Shown here piece by piece: positions 1 through 64,000 of a stretch of DNA of 64,000 bases. The notes beneath the pieces were generated by a model. The model searched no databases. It worked only from the letters and a program-made list of their open reading frames with translations, and had not been told where the DNA came from. Position numbers and translations under genes: made by a program. The DNA comes from Azonexus sp. R2A61 (GTDB lineage: Bacteria > Pseudomonadota > Gammaproteobacteria > Burkholderiales > Rhodocyclaceae). Position 1 is the stretch's first letter. Each line of letters begins with the position of its first letter. The stretch is taken from the NCBI RefSeq assembly GCF_021401135.1, contig NZ_JACBFO010000002.1, positions 372,001 through 436,000 on the forward strand, in the 5' to 3' direction.

Positions 1-917
1 GCGGTTCCTGGAACTCGAAGGTGAATTCAGCGTCGGCCAGTACCGGCGCGATCTTTTCCATACGGTCGAGCGCCTTGACCCGGCTCTGCGCCTGCTTGGC
101 CTTGCTCGCCTTGGCCTTGAAGCGGTTGATGAAGGACTGCAGGTGGGCGATCTTCTCGGCCTGACGCGCGGCAGTCGCCTGCTGCAGCACGATCTGCTCG
201 GCGCGCATGTCCTCGAACTTGCTGTAGTTGCCGCCGTAGCGGACCAGCTTGGCATTGTCGATGTGCAGCGTGACGCCGGTAATCGCATCGAGGAATTCGC
301 GGTCGTGGCTGATCATCACCAGCGTGCCCTGGTAACGCTTCAGCCAGGCTTCGAGCCAGACCAGTGCGTCCATGTCCAGGTGATTGGTCGGTTCGTCGAG
401 CAGCAGGATGTCGGACGGGCACATCAGCGCACGCGCCAGTTGCAGGCGCATGCGCCAGCCGCCGGAGAAGCTGTTGACCGGGTTGTGCAGCTCGGACACC
501 TTGAAGCCGAGGCCGAGGATCAGCGACTGGGCACGGGCCTCGGCGTCGTGTTCGCCGGCGTCGTTGAGCGCCATGTAGGCTTCGGCCATGCGCATGCCGT
601 CGTCGCTGGCCTCGGCAGCGGCGACCTCGTTACGCGCGGCGAGCAGCGGCGTGTCGCCGTCGATGACGAAGTCGGTGGCCGATTGCTCGGTTTCCGGCAT
701 GTCCTGGGCCACCTGGCCCATGCGCCATTGCTTGGGGATGCTGTAATCGCCGCCATCTTCGTGCAGCGTACCGTTCAACAGCGCGAACAGCGTCGACTTG
801 CCGGCGCCGTTGCGCCCGACCAGGCCGACCTTCTCGCCGGGATTGATGGTGACCGAGGCCTTGTCGAGCAGGACCTTCGAGCTGCGACGCAGCGTGACGT
901 TCTTGAGCGTGATCATG
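1..917 (-). CDS. ABC-F family ATPase, YheS-like (3' part beyond window)
   Basis: The first about 305 residues of a soluble ABC-F protein are present, and the gene runs off the left edge. The protein starts MITLKNVTLR. Walker A GRNGAGKST lies at about residues 34-42. The SFSGGWRMRLQLARAL signature and the Walker B DILLLDEPTNHLD follow, and then the basic inter-domain linker (KAKASKAKQAQSR) typical of the family. There are no membrane segments, so it is not a transporter. ABC-F proteins act on the ribosome during translation. The first domain reads closest to E. coli YheS rather than EttA or Uup. The second nucleotide-binding domain is outside the window, so the subgroup is not certain. Confidence 0.85.
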
Positions 918-989
918 GAGAGAGCTTTCCGGCACCCGGCCGCCGGCGACGCCAGCCTGGCCCGGGCGCCTCATGGCGCGAAGAAGGAC

Positions 990-1487
990 TCAGCGCTTGC
1001 GCGCCTTGGCCGGCGAACGACCCAGCGGCTTGCGCTGACGCTGGCCGGGACGGGCCTGGCCGGCCTCCGGTTTCGGTTTGTCGACCAGCAGGTTGCGGGC
1101 GCCGCTGGCGGCGACAGCCCGATGGGCCAGGATCGCCGCCCGCAAGGTTTCTGCAAGCAGCACGACGGGAACGCCATCGGCCGCCGGTCGGGCATTGGCC
1201 AGCAAACCCTTCAGTTCGAACAGACGCTCGGCAGGCGCGGCCTTGCGCGGCAGGCTTTCGATCAACGCTTCGGCGGCTGCGGTCAACGCCACGCCGGCCG
1301 GATTTCCCTGCAGCAGACCGTGACTGCCGAGCCGGACAAAGGCCTCGCTGAGCTTTTCCTCACCGGGAACGTTGCCCTGGATCAGGTCGATGGCGGCGAC
1401 GATCTCGCCGGGTTCGGCCGGACGCCGCTTGGCCGCCAGCGAAGTGGCGAGCAGCAGGAGAACGTCGACATCATGGACGGAGGACAT
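990..1487 (-). CDS. hypothetical protein with basic C-terminus
   Basis: This is a 165-residue protein starting MSSVHDVDVLLLLATSL. It has GC-rich codon use like its neighbours and sits just upstream of the ABC-F gene on the same strand (72 bp apart), so the two may be co-transcribed. The N-terminal 90 residues look helical, with a possible winged-helix pattern. The last 30 residues are Lys/Arg/Pro/Gln-rich (KPKPEAGQ, QRQRKPLGR, PAKARKR), suggesting nucleic-acid or ribosome binding. I do not recognise the family. The ATG at 1487 is preferred over upstream in-frame starts because the sequence before it does not read like a conserved protein. Confidence 0.6.
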   Translation of the reverse strand: MSSVHDVDVLLLLATSLAAKRRPAEPGEIVAAIDLIQGNVPGEEKLSEAFVRLGSHGLLQGNPAGVALTAAAEALIESLPRKAAPAERLFELKGLLANARPAADGVPVVLLAETLRAAILAHRAVAASGARNLLVDKPKPEAGQARPGQRQRKPLGRSPAKARKR

Positions 1488-1651
1488 GGATGACCTTTGC
1501 AGAGAAATACGCCTGGGCGGCAGGGCCGGCAGTGTAGTGCCGAAATGCCCGGCGTGTCCGCCCGGCGCAACAATAAATCCCGCCGCGGCCGGCCGTTGCC
1601 CTGCCGAAAAACGCCGGAAGCCGCCCCCCGGCGGCAATCCGGCCGACGCCA

Positions 1652-2668
1652 CTAAAACGCGCTTTCGGCCAGGTTGCGCTGCTCGATCAGGTCGCGCACG
1701 CTGGCGTTGGCCGGCGGATCGATACCCAGCGTACAGACGCCCGGCACATATTCCTCGTCACGCCCGCTGAGCAGCGGGCATTGGGCGAACAGTTCGGCGG
1801 CCCAATCGGAAAACGCCCGCACCTTGGGCGACAGGTGGCGGTTCTGCGGATAGAGCACCGAGATCGGCAAGGGTTCGGGCCGCCACTGCGGCAGGATTTC
1901 AACCAGTTCGCCGCGCTCCAGGTAAGGCAGTGCCATGAAGCGCGCCGCCTGGACCAGGCCGAAGCCCTGCAGCGCCAGCGCCATGTAGGCTTCGGCGTCG
2001 TTGACGGCGATCGAACCGGGCACCTTGACGTGCTGCAACTGGCCGTCGACCACGTGGTCCCAGTCGATGATGCGGCCGGTCCGGGCCGAGAAGTAATGGA
2101 CCGCCTGGTGGGCGTCCAGGTCTTCCAGCGTCTGCGGCGTGCCGCAGCGTTCGAAATAAGCGGGCGCCCCGCAGGTGACGAAGTTGATGCTGCCGATGCG
2201 CCGGGCGACCAGCGTGGAATCGATCAGCTCGCCGCCGCGGATCACGCAATCGACCGCCTCCTGCACCAGATCGACCGGCCGGTCGCTCATGCCGATGACC
2301 AGGTCGATGTCAGGATAGCGCTGGCGGAACTCGCACAGCTTGGGAATCAGGATCAGCCGCCCGATGATCGTCGGCACGTCGATGCGCAGCCGTCCCTGAG
2401 GTCGTTGTGCAACGTCGCGGAAGGCGGCCTCCATTTCTTCCAGGTCGCCGAGCAGGCGCGCGCAACGCTCGTAGTAGGCGGCGCCGTCCGGCGTCAGGCT
2501 GACGCTGCGCGTGGTGCGGTTGAGCAGGCGCACGCGCAGCAGGTTCTCCAGCCCCTGGATGGTCGTCGTCACCGTGGCGCGCGGCAGACCGAGATTGTCG
2601 GCGGCACGGCTGAAGCTGCGCGCATCGACAACGGCCAGATACACCTTCATGGCTTGAAAACGGTCCAT
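1652..2668 (-). CDS. LysR-family transcriptional regulator
   Basis: A 338-residue LysR regulator. The N-terminal helix-turn-helix lies in about residues 1-60 (MDRFQAMKVYLAVVDARSFS, then LPRATVTTTIQGLE and LLNRTTRSVSLT). A periplasmic-binding-like effector domain follows (RLRIDVPTIIGRLILIP, DLVIGMSDRPVDLVQEAVDC). It is somewhat longer than usual at the C-terminus. It is divergent from the hydrolase/RND efflux operon starting at 2807, so it most likely controls that operon. This is the arrangement of mexT with mexEF-oprN, although the protein resembles the CrgA/DhcR-type branch rather than MexT itself. The effector is unknown. Confidence 0.88.
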   Translation of the reverse strand: MDRFQAMKVYLAVVDARSFSRAADNLGLPRATVTTTIQGLENLLRVRLLNRTTRSVSLTPDGAAYYERCARLLGDLEEMEAAFRDVAQRPQGRLRIDVPTIIGRLILIPKLCEFRQRYPDIDLVIGMSDRPVDLVQEAVDCVIRGGELIDSTLVARRIGSINFVTCGAPAYFERCGTPQTLEDLDAHQAVHYFSARTGRIIDWDHVVDGQLQHVKVPGSIAVNDAEAYMALALQGFGLVQAARFMALPYLERGELVEILPQWRPEPLPISVLYPQNRHLSPKVRAFSDWAAELFAQCPLLSGRDEEYVPGVCTLGIDPPANASVRDLIEQRNLAESAF

Positions 2669-2707
2669 CGCGGGTTTCCTTTCCGGAGAAAAACATCACG
2701 GGAAACA

Positions 2708-2729
2708 TTATTCGCCCAAACCGAATAGT
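2708..2729. promoter_or_regulatory. candidate LysR operator between divergent genes
   Basis: The intergenic region 2669-2806 contains the inverted repeat ATTCG-N7-CGAAT (2710-2714 and 2722-2726), which fits the T-N11-A LysR box. It lies between the LysR gene and the divergent hydrolase/efflux operon, in an AT-richer stretch. A TTGTCA hexamer (2731-2736) and a TATAAC hexamer (2762-2767) lie between it and the operon, but their spacing is too long for one standard promoter. Assignment is by position and symmetry only. Confidence 0.35.
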
Positions 2730-2806
2730 GTTGTCAAACTGCGTGTATTTATTCATATCAATATAACACCCAGAATGCATCCACCCCAACCGCCCCTGCG
2801 CTTGCC

Positions 2807-3643
2807 ATGGATGCCACCCCCACCAACAACGACCGGAATGCTGCGGTCCACGTCGAAGACCGGCTGATTTCCGGCTACCTCGACAGCCTGTCGGCCCGCC
2901 TCTACCGGCCGGCCGGCGACGAAAGCCTGCTGCCGGCCGTGCTCTACCTGCACGGCGGCGGCTTCGTCGCCGGCTCGCTCGACGAGGCCGACGTCACCGC
3001 CCGCGCCCTCGCCGCGCAAGCCCGGATCGCCGTGCTCTCGCTCGACTACTCGCTGGCCCCGCGCCACCCCTTCCCTGCTGCGCCGGAAGACGCCCACGCC
3101 GCGCTGCGCTGGCTGGCCCGCCACGCCGCCGACCTGCGCCTCGACGCGCAGCGGCTGGCCGTGGCCGGCGACGATGCTGGCGGCAACATCGCCGCCGCCG
3201 CTGCGCTGATCGCCCGCGACCGCAACGGCCCGGCGCTGGCCGCCCAGGTGCTGATCGGCCCGATGCTCGACCCGAGCATGACGCTGCTCGGCGACGCCGA
3301 GCGCCTGCGCTCCGACCTCAAGCCGCAGACCTGCGCCCAGCGTTACGCGCAATACCTGCCACGCACCCAGGAACGCCTGCACCCCTACGCCTCGCCGCTG
3401 ACCTCGCGCCGCCTGCACGAGTTGCCGCCGACCTACCTGGCGACCGCCAAGTGCGACGTGCTGCATTGCGAGGCCGAGCACTACGCCACAGCGCTGATCG
3501 CCGCCGGCGTGCCGACCCAGATCACCCGCTTCGACGTCCGTCACGAAGAACTGGCACAGCACCCGCCGCTGCTCGTCGAAGCCGCCGGCTTCCTGCGCCA
3601 GCGCCTGCACACCGCTTCTGTCTCTCCCTTATCCCAGCCCTGA
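2807..3643 (+). CDS. alpha/beta-hydrolase of the HSL/Aes type with Asp at the nucleophile position
   Basis: A 278-residue cytoplasmic alpha/beta-hydrolase. The oxyanion-hole motif HGGGF is present at about residue 49 and the fold matches hormone-sensitive-lipase-type esterases. The nucleophile elbow reads GDDAGGN instead of GDSAGGN (bases around 3168-3188), so the catalytic Ser is Asp. The acidic residue (KCDVLHCEAEHYA) and the C-terminal His (FDVRHEE) of the triad appear to be present. It is the first gene of an apparent operon with RND efflux genes (11 bp gap to the adaptor) and faces a divergent LysR regulator. It may process a substrate of the pump, or may no longer be an esterase. The start at 2807 is the first ATG in frame. 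Confidence 0.8.
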   Translation: MDATPTNNDRNAAVHVEDRLISGYLDSLSARLYRPAGDESLLPAVLYLHGGGFVAGSLDEADVTARALAAQARIAVLSLDYSLAPRHPFPAAPEDAHAALRWLARHAADLRLDAQRLAVAGDDAGGNIAAAAALIARDRNGPALAAQVLIGPMLDPSMTLLGDAERLRSDLKPQTCAQRYAQYLPRTQERLHPYASPLTSRRLHELPPTYLATAKCDVLHCEAEHYATALIAAGVPTQITRFDVRHEELAQHPPLLVEAAGFLRQRLHTASVSPLSQP

Positions 3644-3654
3644 AGGAAAACAAA

Positions 3655-4875
3655 ATGTCCCTCCCCAACTTCTCCCGCCATCATCCCAAGTCCAGAAGGA
3701 CGACCATCTGCCTGGCACTGGCCGGCATCGTCGCCGTCACGGCCGCCGCCTGGGGCCTCTCCGGCGGCAACGAGGCGCACGCCAACGCCCCGGCCGCCGC
3801 CCAGGCCACGCCGGTCGACGTCGCCAGCGTGGTCAGCCGCAACCTCGTCGACTGGCAGTATTTCTCCGGCCGTCTGGAAGCTGTGGATCGCGTCGAGATC
3901 CGCCCGCAGGTCTCCGGCATCCTGACCGCCGTGCATTTCAAGGACGGCGCCATCGTCAAGAAGGGCGACCTGCTGTTTACCATCGACCAGCGCCCCTACG
4001 CCGCCGAGGTCGCCCGCGCCCAGGCCCAGGCCAGCGCCGCCGAGGCGCGCGCCACCTACACCGCCTCCGAACTGGCGCGCGCCGAGCGCCTGCTGGCCGA
4101 CAACGCCATCGCCAAGCGCGACTTCGAGGAAAAACAGAACGCCGCGCGCGACGGCGCCGCCAGCCTGCAAGCCGCCCAGGCCGCGCTGCGCGTGGCCAAG
4201 CTGAACCTCGAATACACGCAGATCGTCGCGCCCATCGGCGGGCGCATGTCGCGTGCCGAAATCACCGTCGGCAATCTGGTCACCGCCAACGGCGGCCCGG
4301 CGCTGAGCACCGTCGTCTCGTCGGACCGCATCTACGCCGCCTTCGACGTCGACGAGCAGAGCTTCCTGCGCTACGTCAATCCGGCCCGCACGGCAAAGGG
4401 CACTGCCCTGCCGGTCGGGCTCGGCCTGGCCAACGAGGACGGCTACCCGCTGGAAGGCCAGATCCACTCGGTCGACAACCGCCTGGACACCACCTCCGGC
4501 ACGATCCGCGTGCGCGCCGTCTTCGACAACGCCGACGGCCGCCTGGTGCCCGGCCTCTACGCCCGCATCCGCCTGGGCGGCGGCCAGGAACGGCAGGCCC
4601 TGCTGATCAACGAGAAGGCCGTCGGCACCGACCAGGACAAGCGCTTCGTGCTGGTCGTCGGCCCGGACAACAAGACCGAGTACCGCGAAGTGCACACCGG
4701 CGCCACGCAGAACGGCCTGCTCATCGTCGACCGCGGCCTGCAGGCCGGCGAACGCATCGTGGTCAACGGCCTGCAGCGCGTGCGCCCCGGCGACGCCGTC
4801 AGCCCCAACGCCGCCGAGATGAGCGGCGGCGCGGCCAAGGCCGCGGCTGACGGCACGGCAAAACAAGCCGGCTGA
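3655..4875 (+). CDS. RND efflux periplasmic adaptor, MexE-like
   Basis: A 406-residue membrane-fusion protein. A basic N-terminus is followed by a hydrophobic signal/anchor segment (TICLALAGIVAVTAAAWGL) and then the lipoyl/barrel-sandwich hybrid region (FSGRLEAVDRVEIRPQVSG, VHFKDGAIVKKGDLLFTID). An alpha-hairpin rich in Ala/Glu/Arg and beta-barrel repeats follow (APIGGRMSRAEITVGNLV). It would link the inner-membrane pump at 4902 with the outer-membrane channel at 8110. The start ATG at 3655 follows GAAGGAAAAC, a good ribosome-binding site; the in-frame extension to 3451 overlaps the hydrolase gene and is not used. The family match is to MexE-type adaptors of amphenicol/quinolone pumps; actual substrates are not readable. 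Confidence 0.92.
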   Translation: MSLPNFSRHHPKSRRTTICLALAGIVAVTAAAWGLSGGNEAHANAPAAAQATPVDVASVVSRNLVDWQYFSGRLEAVDRVEIRPQVSGILTAVHFKDGAIVKKGDLLFTIDQRPYAAEVARAQAQASAAEARATYTASELARAERLLADNAIAKRDFEEKQNAARDGAASLQAAQAALRVAKLNLEYTQIVAPIGGRMSRAEITVGNLVTANGGPALSTVVSSDRIYAAFDVDEQSFLRYVNPARTAKGTALPVGLGLANEDGYPLEGQIHSVDNRLDTTSGTIRVRAVFDNADGRLVPGLYARIRLGGGQERQALLINEKAVGTDQDKRFVLVVGPDNKTEYREVHTGATQNGLLIVDRGLQAGERIVVNGLQRVRPGDAVSPNAAEMSGGAAKAAADGTAKQAG

Positions 4876-4901
4876 ACCATGCATAAAAACGAAAGCAAGC
4901 C

Positions 4902-7900
4902 ATGAACATCTCAAAATTCTTCATCGACCGGCCGATCTTTGCCGGCGTGATCTCGATCCTGATCCTGCTGGCCGGCATCCTTGCTGCCTTCAAGCTGCCG
5001 ATCTCGGAATACCCCGAGGTCGTGCCGCCCTCGGTGGTCGTCCGCGCCCAGTACCCGGGCGCCAACCCCAAGGTGATCGCCGAAACGGTGGCGGCGCCGC
5101 TGGAAGAGTCGATCAACGGCGTCGAGAACATGCTCTACATGCAGTCGCAGGCCAACAGCGACGGCAACCTGACTGTCACGGTCAACTTCCAGTTGGGCGT
5201 CGATCCCGACAAGGCCCAGCAACTGGTGCAGAACCGCGTCTCGCAGGCCCTGCCGCGCCTGCCCGAGGACGTGCAGCGCCTGGGCGTGACGACGATCAAG
5301 AGCTCGCCGACGCTGACCATGGTGGTGCACCTGACCTCGCCGGACGACCGTTACGACATGACCTACCTGCGCAACTACGCGGTGCTCAACGTCAAGGACC
5401 GGCTGGCGCGCATCCAGGGCGTCGGCGAGGTCGGCCTGTTCGGCTCCGGCAACTACGCCATGCGCGTCTGGCTCGATCCGGGCAAGGTGGCCCAACGCAA
5501 CCTGAGCGCCGCCGAGGTGGTACGCGCCATCCGCGAGCAGAACGTGCAGGTCGCCGCCGGCACCCTCGGCGCTTCGCCGACCCTCGCCGACGTGCCGCTG
5601 CAACTGAACGTCAATGCCCAGGGCCGGTTGAAGAGCGCCGAGGAATTCGCCGACATCATCCTGAAGTCTTCGTCCGACGGCGGCATCACCCGCCTCGGCG
5701 ACGTCGCCCGCGTCGAACTGGCGGCGGCCGAATACGGCCTGCGCGCACTGCTCGACAACAAGCAGGCGGTGGCCATCCCGATCTTCCAGGCACCCGGCGC
5801 CAACGCGCTGCAAGTCTCCAGCGGCGTGCGCGAGGCGATGAAGGAGCTGGCCAAGGATTTCCCGGATTCGGTCAAATACGACATCGTCTACGACCCGACG
5901 CAGTTCGTGCGTGCCTCCATCGAAGCCGTCGTGCATACGCTGCTCGAAGCCATCGCCCTGGTCGTGCTGGTAGTCATCGTCTTCCTGCAGACCTGGCGGG
6001 CCTCGATCATCCCGCTGCTGGCCGTGCCGGTGTCCATCGTCGGCACCTTCTCGCTGATGCTCGGCTTCGGCTACTCGATCAACGCGCTGTCGCTGTTCGG
6101 CATGGTGCTGGCCATCGGCATCGTCGTCGATGACGCCATCGTCGTCGTCGAAAACGTCGAGCGCAACATCGAGGCCGGGCTGACGCCGCGCGAGGCCACC
6201 TACCGGGCCATGCGTGAAGTGTCCGGACCCATCGTCGCCATCGCCCTGACGCTGGTCGCGGTGTTCGTGCCGCTGGCCTTCATGACCGGCCTGACCGGCC
6301 AGTTCTACAAGCAGTTCGCCATGACCATCGCCATCTCGACGGTGATCTCGGCGGTCAATTCGCTGACCCTGTCGCCGGCCTTGGCCGCGCTGCTGTTGAA
6401 GGGCCACGGCGAGAAGCCGGACTGGCTGACGGTGCAGATGGACCGCTACCTCGGCGGTTTCTTCGGTGCCTTCAACCGCTTCTTCAACCGTTCCTCGGAG
6501 CGCTACGGTCACGGCGTCACCGGCATCATCTCGCACAAGGCCGGGGCCATCGGCGTCTACCTGGTGCTGATCGCCGGGGCCATCGGCCTGTCCTACGTCG
6601 TGCCCGGCGGCTTCGTGCCCGGCCAGGACAAGCAGTACCTGGTCAGCTTCACGCAACTGCCGAATGGCGCCTCGCTGGACCGCACCGAAGCCGTCATCCG
6701 CAAGATGAGCGAGATCGCCCTCGAACAGCCCGGCGTCGAGCACGCCATCGCCTTCCCCGGCCTGTCGATCAACGGCTTCACCAACAGCTCCAGCGCCGGC
6801 ATCGTCTTCGTCGGACTGAAGCCCTTCGACGAGCGCAAAGGCAAGGAACTGTCGGCCGGCGCCATCGCCGGGGCGCTGAACCAGAAATTCTCGGCCATCC
6901 AGGAAGGCTTCATCGCCACCTTCCCGCCCCCGCCGGTGATGGGCCTGGGCACGGTCGGCGGTTTCAAGATGCAGATCGAGGATCGCGGTTCGGTCGGCTA
7001 CGCCGAGCTGAACGAAGCGGCCAACGCCTTCATGGCGGCCGCCGCCAAGGAACCGGCGCTCGGCCCGATGTTCTCCAGCTACCAGATCAACGTGCCGCAG
7101 ATCGACGTCGATCTCGACCGCACCAAGGCCAAGCAGCTAGGCATCTCGGTCACCGACGTCTTCGACACCATGCAGATCTACCTCGGCTCGCAGTACGTCA
7201 ACGACTTCAACCGCTTCGGCCGCGTCTATCAGGTGCGCGCCCAGGCCGACGCGCCCTTCCGCGCCCATCCGGAAGACATCGGCCAGTTGAAGGTCCGCAA
7301 CGCGGCCGGCGAAATGGTGCCGCTGTCCTCGCTGGTGCAGGTGAAGAAGACCTTCGGGCCGGAAATGGTCGTGCGCTACAACGGCTACACGGCGGCCGAC
7401 ATCAACGGCGGCCCGGCCCCCGGCTATTCCTCGTCACAGGCCGAGGCGGCGGCCGAGCGGGTGGCGGCGGCGACGCTGCCGCGCGGCGTCAAGTTCGAAT
7501 GGACCGACCTGACCTACCAGAAAATCCTGGCAGGCAACGCCGGCATCTGGGTGTTCCCGATCAGCGTGCTGCTGGTCTTCCTGGTGCTCGCCGCGCAATA
7601 CGAGAGCCTGACGCTGCCGCTGGCCGTCATCCTGATCGTGCCGACCAGCCTGTTCGCGGCGCTGACCGGCGTCTGGCTGACCGGCGGCGACAACAACATC
7701 TTCACCCAGATCGGGCTGATGGTGCTGGTCGGGCTGGCCTGCAAGAACGCCATCCTCATCGTCGAATTCGCCCGCGAGCTGGAAATGCAGGGCAGCACGC
7801 CGGTGCAGGCGGCGATCAACGCCAGCCGCCTGCGGCTGCGCCCGATCCTGATGACTTCCATCGCCTTCATCATGGGTGTCGTGCCGCTCGTGCTGTCCTC

Positions 7901-8105
7901 CGGCGCCGGTGCCGAGATGCGCCACGCCATGGGCATCGCCGTGTTCTTCGGCATGCTCGGCGTGACGCTGTTCGGCCTCTTCCTGACGCCGGTGTTCTAC
8001 GTGCTGCTGCGCACGCTGGACAAGAAGCACAAGCTGCATTCCGCCGCCCATCACGACGCCCCGCTGGTGGCCGGCCCGTCCGCCTACCACGCGCCCCAGG
8101 AGTAA
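4902..8105 (+). CDS. RND multidrug efflux permease, MexF-like
   Basis: A 1067-residue inner-membrane proton-driven RND pump of the HAE-1 family. It starts MNISKFFIDRPIFAGVISIL. Features include the GMVLAIGIVVDDAIVVVEN segment in TM4 carrying the Asp pair of the proton relay, a large periplasmic loop after TM1, and a second half-repeat with another loop. The C-terminal TM block contains FTQIGLMVLVGLACKNAILIVEF. Length and order of elements are those of an intact HAE-1 pump. It is 26 bp downstream of the adaptor gene and 4 bp upstream of the outer-membrane gene. The sequence is close to MexF/BmeB-type pumps, which export chloramphenicol, fluoroquinolones or aromatic compounds; which applies here cannot be told. 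Confidence 0.94.
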   Translation: MNISKFFIDRPIFAGVISILILLAGILAAFKLPISEYPEVVPPSVVVRAQYPGANPKVIAETVAAPLEESINGVENMLYMQSQANSDGNLTVTVNFQLGVDPDKAQQLVQNRVSQALPRLPEDVQRLGVTTIKSSPTLTMVVHLTSPDDRYDMTYLRNYAVLNVKDRLARIQGVGEVGLFGSGNYAMRVWLDPGKVAQRNLSAAEVVRAIREQNVQVAAGTLGASPTLADVPLQLNVNAQGRLKSAEEFADIILKSSSDGGITRLGDVARVELAAAEYGLRALLDNKQAVAIPIFQAPGANALQVSSGVREAMKELAKDFPDSVKYDIVYDPTQFVRASIEAVVHTLLEAIALVVLVVIVFLQTWRASIIPLLAVPVSIVGTFSLMLGFGYSINALSLFGMVLAIGIVVDDAIVVVENVERNIEAGLTPREATYRAMREVSGPIVAIALTLVAVFVPLAFMTGLTGQFYKQFAMTIAISTVISAVNSLTLSPALAALLLKGHGEKPDWLTVQMDRYLGGFFGAFNRFFNRSSERYGHGVTGIISHKAGAIGVYLVLIAGAIGLSYVVPGGFVPGQDKQYLVSFTQLPNGASLDRTEAVIRKMSEIALEQPGVEHAIAFPGLSINGFTNSSSAGIVFVGLKPFDERKGKELSAGAIAGALNQKFSAIQEGFIATFPPPPVMGLGTVGGFKMQIEDRGSVGYAELNEAANAFMAAAAKEPALGPMFSSYQINVPQIDVDLDRTKAKQLGISVTDVFDTMQIYLGSQYVNDFNRFGRVYQVRAQADAPFRAHPEDIGQLKVRNAAGEMVPLSSLVQVKKTFGPEMVVRYNGYTAADINGGPAPGYSSSQAEAAAERVAAATLPRGVKFEWTDLTYQKILAGNAGIWVFPISVLLVFLVLAAQYESLTLPLAVILIVPTSLFAALTGVWLTGGDNNIFTQIGLMVLVGLACKNAILIVEFARELEMQGSTPVQAAINASRLRLRPILMTSIAFIMGVVPLVLSSGAGAEMRHAMGIAVFFGMLGVTLFGLFLTPVFYVLLRTLDKKHKLHSAAHHDAPLVAGPSAYHAPQE

Positions 8106-8109
8106 GACC

Positions 8110-9555
8110 ATGAACCAGAAACCCATCCTGACGAGCGCCCTGCTGGCCAGCCTGCTGATCCTCGCCGGCTGCTCGCTGGCCCCGACCTACCAGCGCCCCG
8201 AAACGGCCGTTCCCGCCGCGTACAAGGAAGCCCCGGCGGCCGACGCCACCGTCGGCGAGCAGTGGAAGCTGGCCCAGCCGTCCGATGCCGCCGCGCGCGG
8301 CGAGTGGTGGCAGGTGTTCGGCGACGCCACGCTGAACGACCTTGAACAGCAGGCGCTGGCCGCCAACCAGAGCCTCAAGGCCGCCGCCGCCCGCCTCGGC
8401 CAGGCGCGTGCGCTGGAACGAAACGCCCGCGCCGCGCTGTTCCCGCAGGTCGGCGTCGGCTTCGGGCCGACCCGCCAGCAAGCTTCGCCGGCCTCGCAAG
8501 GCCTGCCGGCCGACGCCGATACCAGCGCCACCACGCTGTGGCGCGGCCAGGCGACCTTCGCCTGGGAAGCCGACCTGTTCGGCCGCCTGGGCAGCGCCGC
8601 CGACGCCGCGCGGCTCGACGCCGAGCGCGACGAGGCGCTGTTCCGCTCGACGCTGCTGAGCCTGCAGGCCGACGTGGCACAGGCCTATTTCCTGGTGCGC
8701 GAACTGGACGGCCTGCGCGCGCTCTACGCCGACACCGTCAAATTGCGCCAGGAAACGCTGCAATTGTTCCAGCGCCGCTACGACGCCGGCGACATCGGCG
8801 AGCTGGAGCTGGCGCGCGCCCGCACCGAACTGGCCTCGGCCGAGGCCGAAGCCGACGGCGTGGCACGCCAGCGGGCGGTCGCCGAACACGCGCTGGCCAT
8901 CCTGCTGGGCAAGACGCCGGCCGAGTTCAGCCTGCCGCCGCAAGCCATCGTCCGCCTCAAGGTCGGCGTGCCGGCCGGCCTGCCCTCGGCCCTGCTCGAA
9001 CGGCGTCCGGACATCGCCGCCGCCGAGCGCAGCATGGCCGCCGCCAACGAACGCATCGGCGCCGCCCGTGCCGCCTACTTCCCGCGCATCAGCCTGACCG
9101 GCAGCTACGGTTACGAGTCGGCCGGCCTCGGCGACCTGTTCAAGACAGCCAGCCAGGCCTATGTGCTCGGGCCGCTGGTCGGCACCCTGCTCAGCCTGCC
9201 GATCTTCGACGGCGGCGCCCGCGCGGCCGGTGTCGAGCGGGCCAATGCGGCGCACCAGGAAGCGGTCGCCAATTACCGCCAGTCCATCCTGCAGGCCTTC
9301 AAGGAAGTCGAGGACAACCTCGCCCACCTGCGCATCCTGGACGGCCAGAACGCCGCGCAGGACCGCGCGGTCAGCGCCGCCGGACGGGCCGCCCAGCTAT
9401 CGCACATCCAGTATCGCGAAGGGGCGATCAGCTACCTGAGCGTGATCGATGCCGACCGCAGCGTGCTGCAGCAGCAACGCGCCGCGGTAACGCTGGACGG
9501 CGAACGGGCGCGCGCCACGGTCAATCTGGTCCGGGCGCTCGGCGGCGGCTGGTAG
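8110..9555 (+). CDS. outer-membrane efflux lipoprotein, NodT/OprN family
   Basis: A 481-residue TolC-like channel protein. The N-terminus is a lipoprotein signal with lipobox LILAGC, so Cys would be lipidated near residue 21. Two homologous outer-membrane efflux repeats follow, with Ala/Leu-rich coiled coils (SLKAAAARLGQARALERNAR, and a second one near QAFKEVEDNLAHLRILDGQN). The motif LLERRPDIAAAERSMAAANE is characteristic of the NodT family. It is the last gene of the tripartite efflux operon, with 4 bp after the pump stop. Together with 3655 and 4902 it makes a complete envelope-spanning machine. Confidence 0.93.
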   Translation: MNQKPILTSALLASLLILAGCSLAPTYQRPETAVPAAYKEAPAADATVGEQWKLAQPSDAAARGEWWQVFGDATLNDLEQQALAANQSLKAAAARLGQARALERNARAALFPQVGVGFGPTRQQASPASQGLPADADTSATTLWRGQATFAWEADLFGRLGSAADAARLDAERDEALFRSTLLSLQADVAQAYFLVRELDGLRALYADTVKLRQETLQLFQRRYDAGDIGELELARARTELASAEAEADGVARQRAVAEHALAILLGKTPAEFSLPPQAIVRLKVGVPAGLPSALLERRPDIAAAERSMAAANERIGAARAAYFPRISLTGSYGYESAGLGDLFKTASQAYVLGPLVGTLLSLPIFDGGARAAGVERANAAHQEAVANYRQSILQAFKEVEDNLAHLRILDGQNAAQDRAVSAAGRAAQLSHIQYREGAISYLSVIDADRSVLQQQRAAVTLDGERARATVNLVRALGGGW

Positions 9556-9569
9556 CGCGCGAGGAAAAC

Positions 9570-9600
9570 CGGCGGTGCGGGCACCGGCGCCCCACCGCCG
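9570..9600. terminator. weak hairpin between convergent genes
   Basis: CGGCGGTG (9570-9577) and CACCGCCG (9593-9600) form an 8-bp GC-only stem with a 15-base loop. It lies between the stop of the efflux operon and the stop of the convergent tag gene. There is no T-run, so it is at best a poor intrinsic terminator; it could also be an mRNA end structure. Confidence 0.3.
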
Positions 9601-9609
9601 CAGGCGGCG

Positions 9610-10179
9610 TCAGGCCGCGCCGGCTGCCAGTCCGCGATGCAGGAAACAGCCGGGAAGATGATCGTCGATCATGCCGACCGCCTGCATCCAGGCATAAACG
9701 ATGGTCGGCCCGACAAACTTGAAGCCACGCCGCTTCAGATCCTTTGAAATCCGCTCCGACAACGCCGTCTGGGTGGCCTTGCCATCCCCGCGCAAGGTCT
9801 CGCCACCGGTGAAGGACCAGCAGTAATCGGCAAAATCCTCGCCGCGCGCCTGCATCTCGTTGAATATCCGCGCTCCGCCGATGGTCGCCACGATCTTGGC
9901 GCGCGCCCGGACAATCCCCGGATTGCCCATCAAACGCTCGACATCGCACTCATCGAAAGCCGCCACGCGCAGCGGATCGAACCCGGCAAAGGCCTCACGA
10001 AACGCCTCCCGCTTGCGCAGGATCACCTGCCACGACAGCCCCGCCTGAAAGCCCTCCAGCATCAAGGTCTCCCACAACATCCGCGCATCGCGCACCGGCA
10101 CGCCCCACTCGGTATCGTGATAGTGGCGCATCAAGGGATCGCTCTCGGCCCAGCGGCAACGGGCTTGGGTAGGGGTCAT
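9610..10179 (-). CDS. tag: DNA-3-methyladenine glycosylase I
   Basis: A 189-residue base-excision-repair glycosylase that removes 3-methyladenine from DNA. Family landmarks are CRWAESDPLMRHYHDTEWG near the N-terminus (Cys and His zinc ligands), the FQAGLSWQVILRKREAFREA block and the C-terminal YAWMQAVGMIDDHLPGCF segment with the second His/Cys zinc ligands. Length matches E. coli Tag. The start at 10179 (MTPTQARC) is the usual one; an upstream in-frame start at 10251 would add an unconserved leader. It stands alone, convergent with the efflux operon. Confidence 0.93.
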   Translation of the reverse strand: MTPTQARCRWAESDPLMRHYHDTEWGVPVRDARMLWETLMLEGFQAGLSWQVILRKREAFREAFAGFDPLRVAAFDECDVERLMGNPGIVRARAKIVATIGGARIFNEMQARGEDFADYCWSFTGGETLRGDGKATQTALSERISKDLKRRGFKFVGPTIVYAWMQAVGMIDDHLPGCFLHRGLAAGAA

Positions 10180-10532
10180 GGGGGTTCCTGACGGGAGATG
10201 GACAGGGGCGTATGGTAGCGAGGAACAAAGGAGAACGAAGGGAAAATCCACGGCCCGCTAATCGGCCATCCCTGCCCGTCATGCTGTTGATAACTGGCAG
10301 TTACCGGCCAACTGCCGCTGTTCAAAAAATTCTGCAAGGCAGACGCTCGACGAGATGTCTATTGCATGAATGGCATCAGTACAATGACAAGCTGTCCGGT
10401 TTCAGTCTCTCGCCAACATGCTGCATAAAACACATTTTTCTGAAAAGCCCAACGGGCAAAGACTACGGCCTGTCTCGTGTTCCAGCTTATTGGACAGGGG
10501 TCCAGCTTATTGGACACTCCTGTCGTCTACTA
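10180..10532. other. intergenic region upstream of the cassette cluster
   Basis: About 350 bp with no convincing gene. It holds the tag upstream region, an inverted repeat around GCAGTTACCGGCCAACTGC (about 10301-10319), and the 20-bp tandem repeat at 10481. Base composition falls from GC-rich to mixed across it. The reverse complement of about 10309-10326 resembles the sequence TTGAACGGCAGTTAC just after the last cassette (about 12212), so it may mark the left edge of the inserted segment. Confidence 0.4.
10481..10516. repeat. two tandem copies of a 20-bp unit
   Basis: TCCAGCTTATTGGACA occurs twice in direct order (10481-10496 and 10501-10516) separated by GGGG, giving an exact 20-bp period. 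Each unit is itself a partial inverted repeat (TCCA...TGGA). It lies directly in front of the first cassette boundary GTTAGGC at 10533. It could be a protein-binding site or a fragment of a mobile-element end. Confidence 0.7.
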
Positions 10533-10539
10533 GTTAGGC
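10533..10539 (+). other. integron-type recombination core site GTTAGGC
   Basis: The heptamer GTTAGGC matches the GTTRRRY core at which integron integrases cut, and sits 4 bp before the first cassette ORF, as expected for the 5' end of an inserted cassette. Its complement GCCTAAC occurs at the 3' end of the same gene (10943). A heptamer alone would be weak; the paired position supports the call. Confidence 0.5.
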
Positions 10540-10543
10540 TCAT

Positions 10544-10930
10544 ATGGCCGGATACGCTTGGGTTTGTCACTCGTGCAAAGCGGTAAATAATCCCGGCGAA
10601 AGCACTTGCCAGTATTGCGGCTTTGCTTCCGTAGCAACCGGTGCTGAGATTGAAGAAGCTGTTACCGGTATCAAGCAACCACCGGCACTCAGCAAAAAGG
10701 AGTTGCAGCATCAACGGCATGCGGAATTTTCAGCCCTCCCTCTCTGGAAAAAACCTTTTGCATATTCCCTGCGCATGGTCCAATTTATCGGCAGCGTCGT
10801 CTTTGGGTTAGGCATATTCAGCCTATCTCTGCAACAGATACTATTCGGCCTTGCGTTAGCTTTTTTTGCTGAGGTGTTTTTCCAAATTCTGAAGGGCAAG
10901 TCAGGTGCTCAGCAACACATTCCACAGTAG
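10544..10930 (+). CDS. hypothetical zinc-ribbon membrane protein (cassette 1)
   Basis: A 128-residue protein of unknown function. The N-terminus has a zinc-ribbon pattern CHSC...CQYC (about residues 8-25), similar to RanBP2-type or double zinc-ribbon modules. A charged linker and one long or two short hydrophobic segments follow (FIGSVVFGLGIFSL and FGLALAFFAEVFFQIL). It would be membrane-anchored with a cytoplasmic zinc knuckle. Composition is clearly less GC-rich than the flanking chromosome. It is bounded by GTTAGGC on the left and an attC-like hairpin on the right, the structure of a single-gene integron cassette. Confidence 0.65.
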   Translation: MAGYAWVCHSCKAVNNPGESTCQYCGFASVATGAEIEEAVTGIKQPPALSKKELQHQRHAEFSALPLWKKPFAYSLRMVQFIGSVVFGLGIFSLSLQQILFGLALAFFAEVFFQILKGKSGAQQHIPQ

Positions 10931-10942
10931 CCACTTCCCGTT

Positions 10943-11015
10943 GCCTAACATTCCGATCCACCGGACCTCCGGCAAGCTACGCTTGCCTGCGTCCGGTGAT
11001 TTTCAACGGTAGGGT
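10943..11015 (+). other. attC-like site 1
   Basis: It begins with GCCTAAC (10943-10949). A long imperfect hairpin follows: CACCGGAC (10959-10966) pairs with GTCCGGTG (10991-10998), and inside it GGCAAGC (10971-10977) pairs with GCTTGCC (10981-10987) around the loop TAC. It ends near GGTAGGG (11009-11015), a 5/7 match to GTTAGGC. This is the two-arm structure of integron attC sites, with R''/R' boxes outside and L''/L' arms with bulges inside. It lies just after the stop of the preceding gene. Confidence 0.65.
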
Positions 11016-11021
11016 CATACA

Positions 11022-11432
11022 GTGACCATCGTCAGTCGTATTGTCGGTTCCGCCGTGCGTGCAAGCGCCTTGCTTATTGTTGCCACTCTCACTGCCTGCT
11101 CCAATAACTGTAGTGACGACGATCCCGCGCTGACGGCAGTGGCGAATAAGGCATCTCAAGGTGACATCACCGCTATCGCGACGCTTTACGAAAGGTACGC
11201 CACATACGAGAAGATTCCGCCACTTGCCGACTACTGGCTATTTCGTGGCGCCGTAGCGGGAGATCCTGAGCTTCGACGCAAACACATCGCCGCCTATCGC
11301 GCAAACTATTCGCCGGAACGACAAGCCAGAGAACTGGAGGTGCTTAAGACCGAACCACAGACTCCAGCAGTTTTGTGTCTCATCTCAGCACTGAAAAACC
11401 CCGAAGGTAACCCAAATGCGTGCCGGTCCTAA
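11022..11432 (+). CDS. hypothetical lipoprotein (cassette 2)
   Basis: A 136-residue protein starting with GTG. The N-terminal signal sequence ends in a lipobox (LTACS, Cys near residue 26), predicting a lipoprotein. The rest has paired helices (VANKASQGDITAIATLYERY, and FRGAVAGDPELRRKHIAAYR) resembling Sel1/TPR-like repeats, with no family I can name. The stop codon TAA lies inside the following attC-like box (CCTAAC), a common trait of integron cassettes. Composition is less GC-rich than the chromosome. Confidence 0.6.
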   Translation: MTIVSRIVGSAVRASALLIVATLTACSNNCSDDDPALTAVANKASQGDITAIATLYERYATYEKIPPLADYWLFRGAVAGDPELRRKHIAAYRANYSPERQARELEVLKTEPQTPAVLCLISALKNPEGNPNACRS

Positions 11433-11497
11433 CTGCGCCATGATGCTGCTCAGAAGAACAATGTCACTTCCAATCATGGCATTCCGTTTGGTTATAG
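11427..11497 (+). other. attC-like site 2
   Basis: TCCTAAC (11427-11433) overlaps the stop of the preceding gene. GCCATGAT (11437-11444) pairs perfectly with ATCATGGC (11473-11480), and the element ends near GTTATAG (11491-11497), which keeps the GTTA core. About 71 bp, within the normal attC range. The match to the core heptamer is imperfect at both ends, so it is less certain than site 1. Confidence 0.5.
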
Positions 11498-11548
11498 ATA
11501 CGATCCTGGCATGAAGACAATTTTTATACAGCATCATTAGAAATCATC

Positions 11549-12061
11549 ATGCACTCAGCATTCAAAATCCTACTTTTTGCATCTTTCATTGCACCTGCGT
11601 TAGCCGGAGCAGCTACTTCTGAAATCTCTCCGCAAACTGAGAAACCTGCGCTAGCAATGAACGCATATTCCGAGGAAGCGCGAATTCGTAGCAGCCTATT
11701 TGAATCTATAGCGCATCGTTACGGATTCAGCGTGATTGAGGGACGGTTTGGCGGTGAGTACAACAACGACCAGTTGGCGCTTAAAGAGCAGAACGGAAGA
11801 ACCCTCCTACTACTGGGCTTGAAAGCCACCGGCCCGAAGGGTGACTTACAACTTGATCAAATGTCGATGGGGCCTTTTTTGCAGTTCTCCTCGGAATGGC
11901 TTTCAGCGGTAATACAGAGCTTAAAACTCAGCCGGTCGCAATACGCTAATGCAGCGGCTATCGAGCAAGCACGCAACTCAAAAAGCCTCGACTTGGTTGT
12001 CCTACTATTTACCAAAGGCACCGAAGACGTAAAGTTCTTGGGAATAACTACCCCAGAATGA
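11549..12061 (+). CDS. hypothetical exported protein (cassette 3)
   Basis: A 170-residue protein with a clear Sec signal peptide (FKILLFASFIAPALAGAA, cleavage near residue 22). The mature part is mixed alpha/beta, with YGFSVIEGRFGGEYNNDQLA and a helical C-terminal half. I do not recognise the family. It carries the low-GC composition of the two preceding genes, has the same orientation and is followed by an attC-like hairpin, so it reads as the third integron cassette. A periplasmic location is predicted. Confidence 0.6.
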   Translation: MHSAFKILLFASFIAPALAGAATSEISPQTEKPALAMNAYSEEARIRSSLFESIAHRYGFSVIEGRFGGEYNNDQLALKEQNGRTLLLLGLKATGPKGDLQLDQMSMGPFLQFSSEWLSAVIQSLKLSRSQYANAAAIEQARNSKSLDLVVLLFTKGTEDVKFLGITTPE

Positions 12062-12067
12062 TGATTT

Positions 12068-12132
12068 CTAAGCTCTACTCCAGCCGATCGTCAGCCAGCT
12101 ACGCTGCCTGCCGTCGGCTGAGCTTGCTCGTT
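12068..12132 (+). other. attC-like site 3
   Basis: CAGCCGA (12081-12087) pairs with TCGGCTG (12114-12120). Inside, CAGC-TAC-GCTG (12096-12106) repeats the TAC-loop geometry seen in attC-like site 1, and the flanks CTAAGCTC and GAGCTTG extend the stem. The outer core boxes are poor matches to RYYYAAC/GTTRRRY. It is called by structure and position after the third cassette gene. Confidence 0.45.
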
Positions 12133-12234
12133 CCGAACGACCGCTTCTCCAAACTAGCTACGCCTGCTTTGTCGATAGCCGCACCCATCAAATCAGTGCG
12201 ACATCGGCATTGAACGGCAGTTACAAGCGCCCCC

Positions 12235-12678
12235 TCACCCCCTCGCCAGCCAACGATCCAGCTGATTCGCAAAAGCCTGCCGGTCGGCGGCCGAGTGGGC
12301 GCTTGGGCCGCCGGTTTCGACGCCGCTGCTGCGCAGGCTTTCCATGAAGTTGCGCATGCTCAGGCGTTCCTGGATGTTCCTCTGGTCGATCCGTTCGCCG
12401 CGCGGGTCGATCACCGTGGCGCCCTTGGCAATGACCAGGGCGGCGAGCGGGATGTCGGCGGTGATGACCAGGTCGCCGGGCGCGGCTTCATCGACGATGC
12501 GCCGGTCGGCCACGTCGAAGCCGGCGGGCACCTGCAGCGCCTTGATCCACGGCGATGGCGGTACGCGCAGCATCTGGTTGGCGATCAGCGTGAGCGGGAT
12601 CTGGGCGCGGTTGGCGGCGCGGTAGAGGATTTCCTTGATCGCGACGGGGCAGGCATCGGCATCGACCCAGAGGTTCAT
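12235..12678 (-). CDS. YaiI/YqxD-family (UPF0178) protein
   Basis: A 147-residue cytoplasmic protein of the DUF188 family, of PIN-like nuclease fold. It starts [18 protein letters not shown], the conserved acidic N-terminal block. [22 protein letters not shown] follows, with the conserved acidic cluster, and then the signature [18 protein letters not shown]. Length is typical. The molecular role of the family is not established; a ribonuclease-like activity is inferred from the fold. It may belong to the same transcription unit as the upstream cofactor genes, but a 63-bp gap separates them. Confidence 0.85.
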
Positions 12679-12741
12679 GGCGGTATTCGGCGAGTGGTGG
12701 CGGTGCGCATCTTAACCGGCATGCGGCGTTCTCGCCGGAGT

Positions 12742-13320
12742 TCAGCCGCCGGCCGGGTTTTCGTCGAGGTCGAGCAGGATGCCGGGGTCGTCCACCGGGC
12801 ACAGTTGCAGCGCATCGCGCTGCGCGGCGAGGATGCCGCGCCCGCCTTCGTCGCCGGATAGCGCGAGCAGCGCTGCACGGTGAGTGGCGGCAAAGCCGAC
12901 CGGGTGACCGGGGCGCCCGGCGTATTGCGGGCGGGCGATGCCGGCGCCGGCGGCCAGCGCGGCGAGGACGGCACGGTAGCTGGCCGGGGCGATGTCGGGC
13001 ATGTCGGCCAGCGCGACCAGCCAGCCGGCAGCCTCGCGGCAGGCGGCAACGCCGGCGGCCAGCGTGTGGCCCATGCCGAGCCGGGCGTCGGCGCAATGCA
13101 CCACGTCCAGCCCGAGTTGTCGAAACGCGGCGGCGAGTTCGTCGTCTTCGGGGCGGACGACGGCAATGCTGTGCGGACAGGCGGCCAGCAGCCGGGCGCC
13201 GGCAGCCAGCGCCATCGGCGTGCCGTCGGCCAGCCGGTGCCAGCGCTTGTCGCTACCGAAACGCCGCCCGTAGCCGGCGGCCAGCAGGATGCCGCTCACC
13301 GCCGGCGTGTCGTCGCTCAT
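12742..13320 (-). CDS. MocA-like molybdenum cofactor nucleotidyltransferase
   Basis: A 192-residue NTP-transferase-fold protein. The N-terminal nucleotide loop is GILLAAGYGRRFGSDKR (about residues 10-26). The metal-binding ALADMPDI motif follows, and then the GRPGHPVGF substrate block of the MobA/MocA group. MocA adds CMP to molybdopterin, giving the MCD cofactor used by xanthine-oxidase-family enzymes. Its 5' end overlaps the 3' end of the XdhC-family gene by 4 bp (ATGA type), and the operon encodes a molybdenum hydroxylase, which supports cofactor maturation for that enzyme. Confidence 0.85.
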   Translation of the reverse strand: MSDDTPAVSGILLAAGYGRRFGSDKRWHRLADGTPMALAAGARLLAACPHSIAVVRPEDDELAAAFRQLGLDVVHCADARLGMGHTLAAGVAACREAAGWLVALADMPDIAPASYRAVLAALAAGAGIARPQYAGRPGHPVGFAATHRAALLALSGDEGGRGILAAQRDALQLCPVDDPGILLDLDENPAGG

Positions 13321-14318
13321 GCCACGCTGCAGGCGTAGGGATCAGACACCGCTGCTGCGGTCGACCGGCCGGCCTGGCCATTTTTGACAGCGGTCATCTG
13401 GGCCAGGATGGAGACGGCGATTTCCGGCGGCGTGCGGCTGCCGATCGGCAGGCCGACCGGGCCGTGCAGACGGTCGACTTCGGCCGGCGTCAGGTCGAAA
13501 TACTGCAGCAGCCGTTCGCGCCGCTTGCCGTTGTTCACCCGCGAACCGAGCGCGCCGACGTAGAAGGCGGGCGACTTGAGCGCTTCGAGCAGCGCCAGGT
13601 CGTCGAGCTTGGGATCGTGGGTCAGCGCCACCACCGCGCTGCGCGGATCGAGCGCCAGTTCGGTCACGGCATCGTCGGGCATGGCCGCCACCTTGATCGT
13701 GCCGGGCACGTTCCAGCCGTCGGCATATTCGCTGCGCGGGTCGCAGAGATAGACGCGGTAGCCGAGGGCCTGGGCCATGCTCGCCAGGTAATGCGACACC
13801 TGGCCGGCACCTATGATCAGCAGCCGCCAGGCCGGGCCGTGCAGCGTGATCAGGGTTTCGCCGTCCCAGAACAGGCTGTCGGTGGCGCTGCCGGGCAACA
13901 GGTCGACCTGGCCGCTGGCCAGCGCCACCCGCCGTTGCGCCAGCTGGCCGCCGGCCAGTCGCGCCGCCAGATCGGCGAGCAGCGCCGGGTCGGGGGCCGG
14001 TTCCAGCAGCAGTTCGAGCGTGCCGCCGCACGGCAGGCCGAAGCGGTGCGCCTCGTCCGCAGTCACGCCATAGCGCAGCGCGCGCGGCCGGGTTTGGCCG
14101 GCGAATTCGCCGGCCGTCACACGGCGTACCAGATCGTCCTCGATACAGCCGCCGGAGACCGAGCCGACCACCGCGCCGTCGTCGCGCACGGCCATCCAGG
14201 CGCCGGTCGGACGCGGCGCCGAACCCCAGGTGCGGGCCACGGTGACCAGCACGTAGGCTCGCCCGGCCGCCGCCCAGTTGCGGGCGGCGTCGAGTACCTG
14301 CATGTCGAGATCGTCCAT
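13317..14318 (-). CDS. XdhC/CoxI-family molybdenum cofactor insertion protein
   Basis: A 333-residue protein. The N-terminal XdhC/CoxI domain contains VARTWGSAPRPTGAWMAV and VGSVSGGCIEDDLV. The C-terminal Rossmann domain contains LLIIGAGQVSHYLASMA and the end block LPIGSRTPPEIAVSILAQM. XdhC proteins bind and sulfurate or insert the Mo cofactor in xanthine-oxidase-type enzymes. The start ATG at 14318 is 1 bp from the stop of the large subunit gene. The order [2Fe-2S] subunit, Mo subunit, XdhC, MocA is that of a complete hydroxylase operon. Confidence 0.9.
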   Translation of the reverse strand: MDDLDMQVLDAARNWAAAGRAYVLVTVARTWGSAPRPTGAWMAVRDDGAVVGSVSGGCIEDDLVRRVTAGEFAGQTRPRALRYGVTADEAHRFGLPCGGTLELLLEPAPDPALLADLAARLAGGQLAQRRVALASGQVDLLPGSATDSLFWDGETLITLHGPAWRLLIIGAGQVSHYLASMAQALGYRVYLCDPRSEYADGWNVPGTIKVAAMPDDAVTELALDPRSAVVALTHDPKLDDLALLEALKSPAFYVGALGSRVNNGKRRERLLQYFDLTPAEVDRLHGPVGLPIGSRTPPEIAVSILAQMTAVKNGQAGRSTAAAVSDPYACSVA

Positions 14319-14319
14319 G

Positions 14320-16575
14320 TCACACCGCCAGGCTGCGGGTATCGAACGGCAGGTTGCGCAGGTGCTTGCCGGTGGCGGCGGCAATGGCGTTGGCCACCGC
14401 CGGCAGCACCGGCGGCACACCCGGTTCGCCGACGCCGGTCGGCGCCGCCTGCGACGGCACGATATGCACTTCGACGGCCGGCATGTCGGCGATGCGCAAG
14501 GGGGCGAAGCCGTCGAAATTGCCCTGCTCGACCACGCCGTCCTTGAGGGTGATCGCCAAACTCATCGCGCCCAGGCCGAAACCGATGCCGCCTTCGATCT
14601 GCGCCCGGATGTTGTCCGGGTTGATCGGCGTGCCGCAATCGACGGCGCTGACGATGCGGTCGACCTTGACCGAACCGTCTTTTGCCACCGTCACTTCGAC
14701 GACGTGGGCAACATAGGAATTGAACGATTCATGCACCGCCACGCCGCGCCCGCGCCGTTCGCCCGGCTTGGCCGGCAGCGGCGTGTGCCAGCCGGCCTTG
14801 TCGGCGGCCAGGCGCAGCACGCCGGCGTGGCGCGGATGCTTGTCGAGCAACTGCAGGCGCAGCGCCACCGGATCCTGGCCGGTCGCCGTGGCGACTTCGT
14901 CGAGAAAGGCTTCGGTCGAAAAGGCGGTGTGCGACGAGCCGACCGAACGCCACCACAAGACCGGCACGCCGATATCGGTCGGCGTATGCAGGTCGACCGT
15001 AAGATTGGGAATCGCATACGGCAGGTTGGCGGCACCTTCGACCGAGACGCCGTCGATGCCGTCCTTGACCAAAAAGGCCTCGAACGGCGAACCGATCAGG
15101 ATCGACTGGCCGACCAGCCGGTGACGCCAGCCGGTCAGCTTGCCGTCGGCATCGATGGCGGCCTGCAGCGCGTGGTGGAACAGCGGCCGGTAGTAGCCGG
15201 CGCGCATGTCGTCCTCGCGCAGCCAGACCAGCTTGACCGGCGCCCGGCCGCCGATCGCCTTGGCGATGTGCGCCGCTTCGATCAGGTAATCGGCATCCTT
15301 GCAGGCACGGCGGCCGAAGCTGCCGCCGGCGTACAGCATGTTCAGCCTGACCTGTTCCGGCTTCAGGCCGAGCACAGCCGCCACCTTGATCTGGTCGATG
15401 GTCTGGAACTGTTCGCCGTTCCACACCTCGGCGCCGTCGGCATCGAGCCGGATGACGCAGTTCATCGGCTCCATCGCGGCATGCGCCAGATAGGGGAAGT
15501 CGTAGCTCGCCTCGATGACGCGGGCGGCACCGGCAAAGGCGGCATCGGCATTGCCTTCCTGACGCGCCACCTTGCCCGGCGTCCTGGCCAGCGCCTTGTA
15601 GCGGGCGAGGATTTCGTCGCTGCCCAGCTTGAAGGCGGCGCTGTCGTCCCAGACCACGCTCAACGCGTCGCGCCCCTTCTTGGCGCTCCAGGTATCGCGG
15701 GCCAGCACGGCCACGCCCTGCGGAATCTGCACCACGTCGACCACGCCCTTGACCTTGCGCGCCCGGCTCGCGTCGAAGGATTTGACCTGACCGCCGAAAC
15801 GCGGCGGATGGGCAACCACGGCAACCAGCATGCCCGGCAGATGGACGTCCTGCGTGAATTGCGCGCTGCCGTCGGTCTTCGCCGCGCTGTCCTTGCGGTT
15901 GGCACGCTTGCCGACCAGTTTGAAGTCCTTCGGGTCTTTCAATCGCGGTTCGGCCGGCACCGTCTCGTTGGCGGCATCGGCGGCCAGTTCGCCGAAGGTG
16001 GCGCGACGGCCGCTGCCCGCGTGGCTGACCACGCCGCCGGCCACCGCGATCTCGCCGGCCGGCACCTGCCAGCGGCGGGCGGCGGCGGCAACCAGCATGG
16101 CGCGACCGGCGGCGCCGGCCTTGCGCAATTGTTCCCAGGAATTGGCCATCGCCGTACTGCCGCCGGTGCCCTGCGTCGGCCCCCAGAACAGGTTGTTGTA
16201 GCGCTTGGCGTCGGCCGGCGCGCCCTCGACGCGGACCTGCGCCCAGTCGGCGTCCAGTTCCTCGGCGAGGATGGTGGCCAGGCCGGTATAGGTGCCCTGC
16301 CCCATCTCCAGATGCTTGGAAAACACCGTGACGCTGTTGTCGGCGCCGATGCGCAGGAAAGCGTTGGGCTCGAAGGTGACTGCGGCGGCCAGGCCTTCGC
16401 CGGCCTTGCCCGGCCCGGCGGCAGGCAGCTTGCCGGCGGCCAGCGCGGCGCCGGCCGGCAGCATGAAGCCCAGGGTCAACGCCGTTCCACCCTGCAAAAA
16501 GCGGCGGCGGCTGACGTTCTCGAGGCGGATTTCGGCAACGCCTTCGACGGCGGACGGATTCAGTTTGGCGTTCAT
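14320..16575 (-). CDS. molybdopterin-binding subunit of an IorB-type aldehyde/isoquinoline oxidoreductase
   Basis: A 751-residue protein of the xanthine-oxidase superfamily, single-chain IorB branch. A twin-arginine signal (SRRRFLQGGTALTLGFML) at about residues 22-40 predicts folded export to the periplasm. Mo-pterin landmarks include VFSKHLEMGQGTYTGLA, GGSFGRRACKDADYLIEA and the C-terminal PTGVGEPGVPPVLPAVANAI. It works with the [2Fe-2S] subunit encoded just upstream (11 bp gap) and needs the XdhC and MocA proteins encoded downstream. Substrate cannot be read; relatives oxidise isoquinoline, nicotinate-like heterocycles or aldehydes and pass electrons to cytochromes. The start at 16575 has GGGGACTCC-type spacing upstream and gives the Tat signal. 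Confidence 0.9.
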   Translation of the reverse strand: MNAKLNPSAVEGVAEIRLENVSRRRFLQGGTALTLGFMLPAGAALAAGKLPAAGPGKAGEGLAAAVTFEPNAFLRIGADNSVTVFSKHLEMGQGTYTGLATILAEELDADWAQVRVEGAPADAKRYNNLFWGPTQGTGGSTAMANSWEQLRKAGAAGRAMLVAAAARRWQVPAGEIAVAGGVVSHAGSGRRATFGELAADAANETVPAEPRLKDPKDFKLVGKRANRKDSAAKTDGSAQFTQDVHLPGMLVAVVAHPPRFGGQVKSFDASRARKVKGVVDVVQIPQGVAVLARDTWSAKKGRDALSVVWDDSAAFKLGSDEILARYKALARTPGKVARQEGNADAAFAGAARVIEASYDFPYLAHAAMEPMNCVIRLDADGAEVWNGEQFQTIDQIKVAAVLGLKPEQVRLNMLYAGGSFGRRACKDADYLIEAAHIAKAIGGRAPVKLVWLREDDMRAGYYRPLFHHALQAAIDADGKLTGWRHRLVGQSILIGSPFEAFLVKDGIDGVSVEGAANLPYAIPNLTVDLHTPTDIGVPVLWWRSVGSSHTAFSTEAFLDEVATATGQDPVALRLQLLDKHPRHAGVLRLAADKAGWHTPLPAKPGERRGRGVAVHESFNSYVAHVVEVTVAKDGSVKVDRIVSAVDCGTPINPDNIRAQIEGGIGFGLGAMSLAITLKDGVVEQGNFDGFAPLRIADMPAVEVHIVPSQAAPTGVGEPGVPPVLPAVANAIAAATGKHLRNLPFDTRSLAV

Positions 16576-16585
16576 CGGGGACTCC

Positions 16586-17044
16586 TCAGGCCAGCGTCTG
16601 CGCGGCTTCGTGGATGGCGGCGCGGATGCGCACGTAGGTGGCGCAGCGGCACAGGTTGCCGGACATCGCGGTATCGATGTCGGCATCGCTCGGCGCCTTG
16701 TTGTCGCGCAACAGCGCAATGGCGCTCATCATCTGGCCGGACTGGCAGTAACCGCACTGGACGACGTCGAGCTTGCGCCAGGCATCCTGCACGGCCTTGC
16801 CGACCTTTTCGGCGTCGGCGGCTTCGATGGTGGTGACCTTCTGGCCAACCGCCGCCGACACCGGCAGCGAACAGGAGCGTACCGGCTGGCCGTCGAGATG
16901 CACGGTACAGGCGCCGCACAGCGCCTGGCCACAGCCGAACTTGGTGCCGGTCAGTTGCAGGGTGTCGCGCAAGACCCAGAGCAGAGGCGTGTCGGGATCG
17001 ACATCGACCTTGACCTGCTTGCCGTTTACGTTGAGTTTGATCAT
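16586..17044 (-). CDS. [2Fe-2S] subunit of the molybdenum hydroxylase, IorA-type
   Basis: A 152-residue ferredoxin-like protein with both expected iron-sulfur sets: the plant-type cluster [15 protein letters not shown] (about residues 38-52, plus the distal Cys in RSCSLP) and the alpha-helical cluster [10 protein letters not shown] with GNLCRCATY. It has no own signal and would be co-exported with the Tat-bearing large subunit by piggyback, as known for this family. First gene of the operon; the promoter should lie in the 216-bp region facing the AraC gene. Confidence 0.93.
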
Positions 17045-17260
17045 CTGCTGCTTCCTCGCTGAAAAGGGGCGGCAAACGCTGCCGCCGCCCGAGTGGCCTG
17101 TCTTTTACGCTGCCCAGTGTCGGCGAACGCGGTGCCGGTCCGATAACCCAAAAGTTCTAACTTATTGCCTGATCGTCCAAATCTGCGCGAACCCCGCTCG
17201 CCGGCCGCGGTCGAAAACGCTACCCTGCCGGACCACGACGATTTTCCCGAACCCTGCGCC

Positions 17261-18232
17261 ATGGACGCCTCCGCTCAGACCTTGCCCCGCGCCGAAAATT
17301 CCGCCGACGCCACCTTCGCCGCCCAGCGCAGCGAAATGGCCCGGCTGATCGACCGCCATTGCCCGACGCTCGGCCGGCGCGAAACGCCGCTGCCCGGCCT
17401 GGTCCTGTTCCGCGGTTGCGTCGCCGACAAACCGAGCTGCACCGTGGTCACCTCGGCCTTCGCGATGATCGCCCAGGGCGCCAAGCGCATCCTGGTCGGC
17501 AACGAAACCTACGAGTACGACGCCGAGCACTACATGCTGGCCACCGTCGACCTGCCGATCTCGTCGAGCGTGATCACTGCCAGCCAGAAGGAACCCTACC
17601 TCGGCGTGGCGGTCGAGCTGGACCCGCTGAAGATCGCCGAGCTGGCCGCCGGGCTGCGCAGAAATCCGCCTTCCGGCGCGGTCGACCGCAGCTTCGGCAT
17701 CGGCCGCGTCGATGTGGATCTCCAGAACACCGTGTTACGGCTGTTGCGGCTGCTCGACACGCCGGACGATTTCCCGGTGCTCGGGCCGATCATCGAACGC
17801 GAACTGCTCTACCGCCTGCTGACCGGCGAGCTCGGCTCGCGGCTGCAGCAGGCGACCACCGCCGGCAGCCACAGCCAGCAGATCGTGCGCGTCATCCAGT
17901 GGATGCGCAGCCATCTCGAACAGCCGGCCAGCATCGACGACCTGGCCGAACTGGCCAACATGAGCCGCTCGTCGCTGCACCACCATTTCAAGGCGCTGAC
18001 GTCGATGACGCCGGTGCAGTACCAGAAGCAGTTGCGCCTGCACGAAGCCCGCCGGCTGATGCTGACCTGCCGGCACGACGCGGCCAGCGCCGCGCATCGC
18101 GTCGGCTACGAAAGCCCTTCGCAGTTCAGCCGCGAATACCGGCGGCTGTTCGGCGCCCCGCCGGCCAGCGACGTCGCCGGCCTGATCGCCGCCTCGGGCG
18201 GCGTGTACAACGCCAATGCCGAAGCCCGCTGA
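17261..18232 (+). CDS. AraC-family transcriptional regulator (YqhC-like)
   Basis: A 323-residue regulator. The N-terminal AraC_N cupin-like domain contains CTVVTSAFAMIAQGAKRILV and VDLPISSSVITASQ. The C-terminal double helix-turn-helix contains SIDDLAELANMSRSSLHHHF and AAHRVGYESPSQFSREYRRL. Divergent from the molybdenum hydroxylase operon, so probably its regulator; YqhC relatives sense aldehydes, which would fit an aldehyde-oxidising enzyme. I chose ATG 17261; another in-frame ATG at 17165 adds 32 poorly conserved residues, and neither has a clear ribosome-binding site. The palindrome GCGGTCGACCGC occurs inside the gene at 17678. Confidence 0.87.
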   Translation: MDASAQTLPRAENSADATFAAQRSEMARLIDRHCPTLGRRETPLPGLVLFRGCVADKPSCTVVTSAFAMIAQGAKRILVGNETYEYDAEHYMLATVDLPISSSVITASQKEPYLGVAVELDPLKIAELAAGLRRNPPSGAVDRSFGIGRVDVDLQNTVLRLLRLLDTPDDFPVLGPIIERELLYRLLTGELGSRLQQATTAGSHSQQIVRVIQWMRSHLEQPASIDDLAELANMSRSSLHHHFKALTSMTPVQYQKQLRLHEARRLMLTCRHDAASAAHRVGYESPSQFSREYRRLFGAPPASDVAGLIAASGGVYNANAEAR

Positions 18233-18244
18233 GGGCGGGCTCGC

Positions 18245-19141
18245 TCAGCGCGCGGCCAGTTCCTCGACCAGGAAATCGATGAACACGCGCACCCGGGCCG
18301 GCAGGTGCTGGCGCCCCGGGTAGTAGGCGTAAAGATCGGCGGCCGGCAGCGTGTAGTCCGGCAGGATGCGGCGCAGGTGGCCGCTGTCCAGATAGCGGGC
18401 AACATCCCATTCCGAGCGGATGACGATGCCCTGCCCGTCGAGCGCCCAGCCCTGGACGATGTCGCCGTCGTTGCTCGACAGCACGCCGTGCACCTTGACG
18501 ATCTCGCTGCGGCCGTCGGCAATGAAGCGCCAGACGCCCCAGGCATCCTCGTTCTGGCGATGGACGATGCAGCGGTGGCCGGCCAGGTCGGCCACCGTCT
18601 TCGGCGTGCCGTGCTTTTCCAGGTAGGCCGGCGAAGCGCAGATGAAGCGCCGGTTGGACATGATGCGCCGGGCGTTGATGCGCGTGTCGGGCAACTCGCC
18701 GAAGCGCACGGCGAGATCGAAGCCACTGTCGATCAGGTCGAGCGGCCGGTCGCTGACTTCCAGCTGCACCTCGAGCTCGGGATGGCGGGCGGCGAAGACC
18801 GAGAGCAGCGGCGCGATCACCGTGCGGCCGAAACCGAGCGGCGCATTGACACGCAACTGGCCGCGCGGCGCCTGGCGGTTGCCGCTGACCAGTTCGTCCA
18901 TCTCGCGCAGTTCGGCAAGCAGCCGGGCGGCGTGTTCGAGATAGGTCTCGCCCTCCGGGGTCAGGCTGATCTTGCGCGTGCTGCGGTTGAGCAGGCGCAC
19001 GCCGAGCCGTTTTTCCATCGCCGCCAGGCGCATGGTCGCCGCCGGCGGCGTGATGTCCAGCGCCCGCGCCGCCGCCGACAGGCTGCCGAGACGGACGAGC
19101 AGGACGAAGAATTCCAGTTCGGCAAAGGTCGAAGTTTTCAA
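18245..19141 (-). CDS. LysR-family transcriptional regulator
   Basis: A 298-residue LysR protein. The helix-turn-helix is in residues 1-60 (FFVLLVRLGSLSAAARALDI, ATMRLAAMEKRLGVRLLNR). The effector domain begins near LRVNAPLGFGRTVIAPLLSV. Convergent with the AraC gene and divergent from the tartrate dehydratase gene 107 bp away, so the likely target is that gene. The palindrome GGTTCAAATTTAACC lies in the shared intergenic region. The inducer could be tartrate, by inference from context only. Confidence 0.88.
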   Translation of the reverse strand: MKTSTFAELEFFVLLVRLGSLSAAARALDITPPAATMRLAAMEKRLGVRLLNRSTRKISLTPEGETYLEHAARLLAELREMDELVSGNRQAPRGQLRVNAPLGFGRTVIAPLLSVFAARHPELEVQLEVSDRPLDLIDSGFDLAVRFGELPDTRINARRIMSNRRFICASPAYLEKHGTPKTVADLAGHRCIVHRQNEDAWGVWRFIADGRSEIVKVHGVLSSNDGDIVQGWALDGQGIVIRSEWDVARYLDSGHLRRILPDYTLPAADLYAYYPGRQHLPARVRVFIDFLVEELAAR

Positions 19142-19180
19142 TTTATTTGAATAATGAAGTCAATTTTCGCTGAAACACGC

Positions 19181-19195
19181 GGTTCAAATTTAACC
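19181..19195. promoter_or_regulatory. candidate LysR operator
   Basis: GGTTCAAATTTAACC is a near-perfect dyad, AT-rich at the centre, of LysR-box size. It lies between the LysR gene (start 19141) and the tartrate dehydratase gene (start 19249). Called by symmetry and position. Confidence 0.35.
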
Positions 19196-19248
19196 ATATT
19201 CTGGCGGCGTTCCGGCAGAAAGCCCTGCCGACCCACCAGGAGACCCAG

Positions 19249-20415
19249 ATGAAAATCGTCGAAATCCGCGAAAAGACCGTTCCGATCAGCTCGCCCATCC
19301 GCAATGCCTACATCGATTTCAGCAAGATGACGCTGAGCGTCGTCGCCGTCATCACCGACGTCGTGCGCAACGGCAAGCCGGTGATCGGCTACGGTTTCAA
19401 CTCGAACGGCCGCTATGGCCAGGGCACGCTGATGCGCGAACGCTTCATTCCGCGCATCATGGCCGCCGACCCGGACAGCCTGCTCGACGCCAGCGGCAAC
19501 AACCTCGATCCGCACAAGATCTGGAACTGCATGTTCACCAACGAAAAACCGGGCGGCCACGGCGAACGTTCGGTGGCCATCGGCACCATCGACATGGCGA
19601 TCTGGGATGCGGTCGCCAAGATCGAGGACAAGCCGCTGTACCAGCTGCTCGCCGACCGCTACGGCAACGGCCGGGCCGACACGAAGATCTTCGTTTATGC
19701 CGCCGGCGGTTACTACTACCCGGGCCAGGACCACGGCAAGCTCAAGGACGAGATGAAAAGCTACATCGACCGCGGCTACACCGTGGTCAAGAAGAAGATT
19801 GGCGGCGCCTCGCTCGACGAGGACCTGCGCCGCATCGATTCCATCCTCAGCGTGCTGCAGGACGGCCAGAAGCTGGCGGTGGACGCCAACGGCCGCTTCG
19901 ATCTCGATACCGCCATCCAGTACGCCAAGGCCTTATCCCAGTACGACCTGTTCTGGTACGAAGAACCGGGCGACCCGCTCGACTACGAACTGCAGGCGAC
20001 GCTGCGCAACTACTACGACAAGCCGATGGCCACCGGCGAAGACCTGTTCTCGATGCAGGACGCGCGCAACCTGATCCGGCACGGCGGCATGCGCCCGGAC
20101 CGCGACTGGCTGCAGTTCGACTGCGCGCTCAGCTACGGCCTGGTCGAATACCTGCGCACACTGGACATGCTCAAGCAGCACGGCTGGTCGGCCAAGCGCT
20201 GCATCCCGCACGGCGGCCACCAGATGTCGCTGAACATCGCCGCCGGCCTGGGCCTGGGCGGCAACGAGTCCTACCCGGACCTGTTCCAGCCCTATGGCGG
20301 CTTCCCGGACGGCGTCAAGGTCGTCGACGGCCACGTCGACCTGCCGGCGCTGCCGGGCATCGGCTTCGAAGGCAAGGCCGACCTGATCGCCGAAATGCGC
20401 AAGATCGCCGGGTAA
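19249..20415 (+). CDS. tarD: D(-)-tartrate dehydratase (enolase superfamily)
   Basis: A 388-residue enolase-superfamily enzyme that would dehydrate D-tartrate to oxaloacetate. It matches the Bradyrhizobium TarD pattern as I remember it along its whole length: SSPIRNAYIDFSKMT near the N-terminus, NEKPGGHGERSVAIGTIDMA, the KxK catalytic pair in VKKKIGGA, metal ligands in LAVDANGRF, WYEEPGDPLDY and ATGEDLFS, the His of RCIPHGGHQMS, and the end NESYPDLFQPYGGFPDGV. Length is the same as that family. It is a single-gene unit with a divergent LysR gene; no transporter is adjacent. A good GGAGAC ribosome-binding site precedes ATG 19249. Confidence 0.88.
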   Translation: MKIVEIREKTVPISSPIRNAYIDFSKMTLSVVAVITDVVRNGKPVIGYGFNSNGRYGQGTLMRERFIPRIMAADPDSLLDASGNNLDPHKIWNCMFTNEKPGGHGERSVAIGTIDMAIWDAVAKIEDKPLYQLLADRYGNGRADTKIFVYAAGGYYYPGQDHGKLKDEMKSYIDRGYTVVKKKIGGASLDEDLRRIDSILSVLQDGQKLAVDANGRFDLDTAIQYAKALSQYDLFWYEEPGDPLDYELQATLRNYYDKPMATGEDLFSMQDARNLIRHGGMRPDRDWLQFDCALSYGLVEYLRTLDMLKQHGWSAKRCIPHGGHQMSLNIAAGLGLGGNESYPDLFQPYGGFPDGVKVVDGHVDLPALPGIGFEGKADLIAEMRKIAG

Positions 20416-20430
20416 ACCCGTCGGCAACGC

Positions 20431-20473
20431 AAAAAAACGGCCGGGGGTTTGTCGCCCCCGGCCGTTTTTTTTC
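20431..20473. terminator. bidirectional intrinsic terminator
   Basis: A run of seven A (20431-20437) is followed by ACGGCCGGGGG, a seven-base loop TTTGTCG, CCCCCGGCCGT and then a run of T. The 11-bp GC-rich stem with A and T tracts on the two sides would end transcription from both the tartrate dehydratase gene (+) and the msrAB gene (-), which converge here. Confidence 0.92.
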
Positions 20474-20487
20474 AACCTCGCACCGCT

Positions 20488-21801
<1,314 letters not shown>

Positions 21802-21825
21802 GAATCGGTTCTCCGGGCTTGGCGC

Positions 21826-22371
21826 CGACGAGGATAAGGGATGCACCGGTCGGCTGCGGGTAGACCGCGCAGCATCGGCCGGGTTTCCATTGGTCGGCGA
21901 GCGCAGGAATTTCTTACACTTTTTCGGTAAAACCTGCGGTCGACCGCAAGAATTCGCGATTTTCGCTGCGAAATATCGACGGCGTTGCCCCAAAGCGCAA
22001 TCGCCTCATGTCCGCTAAAGGTCGGCTGTCGTTCGGCTTTGACTAGTCAAGTTGACGATTTCGTATGCTCAGGTCGAATGCGATTCAGCGGCCAACACCG
22101 CGCGATTACGCATTTCGCCAGCGCGACGCGTACCCGCTGATATGGTGGCGGATTCGCGCATCGCGTAGCCGAGCGTCCGGCAGATGTCACGGGCGGCGTC
22201 GTGCAGGTCCTGCCGCTGCGCCTCGGCCAGCGCGGCCCGGAACAGTTGCCGCGCCCGCCCCTGGCAGCGGCAACCGGCGCTGACGCTGGCACCCAGTTCG
22301 GCGAAGTCGTCGAAGCGTGCCAGGTGGATGAAGCCGGACAGTTCACCGTCAGCTTTGACACTGCCGAAGCA
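21826..22371. repeat. left direct repeat bounding the metal-resistance island
   Basis: This stretch is a diverged copy of 34542-34914. Matching parts include GGATGCACCGG-CGGC (about 21839), AAAACCTGCGGTCGACCGC (21929-21947), and a long stretch from about 22091 to 22371 that matches 34625-34914 apart from scattered substitutions and one internal deletion. The copy contains about 150 bp of extra sequence between the last two blocks. Same orientation as the right copy, so the 12 kb in between is flanked by direct repeats. Confidence 0.75.
22091..22371 (-). pseudogene. truncated GNAT acetyltransferase gene fragment
   Basis: Read on the minus strand this segment encodes the middle and C-terminal part of the GNAT protein found intact at 34622-35095 (DGELSGFIHLARFDDFAELG, then RCQGRARQLFRAALAEAQRQ, ICRTLGY). 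The first about 55 residues are missing. An internal deletion removes residues around the acetyl-CoA loop end (LAAGHPAARH), and a frameshift follows the ESAT block. No start codon in frame is plausible. It is a dead copy left at the island boundary. Confidence 0.8.
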
Positions 22372-22396
22372 AAATGGCTATTTACCGCCCATTACT

Positions 22397-22579
22397 TCAC
22401 TTGCCACAACGCCCTCGACATATTCTTCTGGTCAACAATTTTGAATACGAAAGTCGATTTTTTCGATAGCTTAGATGGCGCTCCAGAAGCCAGAATCCGA
22501 AAAAAACCACAACAATCAACCCCCAGACAACTAAAACCTTAGTCGACACCGGTAGCCCAATAATTAAATTCATCTGCAT
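22397..22579 (-). CDS. possible small single-pass membrane protein
   Basis: A 60-residue ORF, AT-rich like the neighbouring pEtN transferase gene. It starts MQMNLIIGLP, has one membrane helix (VLVVWGLIVVVFFGFWLLER), and ends in a basic Arg/Lys/Ser-rich tail. A good ribosome-binding site, AGGTGG, lies five bases before ATG 22579. It sits 298 bp beyond the pEtN transferase stop on the same strand. No family recognised. The hydrophobic helix plus the ribosome-binding site argue for a real gene, but length alone would not. Confidence 0.4.
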   Translation of the reverse strand: MQMNLIIGLPVSTKVLVVWGLIVVVFFGFWLLERHLSYRKNRLSYSKLLTRRICRGRCGK

Positions 22580-22877
22580 TTAAACCACCTAAAAAAAGCA
22601 ACAAATTAAAACAAAACAATACATAAAACACATTTAAAAAATAAACTTCACTGTATTTTACATATATCCTTTAAACCCTTAAAAAACTTAAATTTCGAAA
22701 ACATTTTTAACGGATTAGAAAACAACCACATAACAATATTAAATTATTCAAAATTTACAACTTCGCACGCCACCACTCGCTATAAAAAACCGCCGCAATG
22801 CAGGAAAACACATCGCAAACACATGAAATATAAACAAAACGCTGAAATTAAAAACACCGACACTCACGCCTTAAAAA
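22580..22877. other. AT-rich intergenic region
   Basis: About 300 bp, strongly AT-rich with many A and T tracts, between the small membrane ORF and the pEtN transferase gene. I see no gene and no clear hairpin. Its composition contrasts sharply with the chromosome on the left (before 22371) and suits recently acquired DNA. Confidence 0.5.
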
Positions 22878-24512
22878 TCAATCACAATTTCTCGCAAGAT
22901 CAAAGACTGGATCATAGATGTGACTCTTGACATCGAACAAACCGAGCAGGGTGTGCACTAAACTATCGTGATTAGCAGCTTGTTTTGCCCGCTGCGTCAC
23001 ACAGGCCAAACTCACATCATGACTTCGCTGAAACTCATCGGAAAACCACATAAAAAATGGAACCTTGATTTGTTCCCTAGGCGCCATCGAATATGGAAGC
23101 CCGTGCAAGTAAAATCCTTTTTCACCCAAAGACTCACCATGATCGGATACATAGGCCATTGCCGAATCATGGGTTTTGACGCTCAAAAGCTCATCAATCA
23201 AACCATCGAGAACCGAATCGGCATATAAAATTGTATTATCGTAAGTATTTACCAATGAAGTTCTTGAACACTTGGAAAGATCAGTTGTATCGCATGTCGG
23301 AACGAATTTTCGGAAGCCATCAGGATATCTTTGATAATAGGCAGGACCATGCGAACCCAGCATGTGCAGAACAATCAATACGTCTTTCTCCGTTTTCTCA
23401 ATCGTATTTCTGATATCCCTTATCAGTATTTCATCAAAACATCGGCCGCCTTTACACAATAAATCGTCTTTGACATTCTGAAAGTTTTCGAATGACAGAC
23501 CCGAGCAGGTTCCCTTGCAGCCTGACTGATTATCCCGCCAAATAACAGAAACCCCGGATCGATCCAGAACATGCAGCACGGATTCTGTTGTCCGGATGTC
23601 TCCTTCGTCATAGTTTCTCCGCCCCTGAAATGAGAGCATGCAAGGCAAAGAAGTCGCAGTATCGGTACCGCAACTCGAGAAATCGGTGAAATTAATGACA
23701 TTCCGTTGCGCCAGCTTGGGCGTGGTCTGCCTAGCGTAACCACTTAACCCCCAATTTTCGGCACGAACAGTTTCACCGATTACAAGTACAAAAGCTTGCG
23801 GTTTACTGTGGGTCGAGTGGATTAATCGTCGCGCATCCTGCCCGACTATTGTCTTGACTATCAATCCATCGGTTTTTTCTTTAGCCAAAAAAAGTCGGGC
23901 TGTCGAGAATAAAAAATTACTCGGCGTTACCAGATAGCGAATCTCTTTATGCGCCCTCATCATCGGAACGAGACTGCTGCTCGTCATCCAAAAACTTCCG
24001 GCAATTAGTAACAGTGCAAAACCAACACACGTTCCACGTACATAAAAAGCCTTGCGAAAACCGAACCTTTCAACCTTTATTAGACAAACCAGTAGCGAAG
24101 GAACCAATCCATACGCCAAAACGTAATACAGCAAGCGCCAATCGAGAAGCTCTATGCTTTCCCTGAAATCCGTTTCAAACACATTGCGAATCATGGACCT
24201 GTCAAAATATACGCCATAACTATCCATGAAATAAACAGCCAATGCCGTAATAATAAACATCCCCGTAAATACTGGCTTGAATGTCCACCTATTAATGATC
24301 AACAACAAAAAAAGCCATTGAACAGAAAACACCATCAGACCGTAAAAAAACACATCGACCCACATGGAGACGATCGGCCTTGAGGCCAACAACGAAAAAA
24401 CAGAGTTCCAGAACGATTTATTGCAGAAAAACAGAAAAAACAAACTTGCCAGAAAAGTCAAAACCTCCGTTCCAGGAATTTTTTTACCCAAGGCAGATTT
24501 CAAACCAATCAT
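22878..24512 (-). CDS. phosphoethanolamine transferase, EptA/MCR family
   Basis: A 544-residue inner-membrane enzyme. Five hydrophobic segments in the first about 210 residues precede a periplasmic alkaline-phosphatase-fold domain. Catalytic landmarks are VIGETVRAENWGLSGYAR (metal-binding Glu), SCGTDTATSLPCMLS with the nucleophile Thr, LHMLGSHGPAYYQRYP, and VSDHGESLGEKGFYLHG with Asp/His ligands. Members transfer phosphoethanolamine to lipid A (EptA, MCR), to LPS core, or to the flagellar rod protein FlgG (Campylobacter EptC). The gene is far more AT-rich than its surroundings, so it was probably transferred. It lies 17 bp after the flgB-like gene, in the same direction, suggesting one transcript and a shared job. 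Confidence 0.9.
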   Translation of the reverse strand: MIGLKSALGKKIPGTEVLTFLASLFFLFFCNKSFWNSVFSLLASRPIVSMWVDVFFYGLMVFSVQWLFLLLIINRWTFKPVFTGMFIITALAVYFMDSYGVYFDRSMIRNVFETDFRESIELLDWRLLYYVLAYGLVPSLLVCLIKVERFGFRKAFYVRGTCVGFALLLIAGSFWMTSSSLVPMMRAHKEIRYLVTPSNFLFSTARLFLAKEKTDGLIVKTIVGQDARRLIHSTHSKPQAFVLVIGETVRAENWGLSGYARQTTPKLAQRNVINFTDFSSCGTDTATSLPCMLSFQGRRNYDEGDIRTTESVLHVLDRSGVSVIWRDNQSGCKGTCSGLSFENFQNVKDDLLCKGGRCFDEILIRDIRNTIEKTEKDVLIVLHMLGSHGPAYYQRYPDGFRKFVPTCDTTDLSKCSRTSLVNTYDNTILYADSVLDGLIDELLSVKTHDSAMAYVSDHGESLGEKGFYLHGLPYSMAPREQIKVPFFMWFSDEFQRSHDVSLACVTQRAKQAANHDSLVHTLLGLFDVKSHIYDPVFDLARNCD

Positions 24513-24529
24513 CTCAAATTCCCCGAACC

Positions 24530-25060
24530 TTATTTGATCGAACTGAACAGTTCTTTCATATCTCTAAATTCACCACCAACCCGGTCCAATGAAAACTGAT
24601 ACATCAGAGAATTGTCAGCGTACTTTTGCCGCTCAATATCCATTTCCACGGTATTTCCATCCACACTGCTCTGATACGGAATCTGATACTTCAAACGGAA
24701 AATCTGACTTTTATCCTCCACTCCACTCAGATGTCCCTGAGCGGAAGTTTTCATTGAAAGAGAATTCATTGCTAGCTGATTGGCAATTTCGGCAATATCA
24801 ACATCTACCGATTTATACCCCGGTGTATCAGCATTCGCTATATTTGATGCAATCAACTGCTGCCGATAAGCACGCACTCCCAGCATCTTTTGTTGCAGAT
24901 CAATTTTTGTTTTTTCAGCCTCTGTGCGCGTCGAGGCTTCATTAACTTTCATCTCCAAGATTTTGGAAAAACCACTCGCGGAAGTGGTTTTTCCATCGTT
25001 TTTTGAATCGCGGTTTTTAATAACAGACTGCATACGGTCAATTTTTGGAAAATCGCTCAT
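24530..25060 (-). CDS. orphan FlgB-like flagellar rod protein
   Basis: A 176-residue protein. After a non-conserved Lys/Ser-rich N-terminal stretch of about 50 residues it carries the rod-protein motif RQQLIASNIANADTPGYKSVDVD (about residues 67-89), which is diagnostic of FlgB. The C-terminal block VEMDIERQKYADNSLMYQFSL matches the usual FlgB end that pairs with the first motif in a coiled coil. No other flagellar gene is nearby; normal flgB starts the flgBCDEFGHIJ operon. AT-rich like the pEtN transferase gene it precedes. It could be a second FlgB for an alternative flagellum, or a stray fragment of one. The N-terminal extension is unusual for FlgB. Confidence 0.75.
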   Translation of the reverse strand: MSDFPKIDRMQSVIKNRDSKNDGKTTSASGFSKILEMKVNEASTRTEAEKTKIDLQQKMLGVRAYRQQLIASNIANADTPGYKSVDVDIAEIANQLAMNSLSMKTSAQGHLSGVEDKSQIFRLKYQIPYQSSVDGNTVEMDIERQKYADNSLMYQFSLDRVGGEFRDMKELFSSIK

Positions 25061-25122
25061 CTTGAAACCTCTGAAATTCAGAAACTCATGTTGGTCATTT
25101 CAGTATTTTCAAAACCTGCGAC

Positions 25123-28100
25123 CTACTGGTTATCCGATTTTTCCAGCGTTTTTTCCCTGCCATGAACCATGCGGTACAGCAAAGGCAATACGAGCAGCGT
25201 TAACGCAGTCGACGACAAAATCCCACCGATCACCACCGTGGCAAGTGGGCGCTGGACTTCAGCACCGGTTCCCGTGGCAATGGCCATGGGAACGAAGCCG
25301 AGAGACGCCACCAACGCGGTCATCAGCACGGGACGCAGGCGTGTCAGCGCCCCTTCGTGAATGGCATCGTCGACGGAACGTCCTTCTTCACGCAAATTGC
25401 GGATGAAGGAAATCATCACCAGACCATTCAGTACGGCCACGCCGGACAAGGCAATGAAGCCGATACCGGCTGAAATCGAGAGCGGAATACCTCTCAGCCA
25501 AAGTGCAACGACACCACCTGTGAGGGCAAACGGAATACCGGTAAACACCAGCAACCCGTCCTTCACGTTGCCGAACATTGCAAACAGCAGCGTGAATACC
25601 AGTAGCAAGGCCACAGGCACAACGATCTTGAGGCGTTTGGAAGCAGACTCCAGTTGTTCGAAAGTTCCGCCCCAGGCAGTCCAGTAACCGCTCGGAATCT
25701 TGACCTCGGCCAGACGAATCTGCGCCTCGCCAACGAAGGAACCGATGTCCCGGCCACGGACGTTGGCGCTGACGACGACTCGACGCTTGCCATTTTCCCG
25801 GCTGACCTGATTCGGCCCCGGTGCGGTTTCTAGACTGGCGACCTCACTCAAAGGAATGTAGGCCGTACGCGCGTCGCCCGCATTGCCAACAATTGCCGCT
25901 TTTGGCAAAGCGATTGGCAAACGCCTCAGCGATTCGAGATCCGAGCGCAAGTTCTCCGGTAGACGCACGACAATATCGAAACGACGGTCTCCCTCGAACA
26001 TCGTTCCAGCTTCCCTGCCACCGATCGCGGTCGAAATCGCATCCTGCACATCGCCGATGTTGAGTCCGTAGCGAGCAGTCTTCTCGCGGTCGATGTTGAC
26101 GGTCAGCATGGGCAACCCCGTCGTCTGCTCGATCTTGACTTCGGAAGCGCCAGGAATTGTCTCCAGTACCGCCGAAATCTTGCTGGCCGTATCATTCATC
26201 ACGTCCATGTCATCGCCGAATATTTTGATGGCCACATCGCTGCGGACCCCGGAGATCAACTCATTGAAGCGCAACTGGATCGGCTGGGAAAACTCATAGC
26301 TGTTCCCCGGCAGCTTGGAAACCGTCTCCTGGATAGACGCCAGCAGTTCGTCGCGTGACCTTTTCGGTTCCGGCCATTCTTCCTCAGGTTTCAGCATGAT
26401 GTAACCATCGGAAATGTTGGGTGGCATCGGGTCCGAGGCAATCTCGGCCGTACCGGTTCTGGCAAAAACCCTTTCGATCTCCGGATACTCATCCTTGAGA
26501 TGTCTCTCCAATTGCTGTTGCATGGCCAGCGATTGAGAAAGACTGGTTCCCGGAATACGTAGCGCCTGGATCGCCAAATCTCCCTCATTCAGACTCGGAA
26601 CGAATTCGCTTCCCATGCGCGTTGCAAGCAAACCGGAGAGAAGAACCATCACGGTCGTGAAAACCAGTACCACCGGTTTGTTTGCCATAACGCAAGCCAG
26701 TACCGGCTCATACCAGTGCTTGGCTGCCCGCATCAGGAAATTTTCTTTTTCATCCACCTTGTCCCCGATGAACAATGCGATGGCCGCAGGGATGAAGGTA
26801 ACGGAGAGGATCATGGCACCGACGAGCGCGGTGACCACGGTGAAAGCCATGGGGTGGAACATCTTGCCTTCGACGCCAGTGAGCGCAAAGATCGGCAGAT
26901 AGACGATCATGATGATGAGTTGACCGAACAACAGCGCTCGGCGAGCCTCTCTGGAAGCGGCAAAGACTTCGTGGAACCGCTCGTTCCGGGTCAACGGTCG
27001 TCCGGATTGCGCTTGGGCATGGGCTAATCGGCGAACACAGTTTTCGACGATGACGACAGCGCCGTCGATGATGATCCCGAAGTCGAGGGCCCCAAGGCTC
27101 ATCAAGTTGGCGCTGACACGATAATTGACCATGCCAGAGAAGGTAAACAGCATGGAAAGCGGGATCACCAGGGCGGTAACGATGGCCGCCCTGATGTTGC
27201 CGAGAAACAGGAAAAGAATGACGATCACCAACACGGCACCTTCAAGAAGGTTCTTCTTGACGGTATTGATCGCCTTATCCACCAAGACAGTCCGGTCATA
27301 AACGGTAACCGCCCTGATACCGTCCGGCAGATTGCGGTTTATTTCAGCCATTCGCTGGTCGACCGCACGAGAAACAGTACGACTGTTCTCGCCGATCAAC
27401 ATGAATACCGTACCCAGCACAACTTCCCGTCCGTTATCGGTCGCAGCACCGGTGCGAAGTTCACGACCGATGCCGACATCCGCCACATCGCGGACGCGAA
27501 TCGCCACCCCCTGGACATTGGCCAGAATAACGTTCCGGATATCCTCAATGCCGCGCACCTGGCCCGGCGCGCGAATCAGGTACTGTTCTCCACGCTTCTC
27601 GATGTAACCTGCGCCGACGTTGCTGTTATTGCGGTCGATGGCAACAACCACATCCTGAAGCGTCAGGCCATAAGAGGCCAGTTTTTCCGGACTGGGTGCG
27701 ACCTGGTATTCCTTGGCAAAACCACCGATCGAATTGATCTCGGTGACGCCTGTCACGTTACGCAATTGCGGCTTGATGATCCAATCCTGAATCTCACGCA
27801 AATCGGTTGGTGTATAGGGCGTACCGTCTGCTTTTCTCGCGTTATCCTCGGCTTCGACGGTCCACAAGTAGATTTCACCCAGACCGGTGGAAATCGGTCC
27901 CATGGCTGGCGCAATTCCGGCCGGGAGTTTCTCCTTGGCTTCCTGGATACGCTGATTGACCAGTTGACGGGCAAAATAAATGTCCGTTCCGTCCTTGAAA
28001 ATCACCGTAACCTGCGACAAGCCGTAGCGCGAAAGCGAGCGGGTCTGTTCCAGGTGCGGCAATCCAGCCATAACGGTCTCAACCGGATAAGTCACCCGTT

Positions 28101-28287
28101 GCTCGACTTCCAGCGGCGAATAGCCGGGTGCTGCCGTGTTGATCTGGACTTGAACATTGGTGATATCCGGTACGGCATCGATCGGTAAGCGCTGGTAGTT
28201 ATAGATACCCAACGCGGCCATGCCGAACACGGCCAACATAACCAGCCACCGATGCTCGATGGCGAGACGAATGATGCGTTCAAACAT
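25123..28287 (-). CDS. czcA: heavy-metal RND efflux pump, CzcA family
   Basis: A 1054-residue HME-type RND permease. It starts FERIIRLAIEHRWLVMLAVF and has 12 predicted membrane helices and two large periplasmic loops. The TM4 motif DFGIIIDGAVVIVEN has the Asp/Asp/Glu set found in CzcA-type (Zn, Co, Cd) pumps rather than the CusA (Cu, Ag) form. The periplasmic motif AAPGYSPLEVEQRVTYPVET is also typical. It works with the adaptor at 28304 and the outer-membrane protein at 29918. Sixteen bases separate it from the adaptor gene. Part of the island bounded by GNAT repeats. Confidence 0.93.
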   Translation of the reverse strand: MFERIIRLAIEHRWLVMLAVFGMAALGIYNYQRLPIDAVPDITNVQVQINTAAPGYSPLEVEQRVTYPVETVMAGLPHLEQTRSLSRYGLSQVTVIFKDGTDIYFARQLVNQRIQEAKEKLPAGIAPAMGPISTGLGEIYLWTVEAEDNARKADGTPYTPTDLREIQDWIIKPQLRNVTGVTEINSIGGFAKEYQVAPSPEKLASYGLTLQDVVVAIDRNNSNVGAGYIEKRGEQYLIRAPGQVRGIEDIRNVILANVQGVAIRVRDVADVGIGRELRTGAATDNGREVVLGTVFMLIGENSRTVSRAVDQRMAEINRNLPDGIRAVTVYDRTVLVDKAINTVKKNLLEGAVLVIVILFLFLGNIRAAIVTALVIPLSMLFTFSGMVNYRVSANLMSLGALDFGIIIDGAVVIVENCVRRLAHAQAQSGRPLTRNERFHEVFAASREARRALLFGQLIIMIVYLPIFALTGVEGKMFHPMAFTVVTALVGAMILSVTFIPAAIALFIGDKVDEKENFLMRAAKHWYEPVLACVMANKPVVLVFTTVMVLLSGLLATRMGSEFVPSLNEGDLAIQALRIPGTSLSQSLAMQQQLERHLKDEYPEIERVFARTGTAEIASDPMPPNISDGYIMLKPEEEWPEPKRSRDELLASIQETVSKLPGNSYEFSQPIQLRFNELISGVRSDVAIKIFGDDMDVMNDTASKISAVLETIPGASEVKIEQTTGLPMLTVNIDREKTARYGLNIGDVQDAISTAIGGREAGTMFEGDRRFDIVVRLPENLRSDLESLRRLPIALPKAAIVGNAGDARTAYIPLSEVASLETAPGPNQVSRENGKRRVVVSANVRGRDIGSFVGEAQIRLAEVKIPSGYWTAWGGTFEQLESASKRLKIVVPVALLLVFTLLFAMFGNVKDGLLVFTGIPFALTGGVVALWLRGIPLSISAGIGFIALSGVAVLNGLVMISFIRNLREEGRSVDDAIHEGALTRLRPVLMTALVASLGFVPMAIATGTGAEVQRPLATVVIGGILSSTALTLLVLPLLYRMVHGREKTLEKSDNQ

Positions 28288-28303
28288 GTCGTGCTCCCTC
28301 GCC

Positions 28304-29908
28304 TTAGTGGCTATGCTCGGCGCTACCCTTGCCGAGTTCCGACTTCAGAATGAAGCTGCCTGAGGCGGCATAAGCGGTTCCGGCCTTCATTCCGCTAAGC
28401 ACTTCGATGTATTTGCCATCGGAACGTCCCAGAATCACCGGCTGTGCGACAAAGCCATCCGCCACCCTGGTAAAAACGATGCTTTTGTTGTCAATTGTCT
28501 GGACAGCCTCAGAAAGCACGCTGACGGGAACCTCGGCTTCGCTGGAAATAAGTTCGATGCTCACGAACAGACCGGGGCGCCACGCCATCTTGGGATTAGC
28601 TAAAGTAACTCGGGCCTTGGCGGTGCGAGTGTCCTGGCCGAGCAACGCTCCAACATAGGAAATGCTGCCTTCGGCTCGAGAATCGAAGGCGGTGGCCTTG
28701 ACAACGACTTTTTCACCGACCCGGACGATATTGAGATCCTTGGCCGACACAACGATCTCCGCCCAGACGGAAGACAAATCGGAAATCGTGAAAATATTGG
28801 CATCTTCCTTGACGGCTTCGCCCAACGCGATATGTTTCTCAACCACCATGCCGTCGAACGGAGCACGGATTTCATAGCGATTTAGACTGCCTGAAACCGT
28901 GGCACTCGCGCCAAGCGCAACCAATTTCTGCTGACCGTTGGCAACAGCAATTTCAGCCTCCCTGAAAGCTTGCTGGGCTTGCAGGTAATCTTGTTCAGCA
29001 GAGATTTTTTCTTCCCAGAGCTTTTTTTCGCGCTCGTAGGTCGATTTGGCCAGCGAAAGGCGCTTTTGCGCCGCCAGCAGTTCGCTGCGTTGCTCGGAAA
29101 GGCTGCTGCTGGCGATCACCGCCAGTACCTGGCCTCGTTTGACCATCTGCCCGAGATTAGCGGGAACGCTTTCGACAACACCGGCTAAACGAGGGACAAC
29201 ATGCGCTGTACGGTCTTCGTTAAAGCGAATTTCACCAGGGAGTTGGCTCGCTGTCTTGATTTTGGCAGGAGCAGACTTTTGAATGTCGATGGCGGCAGCC
29301 TTGAGTTGCTCATCCGTCAGTTCGACCTTTCCCTCCTCCCGTGAATCGATGAACATGAAAGAGCGCTCGCCCAGACGTGCCGTGATCGCTACTTCGAATA
29401 CGTGGGGTTCAGCAATTGGAGCGGTACTTTTCAGGTACTCCTTCTCGGCGACAAACGGAATTTCCTGCTTTTCTCCATCCGGCCGCGTCAGCGTGATCGA
29501 TACTTTGCCTGCACCGGGTGTGAGCGGCATGTCTTTCTGGAACAGCCAGACACGGAAACTCGGTTCACCACCCTCCTCGAATAACAGCAACTCCAGGCCG
29601 AAACCACCTTCGGAAAAAACCTTCCCGCCATGTGGCCCCGATCTCGGGGCATCCTCATGATGCTCAGAATCATCATGTTCCTTTGCATGGTCGTGTCCAT
29701 CGCCGCCCTTGCTACCGTGATGCTCGGCATCGCCATGCTCCCCGGCCTCTGCATGGCTGGCATGCGCATGCGGTTCTGCCCCCGGCTTCGCGGCACTGCT
29801 TCCCATTATCCAGGCGCCAGCAACGACTCCGAGCAACAGGATCGCGGCAATGGCACTCGCTTGTTTTTTAGTTAGATTGAAAACCGATTTAGTGAATTTA
29901 ATTTTCAC
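28304..29908 (-). CDS. czcB: metal efflux periplasmic adaptor, CzcB family, with His-rich N-terminus
   Basis: A 534-residue membrane-fusion protein starting at GTG 29908, with AGGAG seven bases upstream. An N-terminal anchor helix (SAIAAILLLGVVAGAWIMG) is followed by about 50 residues rich in His, Asp and Glu (HAHASHAEAGEHGDAEHH, then DGHDHAKEHDDSEHHED). This probably binds metal in the periplasm and hands it to the pump. Barrel-sandwich and alpha-hairpin segments follow (GVVESVPANLGQMVKRGQVL, EISAEQDYLQAQQAFREAEI), and then a C-terminal membrane-proximal domain. Longer than generic adaptors because of the His region. Position between czcC and czcA is the classical order. Confidence 0.92.
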   Translation of the reverse strand: MKIKFTKSVFNLTKKQASAIAAILLLGVVAGAWIMGSSAAKPGAEPHAHASHAEAGEHGDAEHHGSKGGDGHDHAKEHDDSEHHEDAPRSGPHGGKVFSEGGFGLELLLFEEGGEPSFRVWLFQKDMPLTPGAGKVSITLTRPDGEKQEIPFVAEKEYLKSTAPIAEPHVFEVAITARLGERSFMFIDSREEGKVELTDEQLKAAAIDIQKSAPAKIKTASQLPGEIRFNEDRTAHVVPRLAGVVESVPANLGQMVKRGQVLAVIASSSLSEQRSELLAAQKRLSLAKSTYEREKKLWEEKISAEQDYLQAQQAFREAEIAVANGQQKLVALGASATVSGSLNRYEIRAPFDGMVVEKHIALGEAVKEDANIFTISDLSSVWAEIVVSAKDLNIVRVGEKVVVKATAFDSRAEGSISYVGALLGQDTRTAKARVTLANPKMAWRPGLFVSIELISSEAEVPVSVLSEAVQTIDNKSIVFTRVADGFVAQPVILGRSDGKYIEVLSGMKAGTAYAASGSFILKSELGKGSAEHSH

Positions 29909-29917
29909 GACGAGCTC

Positions 29918-31240
29918 CTAAGGACGGCTGAGTACGTTGGAGGGTGTTGAATCGACAGAGCCCAGAATGCGCTCCAACTCGGCAGCGGTCCGATGCGCAT
30001 CGGACAGGCTTCTCAGGTATTGAGCTCTCGCTTGAAAAAAGGTCCGCTGGGCATCCAGAACCTCCAGAAAACTGAATTTCCCCAGTTCGAATCCTTTGCT
30101 GGCGGCTTCATAGGCACTGCGTGCCCCCGGTACGATTTCGTCTTGCAGGGTTTGCGCTTCGACGACCAGTGCCCTCAAGCGCTCTTGGTTCTGTGCCACT
30201 TCGGTTCCTAGGCGAAGCTCGGCTGCAACAAGTTCGTCGCGCGCCTTGTCGGCACGTCGCTGTGCTTCAAGCACGTTGCCCCGGTTTCGATCAAAGATCG
30301 GAAAAGGCATCGAGAGTCCGACAGTGGTTTGATTACGCCCAATCTCTTCAGCCTTTTTTGAGCCCAGGCTGACGGTCACGTCTGGAATCCGTCGCGCACG
30401 CTCCAGGTCGGCAAGCGCAGAAAAACGCTCCATTTCATGGCGGGCACGGAGCAACGCGGGGGAGCTATTCAAGCTGCTATCGATATCTTCAGCAGAGCGA
30501 AGCGCCGGCAAAATTTCGGTACGTCCTTCTGCCTTGTCGAATCTTGGCATCGAGCTTCCCCAACTGGCCGCCAAACGTTTACGGGTTGTCAACAGCTCCC
30601 GTTGCGCTTGGTTTAATTCGACCCGTGCGGAAGCTTCTGCTACACGAGCCTTGGTTTCTTCCACTGGAGAAATTTTTCCCGCGACGACACGTCTTGAAGT
30701 TGCCTGACTGACACGCTGAGCAAGACGCAACAAGTCCTCTGCTTGCTGAACCCGCTCCTGTGCAACGAGGACATCAAAGAAGGCAGCCGTCACGGTTGCG
30801 CGTACATCCAGGCGTTTTGCAGCAAGATCTGCGGTTGCGACGTCACGCCACCGCTCTGCAGAGGCAATTCGGGCGGAACGTTTACCACCTAACTCGATCC
30901 GTTGGCTGAGCTGGATGCTCGTAGTCCGAGTCGCTTTGTTCTGTGTATCTTCGACGGAAGTGGAAATTTCCGGATTGGGCAAAGCCCCCGCCTGAAGCAC
31001 AACGCCTTCGATAGCACGCAGCTCATTGTCGGCCGCGGACAATTCCGGATTAGAAGCCAGCGCGAAATCGATAGCCGCTGACAGCGTCAATGAGCCTGCC
31101 GGTTCCTTGCCGAGCACGGACGAAAATGTCGTTGCGGACAGCGCGTCGGGCATCTGCGCTGAAAGATTACTGCAGGCAAAAAGGCTGACTCCGAAAAGGC
31201 TCCGGAGCAGCAACGAGGCTACTATTTTTTTGGGGTACAT
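29918..31240 (-). CDS. czcC: metal efflux outer-membrane protein, CzcC family
   Basis: A 440-residue outer-membrane channel of the TolC/CzcC type. A signal peptide (IVASLLLRSLFGVSLFACS) is followed by two OEP repeats, with SAIDFALASNPELSAADNEL, the middle ARVEAEASARVELNQAQREL-like coil and the C-terminal GSARSAYEAASKGFELGKFS block (these two written approximately). The ATG at 31240 is preferred to the TTG four codons upstream, since a GGAG lies about 10 bases before the ATG. The first structural gene of the tripartite czcCBA set, downstream of the czcI-like gene. Confidence 0.88.
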   Translation of the reverse strand: MYPKKIVASLLLRSLFGVSLFACSNLSAQMPDALSATTFSSVLGKEPAGSLTLSAAIDFALASNPELSAADNELRAIEGVVLQAGALPNPEISTSVEDTQNKATRTTSIQLSQRIELGGKRSARIASAERWRDVATADLAAKRLDVRATVTAAFFDVLVAQERVQQAEDLLRLAQRVSQATSRRVVAGKISPVEETKARVAEASARVELNQAQRELLTTRKRLAASWGSSMPRFDKAEGRTEILPALRSAEDIDSSLNSSPALLRARHEMERFSALADLERARRIPDVTVSLGSKKAEEIGRNQTTVGLSMPFPIFDRNRGNVLEAQRRADKARDELVAAELRLGTEVAQNQERLRALVVEAQTLQDEIVPGARSAYEAASKGFELGKFSFLEVLDAQRTFFQARAQYLRSLSDAHRTAAELERILGSVDSTPSNVLSRP

Positions 31241-31371
31241 CCGATTCTCCAATGATGAAACACACGTTGGGGAATCGGCGGGGCGCTATCCGTTAACGAA
31301 TGGCACGGTACGCATGCGACTCTCAGGCCGCAGCAAACAGAAGTTGGGAGAAAAACGCCCAGCCCCGCCGA

Positions 31372-31716
31372 TCAGGCGGAGATCAGCCAATTGGGGCGTT
31401 CAGGTTCCTCACCTGGCGGTGAGGCAAGGAAGCGTACGAGCAGCGTGCTCGCATCGATTGCTTCAACCCTGGGCAGAGCACAACCGACGGCGGTTAATGC
31501 AGCAACACAACCCGCATGGCAGACGGCGCAATCGTTGTCCACGCTAAGGCTGGGGCTTTTTCCTGACGACTCGCCATCCCCGGCCTGGTGTTTGTGATCG
31601 TGATGACCGAAGTGCTGTCCAGTCCCTGCTTCATGCTGGCAATAGACGGCAGCAGCTGCCCACGAAACCTGGAGCGGCAGAATGATCAACAGGAAAATAG
31701 AAACCCAGCGACGCAT
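31372..31716 (-). CDS. CzcI-like small periplasmic metal-binding protein
   Basis: A 114-residue protein with a signal peptide (MRRWVSIFLLIILPLQVSWA). A Cys/His-rich middle follows (YCQHE, HFGHHDHKHQ, DCAVCHAGC) and a C-terminal tail ending near RPNWLISA. This matches the CzcI family that lies upstream of czcC in Cupriavidus and related betaproteobacteria and modulates czc expression or buffers periplasmic zinc. Position directly before czcC supports this. The ATG at 31716 gives the complete signal peptide. Confidence 0.8.
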   Translation of the reverse strand: MRRWVSIFLLIILPLQVSWAAAAVYCQHEAGTGQHFGHHDHKHQAGDGESSGKSPSLSVDNDCAVCHAGCVAALTAVGCALPRVEAIDASTLLVRFLASPPGEEPERPNWLISA

Positions 31717-31760
31717 GCGACGAATGGTAACAGAACAAAAGTGATTCAAAAAAACAGGTT

Positions 31761-34001
31761 TCAATCCCCCGAGCGCGGAGTAGCGACTCTCGACATCCGC
31801 AACCCGTTGACGACGACCAGCAGGCTGGCGCCCATATCGGCAAAAACAGCCATCCACATCGTTGCGCTGCCGAAAAGTGCCAATCCCAGAAAGACGATCT
31901 TGATACCCAATGCCAAGGCAATGTTCTGCCACAGAACAGCGTGCGTACGTTGCGACAAGCGAATCGTTTCAGGAATCCGCCGCAGGTTGTCGTTCATGAT
32001 GACAATATCCGCCGCCTCCATCGCCGTATCCGTTCCGGCCGCTCCCATGGCCACCCCGATATCGGCTCGTGCCAAAGCAGGTGCATCGTTGATTCCATCG
32101 CCGGTCATGGCCGTCGAGCCATAGCGTTCTCGCAATTCCTCGATGGCCGCCAGTTTGTCCTCCGGCAAAAGATTTCCGCGGGCATCGTCAATGCCGGCCG
32201 CCTGCGCGATGGCCATTGCCGTAGCCGTGTTGTCGCCCGTCAGCATTACGGACACGACACCCAGTCGACGCAGTTCGGCAACCGCCGTGCGCGAGCTTTC
32301 CTTGATGGTATCGGCAACCGCAAAAATGGCCAGCACCTCACTCTCCGAAGCAAGCAGCGTCACGGTCCGCCCTTGGTTTTCGTGCTCGCTGAGCCGAGCT
32401 TCGATCGCCGGTGTGCATAGCTGGCGTTCCTCGATCAGGCGATGATTTCCCAACATCAGCAATTGCCCGCCCGCAGTGCCCTCGATGCCGCGGCCCGGTA
32501 AAGCCCGGAAATTCTGCAAGTCATCATCCGAAGGAGGTAAGGCAGCAGCAATGGCCCTGGAGACAGGGTGATCGGAATGTCCGGACAAACTGGCGGCCCA
32601 GGATAGAATTTTCGCTTGCGCGATGGTCGACGGCATGATTTCTCGAGCCACCAATTCGGGCTTACCGGCGGTAATGGTTCCTGTCTTGTCGAGGGCGACG
32701 GCGCGCAACTTTCGAGCTTCTTCCAGATAAACCCCACCCTTGATCAGCACACCTCGACGGGCTGCCGCGGCCAAACCACTAACCACGGTTACCGGCGTTG
32801 CGATGACCAAAGCGCAAGGACATGCGATGACCAGTAGGACAAGCGCCTTGTAGATAGCCTGTAAAACACTCCAGTCAAACAGCCACGGTCCCAGCAAAGC
32901 AACGGTCAGGGCTACAACGAAAACAGCCGGGGTGTAGATTTCGGCGAATCGGTCAACAAAACGCTGCGTCGGTGCCCGGGCGCCTTGAGCTTGCTCGACC
33001 GCGGAGATGATGCGGGACAAGGTCGTATTGCCGGAAAGGGCAGTGACTTCGAAAACCAGCATCCCGGTCTCGTTGATGGTGCCGGCGAACAGAAAATCCC
33101 CCATCGACTTGTCGACCGGGATGCTCTCGCCGGTAACCGGTGCTTGATTGACCGCACTGTTTCCGGCAATGACGCGACCATCCAAGGGAATGCGTTCCCC
33201 CGGTTTAACCCTGACCTGGGCACCAAGAAAAACCTGGTCTGCGGGCATTTCACGCCATGCACCATCCATCTGACGAACTTCTGCCGTATCCGGCGCCAGG
33301 GCCAGCAAGCCCTGAATGGCATTGCGCGCCCGGTCCACCGAACGCGCCTCGATGAGTTCGGCGATTGCATAGAGCGCCATGACCATCGCCGCTTCCGGCC
33401 ATTGGCCGATCAGGAAGGCACCGGTCACGGCAACCCCCATCAAGGCATTCATGTTCAACTGACCGCGCCGCAAGGCCACCAAGCCCTTGCGGTAAGTCGA
33501 AAATCCGGAGAAGGCAATCGCCACAGCCGCCAGCACCATACCCAACCCCTTGAACGGCAAGGTGTCGGGTGCAAAGTAATCCAGCGCCTCGGCGGCGACG
33601 GCGAGACACAGGGCAAACACCGCCTTGCCGATTTCGCCGAACCCCGATGGTATTTCGGCGACGGCCTCTTCCACCACGAACTCGGCCTCGAAACCAAGTT
33701 CGCGAATGGCCAGCAAGGCTTGATCCTGAGCGGATTGCGCAGCATCGAACGATAGATTTCGGGCTGTCAGTTCAAAACGCAGCCCACGGATGCCATCGAT
33801 ACCCACCAACGCCTGGCGAATGAGGTTTTCTTCATTCTGGCAATCCATCGCGGGAATGCGCAATGTGCATCGCTTGCCCTGCCGAGTCGATTGGGTTGCC
33901 AAACCAGAGGTCGCACCTGCCGCCGCGACAGCGGCCTCCTCTCGATGACCTCCTGACTCAAGATTCTCCGTGGAAGGAGGCTGTTCATTGATTGGTTGCA
34001 T
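31761..34001 (-). CDS. Zn/Cd/Pb-transporting P1B-type ATPase
   Basis: A 746-residue heavy-metal ATPase. An N-terminal metal-binding domain has the form MDCQNEENLIRQAL, with one Cys and a Glu pair as in the CadA/ZntA group. Eight membrane segments, the transport motif CPCALVIATP, the phosphorylation site DKTGTITAGKPE, MLTGDN and GDGINDAPALA follow in order. Exports Zn(II), Cd(II) or Pb(II) from the cytoplasm to the periplasm, where CzcCBA can carry the ions outward. The ATG at 34001 is preferred to the upstream TTG because GGAG lies eight bases before it. Divergent from the MerR-type gene, with a MerR promoter between. Confidence 0.93.
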   Translation of the reverse strand: MQPINEQPPSTENLESGGHREEAAVAAAGATSGLATQSTRQGKRCTLRIPAMDCQNEENLIRQALVGIDGIRGLRFELTARNLSFDAAQSAQDQALLAIRELGFEAEFVVEEAVAEIPSGFGEIGKAVFALCLAVAAEALDYFAPDTLPFKGLGMVLAAVAIAFSGFSTYRKGLVALRRGQLNMNALMGVAVTGAFLIGQWPEAAMVMALYAIAELIEARSVDRARNAIQGLLALAPDTAEVRQMDGAWREMPADQVFLGAQVRVKPGERIPLDGRVIAGNSAVNQAPVTGESIPVDKSMGDFLFAGTINETGMLVFEVTALSGNTTLSRIISAVEQAQGARAPTQRFVDRFAEIYTPAVFVVALTVALLGPWLFDWSVLQAIYKALVLLVIACPCALVIATPVTVVSGLAAAARRGVLIKGGVYLEEARKLRAVALDKTGTITAGKPELVAREIMPSTIAQAKILSWAASLSGHSDHPVSRAIAAALPPSDDDLQNFRALPGRGIEGTAGGQLLMLGNHRLIEERQLCTPAIEARLSEHENQGRTVTLLASESEVLAIFAVADTIKESSRTAVAELRRLGVVSVMLTGDNTATAMAIAQAAGIDDARGNLLPEDKLAAIEELRERYGSTAMTGDGINDAPALARADIGVAMGAAGTDTAMEAADIVIMNDNLRRIPETIRLSQRTHAVLWQNIALALGIKIVFLGLALFGSATMWMAVFADMGASLLVVVNGLRMSRVATPRSGD

Positions 34002-34021
34002 AACGATCTCCAAGTGATGGC

Positions 34022-34055
34022 ACTATTTGAAACCTTAAAGTCACTTCAAGGTCAA
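34022..34055 (-). promoter_or_regulatory. MerR-type metal-responsive promoter of the P-type ATPase gene
   Basis: On the minus strand a -35 box TTGACC (34055-34050) and a -10-like TCAAAT (34030-34025) are separated by 19 bp, the over-long spacer that MerR-family activators correct by twisting DNA. The dyad ACCTT-N11-AAGGT (34032-34052) sits in the spacer. It lies between the P-type ATPase gene and the divergent MerR-family gene, exactly where a Cd/Pb/Zn-responsive operator is expected. Confidence 0.75.
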
Positions 34056-34085
34056 CTTCCTCATCACCCGTACCAGGAAAAGTCC

Positions 34086-34508
34086 ATGAAAATCGGAGAA
34101 ATCGCCAGACAAGCGGGCACGACTACGGAAACGATCCGTTACTACGAGCAGATCGGACTACTCCCGAAAGCCGTTCGCAGCGAAAGCAACTACCGCGTCT
34201 ACACCTCGACACATCTCGAACGCATGACTTTCATTCGCCATTGCCGCAGTCTGGACATGACACTCGACGAGATTCGCATTCTGCTGCACTTCAAGGCTTC
34301 GCCGGATGAAAACTGCCGCGGTGTGAATCGCTTGCTCGACGAGCATATCGGACATGTCGGACGACGTATCGCCGAACTGCAGGAGTTGGAACGACAACTC
34401 CGGGCATTAAGGCAGTGCTGCCCCGAGGAGAATCTGACGCAACACTGCGGCATCCTTGCCGGACTGTCACAGACAAACGATGGTGAGCCAGCACCGCACA
34501 GGATGTAA
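34086..34508 (+). CDS. cadR: MerR-family Cd(II)/Pb(II)-responsive regulator
   Basis: A 140-residue MerR protein. The winged helix-turn-helix (MKIGEIARQAGTTTETIRYY) and the second DNA-contact region (NYRVYTSTHLERMTFIRHCR) are followed by a dimerisation helix (LLDEHIGHVGRRIAELQELE). Metal-ligand candidates are Cys in DENCRGVN, the CC of LRQCCPEEN and the Cys of QHCGIL, which fits the CadR/PbrR group rather than MerR or CueR. It faces the P-type ATPase gene across a MerR-type promoter. The ATG at 34086 is preceded by an AGGAAAAG ribosome-binding site. Confidence 0.88.
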   Translation: MKIGEIARQAGTTTETIRYYEQIGLLPKAVRSESNYRVYTSTHLERMTFIRHCRSLDMTLDEIRILLHFKASPDENCRGVNRLLDEHIGHVGRRIAELQELERQLRALRQCCPEENLTQHCGILAGLSQTNDGEPAPHRM

Positions 34509-34541
34509 CGCTGTTGGCGGTATATCGCCGCTCCCGGCTTG

Positions 34542-34914
34542 ACGCCGGCGATAGCAAGGATGCACCGGCCGGCAACGGCGAAGATGTCATGGATTTTCCG
34601 CAAAACCTGCGGTCGACCGCGCTAATCCGCGATTTTCGCCAGCGCGACGCGTACCCGCGGATAGGTGGCAGATTCGCGCATCGAGTAGCCGAGCGTCCGG
34701 CAGATGTGGCGGGCGGCGGGGTGGCCGGCGGCGAGATGTATCTCGCGCAGGCCCTGCCGCTGCGCCTCGGCCAGCGCGGCCCGGAACAGTTGCCGCGCCC
34801 GCCCCTGGCAGCGGCAACCGGCGCTGACGCTGGCACCCAGTTCGGCGAAGTCGTCGAAGCGTGCCAGGTGGATGAAGCCGGACAGTTCACCATCGGCTTC
34901 GACGCTGCCGAAAC
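34542..34914. repeat. right direct repeat bounding the metal-resistance island
   Basis: Counterpart of 21826-22371 in the same orientation. It contains GGATGCACCGGCCGGC, the palindrome TGCGGTCGACCGCG (34608-34621) and the 3' two-thirds of the intact GNAT gene. Here the repeat continues into the full gene and on into nrdB, so this side is the original locus. Confidence 0.75.
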
Positions 34915-35095
34915 AGAGGTCCTGCGCGAAGTCGATGCAATCGACGTAGGCGGCAATCGCGGCGTCGGCGAGCGGCGTTGCGAAACGGCCGAAGCGGTCG
35001 TCGCCGTCGAGCGCCAGCAGGTGACGCAGCACCTTGCGGCGTTGTCGGCCGTCGAGGCGCAGCGGCTGTTGCCAGGCGCGCTCGATCAATCCCAT
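34622..35095 (-). CDS. GNAT-family N-acetyltransferase
   Basis: A 157-residue GNAT-fold protein. Strand/loop elements SGFIHLARFDDFAELGASV, the acetyl-CoA segment GRARQLFRAALAEAQRQGL and the late His/Arg-rich block LAAGHPAARHICRTLGY are visible. The substrate is unknown. It is the last gene of the long minus-strand operon containing nrdB and overlaps the nrdB stop by 10 bp, so translation is probably coupled. A truncated copy lies at 22091-22371. Confidence 0.8.
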   Translation of the reverse strand: MGLIERAWQQPLRLDGRQRRKVLRHLLALDGDDRFGRFATPLADAAIAAYVDCIDFAQDLCFGSVEADGELSGFIHLARFDDFAELGASVSAGCRCQGRARQLFRAALAEAQRQGLREIHLAAGHPAARHICRTLGYSMRESATYPRVRVALAKIAD

Positions 35096-36219
35096 GCCAG
35101 CGCCCCGCCGGTCTGGTACTCGGTGACGCGGGTTTCGAAGAAGTTCTTTTCCTTGCGCAGATTGGCTTGTTCATCGAGCCACGGCAGTCCATTCTCCGCG
35201 CCTGGGAACGGTTCTTCCACACCCACCTGCCGCGCCCGCCGGTTGGCGATGAAGCGGAACTGCTGCACGTGCAGGTCGGCGTTGTAGCCGAGGATGGGGT
35301 CGCGCAGGATGTAGCTGGCGTAGGCGCGTTCGGCGGCTTCGGCTTCGTCCCATAGCTCGCGCAACGCCTGCGGGTCGAGTTCCAGGCCCTCTTCCTTCAA
35401 CAGTTCGCGCACGACGCGGATGCCAAAGGCGCAGTGCAGGACTTCGTCGCGCATGATGTATTGCAGTTGTTCGGCGGCGCCCTTCATCAGGCCGCGCCGT
35501 TGCAGCGCGAAGATCGGGGTGAAGCCGTTGTAGAACCAGCAGCCTTCGAAGATCACCGCGAAGAAGAAGTAGGAGAGCGCGAATTCGTGCAGGTTGGCGC
35601 GGTCGGTGAGGTCGAAGTCGGCGCGCATGACGCGCTCCAGGCGCCGGTTGGCGAGCGCGATCTTGCCGTGGATCTGCGGCACGACGCGGTAGCGGTTGTA
35701 GATTTCCTGCTGGTCGAGGCCGATGCTTTCGATGCAGTGCTGGTAGGTCCAGGTGTGCAGCGCTTCTTCATAGACCTGGCGGGCCTGGTAGATCTGCAGT
35801 TCGGGCGCGCTCATCTTTTCCATCACCGCCAGGCCGATGTTGCGCATGGCCAGGATGTCGGAGGTGGTCAGGTAGGCGAGCACGTTTTCGAAGACGTGGC
35901 GCTCGGCCGGGCTGAGCTTGTGGTGGTAGTCGTGCACGTCCTGCGCCATGCTGATTTCTAGCGGCGTCCAGTGGTTGCGGTTGGCCTTGAGGAAGAACTC
36001 CCAGGCCCACGGATACTTGAACGGCGCGAGCTGGTTGATGTCGGCCTGGCCGTTGACGATGCGCTTGTCGGCGGCGTTGATCGGCGCCAGCGACGGCGTT
36101 GCGGGAATGTTGCGGTCGACCGCGGTTTTTGCCGAATTTCCGGCGTCGACCGCAGGCATGGCCGGCCGGGCGGCGGTTGCCGGCGTATCCCAGTCGTCGA
36201 AGTGGTGTGCGCTGTTCAT
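35086..36219 (-). CDS. nrdB: class Ia ribonucleotide reductase small (beta) subunit
   Basis: A 377-residue radical-generating subunit. Diiron ligands and the Tyr radical site are visible: Glu and His in EEALHTWTYQHC with the radical Tyr, Glu in FEGCWFYNGF, and Glu/His in RDEVLHCAFG. The C-terminal docking tail (TEYQTGGALAWD) is of the usual type. The N-terminal about 65 residues are low-complexity (AVDAGNS, TAVDRNIPATP) and are partly encoded by copies of the GTCGAC palindrome element. Its ATG overlaps the PepSY gene stop by 4 bp, so it is translated as part of that operon. About 10 kb separate it from nrdA, which is unusual. Confidence 0.93.
   Translation of the reverse strand: MNSAHHFDDWDTPATAARPAMPAVDAGNSAKTAVDRNIPATPSLAPINAADKRIVNGQADINQLAPFKYPWAWEFFLKANRNHWTPLEISMAQDVHDYHHKLSPAERHVFENVLAYLTTSDILAMRNIGLAVMEKMSAPELQIYQARQVYEEALHTWTYQHCIESIGLDQQEIYNRYRVVPQIHGKIALANRRLERVMRADFDLTDRANLHEFALSYFFFAVIFEGCWFYNGFTPIFALQRRGLMKGAAEQLQYIMRDEVLHCAFGIRVVRELLKEEGLELDPQALRELWDEAEAAERAYASYILRDPILGYNADLHVQQFRFIANRRARQVGVEEPFPGAENGLPWLDEQANLRKEKNFFETRVTEYQTGGALAWD
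36111..36124. repeat. TGCGGTCGACCGCG palindrome inside the nrdB N-terminal region
   Basis: A copy of the 12-bp palindrome GCGGTCGACCGC within coding sequence. A second half-copy (GTCGACCGCA, 36145-36154) lies beside it with GCCGAATTTCCGGC between. Together they encode the low-complexity N-terminal stretch of NrdB. Other full copies are at 17678, 21936, 34609, 46825 and 50212. Confidence 0.7.
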
Positions 36220-37403
36220 CGTGGGGCCTTTCGGGTTCGAGGGAAGAATTCGGAAGCGGGACGACGGCCGGCCGACGAGCGCCGGCGCCAGACGAGAAAA
36301 CCGCTGACGCAGCTGAGCACCGCGGCCAGCCCGCCGAGCGCGACCGCGATGCGGCCGGGCAGGCCGAAGGCGCTGCCGGTGTGCAGCGGCGTCTGCCAGT
36401 CGAGATAGGTGTCGCCGGCGGCGGCGCGGGTCGCGTCGTAGACCTTCAGCGGCCGGCCATCGCGGCTGTCGACCCAGACCGTGCTGCGCGCCGTCGATGG
36501 CCGGCGGACTTCGCCGGGCAGCCGGATCGACACCGCGTAGGCATCGCCCGGCCGGCGCGGCAGGCCGATCCGGCGCAGTTCGCCGTCGGGAAAGACATCG
36601 CGGGCAACCTGCAGCGCCGCATCGGCGTCGATCTGCGCCGGCCCGTCGGCGCGCGGTATTTTTGGCGCGACGTTGCCGTCGACCGCAAGAACCGTCCCGA
36701 CCAGTTGCCGGACCTCGCCCGGCCAGGCCATGTAGATGCCGCTCAGCGTCACGGCGGCGATCACCGGCGCGCTGTAGAAACCGGCGACGCGGTGCAGGTC
36801 GAAATTGCGCCGGGCCGGGCCGAGGTCGCGGCGAACGGTCAGCCCCAGGCGCAGCTTGCCGCGGCCGGGCCACCACAGGAACAGGCCGAGCGGCAGGCTG
36901 AGCAGCCAGACGATGGCGACGATGCCGAAGCAGCGGCGCCCGGCATCGCCGAGCAGCAGCTTGCCGTGCACTTCGCTGATCAGGTTCATCAGGCCGGGAC
37001 GGTCGGCGCTCAGCCGGGTCCGTTCGCGCTGGCCGAGGACGCGGGCGGTGTAGGGATCGACCAGCACCTGGCGCCAGAAGAAGCCGTCGGTGCGCGTCGG
37101 ATCGTGGTGGCGAAAGAGCACGCCGGTGGCGCCGTCGACGTGGCGTCCGGGAATCAGCGACACCGGCTGCCAGGCTTCGGGCTCGTCGGCCTGGCTGGCG
37201 ACCGCCGCCGCCAGTTGTTCGGTGTAGGGCCGGGAACGGCCGTCGGCCGGCACTGCGACGCGCAGCAGGCCGGGATTGAGCCAGCGGTCGATCTCGTGCG
37301 AGAACACCAGCAGGCTGCCGGTCGACGCCGAAATCAGCACGAAAACCAGCAGCAGCAAGCCGCTGTAGCGATGGACCAGGGCCAGCGAGCGACGCAGCGT
37401 CAA
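36216..37403 (-). CDS. PepSY-associated TM protein (FoxB/PiuB-type reductase family)
   Basis: A 395-residue inner-membrane protein with four predicted helices: HRYSGLLLLVFVLISASTGS near the N-terminus, FGIVAIVWLLSLPLGLFLWW, SAPVIAAVTLSGIYMAW, and a last one near ALGGLAAVLSCVSGFLVW. A conserved HR at the first helix and HGKLLLGDAGRR and FDLHRVAGFY provide His residues suited to haem binding. Family members reduce ferric siderophores in the periplasm. In this operon a corrinoid or its cobalt would be a natural substrate (inference). I place the start at TTG 37403, overlapping the previous stop (TTGA) with GAGGTG upstream. Confidence 0.8.
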   Translation of the reverse strand: MTLRRSLALVHRYSGLLLLVFVLISASTGSLLVFSHEIDRWLNPGLLRVAVPADGRSRPYTEQLAAAVASQADEPEAWQPVSLIPGRHVDGATGVLFRHHDPTRTDGFFWRQVLVDPYTARVLGQRERTRLSADRPGLMNLISEVHGKLLLGDAGRRCFGIVAIVWLLSLPLGLFLWWPGRGKLRLGLTVRRDLGPARRNFDLHRVAGFYSAPVIAAVTLSGIYMAWPGEVRQLVGTVLAVDGNVAPKIPRADGPAQIDADAALQVARDVFPDGELRRIGLPRRPGDAYAVSIRLPGEVRRPSTARSTVWVDSRDGRPLKVYDATRAAAGDTYLDWQTPLHTGSAFGLPGRIAVALGGLAAVLSCVSGFLVWRRRSSAGRRPASEFFPRTRKAPR

Positions 37404-39043
37404 GGCTTCACCTCGCGGAAGCGTCGGGCGCGGTCCCAATCGACGAAGAAGATGCCGCCGGCCGGCGCATTGAAGCTGAACAGCCGCCGGCCATCGACCG
37501 ACACGGCGCTGACGCCGGTCGAGAAATCGAGTTCGGGTTCCGTGCCGCCGCGATTGACAGCGATCAGCGGCAGCCCGGTTTCCCGGCTGCGCTGCTCCCA
37601 GACGTCGCCCGGGCCCATGCCGTCAACCGGCGGCCAGTTGGCCGGCGAGAGCAGGATCTGCGCACCGCGCCCGGCGAGCCTGGCGGCAGTGTCGGGCCGC
37701 CAGGCGTCGGCGCAGATCAGCGTGCCGACCTGGATGCCGTCGACGGTGAACGGCTTGCCGTCGATGCCGGCCACCGACCACGCCTCGGCGCGGCCGACCG
37801 GGCGCTGCTTGCGATAGGCGCCGAGGATGTTGCCGGCGCGGTCGATGGCGGCGACGCTGTTGTGCAGCGTGCCGCTGCCCTTCTCGCGCTCGGCGAAGCC
37901 GACGAAGAGCGCGATGCCGTTGTCGCGGGCGATCGCCGCCAGCGTGTGCATCCAGGCATCGGGGAAAGGCGCGATCCAGCCGGTGCCGACGCGCTTGGCG
38001 AAGTTGTAGCCGGTTTCGGCCAGCTCCGGCGTCACCACCCAGTCGGCACCCTGCCGTGCCGCGGCACGGATGCCGGCCTCGATGCGGGCGCGGTTGCCGG
38101 CGATGTCGCCGGGCGCCGGGTCGAGATGGAGCAAGGCGATGCGCAGGTCGCCAGCGGCCTTGGCCGGGCCGGCGGCGGCATCGGGGAAGCGTTTGGCGCC
38201 GGGCAGGAAGTAGCCGTTCTGCTTGCCCAGCGCCTCGATCACCGCGGCGTGGGTGGCCTTGCCGATCAACTCGCCGATGCGGCTGTGGCCGCCGGTGTAG
38301 GTGGCACGCGGCGCCGCCGTGCCGGAGACGACGATGATGCTGTCGGTACCGGTGCCGGTCGCCTGCACGCCCGGCGTGTAGGTGCTGGCCACCTTGAGGT
38401 CTTCGAGCGCCGCCGTCTTGCCTTCGGTGACGGTGATCAGCGCGCGCGCCAGCGCCGCGTCGCTGAGTTCGATGTTGCTCAGCACCAGGATATTGATCGT
38501 GCCGGCCGGCTTGTCGTCATCGTCGAGTCCTTCGATATGGCTGCCGCTATCGACGCCGGTACGGATCGCGTTGCTGCGCGCGCCGGCGGTGGCCAGCACG
38601 GTCACCGTCAGCGGCCCGTGGCTGCGCGTGACGACGGCCAGATTGTCCATGTCGGCGGCGGTCGCCATCTGCGCCACCGCCGCGCGGGCGAGGCCCAGGC
38701 GGTCGGCCAGCGCATCGCGCACGCCCTCGCTGTAGGCCTTGCCGGCGGCGCCGAGCTTGCCCCAGAGCAGCGGATGCGCCGCGTGGTTGAGCGCGGCGCG
38801 GGCATCGACCAGGCCGTCACTGGTCGACAACGCGCGGCGCACGGTCGGGAAGCGGACCAGCAGCGTCTTTTCCCAGAAGCCGTCGCGTTCGCCGTTAACC
38901 AGCTCGGCGCTGGCCGCCAGCGACTCGGGCAGGACCGGCGCCGGCGGCGCGGCGGCCGAGGCCGACGCGGCGAGCAGCAACCCGGCCAGGCCGGACAGGA
39001 AGTGGCGCCGGGCAAGCGCGGCGAATCGGGCGAACGGGGTCAT
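37400..39043 (-). CDS. exported CbiZ (adenosylcobinamide amidohydrolase)-nitrilase fusion
   Basis: A 547-residue two-domain protein. The N-terminus has a twin-arginine-like signal (LARRHFLSGLAGLLLAASAS). Residues about 35-270 match the CbiZ family (MDNLAVVTRSHGPLTVTVLA, AGTINILVLSN, ITVTEGKTAALEDL), which cleaves the amide linking the nucleotide loop to corrinoids. Residues about 280-545 are a nitrilase/carbon-nitrogen hydrolase with the Glu-Lys-Cys triad visible in TPELAETGY, AYRKQRPVG and GTLICADAWRP. CbiZ is normally cytoplasmic and single-domain, so both export and fusion are odd. Its ATG overlaps the CobN stop (ATGA). Confidence 0.85.
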   Translation of the reverse strand: MTPFARFAALARRHFLSGLAGLLLAASASAAAPPAPVLPESLAASAELVNGERDGFWEKTLLVRFPTVRRALSTSDGLVDARAALNHAAHPLLWGKLGAAGKAYSEGVRDALADRLGLARAAVAQMATAADMDNLAVVTRSHGPLTVTVLATAGARSNAIRTGVDSGSHIEGLDDDDKPAGTINILVLSNIELSDAALARALITVTEGKTAALEDLKVASTYTPGVQATGTGTDSIIVVSGTAAPRATYTGGHSRIGELIGKATHAAVIEALGKQNGYFLPGAKRFPDAAAGPAKAAGDLRIALLHLDPAPGDIAGNRARIEAGIRAAARQGADWVVTPELAETGYNFAKRVGTGWIAPFPDAWMHTLAAIARDNGIALFVGFAEREKGSGTLHNSVAAIDRAGNILGAYRKQRPVGRAEAWSVAGIDGKPFTVDGIQVGTLICADAWRPDTAARLAGRGAQILLSPANWPPVDGMGPGDVWEQRSRETGLPLIAVNRGGTEPELDFSTGVSAVSVDGRRLFSFNAPAGGIFFVDWDRARRFREVKP

Positions 39044-42000
39044 GCTTTTCTCCGGAAACGGGCCCGCGACAACACGCCGAGGGCGACCAGCAGCAAAAAC
39101 CCGAACAATGCCGCGTAACGGGCGCTTTGTGGCAACGGCGATGGACGATTGTCCTGTTCCTTGACCTCGAAGCCTTCGACGACGTCGCTGTTCGCGCTCG
39201 ACGGCGTGGCCTCGGCAGCGGCTTCCGCTTGCCGTACAGCGGCCTGCGCCGGGCCGGGCTGGGCCGCCTGCGCCGCCCGGGCAGTTTGCGCCGGGCGCGC
39301 CGCGGCCGGCGGCAGCGCCGACTGACGGCCCATGTCCGGCGCCGACATCGCCAGCGCCTCGGCCATCGCCTGGCGGTCCTGCGCCTGCGCCAGTTCGCTG
39401 ACCTCGCGGCTGCTGCACGACGCCGCGTTGCAGGCGACGCCGGCTTCGGCGATCACTTGGCGATTGACCTGCTCGAGCTCGGCCTTGACCTTGGGATCGG
39501 CCTGCCAGTAGCCCTTGTTGATCGCCACCAGCATCTTGTCGACGATGGCCTGGTAGGCCAGCAGGTTCTTCGCCTGGCGGAATTTCTCCTTGACGCCGAT
39601 CCGGTTGCGGTCGACCACGTAGGTTTCGTACATTTCCTGCCACTTGGCCCCGTCGACCGCCTCGGGCACGGTGACTTGCCAGCCCCACAGGTGCTCGGTG
39701 ACCTTCATCACGAAGCGGGCGCCGGCGTAGCCTTCGTCGAGCATCGCCCTGACCCATTGCGGATTGGTGTAGCGGGTGCGCATTTCGCGGCCCATGAACT
39801 GGTCGAGCGTCTCGTGCTTGCCACCCTTGGCATCGGCCAGGTTGAGGATGTAGGTCTCCGGCGTCTTGCCGTTGACCTGGCGGATGGCCATCGCCGTCGC
39901 CCCCAGGTACTGGAAGACGTCGTCGTTGTCGAGCGTGCCGAAGACGTTGCTCGAACGCGAGTGGATCGCCGCCTTGGCATCCTTCAGCGCCATCTTGAAC
40001 AGGTCGACGGCAAGCGCCGCGCCGCCCGGCCGGTCGCCCCAGTAACCCTGGCCGAACAAGTGGCCGACACGGTTGAAATAGACATCGGCGATCTGGCTTT
40101 CCTTGTCCCAGGTATTGCTCGCCTGGACCACGTTGTCCACGCCGGTGCCGTAGGCGCCGGACGGTTCGGTGAAGATGCGCACCGCCGCCAGGCGCTCGGC
40201 CTCGGCCGCCGGGATGCCGCGCGCTTCGAGCGCCTGGCGGGTCCGGCGGACGTTGGCGCGGATCGGGTTGTCGGCTTCGTCGAGGTCCTTGACCGCGCTG
40301 ACCGCCTGGTCGAGCAGCAGCATCAGCGTCGGCAGCGCATCACGGTAAAGGCCGGAGGGCACGATGGTGACGTCCACGCGCGGCCGTCCGAGCTCGCCGC
40401 GCGGGATGACCTGCAGCCCGTCGACCCGGCCGCGCTCGTCCCAGGTCGGCCGGACGCCGATCAGCGCCAGGATTTCCGCCTCGGTGACGCCCTCGTGGCG
40501 CATCGCCTCGGTGCTCCACAGGTTGAACACGACGCGGTCGGGAAACTGGCCGTGACGCTGCCGGTAGTCGGCGATGAACTTGTCGGCCAGCGCCCTGCCC
40601 TGCTCCCAGGTACCGGGCGTCGGCAGGCGCGACGGATCGAAGCCGTAGAGATTGCGGCCGCTCGGCAGCGCGGCCGGGTTGCGCAGCGGATCGTTGCCCG
40701 GCCCGGCGGCGACGTGGCGGCCGGCCAGGCCGGCGACCAGCGCGTCGAGTTCGGCGCGGCCGCTGGTTTCGAGCAAGGCCATCAGTTCGTCGACGCGGCG
40801 CGCCCGCTCGGTCGGCGACAGCTTGCCGTCGAGCGCGACGATCGCCTCGGCGGTGGACCGGCGCAGCTTTTCCGGCGGTGCCACGCCGAAGGTATGCAGG
40901 CCGTAGGGCGTCTGCGTCTCGCCGATTTCCTTCAGGTAATGCTCGATCAGTTCGACGTCCTCGCCGTCGACCAGCGCGCTCTTGCCGATGTCCTTGAGCA
41001 CGCCGAGCTTGCCGGCCTGTGCATTGATTTCGGCGAGGCGGGCGGCGGCAGCCGATTCGCTCTTCTGCGCGGCGACCAGGTAATCGTCGATCAGCCCCTT
41101 GAGCATCACCAGTTCGCTGTTCAGCGTCGCCTTGTCGAACGGCGGCGTCAGGTGCGAGATGATCGTCGCCATGCCGCGCCGCTTGGCCTGCAGCGCTTCG
41201 CCGATGTCGTCGACGATGTAGGGGTAGAGCTGCGGCACGTCACCGACCATCGCTTCGCCGGGATCGGCGGCGGTGAAGCCGACTTCCTTGCCGGACAGCC
41301 ATTCGTGCGTCGCATGCGTGCCGACGTGCACCATCGCCTGCGCCTGGAAGCCCTGCTGCAGCCACAGGTAGAAAGCCAGATACTGGTGATGCGGCGGCAG
41401 CGCCACGTCGTGATACATCTTCTTCGGATCGCCTTCCCAGCCGCGCGACGGCTGCGGCGCGAAAACCAGGTTGCCGAAGCGCTGCGCCGGGAAAACGAAG
41501 TGCGGCTTGCCTTTGGCGTCTTTCCACAGCATCACCGTCGACTGCTCCGGCTCGCCCCAGGCCTTGACCATCGCCTCGCGCAACGCCTTCGGCTGCTGGT
41601 CGAACCACTTGCGGTAGTCGGCCACCGGCAGCAGCATCGCGCCACCGCCGCGCACCAGCTTCTCGAGCGCGCCGGGCGCCCAGTTGCCGATGTTGGTGCC
41701 GTGCTCGCGCAGGCGGTCGAACAGCGCTTCCTCGGTCGCCGGCCGGCCCTGCGTCGCGTAGCCCTCGCCTTCCAGGCGGCCGAGGATCTGCCACAGCGAA
41801 CGCGGCAGTACGTTGAGGTAGGCGGCGCCGATGTTCTCCTTGCCCGGCGGATAGTTGTAGTAGATCACCGCGACGCGCTTGTTGCGGTTCAGTTCGTAGC
41901 GCAGCGCCACCCACTTCCGGATGCGGTCGGCCAGGCGCTCGATGCGCTCGGCAATCGGCGCCTCGTTGACGTATTCGAGCCCGGTCGCCGGGTCGCGCAG

Positions 42001-42999
42001 GCGCTCCTTGCTGGCGACCACGGTCGGCGCGATGGCGCCGGCGAACTCGGCGCCGGAAATCTGCCAGGCGCGCTCCATCAGCGTCAGCCCGAGCGGCGAC
42101 GCCTCCCACTCGGCGCGCGACTGGCTGTACAGCGAGATCGCATTGATCGTCGGTACGTCGAGCTTCTGCATCACCGGGATGGTCTTTTCCGGGACGTTGC
42201 CCATTTTCAGCGCCAGGCCGACGACGGCGACGACGCGCGACTTGCCGCCGGCGTCGATCAGGTATTTCTCGACGGCCAGTTCGGACGGATAGCCGAAGGC
42301 CGGCAGCACGTTGAAACCGCGCGCCTCGAGTGCCTCGACCATCGCCAGCAACAGCGGCGAGCGGCCGGACTGGGCGGTCACCCGGTTGAACAGCAGGCCG
42401 ACCCACAGCCGCCCTTCGCGGTCGGGACGGCCCTGCAGGTAGTCGCTGCGGAACGCGTCGAAATCCTCGAAGGTCCGGCCGTTGCGCGGATTCCACAAGG
42501 CCGTCTGGGGATAGGCGCGGGCCGGCGCGGCGGTGACGCGCAAGCCGAAATCGCGGGCCAGCACGCGCCGCACCATCGCCGCGTAGTTGTCGACGCCGCC
42601 GGCCTGCGCGTACTCGCGCAACATCTCGTCGCGCGTCAGGCCAGCCTGCTTCTCGCCCTCCTCGAACGGCGCGCCGACCGCGTAGGCCTTGGCGCCGCGC
42701 GCCTGCAGCCGGGCCACCGCCGGGGTGATCGCGTTGGCCAGTTCGCGGCCCATGTTGTAGATCAGACCGAGATCGGCACTGCCCAGCGCCGCCAGATCCT
42801 CGGCCGACGGCCGCGACGACGAGGCGATGCGGAAACTCACGTCCTTCAGCGCCGGATCGCGGCGCAACTGCTGCACCGCGTTGACCGCCGTCAGCGTCGC
42901 CGGGTCGCCGGGAAAGAGCACGACCGACAAGGGCCTGGCCTGGACCGATGTCACGGTCGACCACAGAAAAAGCAGAAAAACCGCTCGCAGCCAGACCAT
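39040..42999 (-). CDS. CobN/HmuS-like chelatase family protein, exported and membrane-anchored
   Basis: A 1319-residue protein of the CobN/BchH family. Domain landmarks include VAVIYYNYPPGKENIGAAYL, MVHVGTHATHEWLSGKEVGF, LYPYIVDDIGEALQAKRRG, PTLMLLLDQAVSAVKDLDEA and EHLWGWQVTVPEAVDGAKW. Unlike cytosolic cobaltochelatase CobN, it starts with a signal peptide (VFLLFLWSTVTSVQA), and after an Ala/Pro/Gln-rich linker ends with a membrane helix (ALFGFLLLVALGVL) and an RFRRKA basic tail. It should be periplasmic and held in the inner membrane. HmuS proteins of haem-uptake operons have this layout and act as dechelatases. ATG 42999 follows GGAGTAACTTT; the upstream ATG 43020 overlaps the previous gene. 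Confidence 0.9.
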   Translation of the reverse strand: MVWLRAVFLLFLWSTVTSVQARPLSVVLFPGDPATLTAVNAVQQLRRDPALKDVSFRIASSSRPSAEDLAALGSADLGLIYNMGRELANAITPAVARLQARGAKAYAVGAPFEEGEKQAGLTRDEMLREYAQAGGVDNYAAMVRRVLARDFGLRVTAAPARAYPQTALWNPRNGRTFEDFDAFRSDYLQGRPDREGRLWVGLLFNRVTAQSGRSPLLLAMVEALEARGFNVLPAFGYPSELAVEKYLIDAGGKSRVVAVVGLALKMGNVPEKTIPVMQKLDVPTINAISLYSQSRAEWEASPLGLTLMERAWQISGAEFAGAIAPTVVASKERLRDPATGLEYVNEAPIAERIERLADRIRKWVALRYELNRNKRVAVIYYNYPPGKENIGAAYLNVLPRSLWQILGRLEGEGYATQGRPATEEALFDRLREHGTNIGNWAPGALEKLVRGGGAMLLPVADYRKWFDQQPKALREAMVKAWGEPEQSTVMLWKDAKGKPHFVFPAQRFGNLVFAPQPSRGWEGDPKKMYHDVALPPHHQYLAFYLWLQQGFQAQAMVHVGTHATHEWLSGKEVGFTAADPGEAMVGDVPQLYPYIVDDIGEALQAKRRGMATIISHLTPPFDKATLNSELVMLKGLIDDYLVAAQKSESAAAARLAEINAQAGKLGVLKDIGKSALVDGEDVELIEHYLKEIGETQTPYGLHTFGVAPPEKLRRSTAEAIVALDGKLSPTERARRVDELMALLETSGRAELDALVAGLAGRHVAAGPGNDPLRNPAALPSGRNLYGFDPSRLPTPGTWEQGRALADKFIADYRQRHGQFPDRVVFNLWSTEAMRHEGVTEAEILALIGVRPTWDERGRVDGLQVIPRGELGRPRVDVTIVPSGLYRDALPTLMLLLDQAVSAVKDLDEADNPIRANVRRTRQALEARGIPAAEAERLAAVRIFTEPSGAYGTGVDNVVQASNTWDKESQIADVYFNRVGHLFGQGYWGDRPGGAALAVDLFKMALKDAKAAIHSRSSNVFGTLDNDDVFQYLGATAMAIRQVNGKTPETYILNLADAKGGKHETLDQFMGREMRTRYTNPQWVRAMLDEGYAGARFVMKVTEHLWGWQVTVPEAVDGAKWQEMYETYVVDRNRIGVKEKFRQAKNLLAYQAIVDKMLVAINKGYWQADPKVKAELEQVNRQVIAEAGVACNAASCSSREVSELAQAQDRQAMAEALAMSAPDMGRQSALPPAAARPAQTARAAQAAQPGPAQAAVRQAEAAAEATPSSANSDVVEGFEVKEQDNRPSPLPQSARYAALFGFLLLVALGVLSRARFRRKA

Positions 43000-43003
43000 A
43001 AAG

Positions 43004-43345
43004 TTACTCCGCCGGCACATAGACCACCTTGCCGTCCGGCAGCTTGTAGGCCGTGCCCAGGCGCTCGCCCTTGCCCGACAATTTCTGGTCGGTCACTTTC
43101 GAGGCTTTGATCTCCTTGCCCTTCTTGGTGATGATCTCCATCTCGCCGTTGGCGTTCTTCTTGACCATCGTCACCTCGGAGCTCGGGTCGAGCAGGTCCA
43201 TCATGTTGTAGGCCATGAACAGCGCGATCATCATCGAGACGATGAAGACAATGCTCGCGTCGAACAGGTTGGCGACCCCGGCGATCGGGTCTTCGAGGGC
43301 TTCGCCGTCGAGGGCAAAGCGCCTACGCCGCTGCAGCAATCGCAT
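43004..43345 (-). CDS. DUF2149 family membrane protein
   Basis: A 113-residue protein with one membrane helix near residues 30-48 (FDASIVFIVSMMIALFMAYN), preceded by a basic cytoplasmic end with DPIAGVANLFDAS. A Lys-rich periplasmic tail follows (MVKKNANGEMEIITKKGKEI). The single-helix plus periplasmic-domain layout is like ExbD/TolR. DUF2149 genes accompany an ExbB-like gene and a CobN/HmuS-like gene in haem and corrinoid operons, as here. It overlaps the ExbB-like gene by 23 bp and lies 4 bp before CobN. Confidence 0.85.
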   Translation of the reverse strand: MRLLQRRRRFALDGEALEDPIAGVANLFDASIVFIVSMMIALFMAYNMMDLLDPSSEVTMVKKNANGEMEIITKKGKEIKASKVTDQKLSGKGERLGTAYKLPDGKVVYVPAE

Positions 43346-43922
43346 CGTCGGCCTCCGCCTGCAGGTGATGTTCAACGGCGCCGTGACCGACGCCGGCAAT
43401 TGCCAGTTCGGCGGCATGCGCCATCTCGCGCACGTCCTCGCGCGCCCAGCGCTCGCGCGACAGCGCGATCAGGTAGGCGAGCACGCCGGCGCCCAGGCCG
43501 GCCACCGTCGCCGTAAACGCGGTGACCATGCTGCCGGCCATCTTCGGGATGTTGCCCTCGGCCAGCGCGGCCAGCGAGATGCCCATCGGGATCAGCGTGC
43601 CCATCAGGCCGAGCGCCGGACCGACCTTGATCACGAAACGGATGCGGTCGAGCCGGTGCGACAGCGCCAGTTCATGCGCCTGCAACAGGCGCTCGACCTC
43701 GATCGGCAAGGTTCCGGCGGCCGGCCGGATCCGCGCCAGCGCGGCGAAGAACGCCGCCCGCTCGGGGAAACGGCCGCGCCAGCGCTGCCAGGCGTCGAAC
43801 AGCGTGATCCCGAGCTGCACCGGCGTGTAGGCGACAAGCAAGGCGCAGCCGCCGATCACCGGCAGGTAGAGCGCGGTGGAAACCTCGTAGAGCAGGTGCT
43901 CGATCAGTTGAATCAGGTCCAT
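43323..43922 (-). CDS. MotA/TolQ/ExbB proton-channel family protein
   Basis: A 199-residue membrane protein with three helices: ALYLPVIGGCALLVAYTPVQ, FVIKVGPALGLMGTLIPMGI and AFTATVAGLGAGVLAYLIAL. The GPALGLMGTLIPMG and TATVAGLGAG blocks are the ExbB/TolQ channel signatures. With the DUF2149 protein as the ExbD-like partner it could form a proton-driven motor that serves either the TonB-dependent receptor or the CobN-like protein. No tonB gene is in the operon. Twelve bases separate it from the receptor stop. Confidence 0.9.
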   Translation of the reverse strand: MDLIQLIEHLLYEVSTALYLPVIGGCALLVAYTPVQLGITLFDAWQRWRGRFPERAAFFAALARIRPAAGTLPIEVERLLQAHELALSHRLDRIRFVIKVGPALGLMGTLIPMGISLAALAEGNIPKMAGSMVTAFTATVAGLGAGVLAYLIALSRERWAREDVREMAHAAELAIAGVGHGAVEHHLQAEADDAIAAAA

Positions 43923-43934
43923 GACGCTTCTCCG

Positions 43935-45950
43935 TCAGAAATCGTAGCGATAGGCCAGTCGGCCGTTACGGCCGGGCAGCGGGTAACCCGCCTTTTCCCA
44001 ATAGAACCGGTCGAACAGGTTCTCGACCTGCAGCGACACCGACTGATGGCGGTCGATGCGGTAGCGCACGGCCAGGTCGGCGACGGTGAACGGTTCGTAG
44101 GTCACGATGTTGGCGCTGTTGCCGTTCCAGTCGTTGTCGTTCATCCGGCCGACATAGCGGGCGCCAAGGCGGCCGCTCCAGGCACCGTGCTGGACATCGG
44201 CCGCGACCCGCCAGACGTTGCGGGCGACGTTGCGGATGTTCGACGTGGCGCCGGCGATGTCCTCGACACGCTTGAAGTAATGCGTGCCGGACACCGACAG
44301 GGTCAGGAATTCCGCCGCCTGCCAGCGGCCGTCCCACTCCAGGCCTTCCATGCGCGCGCTGTCGGCGTTGGTGTAGGAGAAGTAGCGGTTGTCGACATCC
44401 TCGCCGACCTGCACGCGGGTGATCTTGTCCTTGACCCGCGTCCGGAACACGGTCAGATCGGCGAACAGCTTGCCGGCCGACCATTCCAGGCCGAGGTCCC
44501 AGGTCATGCTGGATTCCGGCCGCAGGCCCGGGTTGCCCGACAGCACGTCGTCCTTGCCGGCCTTGACGGTCACTGCCGAGCCGGTCAGTTCGGTCGCCGA
44601 CGGCGGCACGAAGCCCTTGCCGGCGGTGGCATGCAGGCGCAGGCCGTCGATCAGCCGCTGCTTGAAGCCGATGCTCGGATTGGTCGTGGTGAACGCCGCC
44701 TCGCCCGGCGTGAAGGTGGTCATCAACGGCGTCGAGAAGGTTTCGGTAGTGATCCGGTCATGCCGCAGGCCGAAATCGATACTCGTCGCACCATCGTTGA
44801 GGAACAGCGAGTTCTGCGCGTATAAGCCCAGCGAGCGGCGCTCGTTGTTGGCGCTCGACGGCGCCTTGCCGGTTCCGTTGGCGTTGTAGCTGCGCGTTTT
44901 CTGGCGGGCATTCTCCTGATCGACGCCGAACACCGTCATGCCCCAGTCACTCCACGCCCACTGGTCCTGCAGTTGCCAGCCGTGGAAGCGGAGTTCCTCG
45001 TCGAAACTGCGGAACGGCAGGTAGGGCTGGTCGGCCAGCGTGGTGCTGCTCTTCTTGTACAGCTGGTAGGACTGCTCGCCGGCAAAGGCGCGCGCGGTCA
45101 GGCGATGGGCGCCGAGACGGCCGGTCAGCTTCAGGTCGTGGCTGTTGCGATCCATGTCCTTGTTGCTCTGCGCATTGGTGCCGTTGGCCAGATCGCCCGG
45201 CGTGGCAATGTTGCGACCGCGGTACAGGTCGCTGTTGAGCACCAGGCGCCAGTCCTCGGTCAGGTTGAAACCCAGGCGCAGCGCGTGGTTCTGCTGCGTG
45301 TAAGCGGTATTCGGGCGGTCGACGCCGTTACCCATGCGAAAATCGTCGTTCTGGTCGAAATAGGAACCGCTGTAGTCGAAGTCGAACCACTTCGACAGCG
45401 CGCCGCCGACACCGCCGCGCAGTTCGCGCGTGTCGAAACTGCCGTAGCCGAGTTGGGCGAAACCGCCCAGCGCGCCGCGGCTTTCCCGGGTGATCAGATT
45501 GACCACGCCGCCCATCGCCGACGAACCGTAAAGCGCCGACGCCGGCCCTTTCAGCACTTCGACACGCTCCAGCCGGTCGATGTTGACCAGGCTGAGGTTG
45601 GTGGCCATCGCCGGCCGGCCATCGACCAGCAGCAGCGAACGCTTGTTGATGCCGGAAAACTCGGGCCGGAAACCGCGGATGCCGATCCCCGACGAATTGC
45701 CCGGATACTGGATGATGTCGACGCTGCTGTTCTTCTTCAGCAGATCGCTCAGTTCGCGGGCCGGCGTGCGCTCGATGTCGGTCTTGCCGATCACCTCGAT
45801 ACGCTGCGGCGTATCCTCCAGCCGCGCCTCGGCACGGCGGCCGGTCACCACCACCGTTTCCAGGTTGGTGACGTCGTCGGCCAGGGCGCCGATCGGCAAT
45901 GCCGCCAGCGTGACGGCCCAGAAACTGCGTTTGCGTAAGAATCGATTCAT
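43935..45950 (-). CDS. TonB-dependent outer-membrane receptor, BtuB-like
   Basis: A 671-residue receptor with a signal peptide (FWAVTLAALPIGALA) and a TonB box (ETVVVTG). The plug domain contains SDLLKKNSSVDIIQYPGN, SLLLVDGRPA, IERVEVLKGP-type ERVEVLKGPASALYGSSAMG and GGVVNLIT. A 22-strand barrel ends in GRLAYRYDF. Size suits BtuB/haem-receptor-type proteins rather than larger siderophore receptors. The cobalamin riboswitch upstream of the operon and the CbiZ domain downstream point to a corrinoid substrate; the Hmu-like neighbours leave haem or another tetrapyrrole possible. Confidence 0.9.
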   Translation of the reverse strand: MNRFLRKRSFWAVTLAALPIGALADDVTNLETVVVTGRRAEARLEDTPQRIEVIGKTDIERTPARELSDLLKKNSSVDIIQYPGNSSGIGIRGFRPEFSGINKRSLLLVDGRPAMATNLSLVNIDRLERVEVLKGPASALYGSSAMGGVVNLITRESRGALGGFAQLGYGSFDTRELRGGVGGALSKWFDFDYSGSYFDQNDDFRMGNGVDRPNTAYTQQNHALRLGFNLTEDWRLVLNSDLYRGRNIATPGDLANGTNAQSNKDMDRNSHDLKLTGRLGAHRLTARAFAGEQSYQLYKKSSTTLADQPYLPFRSFDEELRFHGWQLQDQWAWSDWGMTVFGVDQENARQKTRSYNANGTGKAPSSANNERRSLGLYAQNSLFLNDGATSIDFGLRHDRITTETFSTPLMTTFTPGEAAFTTTNPSIGFKQRLIDGLRLHATAGKGFVPPSATELTGSAVTVKAGKDDVLSGNPGLRPESSMTWDLGLEWSAGKLFADLTVFRTRVKDKITRVQVGEDVDNRYFSYTNADSARMEGLEWDGRWQAAEFLTLSVSGTHYFKRVEDIAGATSNIRNVARNVWRVAADVQHGAWSGRLGARYVGRMNDNDWNGNSANIVTYEPFTVADLAVRYRIDRHQSVSLQVENLFDRFYWEKAGYPLPGRNGRLAYRYDF

Positions 45951-46105
45951 GAAAAACTCGAAAAGGCGGGGAAAAGTGACGCAAGAAGGTGGAGCGGCCG
46001 ATCATCAAAGGCCGGTGCCGCTTCCGTCACGTGAATTACGGTTATCGATCGCCGGGTAACGTTAAAAACCGGGCAATAACGTCTTGCAGATCAAGGGGAT
46101 GGCGA

Positions 46106-46218
46106 TCACTGGCAGGCCTCGCACTCCGGATTGTGGCTACGGCCGCTCGCCGTCGCTCGCTTGACCCGGCAAGCCGGGTCAGCCTGCACCGCAATCCGTC
46201 GAACGAGCTTGGCGGGTT

Positions 46219-46228
<10 letters not shown>
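46106..46228 (-). CDS. 40-codon ORF repeating the NrdA C-terminal tail
   Basis: It starts at an ATG overlapping the nrdA stop (10-bp overlap, different frame). It is rich in Lys/Arg/Ala/Val and ends in HNPECEACQ, where NrdA ends in DNPECEACQ. At the DNA level about 25 bases around the two tails are nearly identical, lying 113 bp apart in direct order. The NrdA tail carries the redox-active Cys pair (CEAC) that re-reduces the active site. The small ORF could be a residual duplication or a peptide mimic of that tail. No obvious ribosome-binding site besides coupling to nrdA. Confidence 0.45.
46161..46180. repeat. perfect inverted repeat downstream of nrdA
   Basis: TGACCCGGC and GCCGGGTCA (46161-46169 and 46172-46180) are separated by AA: a 9-bp perfect stem with a two-base centre. 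It lies inside the 40-codon ORF after nrdA. There is no T-run, so it is not a normal terminator; it may be an mRNA processing or stability hairpin separating nrdA from the transport genes. Confidence 0.7.
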
Positions 46229-48996
<2,768 letters not shown>

Positions 48997-49159
48997 GACG
49001 TTGCTCCGTATCGGGGGGCGGAGCAAAGCCGGCGCGTGCCGCACGCGAACGGACGCACGCCGGCCACGGCCGGTTGCGGTCGACGATCACGAACGAGCAA
49101 AAATGCGGTCACGCAAACACCTTTCGCCAGGGACACCCCGCCCCATCGTTGGTTGGAAG

Positions 49160-49325
49160 GACGTTGCGGCAGGTCTCCTGGCTCTCGGCTCGACGCGCTC
49201 CGTCCGCCTTCCCGGTACAAACCAGTGGCCAGATTGGCGAAGCGCTCGCCGATTACAGTTGCGGGGGCAGCCCCGGGATTCGCGTCGTGCAACGCGTCAC
49301 CGGATTCCCGTTTTAATCCCCGGGC
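49160..49325 (-). promoter_or_regulatory. cobalamin (AdoCbl-type) riboswitch
   Basis: On the minus strand the conserved elements appear in order: the 5' GGGAATCCGGTG stretch (about 49310), the core GGCTGCCCCCGCAACTGTAA (49275-49251 region), the CCACTG and GGGAAGG elements (about 49225-49205), and the 3' B12 box AGCCAGGAGACCTGCC (49183-49168). All parts of the class are present and spaced normally. It precedes nrdA and, by uninterrupted same-strand gene order, the receptor, CobN-like, CbiZ and nrdB genes. B12 binding should switch the downstream genes off. Confidence 0.95.
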
Positions 49326-49461
49326 GGGGAACCATCAACGGGGCGCAGTGTAGGCGGGCCGGGATTCGCCTGTCAAGAAGCGGACACAATCGGTAGTAAG
49401 CGAACCCATCCCGACGACTATATCTAGTTGGCCGCGGCAAATGCAGCCGTCCGCCGAAGCT

Positions 49462-49543
49462 TGTCGCAAAGCCGACAGACGACCGACACGCCAGCCCCGG
49501 ACGACCGGTTTTCAAGGCTTTCCGCCTTGGCGTTTTTCTTGCT
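49462..49543 (+). promoter_or_regulatory. NifA upstream site and sigma-54 promoter of the flavodoxin gene
   Basis: TGT-CGCAAAGCCG-ACA at 49462-49477 matches the NifA activator sequence TGT-N10-ACA. TTGGCGTTTTTCTTGCTT follows, with GG at 49529-49530 and GC at 49541-49542 separated by exactly 10 bp, the -24/-12 pattern of sigma-54 promoters. The ATG of the flavodoxin gene is about 90 bp downstream. The same two-part arrangement occurs before nifN and the iscA-nifU-nifS genes. Confidence 0.8.
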
Positions 49544-49631
49544 TACCCACACTTCGGGCAGGGTCTTGCCCGACCGCGGCCGCATGGGAGGTGGCCGACG
49601 GAACAACACTCTCGGACAGAAAGGAAACCTC

Positions 49632-50153
49632 ATGGCCAGCATCGGCATCTTCTACGGCAGCAGTTCCGGCGTCACCAAGGCGGTGGCCGAGCAAATCGCC
49701 GAAGCCTTCGACGTCGAGGACTTCAACGTCTTCAACATGGAAGAGGACTTCACCGACTTCGACGACATGCTGGCTTTCGACGTCCTGATCTTCGGCTGCT
49801 CGACCTGGGGCTCGGGCGAAGTGCAGAACGACTGGCGCGATCCGCTGCTTGACCTCGACAACGACAAGCCGTCCTTCGCTGGCAAGACCATCGCCGTGTT
49901 CGGCGCCGGCGACTACAAGGCGCACGGCGAACAGTTCGTCAGCGCGCTGGGCATCCTGCACGACAAGTTCAAGGCACGCGGCGCCACGCTGGTCGGCAGC
50001 TTCCCGACCGACGGCTACACCTACACCTACTCCTTCGCCGAGCGCGACGGCAAGTTCGTCGGCTTCCCGTTCGACAACATCAACGAGGAAGACAAGACGC
50101 CGGCCCGCCTGGCCGCCTGGATCGACAGCCTGAAGGGCGAACTCGACCTGTAA
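49632..50153 (+). CDS. nifF: flavodoxin, probably NifF
   Basis: A 173-residue long-chain flavodoxin. The FMN phosphate loop is FYGSSSGVTKAVAEQIAE near residue 7, the first aromatic isoalloxazine loop is STWGSGEVQNDW, and the GAGDYKAHGEQFVSALG block with the long-chain insert (YTYTYSFAERDGKFVGFPFD) follows. Highly acidic, as electron carriers to nitrogenase reductase are. The NifA site and sigma-54 promoter directly upstream make expression under nitrogen-fixing conditions likely, which is the reason for the nifF symbol. GGAAACC precedes ATG 49632. Confidence 0.87.
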   Translation: MASIGIFYGSSSGVTKAVAEQIAEAFDVEDFNVFNMEEDFTDFDDMLAFDVLIFGCSTWGSGEVQNDWRDPLLDLDNDKPSFAGKTIAVFGAGDYKAHGEQFVSALGILHDKFKARGATLVGSFPTDGYTYTYSFAERDGKFVGFPFDNINEEDKTPARLAAWIDSLKGELDL

Positions 50154-50160
50154 ACCGACT

Positions 50161-50200
50161 GCGGCGCGCCCGGCCGGACAGCCCGGCGCGCCGCGTTTTT
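50161..50200 (+). terminator. intrinsic terminator after nifF
   Basis: GCGGCGCGCC (50161-50170) and GGCGCGCCGC (50185-50194) form a perfect 10-bp stem with a 14-base loop, followed by GTTTTT. It lies 7 bp after the flavodoxin stop. Confidence 0.85.
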
Positions 50201-50210
50201 GCCCGCCATC

Positions 50211-50224
50211 TGCGGTCGACCGCG
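50211..50224. repeat. TGCGGTCGACCGCG palindrome, intergenic copy
   Basis: A copy of the recurring 12-bp palindrome GCGGTCGACCGC, here between the nifF terminator and the exonuclease gene, 15 bp before its start codon. The position could allow it to act as an operator, but its recurrence in unrelated places suggests a dispersed repeat. Confidence 0.7.
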
Positions 50225-50238
50225 GCAATCGTGAGAAA

Positions 50239-51300
50239 ATGCCGGGCATGCAGCCCATCGCCTTCGTCGACCTCGAAACCACCGGCGCCACCGCCAGCAT
50301 CGACCGCATCACCGAAATCGGCATCGTCGAAGTCGACGCCGACGGCAGCGTTCGCGAATGGCAGCAGCTGGTCAATCCGCAGATCCGCATCCCGCCCTTC
50401 ATCGAAAACCTGACCGGCATCAGCAACGCGATGGTGGCCACCGCGCCGACCTTCGCCAGCGTTGCCGACGATACCCTGCAACGCCTGCGCGGCCGCACCT
50501 TCATCGCCCACAACGCGCGTTTCGACTACGGCTTCCTGAAGAACGAATTCAAGCGCATCGGCATCGATTTCCGCGCGCCGGTACTGTGCACCGTCAAGCT
50601 GTCGCGCGCGCTCTACCCGAGCCACACGCGGCACAGCCTGGATGCCTTGATCGAGCGCCACGCGCTGCACGCCGAAGCCCGTCACCGGGCGCTGGCCGAC
50701 GCGCAGCTGATCCATCAATTCTGGGAAAAACTGCACGTCGACCGCGACAGCGCCGAGATCGCCGACGCCATCGCCGAACAGAACCCGCCGCGCACCCTGC
50801 CGCCGCAGCTCGATCCCGGCCTGGCCGACGAACTGCCGGAAACCCCGGGGGTTTTCGTGCTGCACGATGGCGACGACCGCGTGCTGTGGATTAGCAAGGC
50901 CGGCAACATCGCCCGCCAGGTGTTCCAGCACTTTGCCGCCAAGCCGCGCACGACGCGTGACCGCGACGCGCATGCCCGGGTACGCCGGATCAGCTGGATC
51001 GAGACCGCCGGCGAACTCGGCGCCCGCCTGCAGGAAGCCCGCCTGCGCCGCGCCTCGCCACCGGCGCTGCAGCGGCCGCGTCGCCCGGCCGACGTCGGCC
51101 CGCCGCCGCGCTGGCCGTTCGCCGGCCCGGCCGCCCTGCGCGAACTGTCGACGCTGCACCTGATCGATCAGTGGCGCTATCTCGGCACCGCCGAAACGCC
51201 GGATGCGGTGCCGGTGCTGCTGGCGGCCGAACGCCCGCCCTTCGACGCCGACATCTATGCCATCCTGAGCAAATACGCCGACCAGCTGACGCCGCTCTAA
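50239..51300 (+). CDS. DnaQ-family 3'-5' exonuclease with a GIY-YIG-like C-terminal region
   Basis: A 353-residue protein. Residues 1-170 are a DEDDh exonuclease (AFVDLETTGATASIDRITEI, FIAHNARFDYGFLKNEF, and RHRALADAQL with the catalytic His/Asp). Residues about 190-350 start with LPETPGVFVLHDGDDRVLWI and SKAGNIARQVFQHF, which resembles the GIY-YIG nuclease domain of UvrC/Cho, though the YVGKA motif reads WISKA, so nuclease activity is doubtful. Related fusions are annotated as DNA polymerase III epsilon-like and may work in repair. Two ATGs (50239 and 50248) are possible. Confidence 0.82.
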   Translation: MPGMQPIAFVDLETTGATASIDRITEIGIVEVDADGSVREWQQLVNPQIRIPPFIENLTGISNAMVATAPTFASVADDTLQRLRGRTFIAHNARFDYGFLKNEFKRIGIDFRAPVLCTVKLSRALYPSHTRHSLDALIERHALHAEARHRALADAQLIHQFWEKLHVDRDSAEIADAIAEQNPPRTLPPQLDPGLADELPETPGVFVLHDGDDRVLWISKAGNIARQVFQHFAAKPRTTRDRDAHARVRRISWIETAGELGARLQEARLRRASPPALQRPRRPADVGPPPRWPFAGPAALRELSTLHLIDQWRYLGTAETPDAVPVLLAAERPPFDADIYAILSKYADQLTPL

Positions 51301-51313
51301 CCGGAAGAAGACC

Positions 51314-51775
51314 ATGACCAGACTGCTGCCCCTGCTCCTCGCCTTGCTCGCCCTGCCCGCCGCCGCCGAGGAAATCGGCTGCGTGACCACGGCCTGGAAG
51401 CTGCTCGGCGCCAATCACCGCGTCTGCATCTACGCTTTCGACGATCCGGACATCCCCGGCGTCACCTGCCACGTCAGCCAGGCACGCACCGGCGGCATCA
51501 AGGGCAGCCTGGGGCTGGCCGAAGACCCGTCGCAGTTTTCGCTGGCCTGCCGCCAGGTCGGGCCGATCGTGCTGCCGGCCAAACTCGCCGACAAGGACAC
51601 CGTGTTCAGCGACAGCACCTCGCTGATCTTCAAGGAAACCAAGGTCAGCCGGCTGATCGACCGCAAGCGCAACGTGCTGGTCTATCTGGCGATCAGTCGC
51701 CGGGTGATCGACGGCGCGCCGACCAACGCGATCTCCAGCGTGCCGGTCCAGCCCTGGCAAACGACGACGAAATAA
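51314..51775 (+). CDS. creA: CreA family exported protein
   Basis: A 153-residue protein with a signal peptide (LLPLLLALLALPAAAEE). The conserved CreA blocks are VCIYAFDDPDIPGVTCHVSQA, KGSLGLAEDPSQFSLACRQ and SLIFKETKVSRLIDRKRNVL. Periplasmic, of unknown biochemical role. It follows the exonuclease gene by 13 bp. Confidence 0.88.
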   Translation: MTRLLPLLLALLALPAAAEEIGCVTTAWKLLGANHRVCIYAFDDPDIPGVTCHVSQARTGGIKGSLGLAEDPSQFSLACRQVGPIVLPAKLADKDTVFSDSTSLIFKETKVSRLIDRKRNVLVYLAISRRVIDGAPTNAISSVPVQPWQTTTK

Positions 51776-51792
51776 CCCCACAACGCAAGGTG

Positions 51793-51821
51793 TTGATATT
51801 CGCCGGAAATTCGGCGATATT
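51793..51821 (+). promoter_or_regulatory. candidate sigma-70 promoter of the ilvBN leader
   Basis: TTGATA (51793-51798) and GATATT (51816-51821) are separated by 17 bp, about 35 bp before the leader peptide start. It is the only reasonable pair in front of the attenuator. The -10 is a 4/6 match. Confidence 0.45.
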
Positions 51822-51855
51822 GGCGAACCCGTTTTTTTCCGGACCCGATTCCATC

Positions 51856-51969
51856 ATGACCGAACGCCATACGATCCGTGCTGCTGCCGCGCTGCTGGCC
51901 GCCATCGTATCCGTCGTACGCGTCATTGTCGTAGGCGTCGTTGTACCCGCGCCGTCGCGGATCGGATAA
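51856..51969 (+). CDS. branched-chain leader peptide of ilvBN
   Basis: A 37-residue ORF starting MTERHTIRAAAALL. Thirteen of residues 13-30 are Leu, Ile or Val (VVRVIVVGVVV near the end), a density expected only of attenuation leader peptides. It ends 27 bp before a strong terminator hairpin that precedes ilvB. Ribosome stalling at these codons when charged branched-chain tRNAs are scarce would let transcription continue into ilvBN, as for ivbL-ilvBN of E. coli. Confidence 0.85.
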   Translation: MTERHTIRAAAALLAAIVSVVRVIVVGVVVPAPSRIG

Positions 51970-51993
51970 AGGCAGCAGCAAGCAGATTTCCGA

Positions 51994-52026
51994 AAACCCC
52001 GCCGGCGCAACCGGCGGGGTTTTTTC
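51994..52026 (+). terminator. ilvBN attenuator
   Basis: CCCCGCCGG (51997-52005), loop CGCAA, CCGGCGGGG (52011-52019), then a run of six T. Preceded by AAAA. It lies between the leader peptide stop and the ilvB start, so it is the attenuation terminator rather than the end of creA alone. Confidence 0.9.
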
Positions 52027-52069
52027 TTGGGCCCCGCCGGCAAAACCGGAAACCGAAAGGAGTGCCCAG

Positions 52070-53764
52070 ATGTCAGACCAACCCAATTCAACCGCCAACG
52101 AAGCCTTGACCGGTGCCCAGATCACCGTGCGCCTGCTGGAACGCCAGGGCGTACGCCTGGTCACCGGTTATCCCGGCGGCGCGATCCTGCCGATCTACGA
52201 CGCACTCGGCCAGTCGACCGCGATCCGCCACGTGCTCGCCCGCCACGAACAGGGCGCCGGTTTCATCGCCCAGGGCATGGCCCGCGTTTCCGGCGAAGTC
52301 GCCGTCTGCATGGCCTCCTCCGGCCCCGGCGCGACCAACCTGCTGACCGCCATCGCCGACGCCAAGCTCGATTCGATCCCGCTGGTCGCCATCACCGGCC
52401 AGGTGCCGAAGGCGATGATCGGCACCGACGCCTTCCAGGAAGTCGACACCTACGGCCTGTCGCTGCCGATCACCAAGCACAACTTCCTGGTCGGCTCGAC
52501 CGAGGAATTGCTGGAAATCATCCCGCGCGCCTTCGAGATCGCCGCCTCCGGCCGCCCCGGCCCGGTGCTGATCGACATCCCGAAGGACGTGCAAAGCCGC
52601 GCCATCGAGGTCGCCGCCTGGCCCGAGCCGGGCCGCCGCGTCATGCCACCGCCGGCCGACGGCCCGGCGCTGGCCGAAGCCGCATCGCTGATCGCCGGCG
52701 CCCAGCGCCCGCTGCTCTACCTGGGCGGCGGCGTGATCCACTCGGGCGCCGCCGACCTTGCGGTCGACCTCGCCGAAAAGGCCAATTTGCCGACCGTGAT
52801 GACGCTGATGGCGCTCGGCGCGATGCCGGTCGACCATCCGCTGTCGCTCGGCATGCTCGGCATGCACGGGGCGCCCTACACCAACCTGGCGCTCGACGAA
52901 TGCGACCTGCTGATCGCCGTCGGCGCCCGCTTCGACGACCGCGCCACCGGCAAGGTCGCCGCCTTCTGCCCGCAGGCGAAGATCATCCACATCGACATCG
53001 ATGCCGCCGAACTGGACAAGATCAAGGCCGCCCACGTCGGCATCGTCGCCGATGTCGCCGAAGCGCTCGGCCGGCTGCTGCCGGCTGTGCCGCAAAATCC
53101 GCGCAAGACCTGGGTCGACCGCATCAATGCACTGAAGGCGGCCCACCCGCAACCGCTGCCCGGCCTCGACGACCCACGCTCGCACTTCGGCCTGATCCAG
53201 GCGGTCGCCGCCTGTCTCGACGACGACGCCATCGTCGCCACCGACGTCGGCCAGCACCAGATGTGGGCAGCGCAGGCCTACCCGCTGCGCCGGCCGCGCC
53301 AGTGGCTGACCTCCGGCGGCCTCGGCACGATGGGCTTCGGCGTGCCGGCGGCGATCGGCGCTGCCCTCGCGGCACCGGAACGCACCGTCGTCTGCTTCAC
53401 CGGCGACGGCTCGATCCTGATGAACATCCAGGAACTGGTCACCGCCGCCGAGCAGCGCGCCAACGTCAAGATCGTGCTGATGAACAACGCCGTGCTCGGC
53501 CTGGTGCACCAGCAGCAGACGCTGTTCTACGGTCAACGGCTGTTTGCGTCGGAATTCCAGGCCATGCCCGATTTCGTCGCCGCCGCCCGCGCGCTGGGCA
53601 TTGCTGCGGTCGACCTCGATCAGGCGGCAAATCCCTGCGCTGCGCTGGCCGACGCCTTCGCCCGCCCCGGTCCGTGCCTGATCCACGCCGGCATCGACGC
53701 CGAACAGAAGGTCTATCCCATGGTGCCGCCCGGCGCCGCCAACCGCGACATGATCGGAGCCTGA
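52070..53764 (+). CDS. ilvB: acetolactate synthase large subunit
   Basis: A 564-residue thiamine-diphosphate enzyme. It joins two pyruvate, or pyruvate and 2-oxobutyrate, in valine/leucine/isoleucine synthesis. Visible are GYPGGAILPIYDAL near the N-terminus, the catalytic Glu in ARHEQGAGFIAQGMARV, the FAD-domain AFDDRATGKVAAF-like ARFDDRATGKVAAF, and the ThDP-Mg motif GDGSILMNIQELVTAAEQ through VLMNNAVLGLVHQ. The start at 52070 follows AAGGAG. Expression is controlled by the leader/attenuator upstream. The small subunit gene follows after 3 bp. Confidence 0.93.
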   Translation: MSDQPNSTANEALTGAQITVRLLERQGVRLVTGYPGGAILPIYDALGQSTAIRHVLARHEQGAGFIAQGMARVSGEVAVCMASSGPGATNLLTAIADAKLDSIPLVAITGQVPKAMIGTDAFQEVDTYGLSLPITKHNFLVGSTEELLEIIPRAFEIAASGRPGPVLIDIPKDVQSRAIEVAAWPEPGRRVMPPPADGPALAEAASLIAGAQRPLLYLGGGVIHSGAADLAVDLAEKANLPTVMTLMALGAMPVDHPLSLGMLGMHGAPYTNLALDECDLLIAVGARFDDRATGKVAAFCPQAKIIHIDIDAAELDKIKAAHVGIVADVAEALGRLLPAVPQNPRKTWVDRINALKAAHPQPLPGLDDPRSHFGLIQAVAACLDDDAIVATDVGQHQMWAAQAYPLRRPRQWLTSGGLGTMGFGVPAAIGAALAAPERTVVCFTGDGSILMNIQELVTAAEQRANVKIVLMNNAVLGLVHQQQTLFYGQRLFASEFQAMPDFVAAARALGIAAVDLDQAANPCAALADAFARPGPCLIHAGIDAEQKVYPMVPPGAANRDMIGA

Positions 53765-53767
53765 ACG

Positions 53768-54079
53768 ATGAACGCCATCAACCGCAACGAACAACGCGCG
53801 CTGTCGCGCGCCGTGCTGGAAATCGACGTCGCCAACCACGCCGGCGTGATGTCGCACGTCGTCGGCCTGTTTTCGCGTCGCGCCTACAACGTCGAAGGCA
53901 TCGCCTGCCTGCCGGTCGGCGACGGCACGCACAGCCGGATCTGGCTGCTGGTCAACGAAGACCAGCGGCTGCCGCAGATGATCCGCCAGCTGGAAAAGCT
54001 CGAAGACGTCGCCGCAGTCCGCCGGCACCACGCGGATCACGCGGTGTTCGGTCAGCTGGAAGCGTTTTTCCAGCCCTGA
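53768..54079 (+). CDS. ilvN: acetolactate synthase small regulatory subunit
   Basis: A 103-residue ACT-domain protein, the short IlvN type (E. coli IlvN is about 96 residues) rather than the longer IlvH. Landmarks are LEIDVANHAGVMSHVVGLFSRRAYNVEGI and the TLVVNEDQ-like WLLVNEDQRLPQMIRQLEKL. Binds valine and confers feedback control on IlvB. Ends at the terminator 54078-54108. Confidence 0.9.
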   Translation: MNAINRNEQRALSRAVLEIDVANHAGVMSHVVGLFSRRAYNVEGIACLPVGDGTHSRIWLLVNEDQRLPQMIRQLEKLEDVAAVRRHHADHAVFGQLEAFFQP

Positions 54080-54108
54080 AAAAAAACCGGCCTCGGCCGG
54101 TTTTTTTT
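54078..54108. terminator. bidirectional terminator between ilvN and the chemoreceptor gene
   Basis: A run of A, then CCGGCC-TC-GGCCGG, then a run of eight T (54101-54108). The A and T tracts serve the two convergent genes. Six-bp pure-GC stem extended by A-T pairs. Confidence 0.88.
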
Positions 54109-54124
54109 CAACGCCCGCGGCGGA

Positions 54125-55246
54125 TCAATGCGAGATGCAGAGCACCCGCGGATCGTCGTGAGCGCTGTCGGCCATTCGCTGCAGATTGTCGAGCACCAGG
54201 AAACTGGCGCGCTCCATCGCCTCGACATGCCGCAGCATCTGGTCAAAATCGCCGCCCTGCTGGCACTTGAGCGCTTCGATGCCGTAGCGATGCACGTCGA
54301 CATGCGGCGGTTCGATCTCGCGATAGCCATCCAGCCGACTGAAGCAATCGCGTCCTTCGCCTTCGTAGTACCACTTGCCGAGCCGGCAAGTGGTGTGCGA
54401 TGCGACATTCGCCGGATCAATACTCTCCAGGCCGAACAAGCCCATGTAGATGCGGAACTTGAAGACCAGGTGGTCGACCTTGGCGACTTCGACGAAGCTC
54501 TTCAGCGCACTGCCGGCGATGACCTGCTCCATCTTGTGTGACAGGCCGATCAGGCGATTCATGTCGTCGGTCGCCCGGTTGCCGCGCTCGCTGTATTCGT
54601 CGGCGGTCTGCGCCAGGGTTTCCATGGCGGTCTTGGCCTGCGTCGAATCCTGCCGGATGCCGGTGACCAGCGCGTCGATGTCCTTGGTCGCCTTGGCCGT
54701 GCGCTCGGCCAGCTTGCGCACTTCGTCGGCCACCACCGCGAAACCGCGCCCGGCCTCGCCGGCCCGTGCTGCCTCGATCGCCGCATTGAGGGCCAGGAGG
54801 TTGGTCTGGTCGGCGATTTCGTGGATCAACTGGACGATGGCGCCGATCTGCGTCGCCTGCTCGGCGAGCACTTCGACATCGCGCGCGGCGCGCGCCGAAT
54901 CCTCGGCCAGTCGATGCAGGTTGGCGGCGATCTCGGTTGTCGTCTGCCCGCTGCTGGTCGATACTTCGGCCGCTTCCACCGCCTGCTGCTTTTCTTCCTT
55001 CAACAGATTGGCCATATCCCCCAGGCTGCCCTGGGAACTGCCCAGCGACTGGCTGAACAACGCCAGATTGCGCAACGTGGCGCGCAGGATTTCACACTCC
55101 CGTTCCTTGTCGCGCGCTGCTTGCTCGATCGCGCCGGCATCCCGGCGCAGGTTGTCCAGTTCGTTGGCCAGCGCCGTCTCGCGTTCGCGTGCCTGCTGCA
55201 GCGCCGCTTCCAGTTGCGCGAGCTGCCTGCCATTACCAAAAATCAT
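54125..55246 (-). CDS. soluble methyl-accepting chemotaxis protein with CZB domain
   Basis: A 373-residue cytoplasmic chemoreceptor without membrane helices. It has an N-terminal coiled coil ([20 protein letters not shown]), the signalling hairpin tip [40 protein letters not shown] (residues about 165-205), and a C-terminal chemoreceptor zinc-binding CZB domain ([32 protein letters not shown] with the His/Cys ligands). CZB receptors respond to zinc occupancy or oxidants such as hypochlorous acid. No che genes adjacent. Confidence 0.9.
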
Positions 55247-55369
55247 CCCGAAACTCTCCGCTTTTTCGACTGTGCGACGTTGGGATTCTCACAGCCGGTC
55301 TCTTTTGGCACGCCGACACCGGCAATGCCTTTTTGTTTATATTAATTTTATTATTTTTGCCGGTTTAAC

Positions 55370-55702
55370 TCAAGCCACCCCGCTCAACTGGTAACGCCGG
55401 ATCAACTCAAGCTGCTCGTCATCGATCGATTCGAAGCGCAACCCAAGCAGGTATTGCTGCCCGACGTGGCGGATACGCATCACGCTGACGTAGGCTTCGA
55501 TGGCTTGCGGCAAGTCCGGCGACTCGATCCGGCACAGGCCAACTTCGCCGGCCGGCTTGGGGCCGAAAACCGCCACGTCGAGTTGTACGCCGACCCCTGA
55601 AACGGAGATGTCGGCAGCCGGGAATTCATGAAGTTTCTGCCCCAGTTGCAGGGTGACCTTGCCGCTCAGATGACGGCGAAGGGCGCGGCGGCGTTCTCTC
55701 AC
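55370..55702 (-). CDS. PilZ domain protein (cyclic-di-GMP receptor)
   Basis: A 110-residue single-domain protein. The N-terminal RRRALRRHL supplies the RxxxR motif and AADISVSGVGV the (D/N)xSxxG motif that together bind cyclic-di-GMP. A beta-barrel follows. It starts with GTG at 55702; no better start is in frame. Transcribed away from the nifN promoter, so unlikely to be part of the nif operon. Confidence 0.82.
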   Translation of the reverse strand: MRERRRALRRHLSGKVTLQLGQKLHEFPAADISVSGVGVQLDVAVFGPKPAGEVGLCRIESPDLPQAIEAYVSVMRIRHVGQQYLLGLRFESIDDEQLELIRRYQLSGVA

Positions 55703-55796
55703 GGTGTGCGGTCGACAATGATGAAGCGGCCATTTTCACATGCCGCCGAAACCTTTTGCAAAACATCCCGACGACAACGCGAAAGCCCCTGCAATT

Positions 55797-55871
55797 TGTC
55801 GGACAACCGACAAAACAGGATTTTCCAACCCATTGATTCATTAACAGTTTATCAATGGCGCGGTCCTTGCT
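55797..55871 (+). promoter_or_regulatory. NifA upstream site and sigma-54 promoter of nifN
   Basis: TGT-CGGACAACCG-ACA at 55797-55812 is an exact TGT-N10-ACA NifA site. TGGCGCGGTCCTTGCT at 55856-55871 has GG and GC 10 bp apart, a near-consensus -24/-12 promoter. Start codon of nifN is 37 bp downstream. The AT-rich stretch between (CATTGATTCATTAACAGTTT) may hold an IHF site. Confidence 0.9.
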
Positions 55872-55907
55872 AAGACATGAACACAGTCACTCTCCTGTCC
55901 ACGCAAA

Positions 55908-57311
55908 ATGGCCGAGATCATCCAAAGCAAGAAGGCACTGGCGGTCAATCCGCTGAAGGTCAGCCAGCCGATCGGCGCATCGCTCGCCTTTCTCGGGCTC
56001 GGCCGCAGCATGCCGCTGATGCATGGCTCGCAAGGCTGCACGGCCTTCGGCAAGGTGTTCTTCGTCCGCCATTTCCGCGAACCCATCCCGCTGCAGACGA
56101 CGGCGATGGACCAGGTGTCGACGATCATGGGCGCCGACGAGAACATCATCGAAGCGCTGCGCACGCTGTCCGACAAGAACAAGCCGGACATCATCGGCCT
56201 GGTCACCACCGGGCTGTCGGAAACGCAGGGCACCGACATCCACCGTGCGGTCAAGGATTTCCGCACGCAGTACCCGCAATACGACAACGTCGCCGTGGTG
56301 CCGGTCAACACGCCGGACTACCTCGGCTGCCTGGAAAGCGGCTACGCGCTGGCCATCGAAGCCATCGTCGATACGCTGGTGCCGCGTTCGCAGAGCGCCG
56401 GCAAACGGCCGAAACAGGTCAACGTACTGGCCTCCGGCATGCTGACGCCGGGCGACATCGAGGCGATCAAGGACTGGATCGAGCTGTTCGGACTGCGCCC
56501 GGTGGTCTTGCCGGACATCGGCGATTCGCTGGACGGCCACCTGACCGATGCCGAAACTTCGGCGCTGACCATCGGCGGCACGCCACGCGGCGAAATCGAG
56601 AGCATGGGCGAGTCGACCGCAACCCTGGTCGTCGGCCCCTCGCTGTACAAGGCCGCCGACAAGCTCAAGGAACGCACCGGCGTGCCCGACTGGCGTTTCG
56701 AAGGCCTGATGGGGCTCGACGACTGCGACGCCTTCACGCAAGCGCTGGCCGACATCTCCGGCAAGCCGGTTCCGGCAAAGGTCGAGCGTCACCGTGCCCA
56801 GTTGCAGGACGCCATGGTCGACAGCCACTTCATGATCGGCTTCGCCCGCGTGGCGCTGGCCGCCGACCCTGACCTGCTCGGCATGCAGGTGCGCTTCCTG
56901 AGCGGCATGGGCGCCGAGATCGTCGCCGCCGTCTGCCCGCACAAGCACGACAGCCTGAACGGGCTGGCCATTCCGCAAGTCATCGTCGGCGACCTCGAGG
57001 ACCTCGAAAAGCAGGCACGCGCCAACGATGCGCAGTTCCTGATCGCCAATTCGCACGCCGCGGAGACCGCCCAGCGGCTCGCGCTGCCGCTGCTGCGCGC
57101 CGGTTTTCCGCAGTACGACCACGTGGGCGGTTATGCCCGCACCTGGGTGGGCTACCGGGGATCCCGGCAAGCCCTGTTCGATCTCGCCAACCTGATGCTG
57201 GGACAACACCATGAACTCGAAGCCTATCGATCAATTTACTGGGCAGACGACCGCGACAGCCACGGCAACCAACATGTCATCTCGACGTCTGCGCCTGGTC
57301 TGGTCCATTAA
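55908..57311 (+). CDS. nifN: nitrogenase FeMo-cofactor scaffold subunit NifN
   Basis: A 467-residue protein. It matches NifN through [42 protein letters not shown] with the cluster Cys, and [41 protein letters not shown] and the late [20 protein letters not shown]-like [20 protein letters not shown]. NifEN receives NifB-co and matures it to FeMo-co. Here nifN is first after a NifA/sigma-54 promoter; nifE, normally just upstream, is not in the window. The 3' end overlaps the downstream nifX ORF by about 100 bp. Confidence 0.94.
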
Positions 57312-57753
57312 GCAGGAGCCGGAAGCCGTGCTCAAGGTGGCCTTCGCCTCGACGGACCGCACGCGGGTCAATCAGCACTTCGGCGCCGCCGAAGGTTTCG
57401 TTGTTTATGAAGTGACGCCGGACAAGGCCACGCTGGTCGGCGTCGCCGAATTCCCCGAAGAGGCGATGGACGGCAACGAGGACAAACTGGCCAGCAAGGT
57501 CGATTTCCTCGAAGGCTGCGCCGCTGTCTATGTCATGGCGATCGGCGCCTCGGCGATCAAGAAGCTGATGGCCAAGGGCATCCAGCCGATCCGCATCAAC
57601 GAAGTCGATGCGGTCGACGACCTGCTGATCGAAATTTCCAGGGCGATGACCGAAGGCGGCGTGGCCTGGATCGACCGGGCCGTCGCGCTGCAGCAGAAGG
57701 CCGTTTCGGTGGACCGCTTCGCGGCGATGGAAGAGGAAGGCTGGGAAGGCTGA
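57211..57753 (+). CDS. nifX: NifX, FeMo-cofactor carrier
   Basis: A 180-residue protein of the NifX/NifY/NafY family. The conserved part begins [29 protein letters not shown] and continues through [20 protein letters not shown]. Binds NifB-co and VK cluster during cofactor assembly. Two starts are possible: ATG 57211, with GGGAC nine bases upstream but a 101-bp overlap with nifN, or ATG 57274, without a clear ribosome-binding site but giving an N-terminus (MSSRRLRLV) closer to other NifX proteins. I list the longer one. Confidence 0.88.
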
Positions 57754-58208
57754 TGGCCACCGGCATGATCGAACATCGCGGCATCGTCCAGCGCATCGAC
57801 GGCGAACGCGCCGTGGTCGCCATGGAAACCGGCGGCTGCAGTTCCTGCGGCCACGGCAGCAGTTGCAGCATCGGCAAGATGGCCGAAGGCCGGCCGGCGA
57901 CGCTGCTGGTCGTGCCCGCCACGCCGGAGCTCAAGGTCGGCGAGATGGTGCGCGTCGGCCTGCCGGAAAGCCGCCTGACCTTCTCCGCCCTGCTCGGCTA
58001 CCTGTTTCCCGCCTTTGCCATGCTGCTCGGTGCCGGCATCGGCAACGAATTCAGCGGCAACGATGCCGCCACCGCGCTAGGCGCGATCTGCGGCTTCGTC
58101 GGCGCATTGATCGTCGCCCGCATCGCCATTGCCGTCGCACCGCATCTACTGCCGGCGCCGCGCCTGCTCACCGACGCCGCCCGGCCCACCCTTTCCCAAC
58201 AGGAGTAA
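57753..58208 (+). CDS. RseC/MucC family membrane protein
   Basis: A 151-residue inner-membrane protein. The N-terminal Cys-rich domain GGCSSCGHGSSCSIG (about residues 27-41) is followed by two helices (LLGYLFPAFAMLLGAGIG and ALGAICGFVGALIVARIAIA). RseC-family proteins act in SoxR reduction or envelope sensing, and homologs sit in Rnf/nif clusters, where a link to electron supply to nitrogenase is assumed. Its ATG overlaps the nifX stop (TGATG), so it is translated within the nif operon. Confidence 0.85.
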   Translation: MATGMIEHRGIVQRIDGERAVVAMETGGCSSCGHGSSCSIGKMAEGRPATLLVVPATPELKVGEMVRVGLPESRLTFSALLGYLFPAFAMLLGAGIGNEFSGNDAATALGAICGFVGALIVARIAIAVAPHLLPAPRLLTDAARPTLSQQE

Positions 58209-58211
58209 ATC

Positions 58212-58670
58212 ATGACCACCGTCGCCGCCGATCCGATCCTCGAAACCGACTTCATCAAGGAAATGTCGCGCCAGATGCGCGCCCTCGACACCTACGGCAC
58301 CTATCAGGGCTGGACCGTCGAACAGATCCTCGACCCGTTCATCATGACCAAGGAACGCAAGGCCGAAATCCCGCTGGTCGGCGATCCGGACGACATCACG
58401 ATCTCGCGCGTCAAGGCCTTCTACAACGCCATCGCCGTGCTGATCGAAAAGGAATGCAACCTGCTGGCCGTGCCGCTGATCCACCTGACGCACGAAGGTT
58501 TCGGCCGCGCGCTGATCTCCGTCGGCAAGCTGATCGTCGTCGACAAGACGCTGCGCGACGTGCATCGCTTCGGCTTCGCCAGCCTGTCCAAGATGAAGGA
58601 CGAAGCCGACAAGCTGCTGTCCGTCGCCCTCGAGCGCATCGGCCAGCATCCGGAAGTCGCCGGCCTCTGA
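58212..58670 (+). CDS. NifX-associated nitrogen fixation protein (DUF269)
   Basis: A 152-residue protein. The family block ALDTYGTYQGWTVEQILDPFIMTKERKAEIP is near the N-terminus, followed by LLAVPLIHLTHEGFGRALISVGKLIVVDKTLRDVHRFGF. Found only in diazotrophs, next to nifX. Exact role not established; assumed FeMo-co assembly accessory. Three bp after the RseC-family gene. Confidence 0.92.
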   Translation: MTTVAADPILETDFIKEMSRQMRALDTYGTYQGWTVEQILDPFIMTKERKAEIPLVGDPDDITISRVKAFYNAIAVLIEKECNLLAVPLIHLTHEGFGRALISVGKLIVVDKTLRDVHRFGFASLSKMKDEADKLLSVALERIGQHPEVAGL

Positions 58671-58701
58671 GCCGCCTGGTCGCAGCCCAAGGGAGAAAAC
58701 C

Positions 58702-58911
58702 ATGAGCGAAGAAGAAATCGCCGTCCTCGACAAGGAAGTCAAAAAGCTCAAGCGCATTGCGTCGGAGTGGGCATCGCAGCTGCACGATCTCGTCGAAGAC
58801 CGCCTGCCGGCGGGTTACCACGAGATTCCGGGCATCTCGCAATCGACCTACGACGCCTGCAAGGCCTGGGCCGACGCCACCGCCCGCCTGAACGCCGCCC
58901 AGAAGGGCTGA
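58702..58911 (+). CDS. CCE_0567-family nif-associated small protein (DUF683)
   Basis: A 69-residue helical-hairpin protein (EVKKLKRIASEWASQLHDLV, then YHEIPGISQSTYDACKAWAD). The DUF683 family is conserved beside DUF269 in nif clusters and may bind metal. GGGAGAAAACC precedes the ATG. Confidence 0.9.
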   Translation: MSEEEIAVLDKEVKKLKRIASEWASQLHDLVEDRLPAGYHEIPGISQSTYDACKAWADATARLNAAQKG

Positions 58912-58920
58912 CCGGCGCTC

Positions 58921-59268
58921 ATGGCAGCACCCTTGCCCGATGCCGCGACCGGTGCCGCGGTTTGTGCCGCGCTCCGGTCGCAGGTCGAGAAACTCGGCCT
59001 GTCGATCGGCGACGAACCGGTCTGGTCCGACGTCACGTTCAGCGAAACCACCGACCCCTTCTCGCAGGAGGTCAGCGTCATCGCGACCTGGCGCGGCAAG
59101 GCCCGCTACGGCAAGGCAACGTTTTTCCCGGATGGCCGCGTTTTCGCGGAATACCAGGTGCTGCAGCCCAACCCGGCCGACGCCGGGCAATACGTGGATT
59201 ACGTGCAGATCTGGGGGCGTCCGGAACAGTTGCGGGGCGAAGCGGTCATGGCCGAGTACGCGAAGTAG
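58921..59268 (+). CDS. unassigned nif-linked protein
   Basis: A 115-residue protein, mostly beta-rich (VSVIATWRGKARYGKATFF, RVFAEYQVLQPNPADAGQYV, DYVQIWGRPEQLRGEAVM). The Trp/Tyr/Asp pattern suggests a small ligand- or protein-binding barrel. I do not recognise a family. It starts 9 bp after the DUF683 gene and ends 7 bp before the next gene, so it is surely part of the nifN operon and likely nif-related. Confidence 0.7.
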   Translation: MAAPLPDAATGAAVCAALRSQVEKLGLSIGDEPVWSDVTFSETTDPFSQEVSVIATWRGKARYGKATFFPDGRVFAEYQVLQPNPADAGQYVDYVQIWGRPEQLRGEAVMAEYAK

Positions 59269-59275
59269 TCGGCTG

Positions 59276-59710
59276 ATGAGCTTCGTCCCGCCCCCGCACC
59301 TGCCGCCGCGGCTGATCCTGTTGCACAAGCACCGGACCAGCGGCCGCGTACGCTATCTGTGCCTGAGCTCGGGCGTCGTCGCCTTTGCGCCGCTGCCCGA
59401 ACTGGCGGCGATCCGCGACGAGGATTATTCGCCGAAAATCCAGGTTCACCCTACCGCCGTGATCCGCGAAGCCGAACTGCAACTCGGCCTGCCGGAAGGC
59501 GCCATCGAACCCGAGGCCGAATTTCAGGCCTGGGTCGATACGCCGGCCGGCGACGTGCCCGTGCTGCTCGGCGTGTTCACCAGCATGGACCCACCGTTCG
59601 ACGCCGCCGAGCGGACCCGCAGCCGTTTCATCGCGATCACCGAAGCGCGCCAGCTGACCGATGTCGAACGCCAGCTGATGCGACGCGCTTACGAACAGGT
59701 TCTCGGCTGA
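59276..59710 (+). CDS. unassigned nif-linked protein
   Basis: A 144-residue soluble protein starting MSFVPPPHLPPRLILLHKHR. It contains YLCLSSGVVAFAPLPELAAI, IQVHPTAVIREAELQLGLPE and a helical C-terminus (TDVERQLMRRAYEQVL). No family I can name with confidence. It is the last gene of the nifN transcription unit, and its stop abuts the stop of the convergent GST gene with no gap. An ATG at 59276 within GGCTGATGAG is the only good start. Confidence 0.7.
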   Translation: MSFVPPPHLPPRLILLHKHRTSGRVRYLCLSSGVVAFAPLPELAAIRDEDYSPKIQVHPTAVIREAELQLGLPEGAIEPEAEFQAWVDTPAGDVPVLLGVFTSMDPPFDAAERTRSRFIAITEARQLTDVERQLMRRAYEQVLG

Positions 59711-60304
59711 TCAGACGCCGGGCATCGACAGGAAACCGGGCAAGCCCTTGACCCGCTCGATCCAGGCCAGAATCGCCGGATACGGCGTCAGGTCGACACC
59801 GCCTTCCGGCGCCAGCGCGACATAGGGGAAAACCGCGCAATCGGCAATGCTCGGCCGGCCAAGCGCCAGCCACGGGTGGCGAGCCAGGCGGCCTTCGAGC
59901 AACGGCAGAATCCGGGCCGCCCGGCGCAGCGTGTCGGCCTTGTCCAGCGAATAGCCGAATTTGTCGATCAGTCGCGCCGAAGCCGGCCCGTTCTGGACCT
60001 CGTTGGCCGCGGTGGACAACCACTGGACGACTTCCGCCATGCCGGCCGGATCGCCGGGCAACCAGCTTTCCCCGGCATATTTGCGGGCCAGATAGACGAG
60101 GATCGCCTGCGAGTCGCGCAGCACCACATCGCCGTCGACTAGCACGGGAATCTCGCCCCAGGGATTGAGATCGATCAACGGCGGCCGCTTGTGTTCGCCG
60201 CCGAGGAAATCGACATCGACGATGTCGACATCGATGCCGGCCAGCGCGGCAAACAGCCGGACCTTGTAGCAGTTGCCGGACAACGAGAGGTTGTAGAGTT
60301 TCAT
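59711..60304 (-). CDS. glutathione S-transferase family protein
   Basis: A 197-residue protein. The thioredoxin-fold N-terminal domain contains LSLSGNCYKVRLFAALAGID, with Ser/Asn at the usual catalytic place, NPWGEIPVLVDGD and the glutathione-binding LRDSQAILVYLARKY. The C-terminal helical domain contains GRPSIADCAVFPYVALAP. Cytoplasmic detoxification enzyme, substrate unknown. GGAGACAAGC precedes the ATG at 60304. Probably co-transcribed with the oxidase-fold gene upstream (17 bp). Confidence 0.88.
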   Translation of the reverse strand: MKLYNLSLSGNCYKVRLFAALAGIDVDIVDVDFLGGEHKRPPLIDLNPWGEIPVLVDGDVVLRDSQAILVYLARKYAGESWLPGDPAGMAEVVQWLSTAANEVQNGPASARLIDKFGYSLDKADTLRRAARILPLLEGRLARHPWLALGRPSIADCAVFPYVALAPEGGVDLTPYPAILAWIERVKGLPGFLSMPGV

Positions 60305-60321
60305 GCTTGTCTCCTTGGGTT

Positions 60322-60870
60322 TTACGTCTGGGAAAAATCGATGCCGGCCCGCCACTCGTCGGCGGTGTAGCGCGGTGTGATGTGTTGCGAACAATTCCAG
60401 TCGAAGGCGGCCACCCTGATCCACAGGATGCGCTCCGGCCGCGGCGCATCGGCCATGGCGACCAACTCGAGCGTGGCCGGGGTCGGCGCCTGCACCTCGA
60501 TTTCGGCAAGCATCTTCAGTCGCCGGCGTTGTGCGTAGTCGACCAGGATCAGCGCTGCCCGGGGCTGACCGGCCAGGTTGCCGACGCTGACGAACTGGCG
60601 ATTGCCGGCATAGTCGCCAAACGCCAGGGTTTGCGGATCGACGACACGCAGGAAACCGGCCGGTCCGCCGCGATGCTGGACATGCGGCCAGCCGCCCTCG
60701 CCGACCGTGGCCAGGAAGAAACTGTCGCGGGCGGCGATGAACCGGGTTTCGCGCTCGCCCAGCCGGGCCACCGGATCGCCGGCCGGCGTCGGCAATGCCG
60801 CGCCGAGGCGCTGGCGCTGTTCGGCGCGAACCCGGGCGGTATAGGCAAGATCGGCAAAGTGACGGGACAT
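60322..60870 (-). CDS. pyridoxamine-5'-phosphate-oxidase-fold protein
   Basis: A 182-residue FMN-binding split-barrel protein. It contains FIAARDSFFLATVGEGGWPHVQHRGGPAGFL, the flavin contact block, and LAFGDYAGNRQFVSVGNLAG. C-terminal part has IRVAAFDWNCSQHITPRYTA. A redox enzyme of unknown substrate rather than true PdxH, whose C-terminal motif is absent. It precedes the GST gene and is divergent from a LysR gene, which may regulate both. Confidence 0.82.
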   Translation of the reverse strand: MSRHFADLAYTARVRAEQRQRLGAALPTPAGDPVARLGERETRFIAARDSFFLATVGEGGWPHVQHRGGPAGFLRVVDPQTLAFGDYAGNRQFVSVGNLAGQPRAALILVDYAQRRRLKMLAEIEVQAPTPATLELVAMADAPRPERILWIRVAAFDWNCSQHITPRYTADEWRAGIDFSQT

Positions 60871-60975
60871 GGCGAAAATCTCCGAAGAATGACGCCATGT
60901 TGAGCCATCCGTCGATCGCAACAAATAGCCAAAACCGGTTTATATTGAACCGAAAAACGGATTGATACTTTTGCC

Positions 60976-61872
60976 ATGGACAAACTGAAGGCGATGACCG
61001 TGCTGGTCAACATCGTCGATGCAGGCAGCCTGACCGGCGCGGCCGAACGCCTCGACATGTCGCTGACCGCCGTCGTGCGCACGCTGGCCGGCCTGGAGGA
61101 AACGCTGGGCGTCCGCCTGCTCAACCGGACCACGCGCCGGCTGTCGGTCACCGACGAAGGACGCGACTACGTCGAGCGTTGCCGGCGTCTGCTCGGCGAC
61201 CTCAACGACATGGAAAGCGCGCTGACCGATCGCCGCATGCGGCCCAGCGGCCGGCTGGCGATCACCGCACCGGTGATGTTCGGCCGCCTGCACGTGGCGC
61301 CGCTGGTCACCGATTTTCTGGTCGGTCATCCCGAAATGCGCATCGAACTGCTGCTGCTCGACCGGGTCATCGACCTGCTCGAAGAAGGCATCGACCTCGC
61401 CATCCGGATCGGCCCGCTGCCCGATTCGTCGCTGATCGGCATCCCGCTCGGCACAACGCAGCGCGTCGTCTGCGCCAGCCCGGCGTTTCTCGAACGCCAC
61501 GGACGGCCGCAGCAACCGGAGGCGCTCACCGCAGCGCCGGCCGTCCGCTTCGCCGGATTGCCGGATGGCAACGACTGGATTTTCGAACACGCCGGCGAGC
61601 GTCGGCATGTTCAGGTCCGGGAAACTTTCGCCGCCAACCAGGTCGACGTCGCCCTCGAAGCCTGCAGCAAAGGCTTGGGTTACGGGCGTTTCCTGGCCTA
61701 TCAGGTCAGCGCTGCCGTGGCCGCCGGCGAACTGGTCCGTGTGCTCGACGACTGGGCGCCGCCGCCGGTGCCGGTGACCCTGGTGCATGCCCAGAACCGG
61801 CTGCTGTCGCCACGCATCCGAGCCTTCACCGACTGGGCGGTTCCCCGCTTGCGCGGGCGTTTGTCCGCCTGA
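60976..61872 (+). CDS. LysR-family transcriptional regulator
   Basis: A 298-residue LysR protein. The helix-turn-helix is in residues 1-60 (VNIVDAGSLTGAAERLDMSL, LLNRTTRRLSVTDEG). The effector domain starts RLAITAPVMFGRLHVAPLVT. Divergent from the oxidase/GST pair with a 105-bp intergenic region containing AACCGGTTTATATTGAACCG. Likely controls that pair; inducer unknown. Confidence 0.88.
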   Translation: MDKLKAMTVLVNIVDAGSLTGAAERLDMSLTAVVRTLAGLEETLGVRLLNRTTRRLSVTDEGRDYVERCRRLLGDLNDMESALTDRRMRPSGRLAITAPVMFGRLHVAPLVTDFLVGHPEMRIELLLLDRVIDLLEEGIDLAIRIGPLPDSSLIGIPLGTTQRVVCASPAFLERHGRPQQPEALTAAPAVRFAGLPDGNDWIFEHAGERRHVQVRETFAANQVDVALEACSKGLGYGRFLAYQVSAAVAAGELVRVLDDWAPPPVPVTLVHAQNRLLSPRIRAFTDWAVPRLRGRLSA

Positions 61873-61881
61873 CGACGGCTT

Positions 61882-61980
61882 TGTCGCAAATGCGACAGGC
61901 ACACGACGGCCGACAAATTCGGTAAAACGTCGATTAAACAAGCAAATACAAGGCGGCAGCGGTGTGGCACGGCCCTTGCA
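61882..61980 (+). promoter_or_regulatory. NifA upstream site and sigma-54 promoter of iscA-nifU-nifS
   Basis: TGT-CGCAAATGCG-ACA at 61882-61897 is an exact NifA site, itself a dyad. TGGCACGGCCCTTGCA at 61965-61980 matches the sigma-54 consensus TGGCACG-N4-TTGCA. The first gene starts 31 bp further on. The AT-rich stretch between them may bind IHF. Confidence 0.93.
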
Positions 61981-62011
61981 GGAGTAGGCCATCAACCGTT
62001 GGGAGACCGCC

Positions 62012-62335
62012 ATGATCCACCTCACACCCGCTGCCACCAAGGCCGTTCAACGCTTCATCCGTGGTTCCGAAACGCCGGTCGCCGGCCTGCGCCTGATGAT
62101 CTCGGGTGGTGGCTGCTCCGGCCTGCAGTACGGCATGAAACTGGAAGCCGAGAAAGCCGAAGACGACTGGGAACTCGAAATCGAAGGCGTCAAGCTGCTG
62201 GTCGATCCGATGACCATGCCGATGATCGACAACGTCACCATCGACTTCGTCGACACGCTGACCCACACCGGTTTCAAATTCGACAACCCGAATGCCAGCT
62301 CGCAGTGCTCCTGCGGCTCTTCCTTCTCGGTCTGA
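62012..62335 (+). CDS. nif-specific IscA/HesB-type iron-sulfur carrier
   Basis: A 107-residue A-type carrier. The conserved three Cys are visible in [11 protein letters not shown] and the C-terminal [10 protein letters not shown]. Delivers iron or [4Fe-4S] clusters to nif apoproteins. First gene after a NifA/sigma-54 promoter and 11 bp before nifU, the usual place of the nif-specific iscA. Confidence 0.92.
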
Positions 62336-62346
62336 GGGCAAAAATC

Positions 62347-63243
62347 ATGTGGGAATATTCCGACAAGGTCCGCGAACACTTCTTCAACCCGCGCAACTCC
62401 GGCCCGCTGGAAGAAGCCAACGGCATCGGCGATGTTGGTTCGATCCAGTGCGGCGACGCGCTGCGCCTGATGCTCAAGGTCGAGCCGGAAACCGAGATCA
62501 TTCTCGACGCACACTTCCAGACCTTCGGCTGCGGCTCCGCCATCGCCTCCTCCTCGGCGCTGACCGAGATGGTCAAGGGGAAGACACTGGACGAGGCGCT
62601 GAAGGTGTCCAACCAGGACATCGCCGACTTCCTCGACGGCCTGCCGCCGGAAAAGATGCACTGCTCGGTCATGGGCCGCGAAGCGCTGCAGGCTGCCATC
62701 GCCAACTACCGCGGCGAGGAATGGCATGACGATCATGAAGAAGGCGCGCTGATCTGCAAGTGCTTCGCCATCGACGCCGTGATGATCGAAGACGTGGTCA
62801 AGGCCAACAACCTCAACACCGTCGAAGAAGTCACCTTCTACACCAAGGCCGGCGGCGGTTGCGCCTCCTGCCACGAAGGCATCGAGGAAATCCTCGCCAA
62901 GGTCAAAGCCGAGCGTCCGGGCATGGGCGAAACCTCACCGCCGGCGGCCTGCCCGGCCACCCCGGAAGCGCCGAAGCCGCCGACCAAGAAACTGTCGATC
63001 GTCGAGAAGATCGCCAAGATCCAGGAAGTGCTCGAATCGGTCCGCCCGATGCTGCAGCGGGACCACGGCGATGTCGAACTGGCCGACGTCCAGGGCAAGA
63101 AAATCTACGTGCATCTGAAGGGCGCCTGCTCGGGCTGCATGATGGAAGCGGCAACCCTGGGCGGCATCCAGCAGAAGATGATCGAAACGCTGGGCGAACT
63201 GGTGCAGGTGCTGCCGGCCTCGCACATGCCGGTCGAAGCCTGA
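62347..63243 (+). CDS. nifU: NifU iron-sulfur cluster scaffold
   Basis: A 298-residue three-domain scaffold. The N-terminal IscU-like domain contains [19 protein letters not shown], the Cys of [22 protein letters not shown] and KMHCSVMG. The central [2Fe-2S] ferredoxin-like domain contains [17 protein letters not shown] and [11 protein letters not shown]. The C-terminal Nfu domain contains [20 protein letters not shown]. Length and order are those of full NifU. Works with NifS, encoded next. A Pro-rich linker ([11 protein letters not shown]) joins the last two domains. Confidence 0.95.
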
Positions 63244-63331
63244 GCGCAAACGTCGACAAGAAAAGGCTGCCGGCCGACCCCAAGCGACCGGCAGCCACCC
63301 CAACCCCAACAGAGAAACCGAGGACCGCGCC

Positions 63332-64000
63332 ATGAACCCGATCTACCTGGACAACAACGCGACGACCCGTGTCTATCCGAGCGTCGTCGAGGCCATGCTG
63401 CCGTTCTTCACCGAACATTTCGGCAATGCTTCATCGATCCACGCCTTCGGCAGCGAAGTCGGCAAGGCGCTGAAAAAGGCCCGCACGCAGGTGCAAACCC
63501 TGCTCGGCGCCGAACACGACTCGGAAATCATCTTCACCTCCTGCGGCACCGAATCCGATTCCACCGCCATCCTGTCGGCACTCAAGGCCCAGCCCGAGCG
63601 CAACACGGTGATCACCACCGTCGTCGAGCACCCGGCCATCCTGACCCTGTGCGACTGGCTGGAAAAGGAAGGCTACATCGTCCACAAGCTCAAGGTGGAC
63701 AAGAAGGGCCGCCTCGACATCGACGAATACAAGTCGCTGCTGCATGACCGCGTCGCCATCGTCTCGGTGATGTGGGCCAACAACGAAACCGGCACCATCT
63801 TCCCGGTCGAGGAAATGGCCGCGCTGGCCGCCGAAAAGGGCATCATGTTCCACACCGACGCCGTGCAGGCCGTCGGCAAGCTGCCCATCGACCTCAAGAA
63901 CACCAAGATCGACATGCTCTCGCTGTCCGGTCACAAGCTGCACGCCCCCAAGGGCATCGGCGTCCTCTACCTGCGCCGCGGCTGCCGCTTCCGCCCGCTG
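63332..64000 (+). CDS. nifS: NifS cysteine desulfurase (5' part; runs off window)
   Basis: The first 223 residues of NifS are present. Landmarks are MNPIYLDNNATTRVYPSVVE, the glycine/Thr PLP contact TSCGTESDSTAIL, the His of VVEHPAILTL, VMWANNETGTIFPVEE, and the Asp/PLP-Lys region FHTDAVQAVGKLPIDL with SLSGHKLHAPKGIGVLY, where Lys binds PLP. The catalytic Cys lies beyond the window. Supplies sulfur to NifU. 88 bp after nifU, in the same transcription unit. Confidence 0.95.
   Translation, partial: MNPIYLDNNATTRVYPSVVEAMLPFFTEHFGNASSIHAFGSEVGKALKKARTQVQTLLGAEHDSEIIFTSCGTESDSTAILSALKAQPERNTVITTVVEHPAILTLCDWLEKEGYIVHKLKVDKKGRLDIDEYKSLLHDRVAIVSVMWANNETGTIFPVEEMAALAAEKGIMFHTDAVQAVGKLPIDLKNTKIDMLSLSGHKLHAPKGIGVLYLRRGCRFRPL

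Follow-up and report, generated by a model that had tools for sequence, protein, structure and literature searches.

A CobN-type chelatase subunit with export-like ends is encoded in the window, i.e., the whole stretch of 64,000 nucleotides of Azonexus sp. R2A61 DNA that was analysed, where it lies in what looks like a single B12-controlled operon reaching from a cobalamin riboswitch to nrdB. Our leading, though still tentative, reading is that the module carries out periplasmic corrinoid metallation, driven by the proton motive force and induced under B12 shortage. The observed basis of this reading is gene content, the export-like ends, the family tree, co-occurrence and active-site residues, from which we infer the substrate, the energy coupling, and each reaction with its direction. 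Along the minus strand, the order is riboswitch, nrdA, receptor, ExbB-like channel, DUF2149 protein, CobN, CbiZ-amidase, PepSY protein and nrdB, located as follows.

49152..49351, minus strand: cobalamin riboswitch aptamer (Rfam RF00174, 109.8 bits over the whole model, gathering score 31.5)
46219..48996, minus strand: nrdA, class I ribonucleotide reductase large subunit (NF005544, 1662.6 bits, cut-off 965)
46106..46157, minus strand: second copy of the nrdA 3' end, 52 nt, 75% alike
43935..45950, minus strand: TonB-dependent receptor (PF00593, PF07715)
43323..43922, minus strand: MotA/TolQ/ExbB-type channel (PF01618, 42.9 bits, threshold 22.9)
43004..43345, minus strand: DUF2149 protein (PF09919, 113 bits)
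39040..43020, likely start 42999, minus strand: predicted exported, membrane-anchored CobN-type chelatase subunit (PF02514, 1017.6 bits)
37400..39043, minus strand: fusion of CbiZ with a C-N hydrolase of the amidase/nitrilase type, export predicted (PF01955, 163.3 bits, threshold 27; PF00795, 94.2 bits)
36216..37403, minus strand: PepSY_TM membrane protein (PF03929, 215.8 bits)
35086..36219, minus strand: nrdB, class I ribonucleotide reductase small subunit (NF005550, 355 bits, cut-off 309)

The first-pass annotation had described a module of CobN, TonB receptor, ExbB-like channel and DUF2149 protein with a B12 riboswitch and a CbiZ domain. The profile matches confirm all of these parts, although the CbiZ domain lies beyond the region it had delimited and the module extends further than it described. 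The riboswitch precedes nrdA, approximately 3.2 kb upstream of the receptor, and the interval from nrdA to the receptor yielded neither a terminator-like nor a promoter-like site. The partial copy of the nrdA 3' end is possibly the scar of a rearrangement. The proposed likeness to the hmu arrangement holds for the parts (receptor, CobN, ExbB-like channel and DUF2149), but not for their order, and neither HmuY nor HmuT was identified in the window's gene set. In the available text of the published accounts, hmu runs HmuY, receptor, CobN-like HmuS, HmuT, ExbB-like, DUF2149 (PMC10434189, PMC13227078), whereas the order here is receptor, ExbB, DUF2149, CobN, with a riboswitch and CbiZ in addition. 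The receptor scored 260.8 bits with the haem model TIGR01785 and 171.6 bits with the B12 model TIGR01779, both below cut-off, and the higher haem score counts against the metallation reading.

In the relatives L010, L011, L018, L019, L024, L025 and L033 (L numbers denote loci), the riboswitch stands directly before the receptor, and in L013, L014 and L021 it is followed by CbiZ and then the receptor. No nrdAB was found in the fetched stretches of L013, L014, L018, L019, L021, L024, L025 and L033, while L010 and L011 carry nrdAB under a separate riboswitch of its own. Locus L010 belongs to Azospira oryzae DSM 21223, a culturable relative. Since a riboswitch precedes the CobN unit in relatives with no nrdAB found nearby, control of nrdAB alone was rejected as a general account of the riboswitch. 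A riboswitch or CbiZ was present within 9 kb of 9 of the 11 genes in the window clade, 5/6 in the delta clade, 12/14 in the N-D-D clade and 0/7 in the L007 clade. A regular expression recovered none of the 28 known riboswitch sites; an nhmmer profile recovered all 28, of which 26 had been built into it, and gave no extra site in 38 Rfam-scanned loci, so that riboswitch calls outside the Rfam-scanned loci depend on this profile.

Hydropathy at both ends of the CobN protein, with a hydrophobic N-terminal stretch ending in VQA-RP and a membrane-like stretch at the C terminus, bears out as a prediction the earlier view of a periplasm-facing protein with an export signal and a C-terminal anchor. 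Translation probably begins at the ATG at 42999, which is preceded by GGAG and was favoured over 43020. The catalytic triad D1033-D1034-Q1037 is D/D/Q as in CobN 7c6o, compared to D-H-E in HmuS, and His569 and Glu608 are kept as the equivalents of the HmuS dyad His538/Glu577, which is common to the whole superfamily. Fold, D/D/Q and the active-site His and Glu are shared with cytosolic CobN (PDB 7c6o, 9uk9 and 9fpc). With HmuS of Bacteroidota (PDB 9d26), the protein has in common the CobN-type fold, the export and membrane anchor predicted here, a C-terminal Cys pair, the receptor, ExbB-like and DUF2149 partners, and Met90 as the kept equivalent of the haem ligand Met79. However, the haem ligand His254 is replaced by Met273, His1209 and Glu1212 are not kept (Asp-Asp and Gln stand there, as in CobN 7c6o), and the counterpart of HmuS 694-876, apparently a Met-rich insertion, is absent between two aligned stretches. 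The Cys pair occurs in 29/86 exported genes, for which a hydrophobic C terminus was the sole test, and in 0/18 cytosolic ones, and is therefore no general mark of export.

By sequence, the best PDB matches were HmuS (473 bits) and CobN (421 and 406 bits). The predicted model (pLDDT 82.1) reached a fold Z of 43.1 to CobN 7c6o, 39.9 to ChlH 6ytj and 36.4 to HmuS 9d26, and the fold match of this model does not discriminate among the three. HmuS as the best sequence match, the kept Met90 and the non-discriminating fold all stand against the metallation reading, as does the presence of D/D/Q in 37 exported genes without a riboswitch or CbiZ nearby.

For the family census, 104 of 111 CobN-type hits were kept; four fragments (L028, two in L032, L081), the duplicates L168 (identical to L010) and L169 (identical to L011), and L150, cut at a contig end, were left out. 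The sample contained 84 export-like and 18 cytosolic genes, with two (L166, L173) in neither class. The exported forms, including HmuS, formed one clade apart from cytosolic CobN (UFBoot 99, SH 0.928), and HmuS fell outside the window's branch. The phylogenetic check that had been suggested thus places the window protein with the exported forms and not with ordinary CobN. With the CobST/ChlID profile TIGR02442, the best score in the window genome (G000) was 26.1 bits, i.e., no clear partner, and three relatives with the unit gave 39.1, 29.8 and 20.1 bits. Six genomes with cytosolic CobN reached 306-807 bits (two of them above the curated cut-off), and in five of the six the high-scoring gene lay within about 6 kb of cytosolic CobN. 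Cytosolic localisation, grouping with ordinary CobN and the presence of cobS/cobT had been named as findings that would speak against the first-pass annotation; each was looked for, by hydropathy, tree and the TIGR02442 profile respectively, and none was found.

Relative to cytosolic CobN, the window protein has ExbB/DUF2149 in place of a clear CobST partner, and this pattern extends through the family: both genes occurred within 5 kb of 79 of the 84 exported CobN genes versus none of the 18 cytosolic ones, or 62/67 versus 0/18 if loci drawn by DUF2149 are removed. This split poses the question whether the proton motive force can power a class I chelatase. Five exported CobN genes have no close pair (L017, at a contig end, L143, the second copies in L146 and L152, and L035), L179 has the pair without CobN, and a profile comparison of DUF2149 with ExbD gave 1.9%, which is not significant; these observations count against the metallation reading. 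Compared to an ExbB-ExbD stator, the window has the ExbB-type channel, and invariant columns in 25 sequences give DUF2149 one membrane helix with an invariant Asp29, followed by a small beta domain. The DUF2149 model is weak (mean pLDDT 63), with helix 20-51 as its best part. Separate ExbD genes were found by motif within 4 kb of 4/104 CobN genes (L013, L020, L027 and L170, the last confirmed by Pfam), and DUF2149 is present in Methanosarcina acetivorans, an organism not known to have an outer membrane. For both reasons, a role of ExbB/DUF2149 as the TonB motor appears less likely, although it may hold at the other loci.

The CbiZ-amidase begins with an export-like RR-x-F-L stretch (by eye), and all four aligned CbiZ-C-N hydrolase fusions have the Glu-Lys-Cys triad of the nitrilase family. 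Known CbiZ, an adenosylcobinamide amidohydrolase, acts in the cytosol; the window form shares PF01955 with it, but is export-like and fused to a C-N hydrolase. Export-like CbiZ was recognised by eye in nine loci (the window, L012, L013, L014, L018, L021, L025, L033 and L170, with L013/L170 and L014/L021 as close pairs), and in L033 it is fused to PF01497, a BtuF-type binding fold. Together with the riboswitch and the CobN-type active site, these loci support the tie of the module to corrinoids that had been proposed. In L009, which is 93% identical, the CbiZ-amidase is missing between CobN and PepSY; it is therefore a dispensable part, and its absence there weighs against the metallation reading.

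According to the metallation reading, low B12 would switch on the module and the receptor would bring corrinoids into the periplasm. The PepSY_TM protein, a candidate reductase, could then reduce corrinoid cobalt, exported CbiZ would remove the nucleotide loop, and a further amide would be hydrolysed by the amidase fused to it. Exported CobN would insert or exchange the metal, powered by the proton motive force via ExbB/DUF2149 and not by an AAA+ ATPase (CobST). Once a BtuC-type importer had moved the product into the cytosol, CbiB, CobD and CobT would rebuild it. The window genome has CbiB (299 bits), CobD and CobT, as well as B12-dependent NrdJ (606 bits) and CobQ (651 bits), and elsewhere (L201) a riboswitch-led receptor adjoins a BtuC-type permease. 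For this organism, we consider insertion or repair of the metal marginally more probable than its removal. A corrinoid substrate would mean that B12 is remodelled in the periplasm, which is a step missing from the available portions of published salvage schemes. More doubtful is a wider proposal of a periplasmic B12 disassembly/reassembly line, in which CbiZ, the side-chain amidase and a CobN driven by the proton motive force would reverse the CbiB, CobQ and CobNST steps, and exported class I chelatases would generally run on an ExbB/DUF2149 stator, not an AAA+ ATPase.

The same enzymes might instead harvest cobalt or corrinoids, reversing late aerobic B12 steps in the periplasm and freeing cobalt or metal-free corrin, as HmuS frees haem iron. 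Both hydrolase activities are one-way, and HmuS, a member of the same exported clade, is a haem dechelatase (PMC12583661). Moreover, CbiK directly follows CobN in L017, L028 and L033, a predicted DUF2162 transporter occurs in five loci (Pfam in L018 and L024; by similarity in L019, L022 and L033), and the CbiM cobalt-uptake gene lies beside the unit in L013, a near twin of L170. However, demetallating B12 under B12 shortage would be odd, the active site is CobN-like, and a genome with no CbiC match may not use free cobalt for a new ring, and we regard such a harvest as rather unlikely. The missing CbiC match is itself weak evidence about ring synthesis, since G128 has none either despite its cytosolic CobN, and the absence of CbiJ says little because three CbiC-bearing relatives also lack it.

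Alternatively, CobN could be a non-catalytic periplasmic carrier whose corrinoid is released by ExbB/DUF2149, with CbiZ alone doing the chemistry. The co-purification of CobN with its corrin substrate, as given in the available text of PMC7689651, and the BtuF-type fusion in L033 would fit, yet the retention of His569, Glu608 and D/D/Q and the other receptor-permease locus (L201) speak against this, leaving it improbable. Lower still is the chance of an HmuS-like haem dechelatase supplying iron to di-iron NrdB when B12 shortage forces use of the class I reductase. The nesting of the unit between nrdA and nrdB, the haem-leaning receptor, the HmuS match with Met90 and the PepSY gene point that way, but the unit lies behind a cobalamin riboswitch in relatives with no nrdAB found nearby, CbiZ is export-like, and His254, His1209, Glu1212 and the Met-rich insert of HmuS have no equivalents. 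That the protein is a conventional cobaltochelatase CobN serving aerobic B12 synthesis de novo, as suggested by PF02514 and the CobN-type residues, was rejected as extremely improbable given the separate clade, the export-like ends, no clear CobST/ChlID partner and no CbiC match.

The corrinoid link itself has been suggested before. Cobalamin riboswitches upstream of hmu-like operons are reported in the accessible part of PMC10100974, and that of PMC3403914 describes, for Geobacter lovleyi, a cobN-exbB-exbD-tonB cluster that lacks cobST. Excerpts of PMC6460266 describe the BtuS family, a name credited there to a 2003 paper, as PF02514 proteins that are exported and distinct from CobN and ChlH; the window CobN likewise has PF02514 and predicted export and is distinct from both CobN and ChlH. 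Like the window, these systems tie a CobN-like protein to a receptor and B12 genes; relative to the text available for them, the window adds the predicted exported CbiZ-amidase and PepSY, nested between nrdA and nrdB. The idea put forward in the first-pass annotation overlaps with published work, while several partners and the likely power source seem to be new here. Among the relatives, L170 carries PF01497, PF01032 and ABC_tran genes, a second CbiZ and a true ExbD.

The CobN-type gene of the window lies in a minus-strand run of genes headed by a cobalamin riboswitch, and the features are as follows:

49351-49152, minus strand, cobalamin riboswitch (RF00174, 109.8 bits)
48996-46219, minus strand, nrdA
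45950-43935, minus strand, TonB-dependent receptor
43922-43323, minus strand, ExbB-type channel
43345-43004, minus strand, DUF2149 protein
43020-39040, minus strand, CobN-type protein (likely start 42999)
39043-37400, minus strand, CbiZ/C-N-hydrolase fusion
37403-36216, minus strand, PepSY_TM protein
36219-35086, minus strand, nrdB

The riboswitch and the CbiZ domain that the first-pass annotation had placed in the operon of CobN were both recovered on the same strand. Only 12 nt separate the receptor end from ExbB, and from ExbB through nrdB neighbouring genes overlap or nearly abut throughout. Scanning of the spacer of about 270 nt between nrdA and the receptor returned no promoter-like and no terminator-like site. 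The 3′ end of nrdA is duplicated in this spacer (52 nt, 75% alike, copies 113 nt apart, 46106-46270), which fits a rearrangement that would have split the nrdA-nrdB pair by insertion of the unit. The pair is intact behind a single riboswitch in Azospira oryzae (L010) and locus L011, where a separate riboswitch serves the receptor. A flavodoxin gene (49632-50150, plus strand) diverges from the cobalamin riboswitch of the window.

Export was predicted from hydropathy and by-eye readings for both CobN and CbiZ. The proposed signal peptide and C-terminal membrane helix of CobN are consistent with hydropathy at both ends, with a hydrophobic N terminus and a membrane-like C-terminal segment. By eye, the CbiZ fusion starts with an RR-x-F-L stretch followed by a hydrophobic stretch. 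CbiZ was export-like in nine loci, and four more matches had no clear signal (second copies in L013 and L170, L024, and L078). Known CbiZ acts in the cytosol.

The association with ExbB and DUF2149 was followed in 27 titled relatives and further loci from class, family, and phylum searches, which matched PF02514 in 20/140 genomes of the class and 35/121 of the family, and DUF2149 in 19/397 genomes of the phylum (own genome included each time). A total of 104 CobN-type genes were classed as exported (84), cytosolic (18), or neither (2). Both partners lay within 5 kb of 79/84 exported genes, but of none of the 18 cytosolic ones (Fisher p = 7e-16, with no correction for shared ancestry). The five exceptions were L017 (contig end), L143, the second copies in L146 and L152, and L035. 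Of the exported genes, 17 stem from loci drawn by DUF2149 itself; the count is 62/67 when these are left out, and 26/28 for the own genome and titled relatives alone. One of the 18 DUF2149-drawn regions, L179, carries the pair (9076-9945) with no CobN in the 19 kb examined.

Phylogeny placed the window CobN among the exported forms and HmuS, the haem dechelatase, and not with cytosolic CobN. This clade reached an SH value of 0.928 (FastTree, 106 rows) and an ultrafast bootstrap of 99 (IQ-TREE, 53 of the 106 rows). The window clade had an SH value of 1.0 with 11 rows and a bootstrap of 71 with 8 rows kept, while a wider group of the window, L016/L026, L007, and delta branches reached 1.0 and 100, respectively. 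HmuS falls outside this wider group, its exact place not being settled by the tree.

A riboswitch up to 9 kb upstream or a CbiZ within 9 kb, taken as a sign of a corrinoid link, accompanies 9/11 genes of the window clade, 5/6 of the delta clade (which comprises records under the names deltaproteobacteria, Thermodesulfobacteriota, Syntrophus, and Methylacidiphilum), 12/14 of the N-D-D clade, and 0/7 of the L007 clade. The N-D-D clade (L075-L080, L171-L174, L177, L185, L188, L190) is a separate exported clade; its proteins are approximately 1410-1570 aa long, their catalytic triad reads Asn-Asp and Asp, and 11/14 genes have a riboswitch upstream. In five delta-clade loci (L018, L019, L022, L024, L033), receptor and ExbB flank a gene for a predicted transporter of the DUF2162 family, and in L033 CbiZ is fused to a BtuF-type binding domain.

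The structure model of residues 27-1215 (mean pLDDT 82.1, pTM 0.75) matched CobN 7c6o (Z 43.1, rmsd 4.8 Å, 1038 aligned), ChlH 6ytj (Z 39.9, 11.4 Å, 997 aligned), and HmuS 9d26 (Z 36.4, 4.6 Å, 1081 aligned), and Foldseek scored CobN and HmuS almost equally (TMq 0.75 and 0.79). The modelled fold hence assigns the protein to the superfamily without telling the three apart. Compared with HmuS 9d26 (residues as given in PMC12583661), His538, Glu577, and Met79 are retained as His569, Glu608, and Met90, whereas Met273 stands in the place of His254, and Asp1208-His1209 and Glu1212 are matched by the Asp-Asp and Gln that CobN 7c6o also has. The HmuS stretch 694-876, presumed to be the Met-rich insertion, has no counterpart. 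The D/H/E triad occurs in 7/84 exported genes, none with a riboswitch or CbiZ nearby, and D/D/Q in 54/84, 17 of which have one or both nearby.

The Azonexus genome (3.73 Mb, 13 contigs, 99.99% complete; closest named relative found an uncultured Dechloromonas, CobN 93% identical) holds three CobN-type genes, all export-like. Apart from the window gene, these are L007 (receptor, ExbB, DUF2149, CobN; no riboswitch) and L006 (8464-14130; riboswitch, ZrgA-type zinc uptake protein PF10986, ExbB-like, DUF2149, CobN). L006 is the second riboswitch-led CobN unit of this genome, and the zinc protein comes first behind its cobalamin riboswitch. For a CobST/ChlID-type partner (TIGR02442), the best score was only 26.1 bits, whereas six genomes that carry a cytosolic CobN scored 306-807 bits (curated cut-off passed in 2/6). 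In those six, the match lay within approximately 6 kb of CobN in five genomes and about 60 kb away in G052. CbiC (PF02570) was matched in 6/8 genomes searched, but not in Azonexus or in G128, which carries a cytosolic CobN. Judged from gene content, loss of corrin-ring synthesis is likely, though not proved, CbiJ being the only other ring gene tested, with an uninformative result. CbiB, CobQ, CobD, CobT, a second GATase_3/CbiA protein of CobB type, B12-dependent NrdJ (606 bits), and a BtuC-type permease adjoining a riboswitch-led receptor are present.

Metal insertion by the exported CobN appears slightly more likely than removal, because the active site is CobN-like, cobalamin riboswitches of this type switch genes on at B12 shortage, and Azonexus may be unable to put freed cobalt into a new ring. 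The hydrolases, CbiK (directly behind CobN in L017, L028, and L033), and the example of HmuS point towards removal. Cobalt is hard to remove from corrins.

In previous work, a cobalamin riboswitch was noted in some hmu-like operons, with a suggested service in cobalamin metabolism (PMC10100974), a cobN-exbB-exbD-tonB cluster was described in a B12 region without cobST (PMC3403914), and cobalt insertion into acquired cobalamin was repeated as a speculative role of such genes (PMC8620254). A Zur-controlled receptor/cobN-like/ExbD cluster is likewise known in Pseudomonas aeruginosa, so that CobN-like genes adjoining receptors may serve several metals. Titles and abstracts of the literature found on CbiZ (periplasm, corrinoid, signal peptide, BtuF) and DUF2149 contained no exported CbiZ or CobN motor.

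Elsewhere in the window, an apparent metal-efflux island of lower G+C (22881-34505, 0.46-0.60) encodes a phosphoethanolamine transferase of the EptA/EptB type together with an RND efflux triad, a P-type ATPase, and a regulator of the MerR type, and 55908-64000 carries nitrogenase-type genes (PF00148, PF02579) and a class V aminotransferase.
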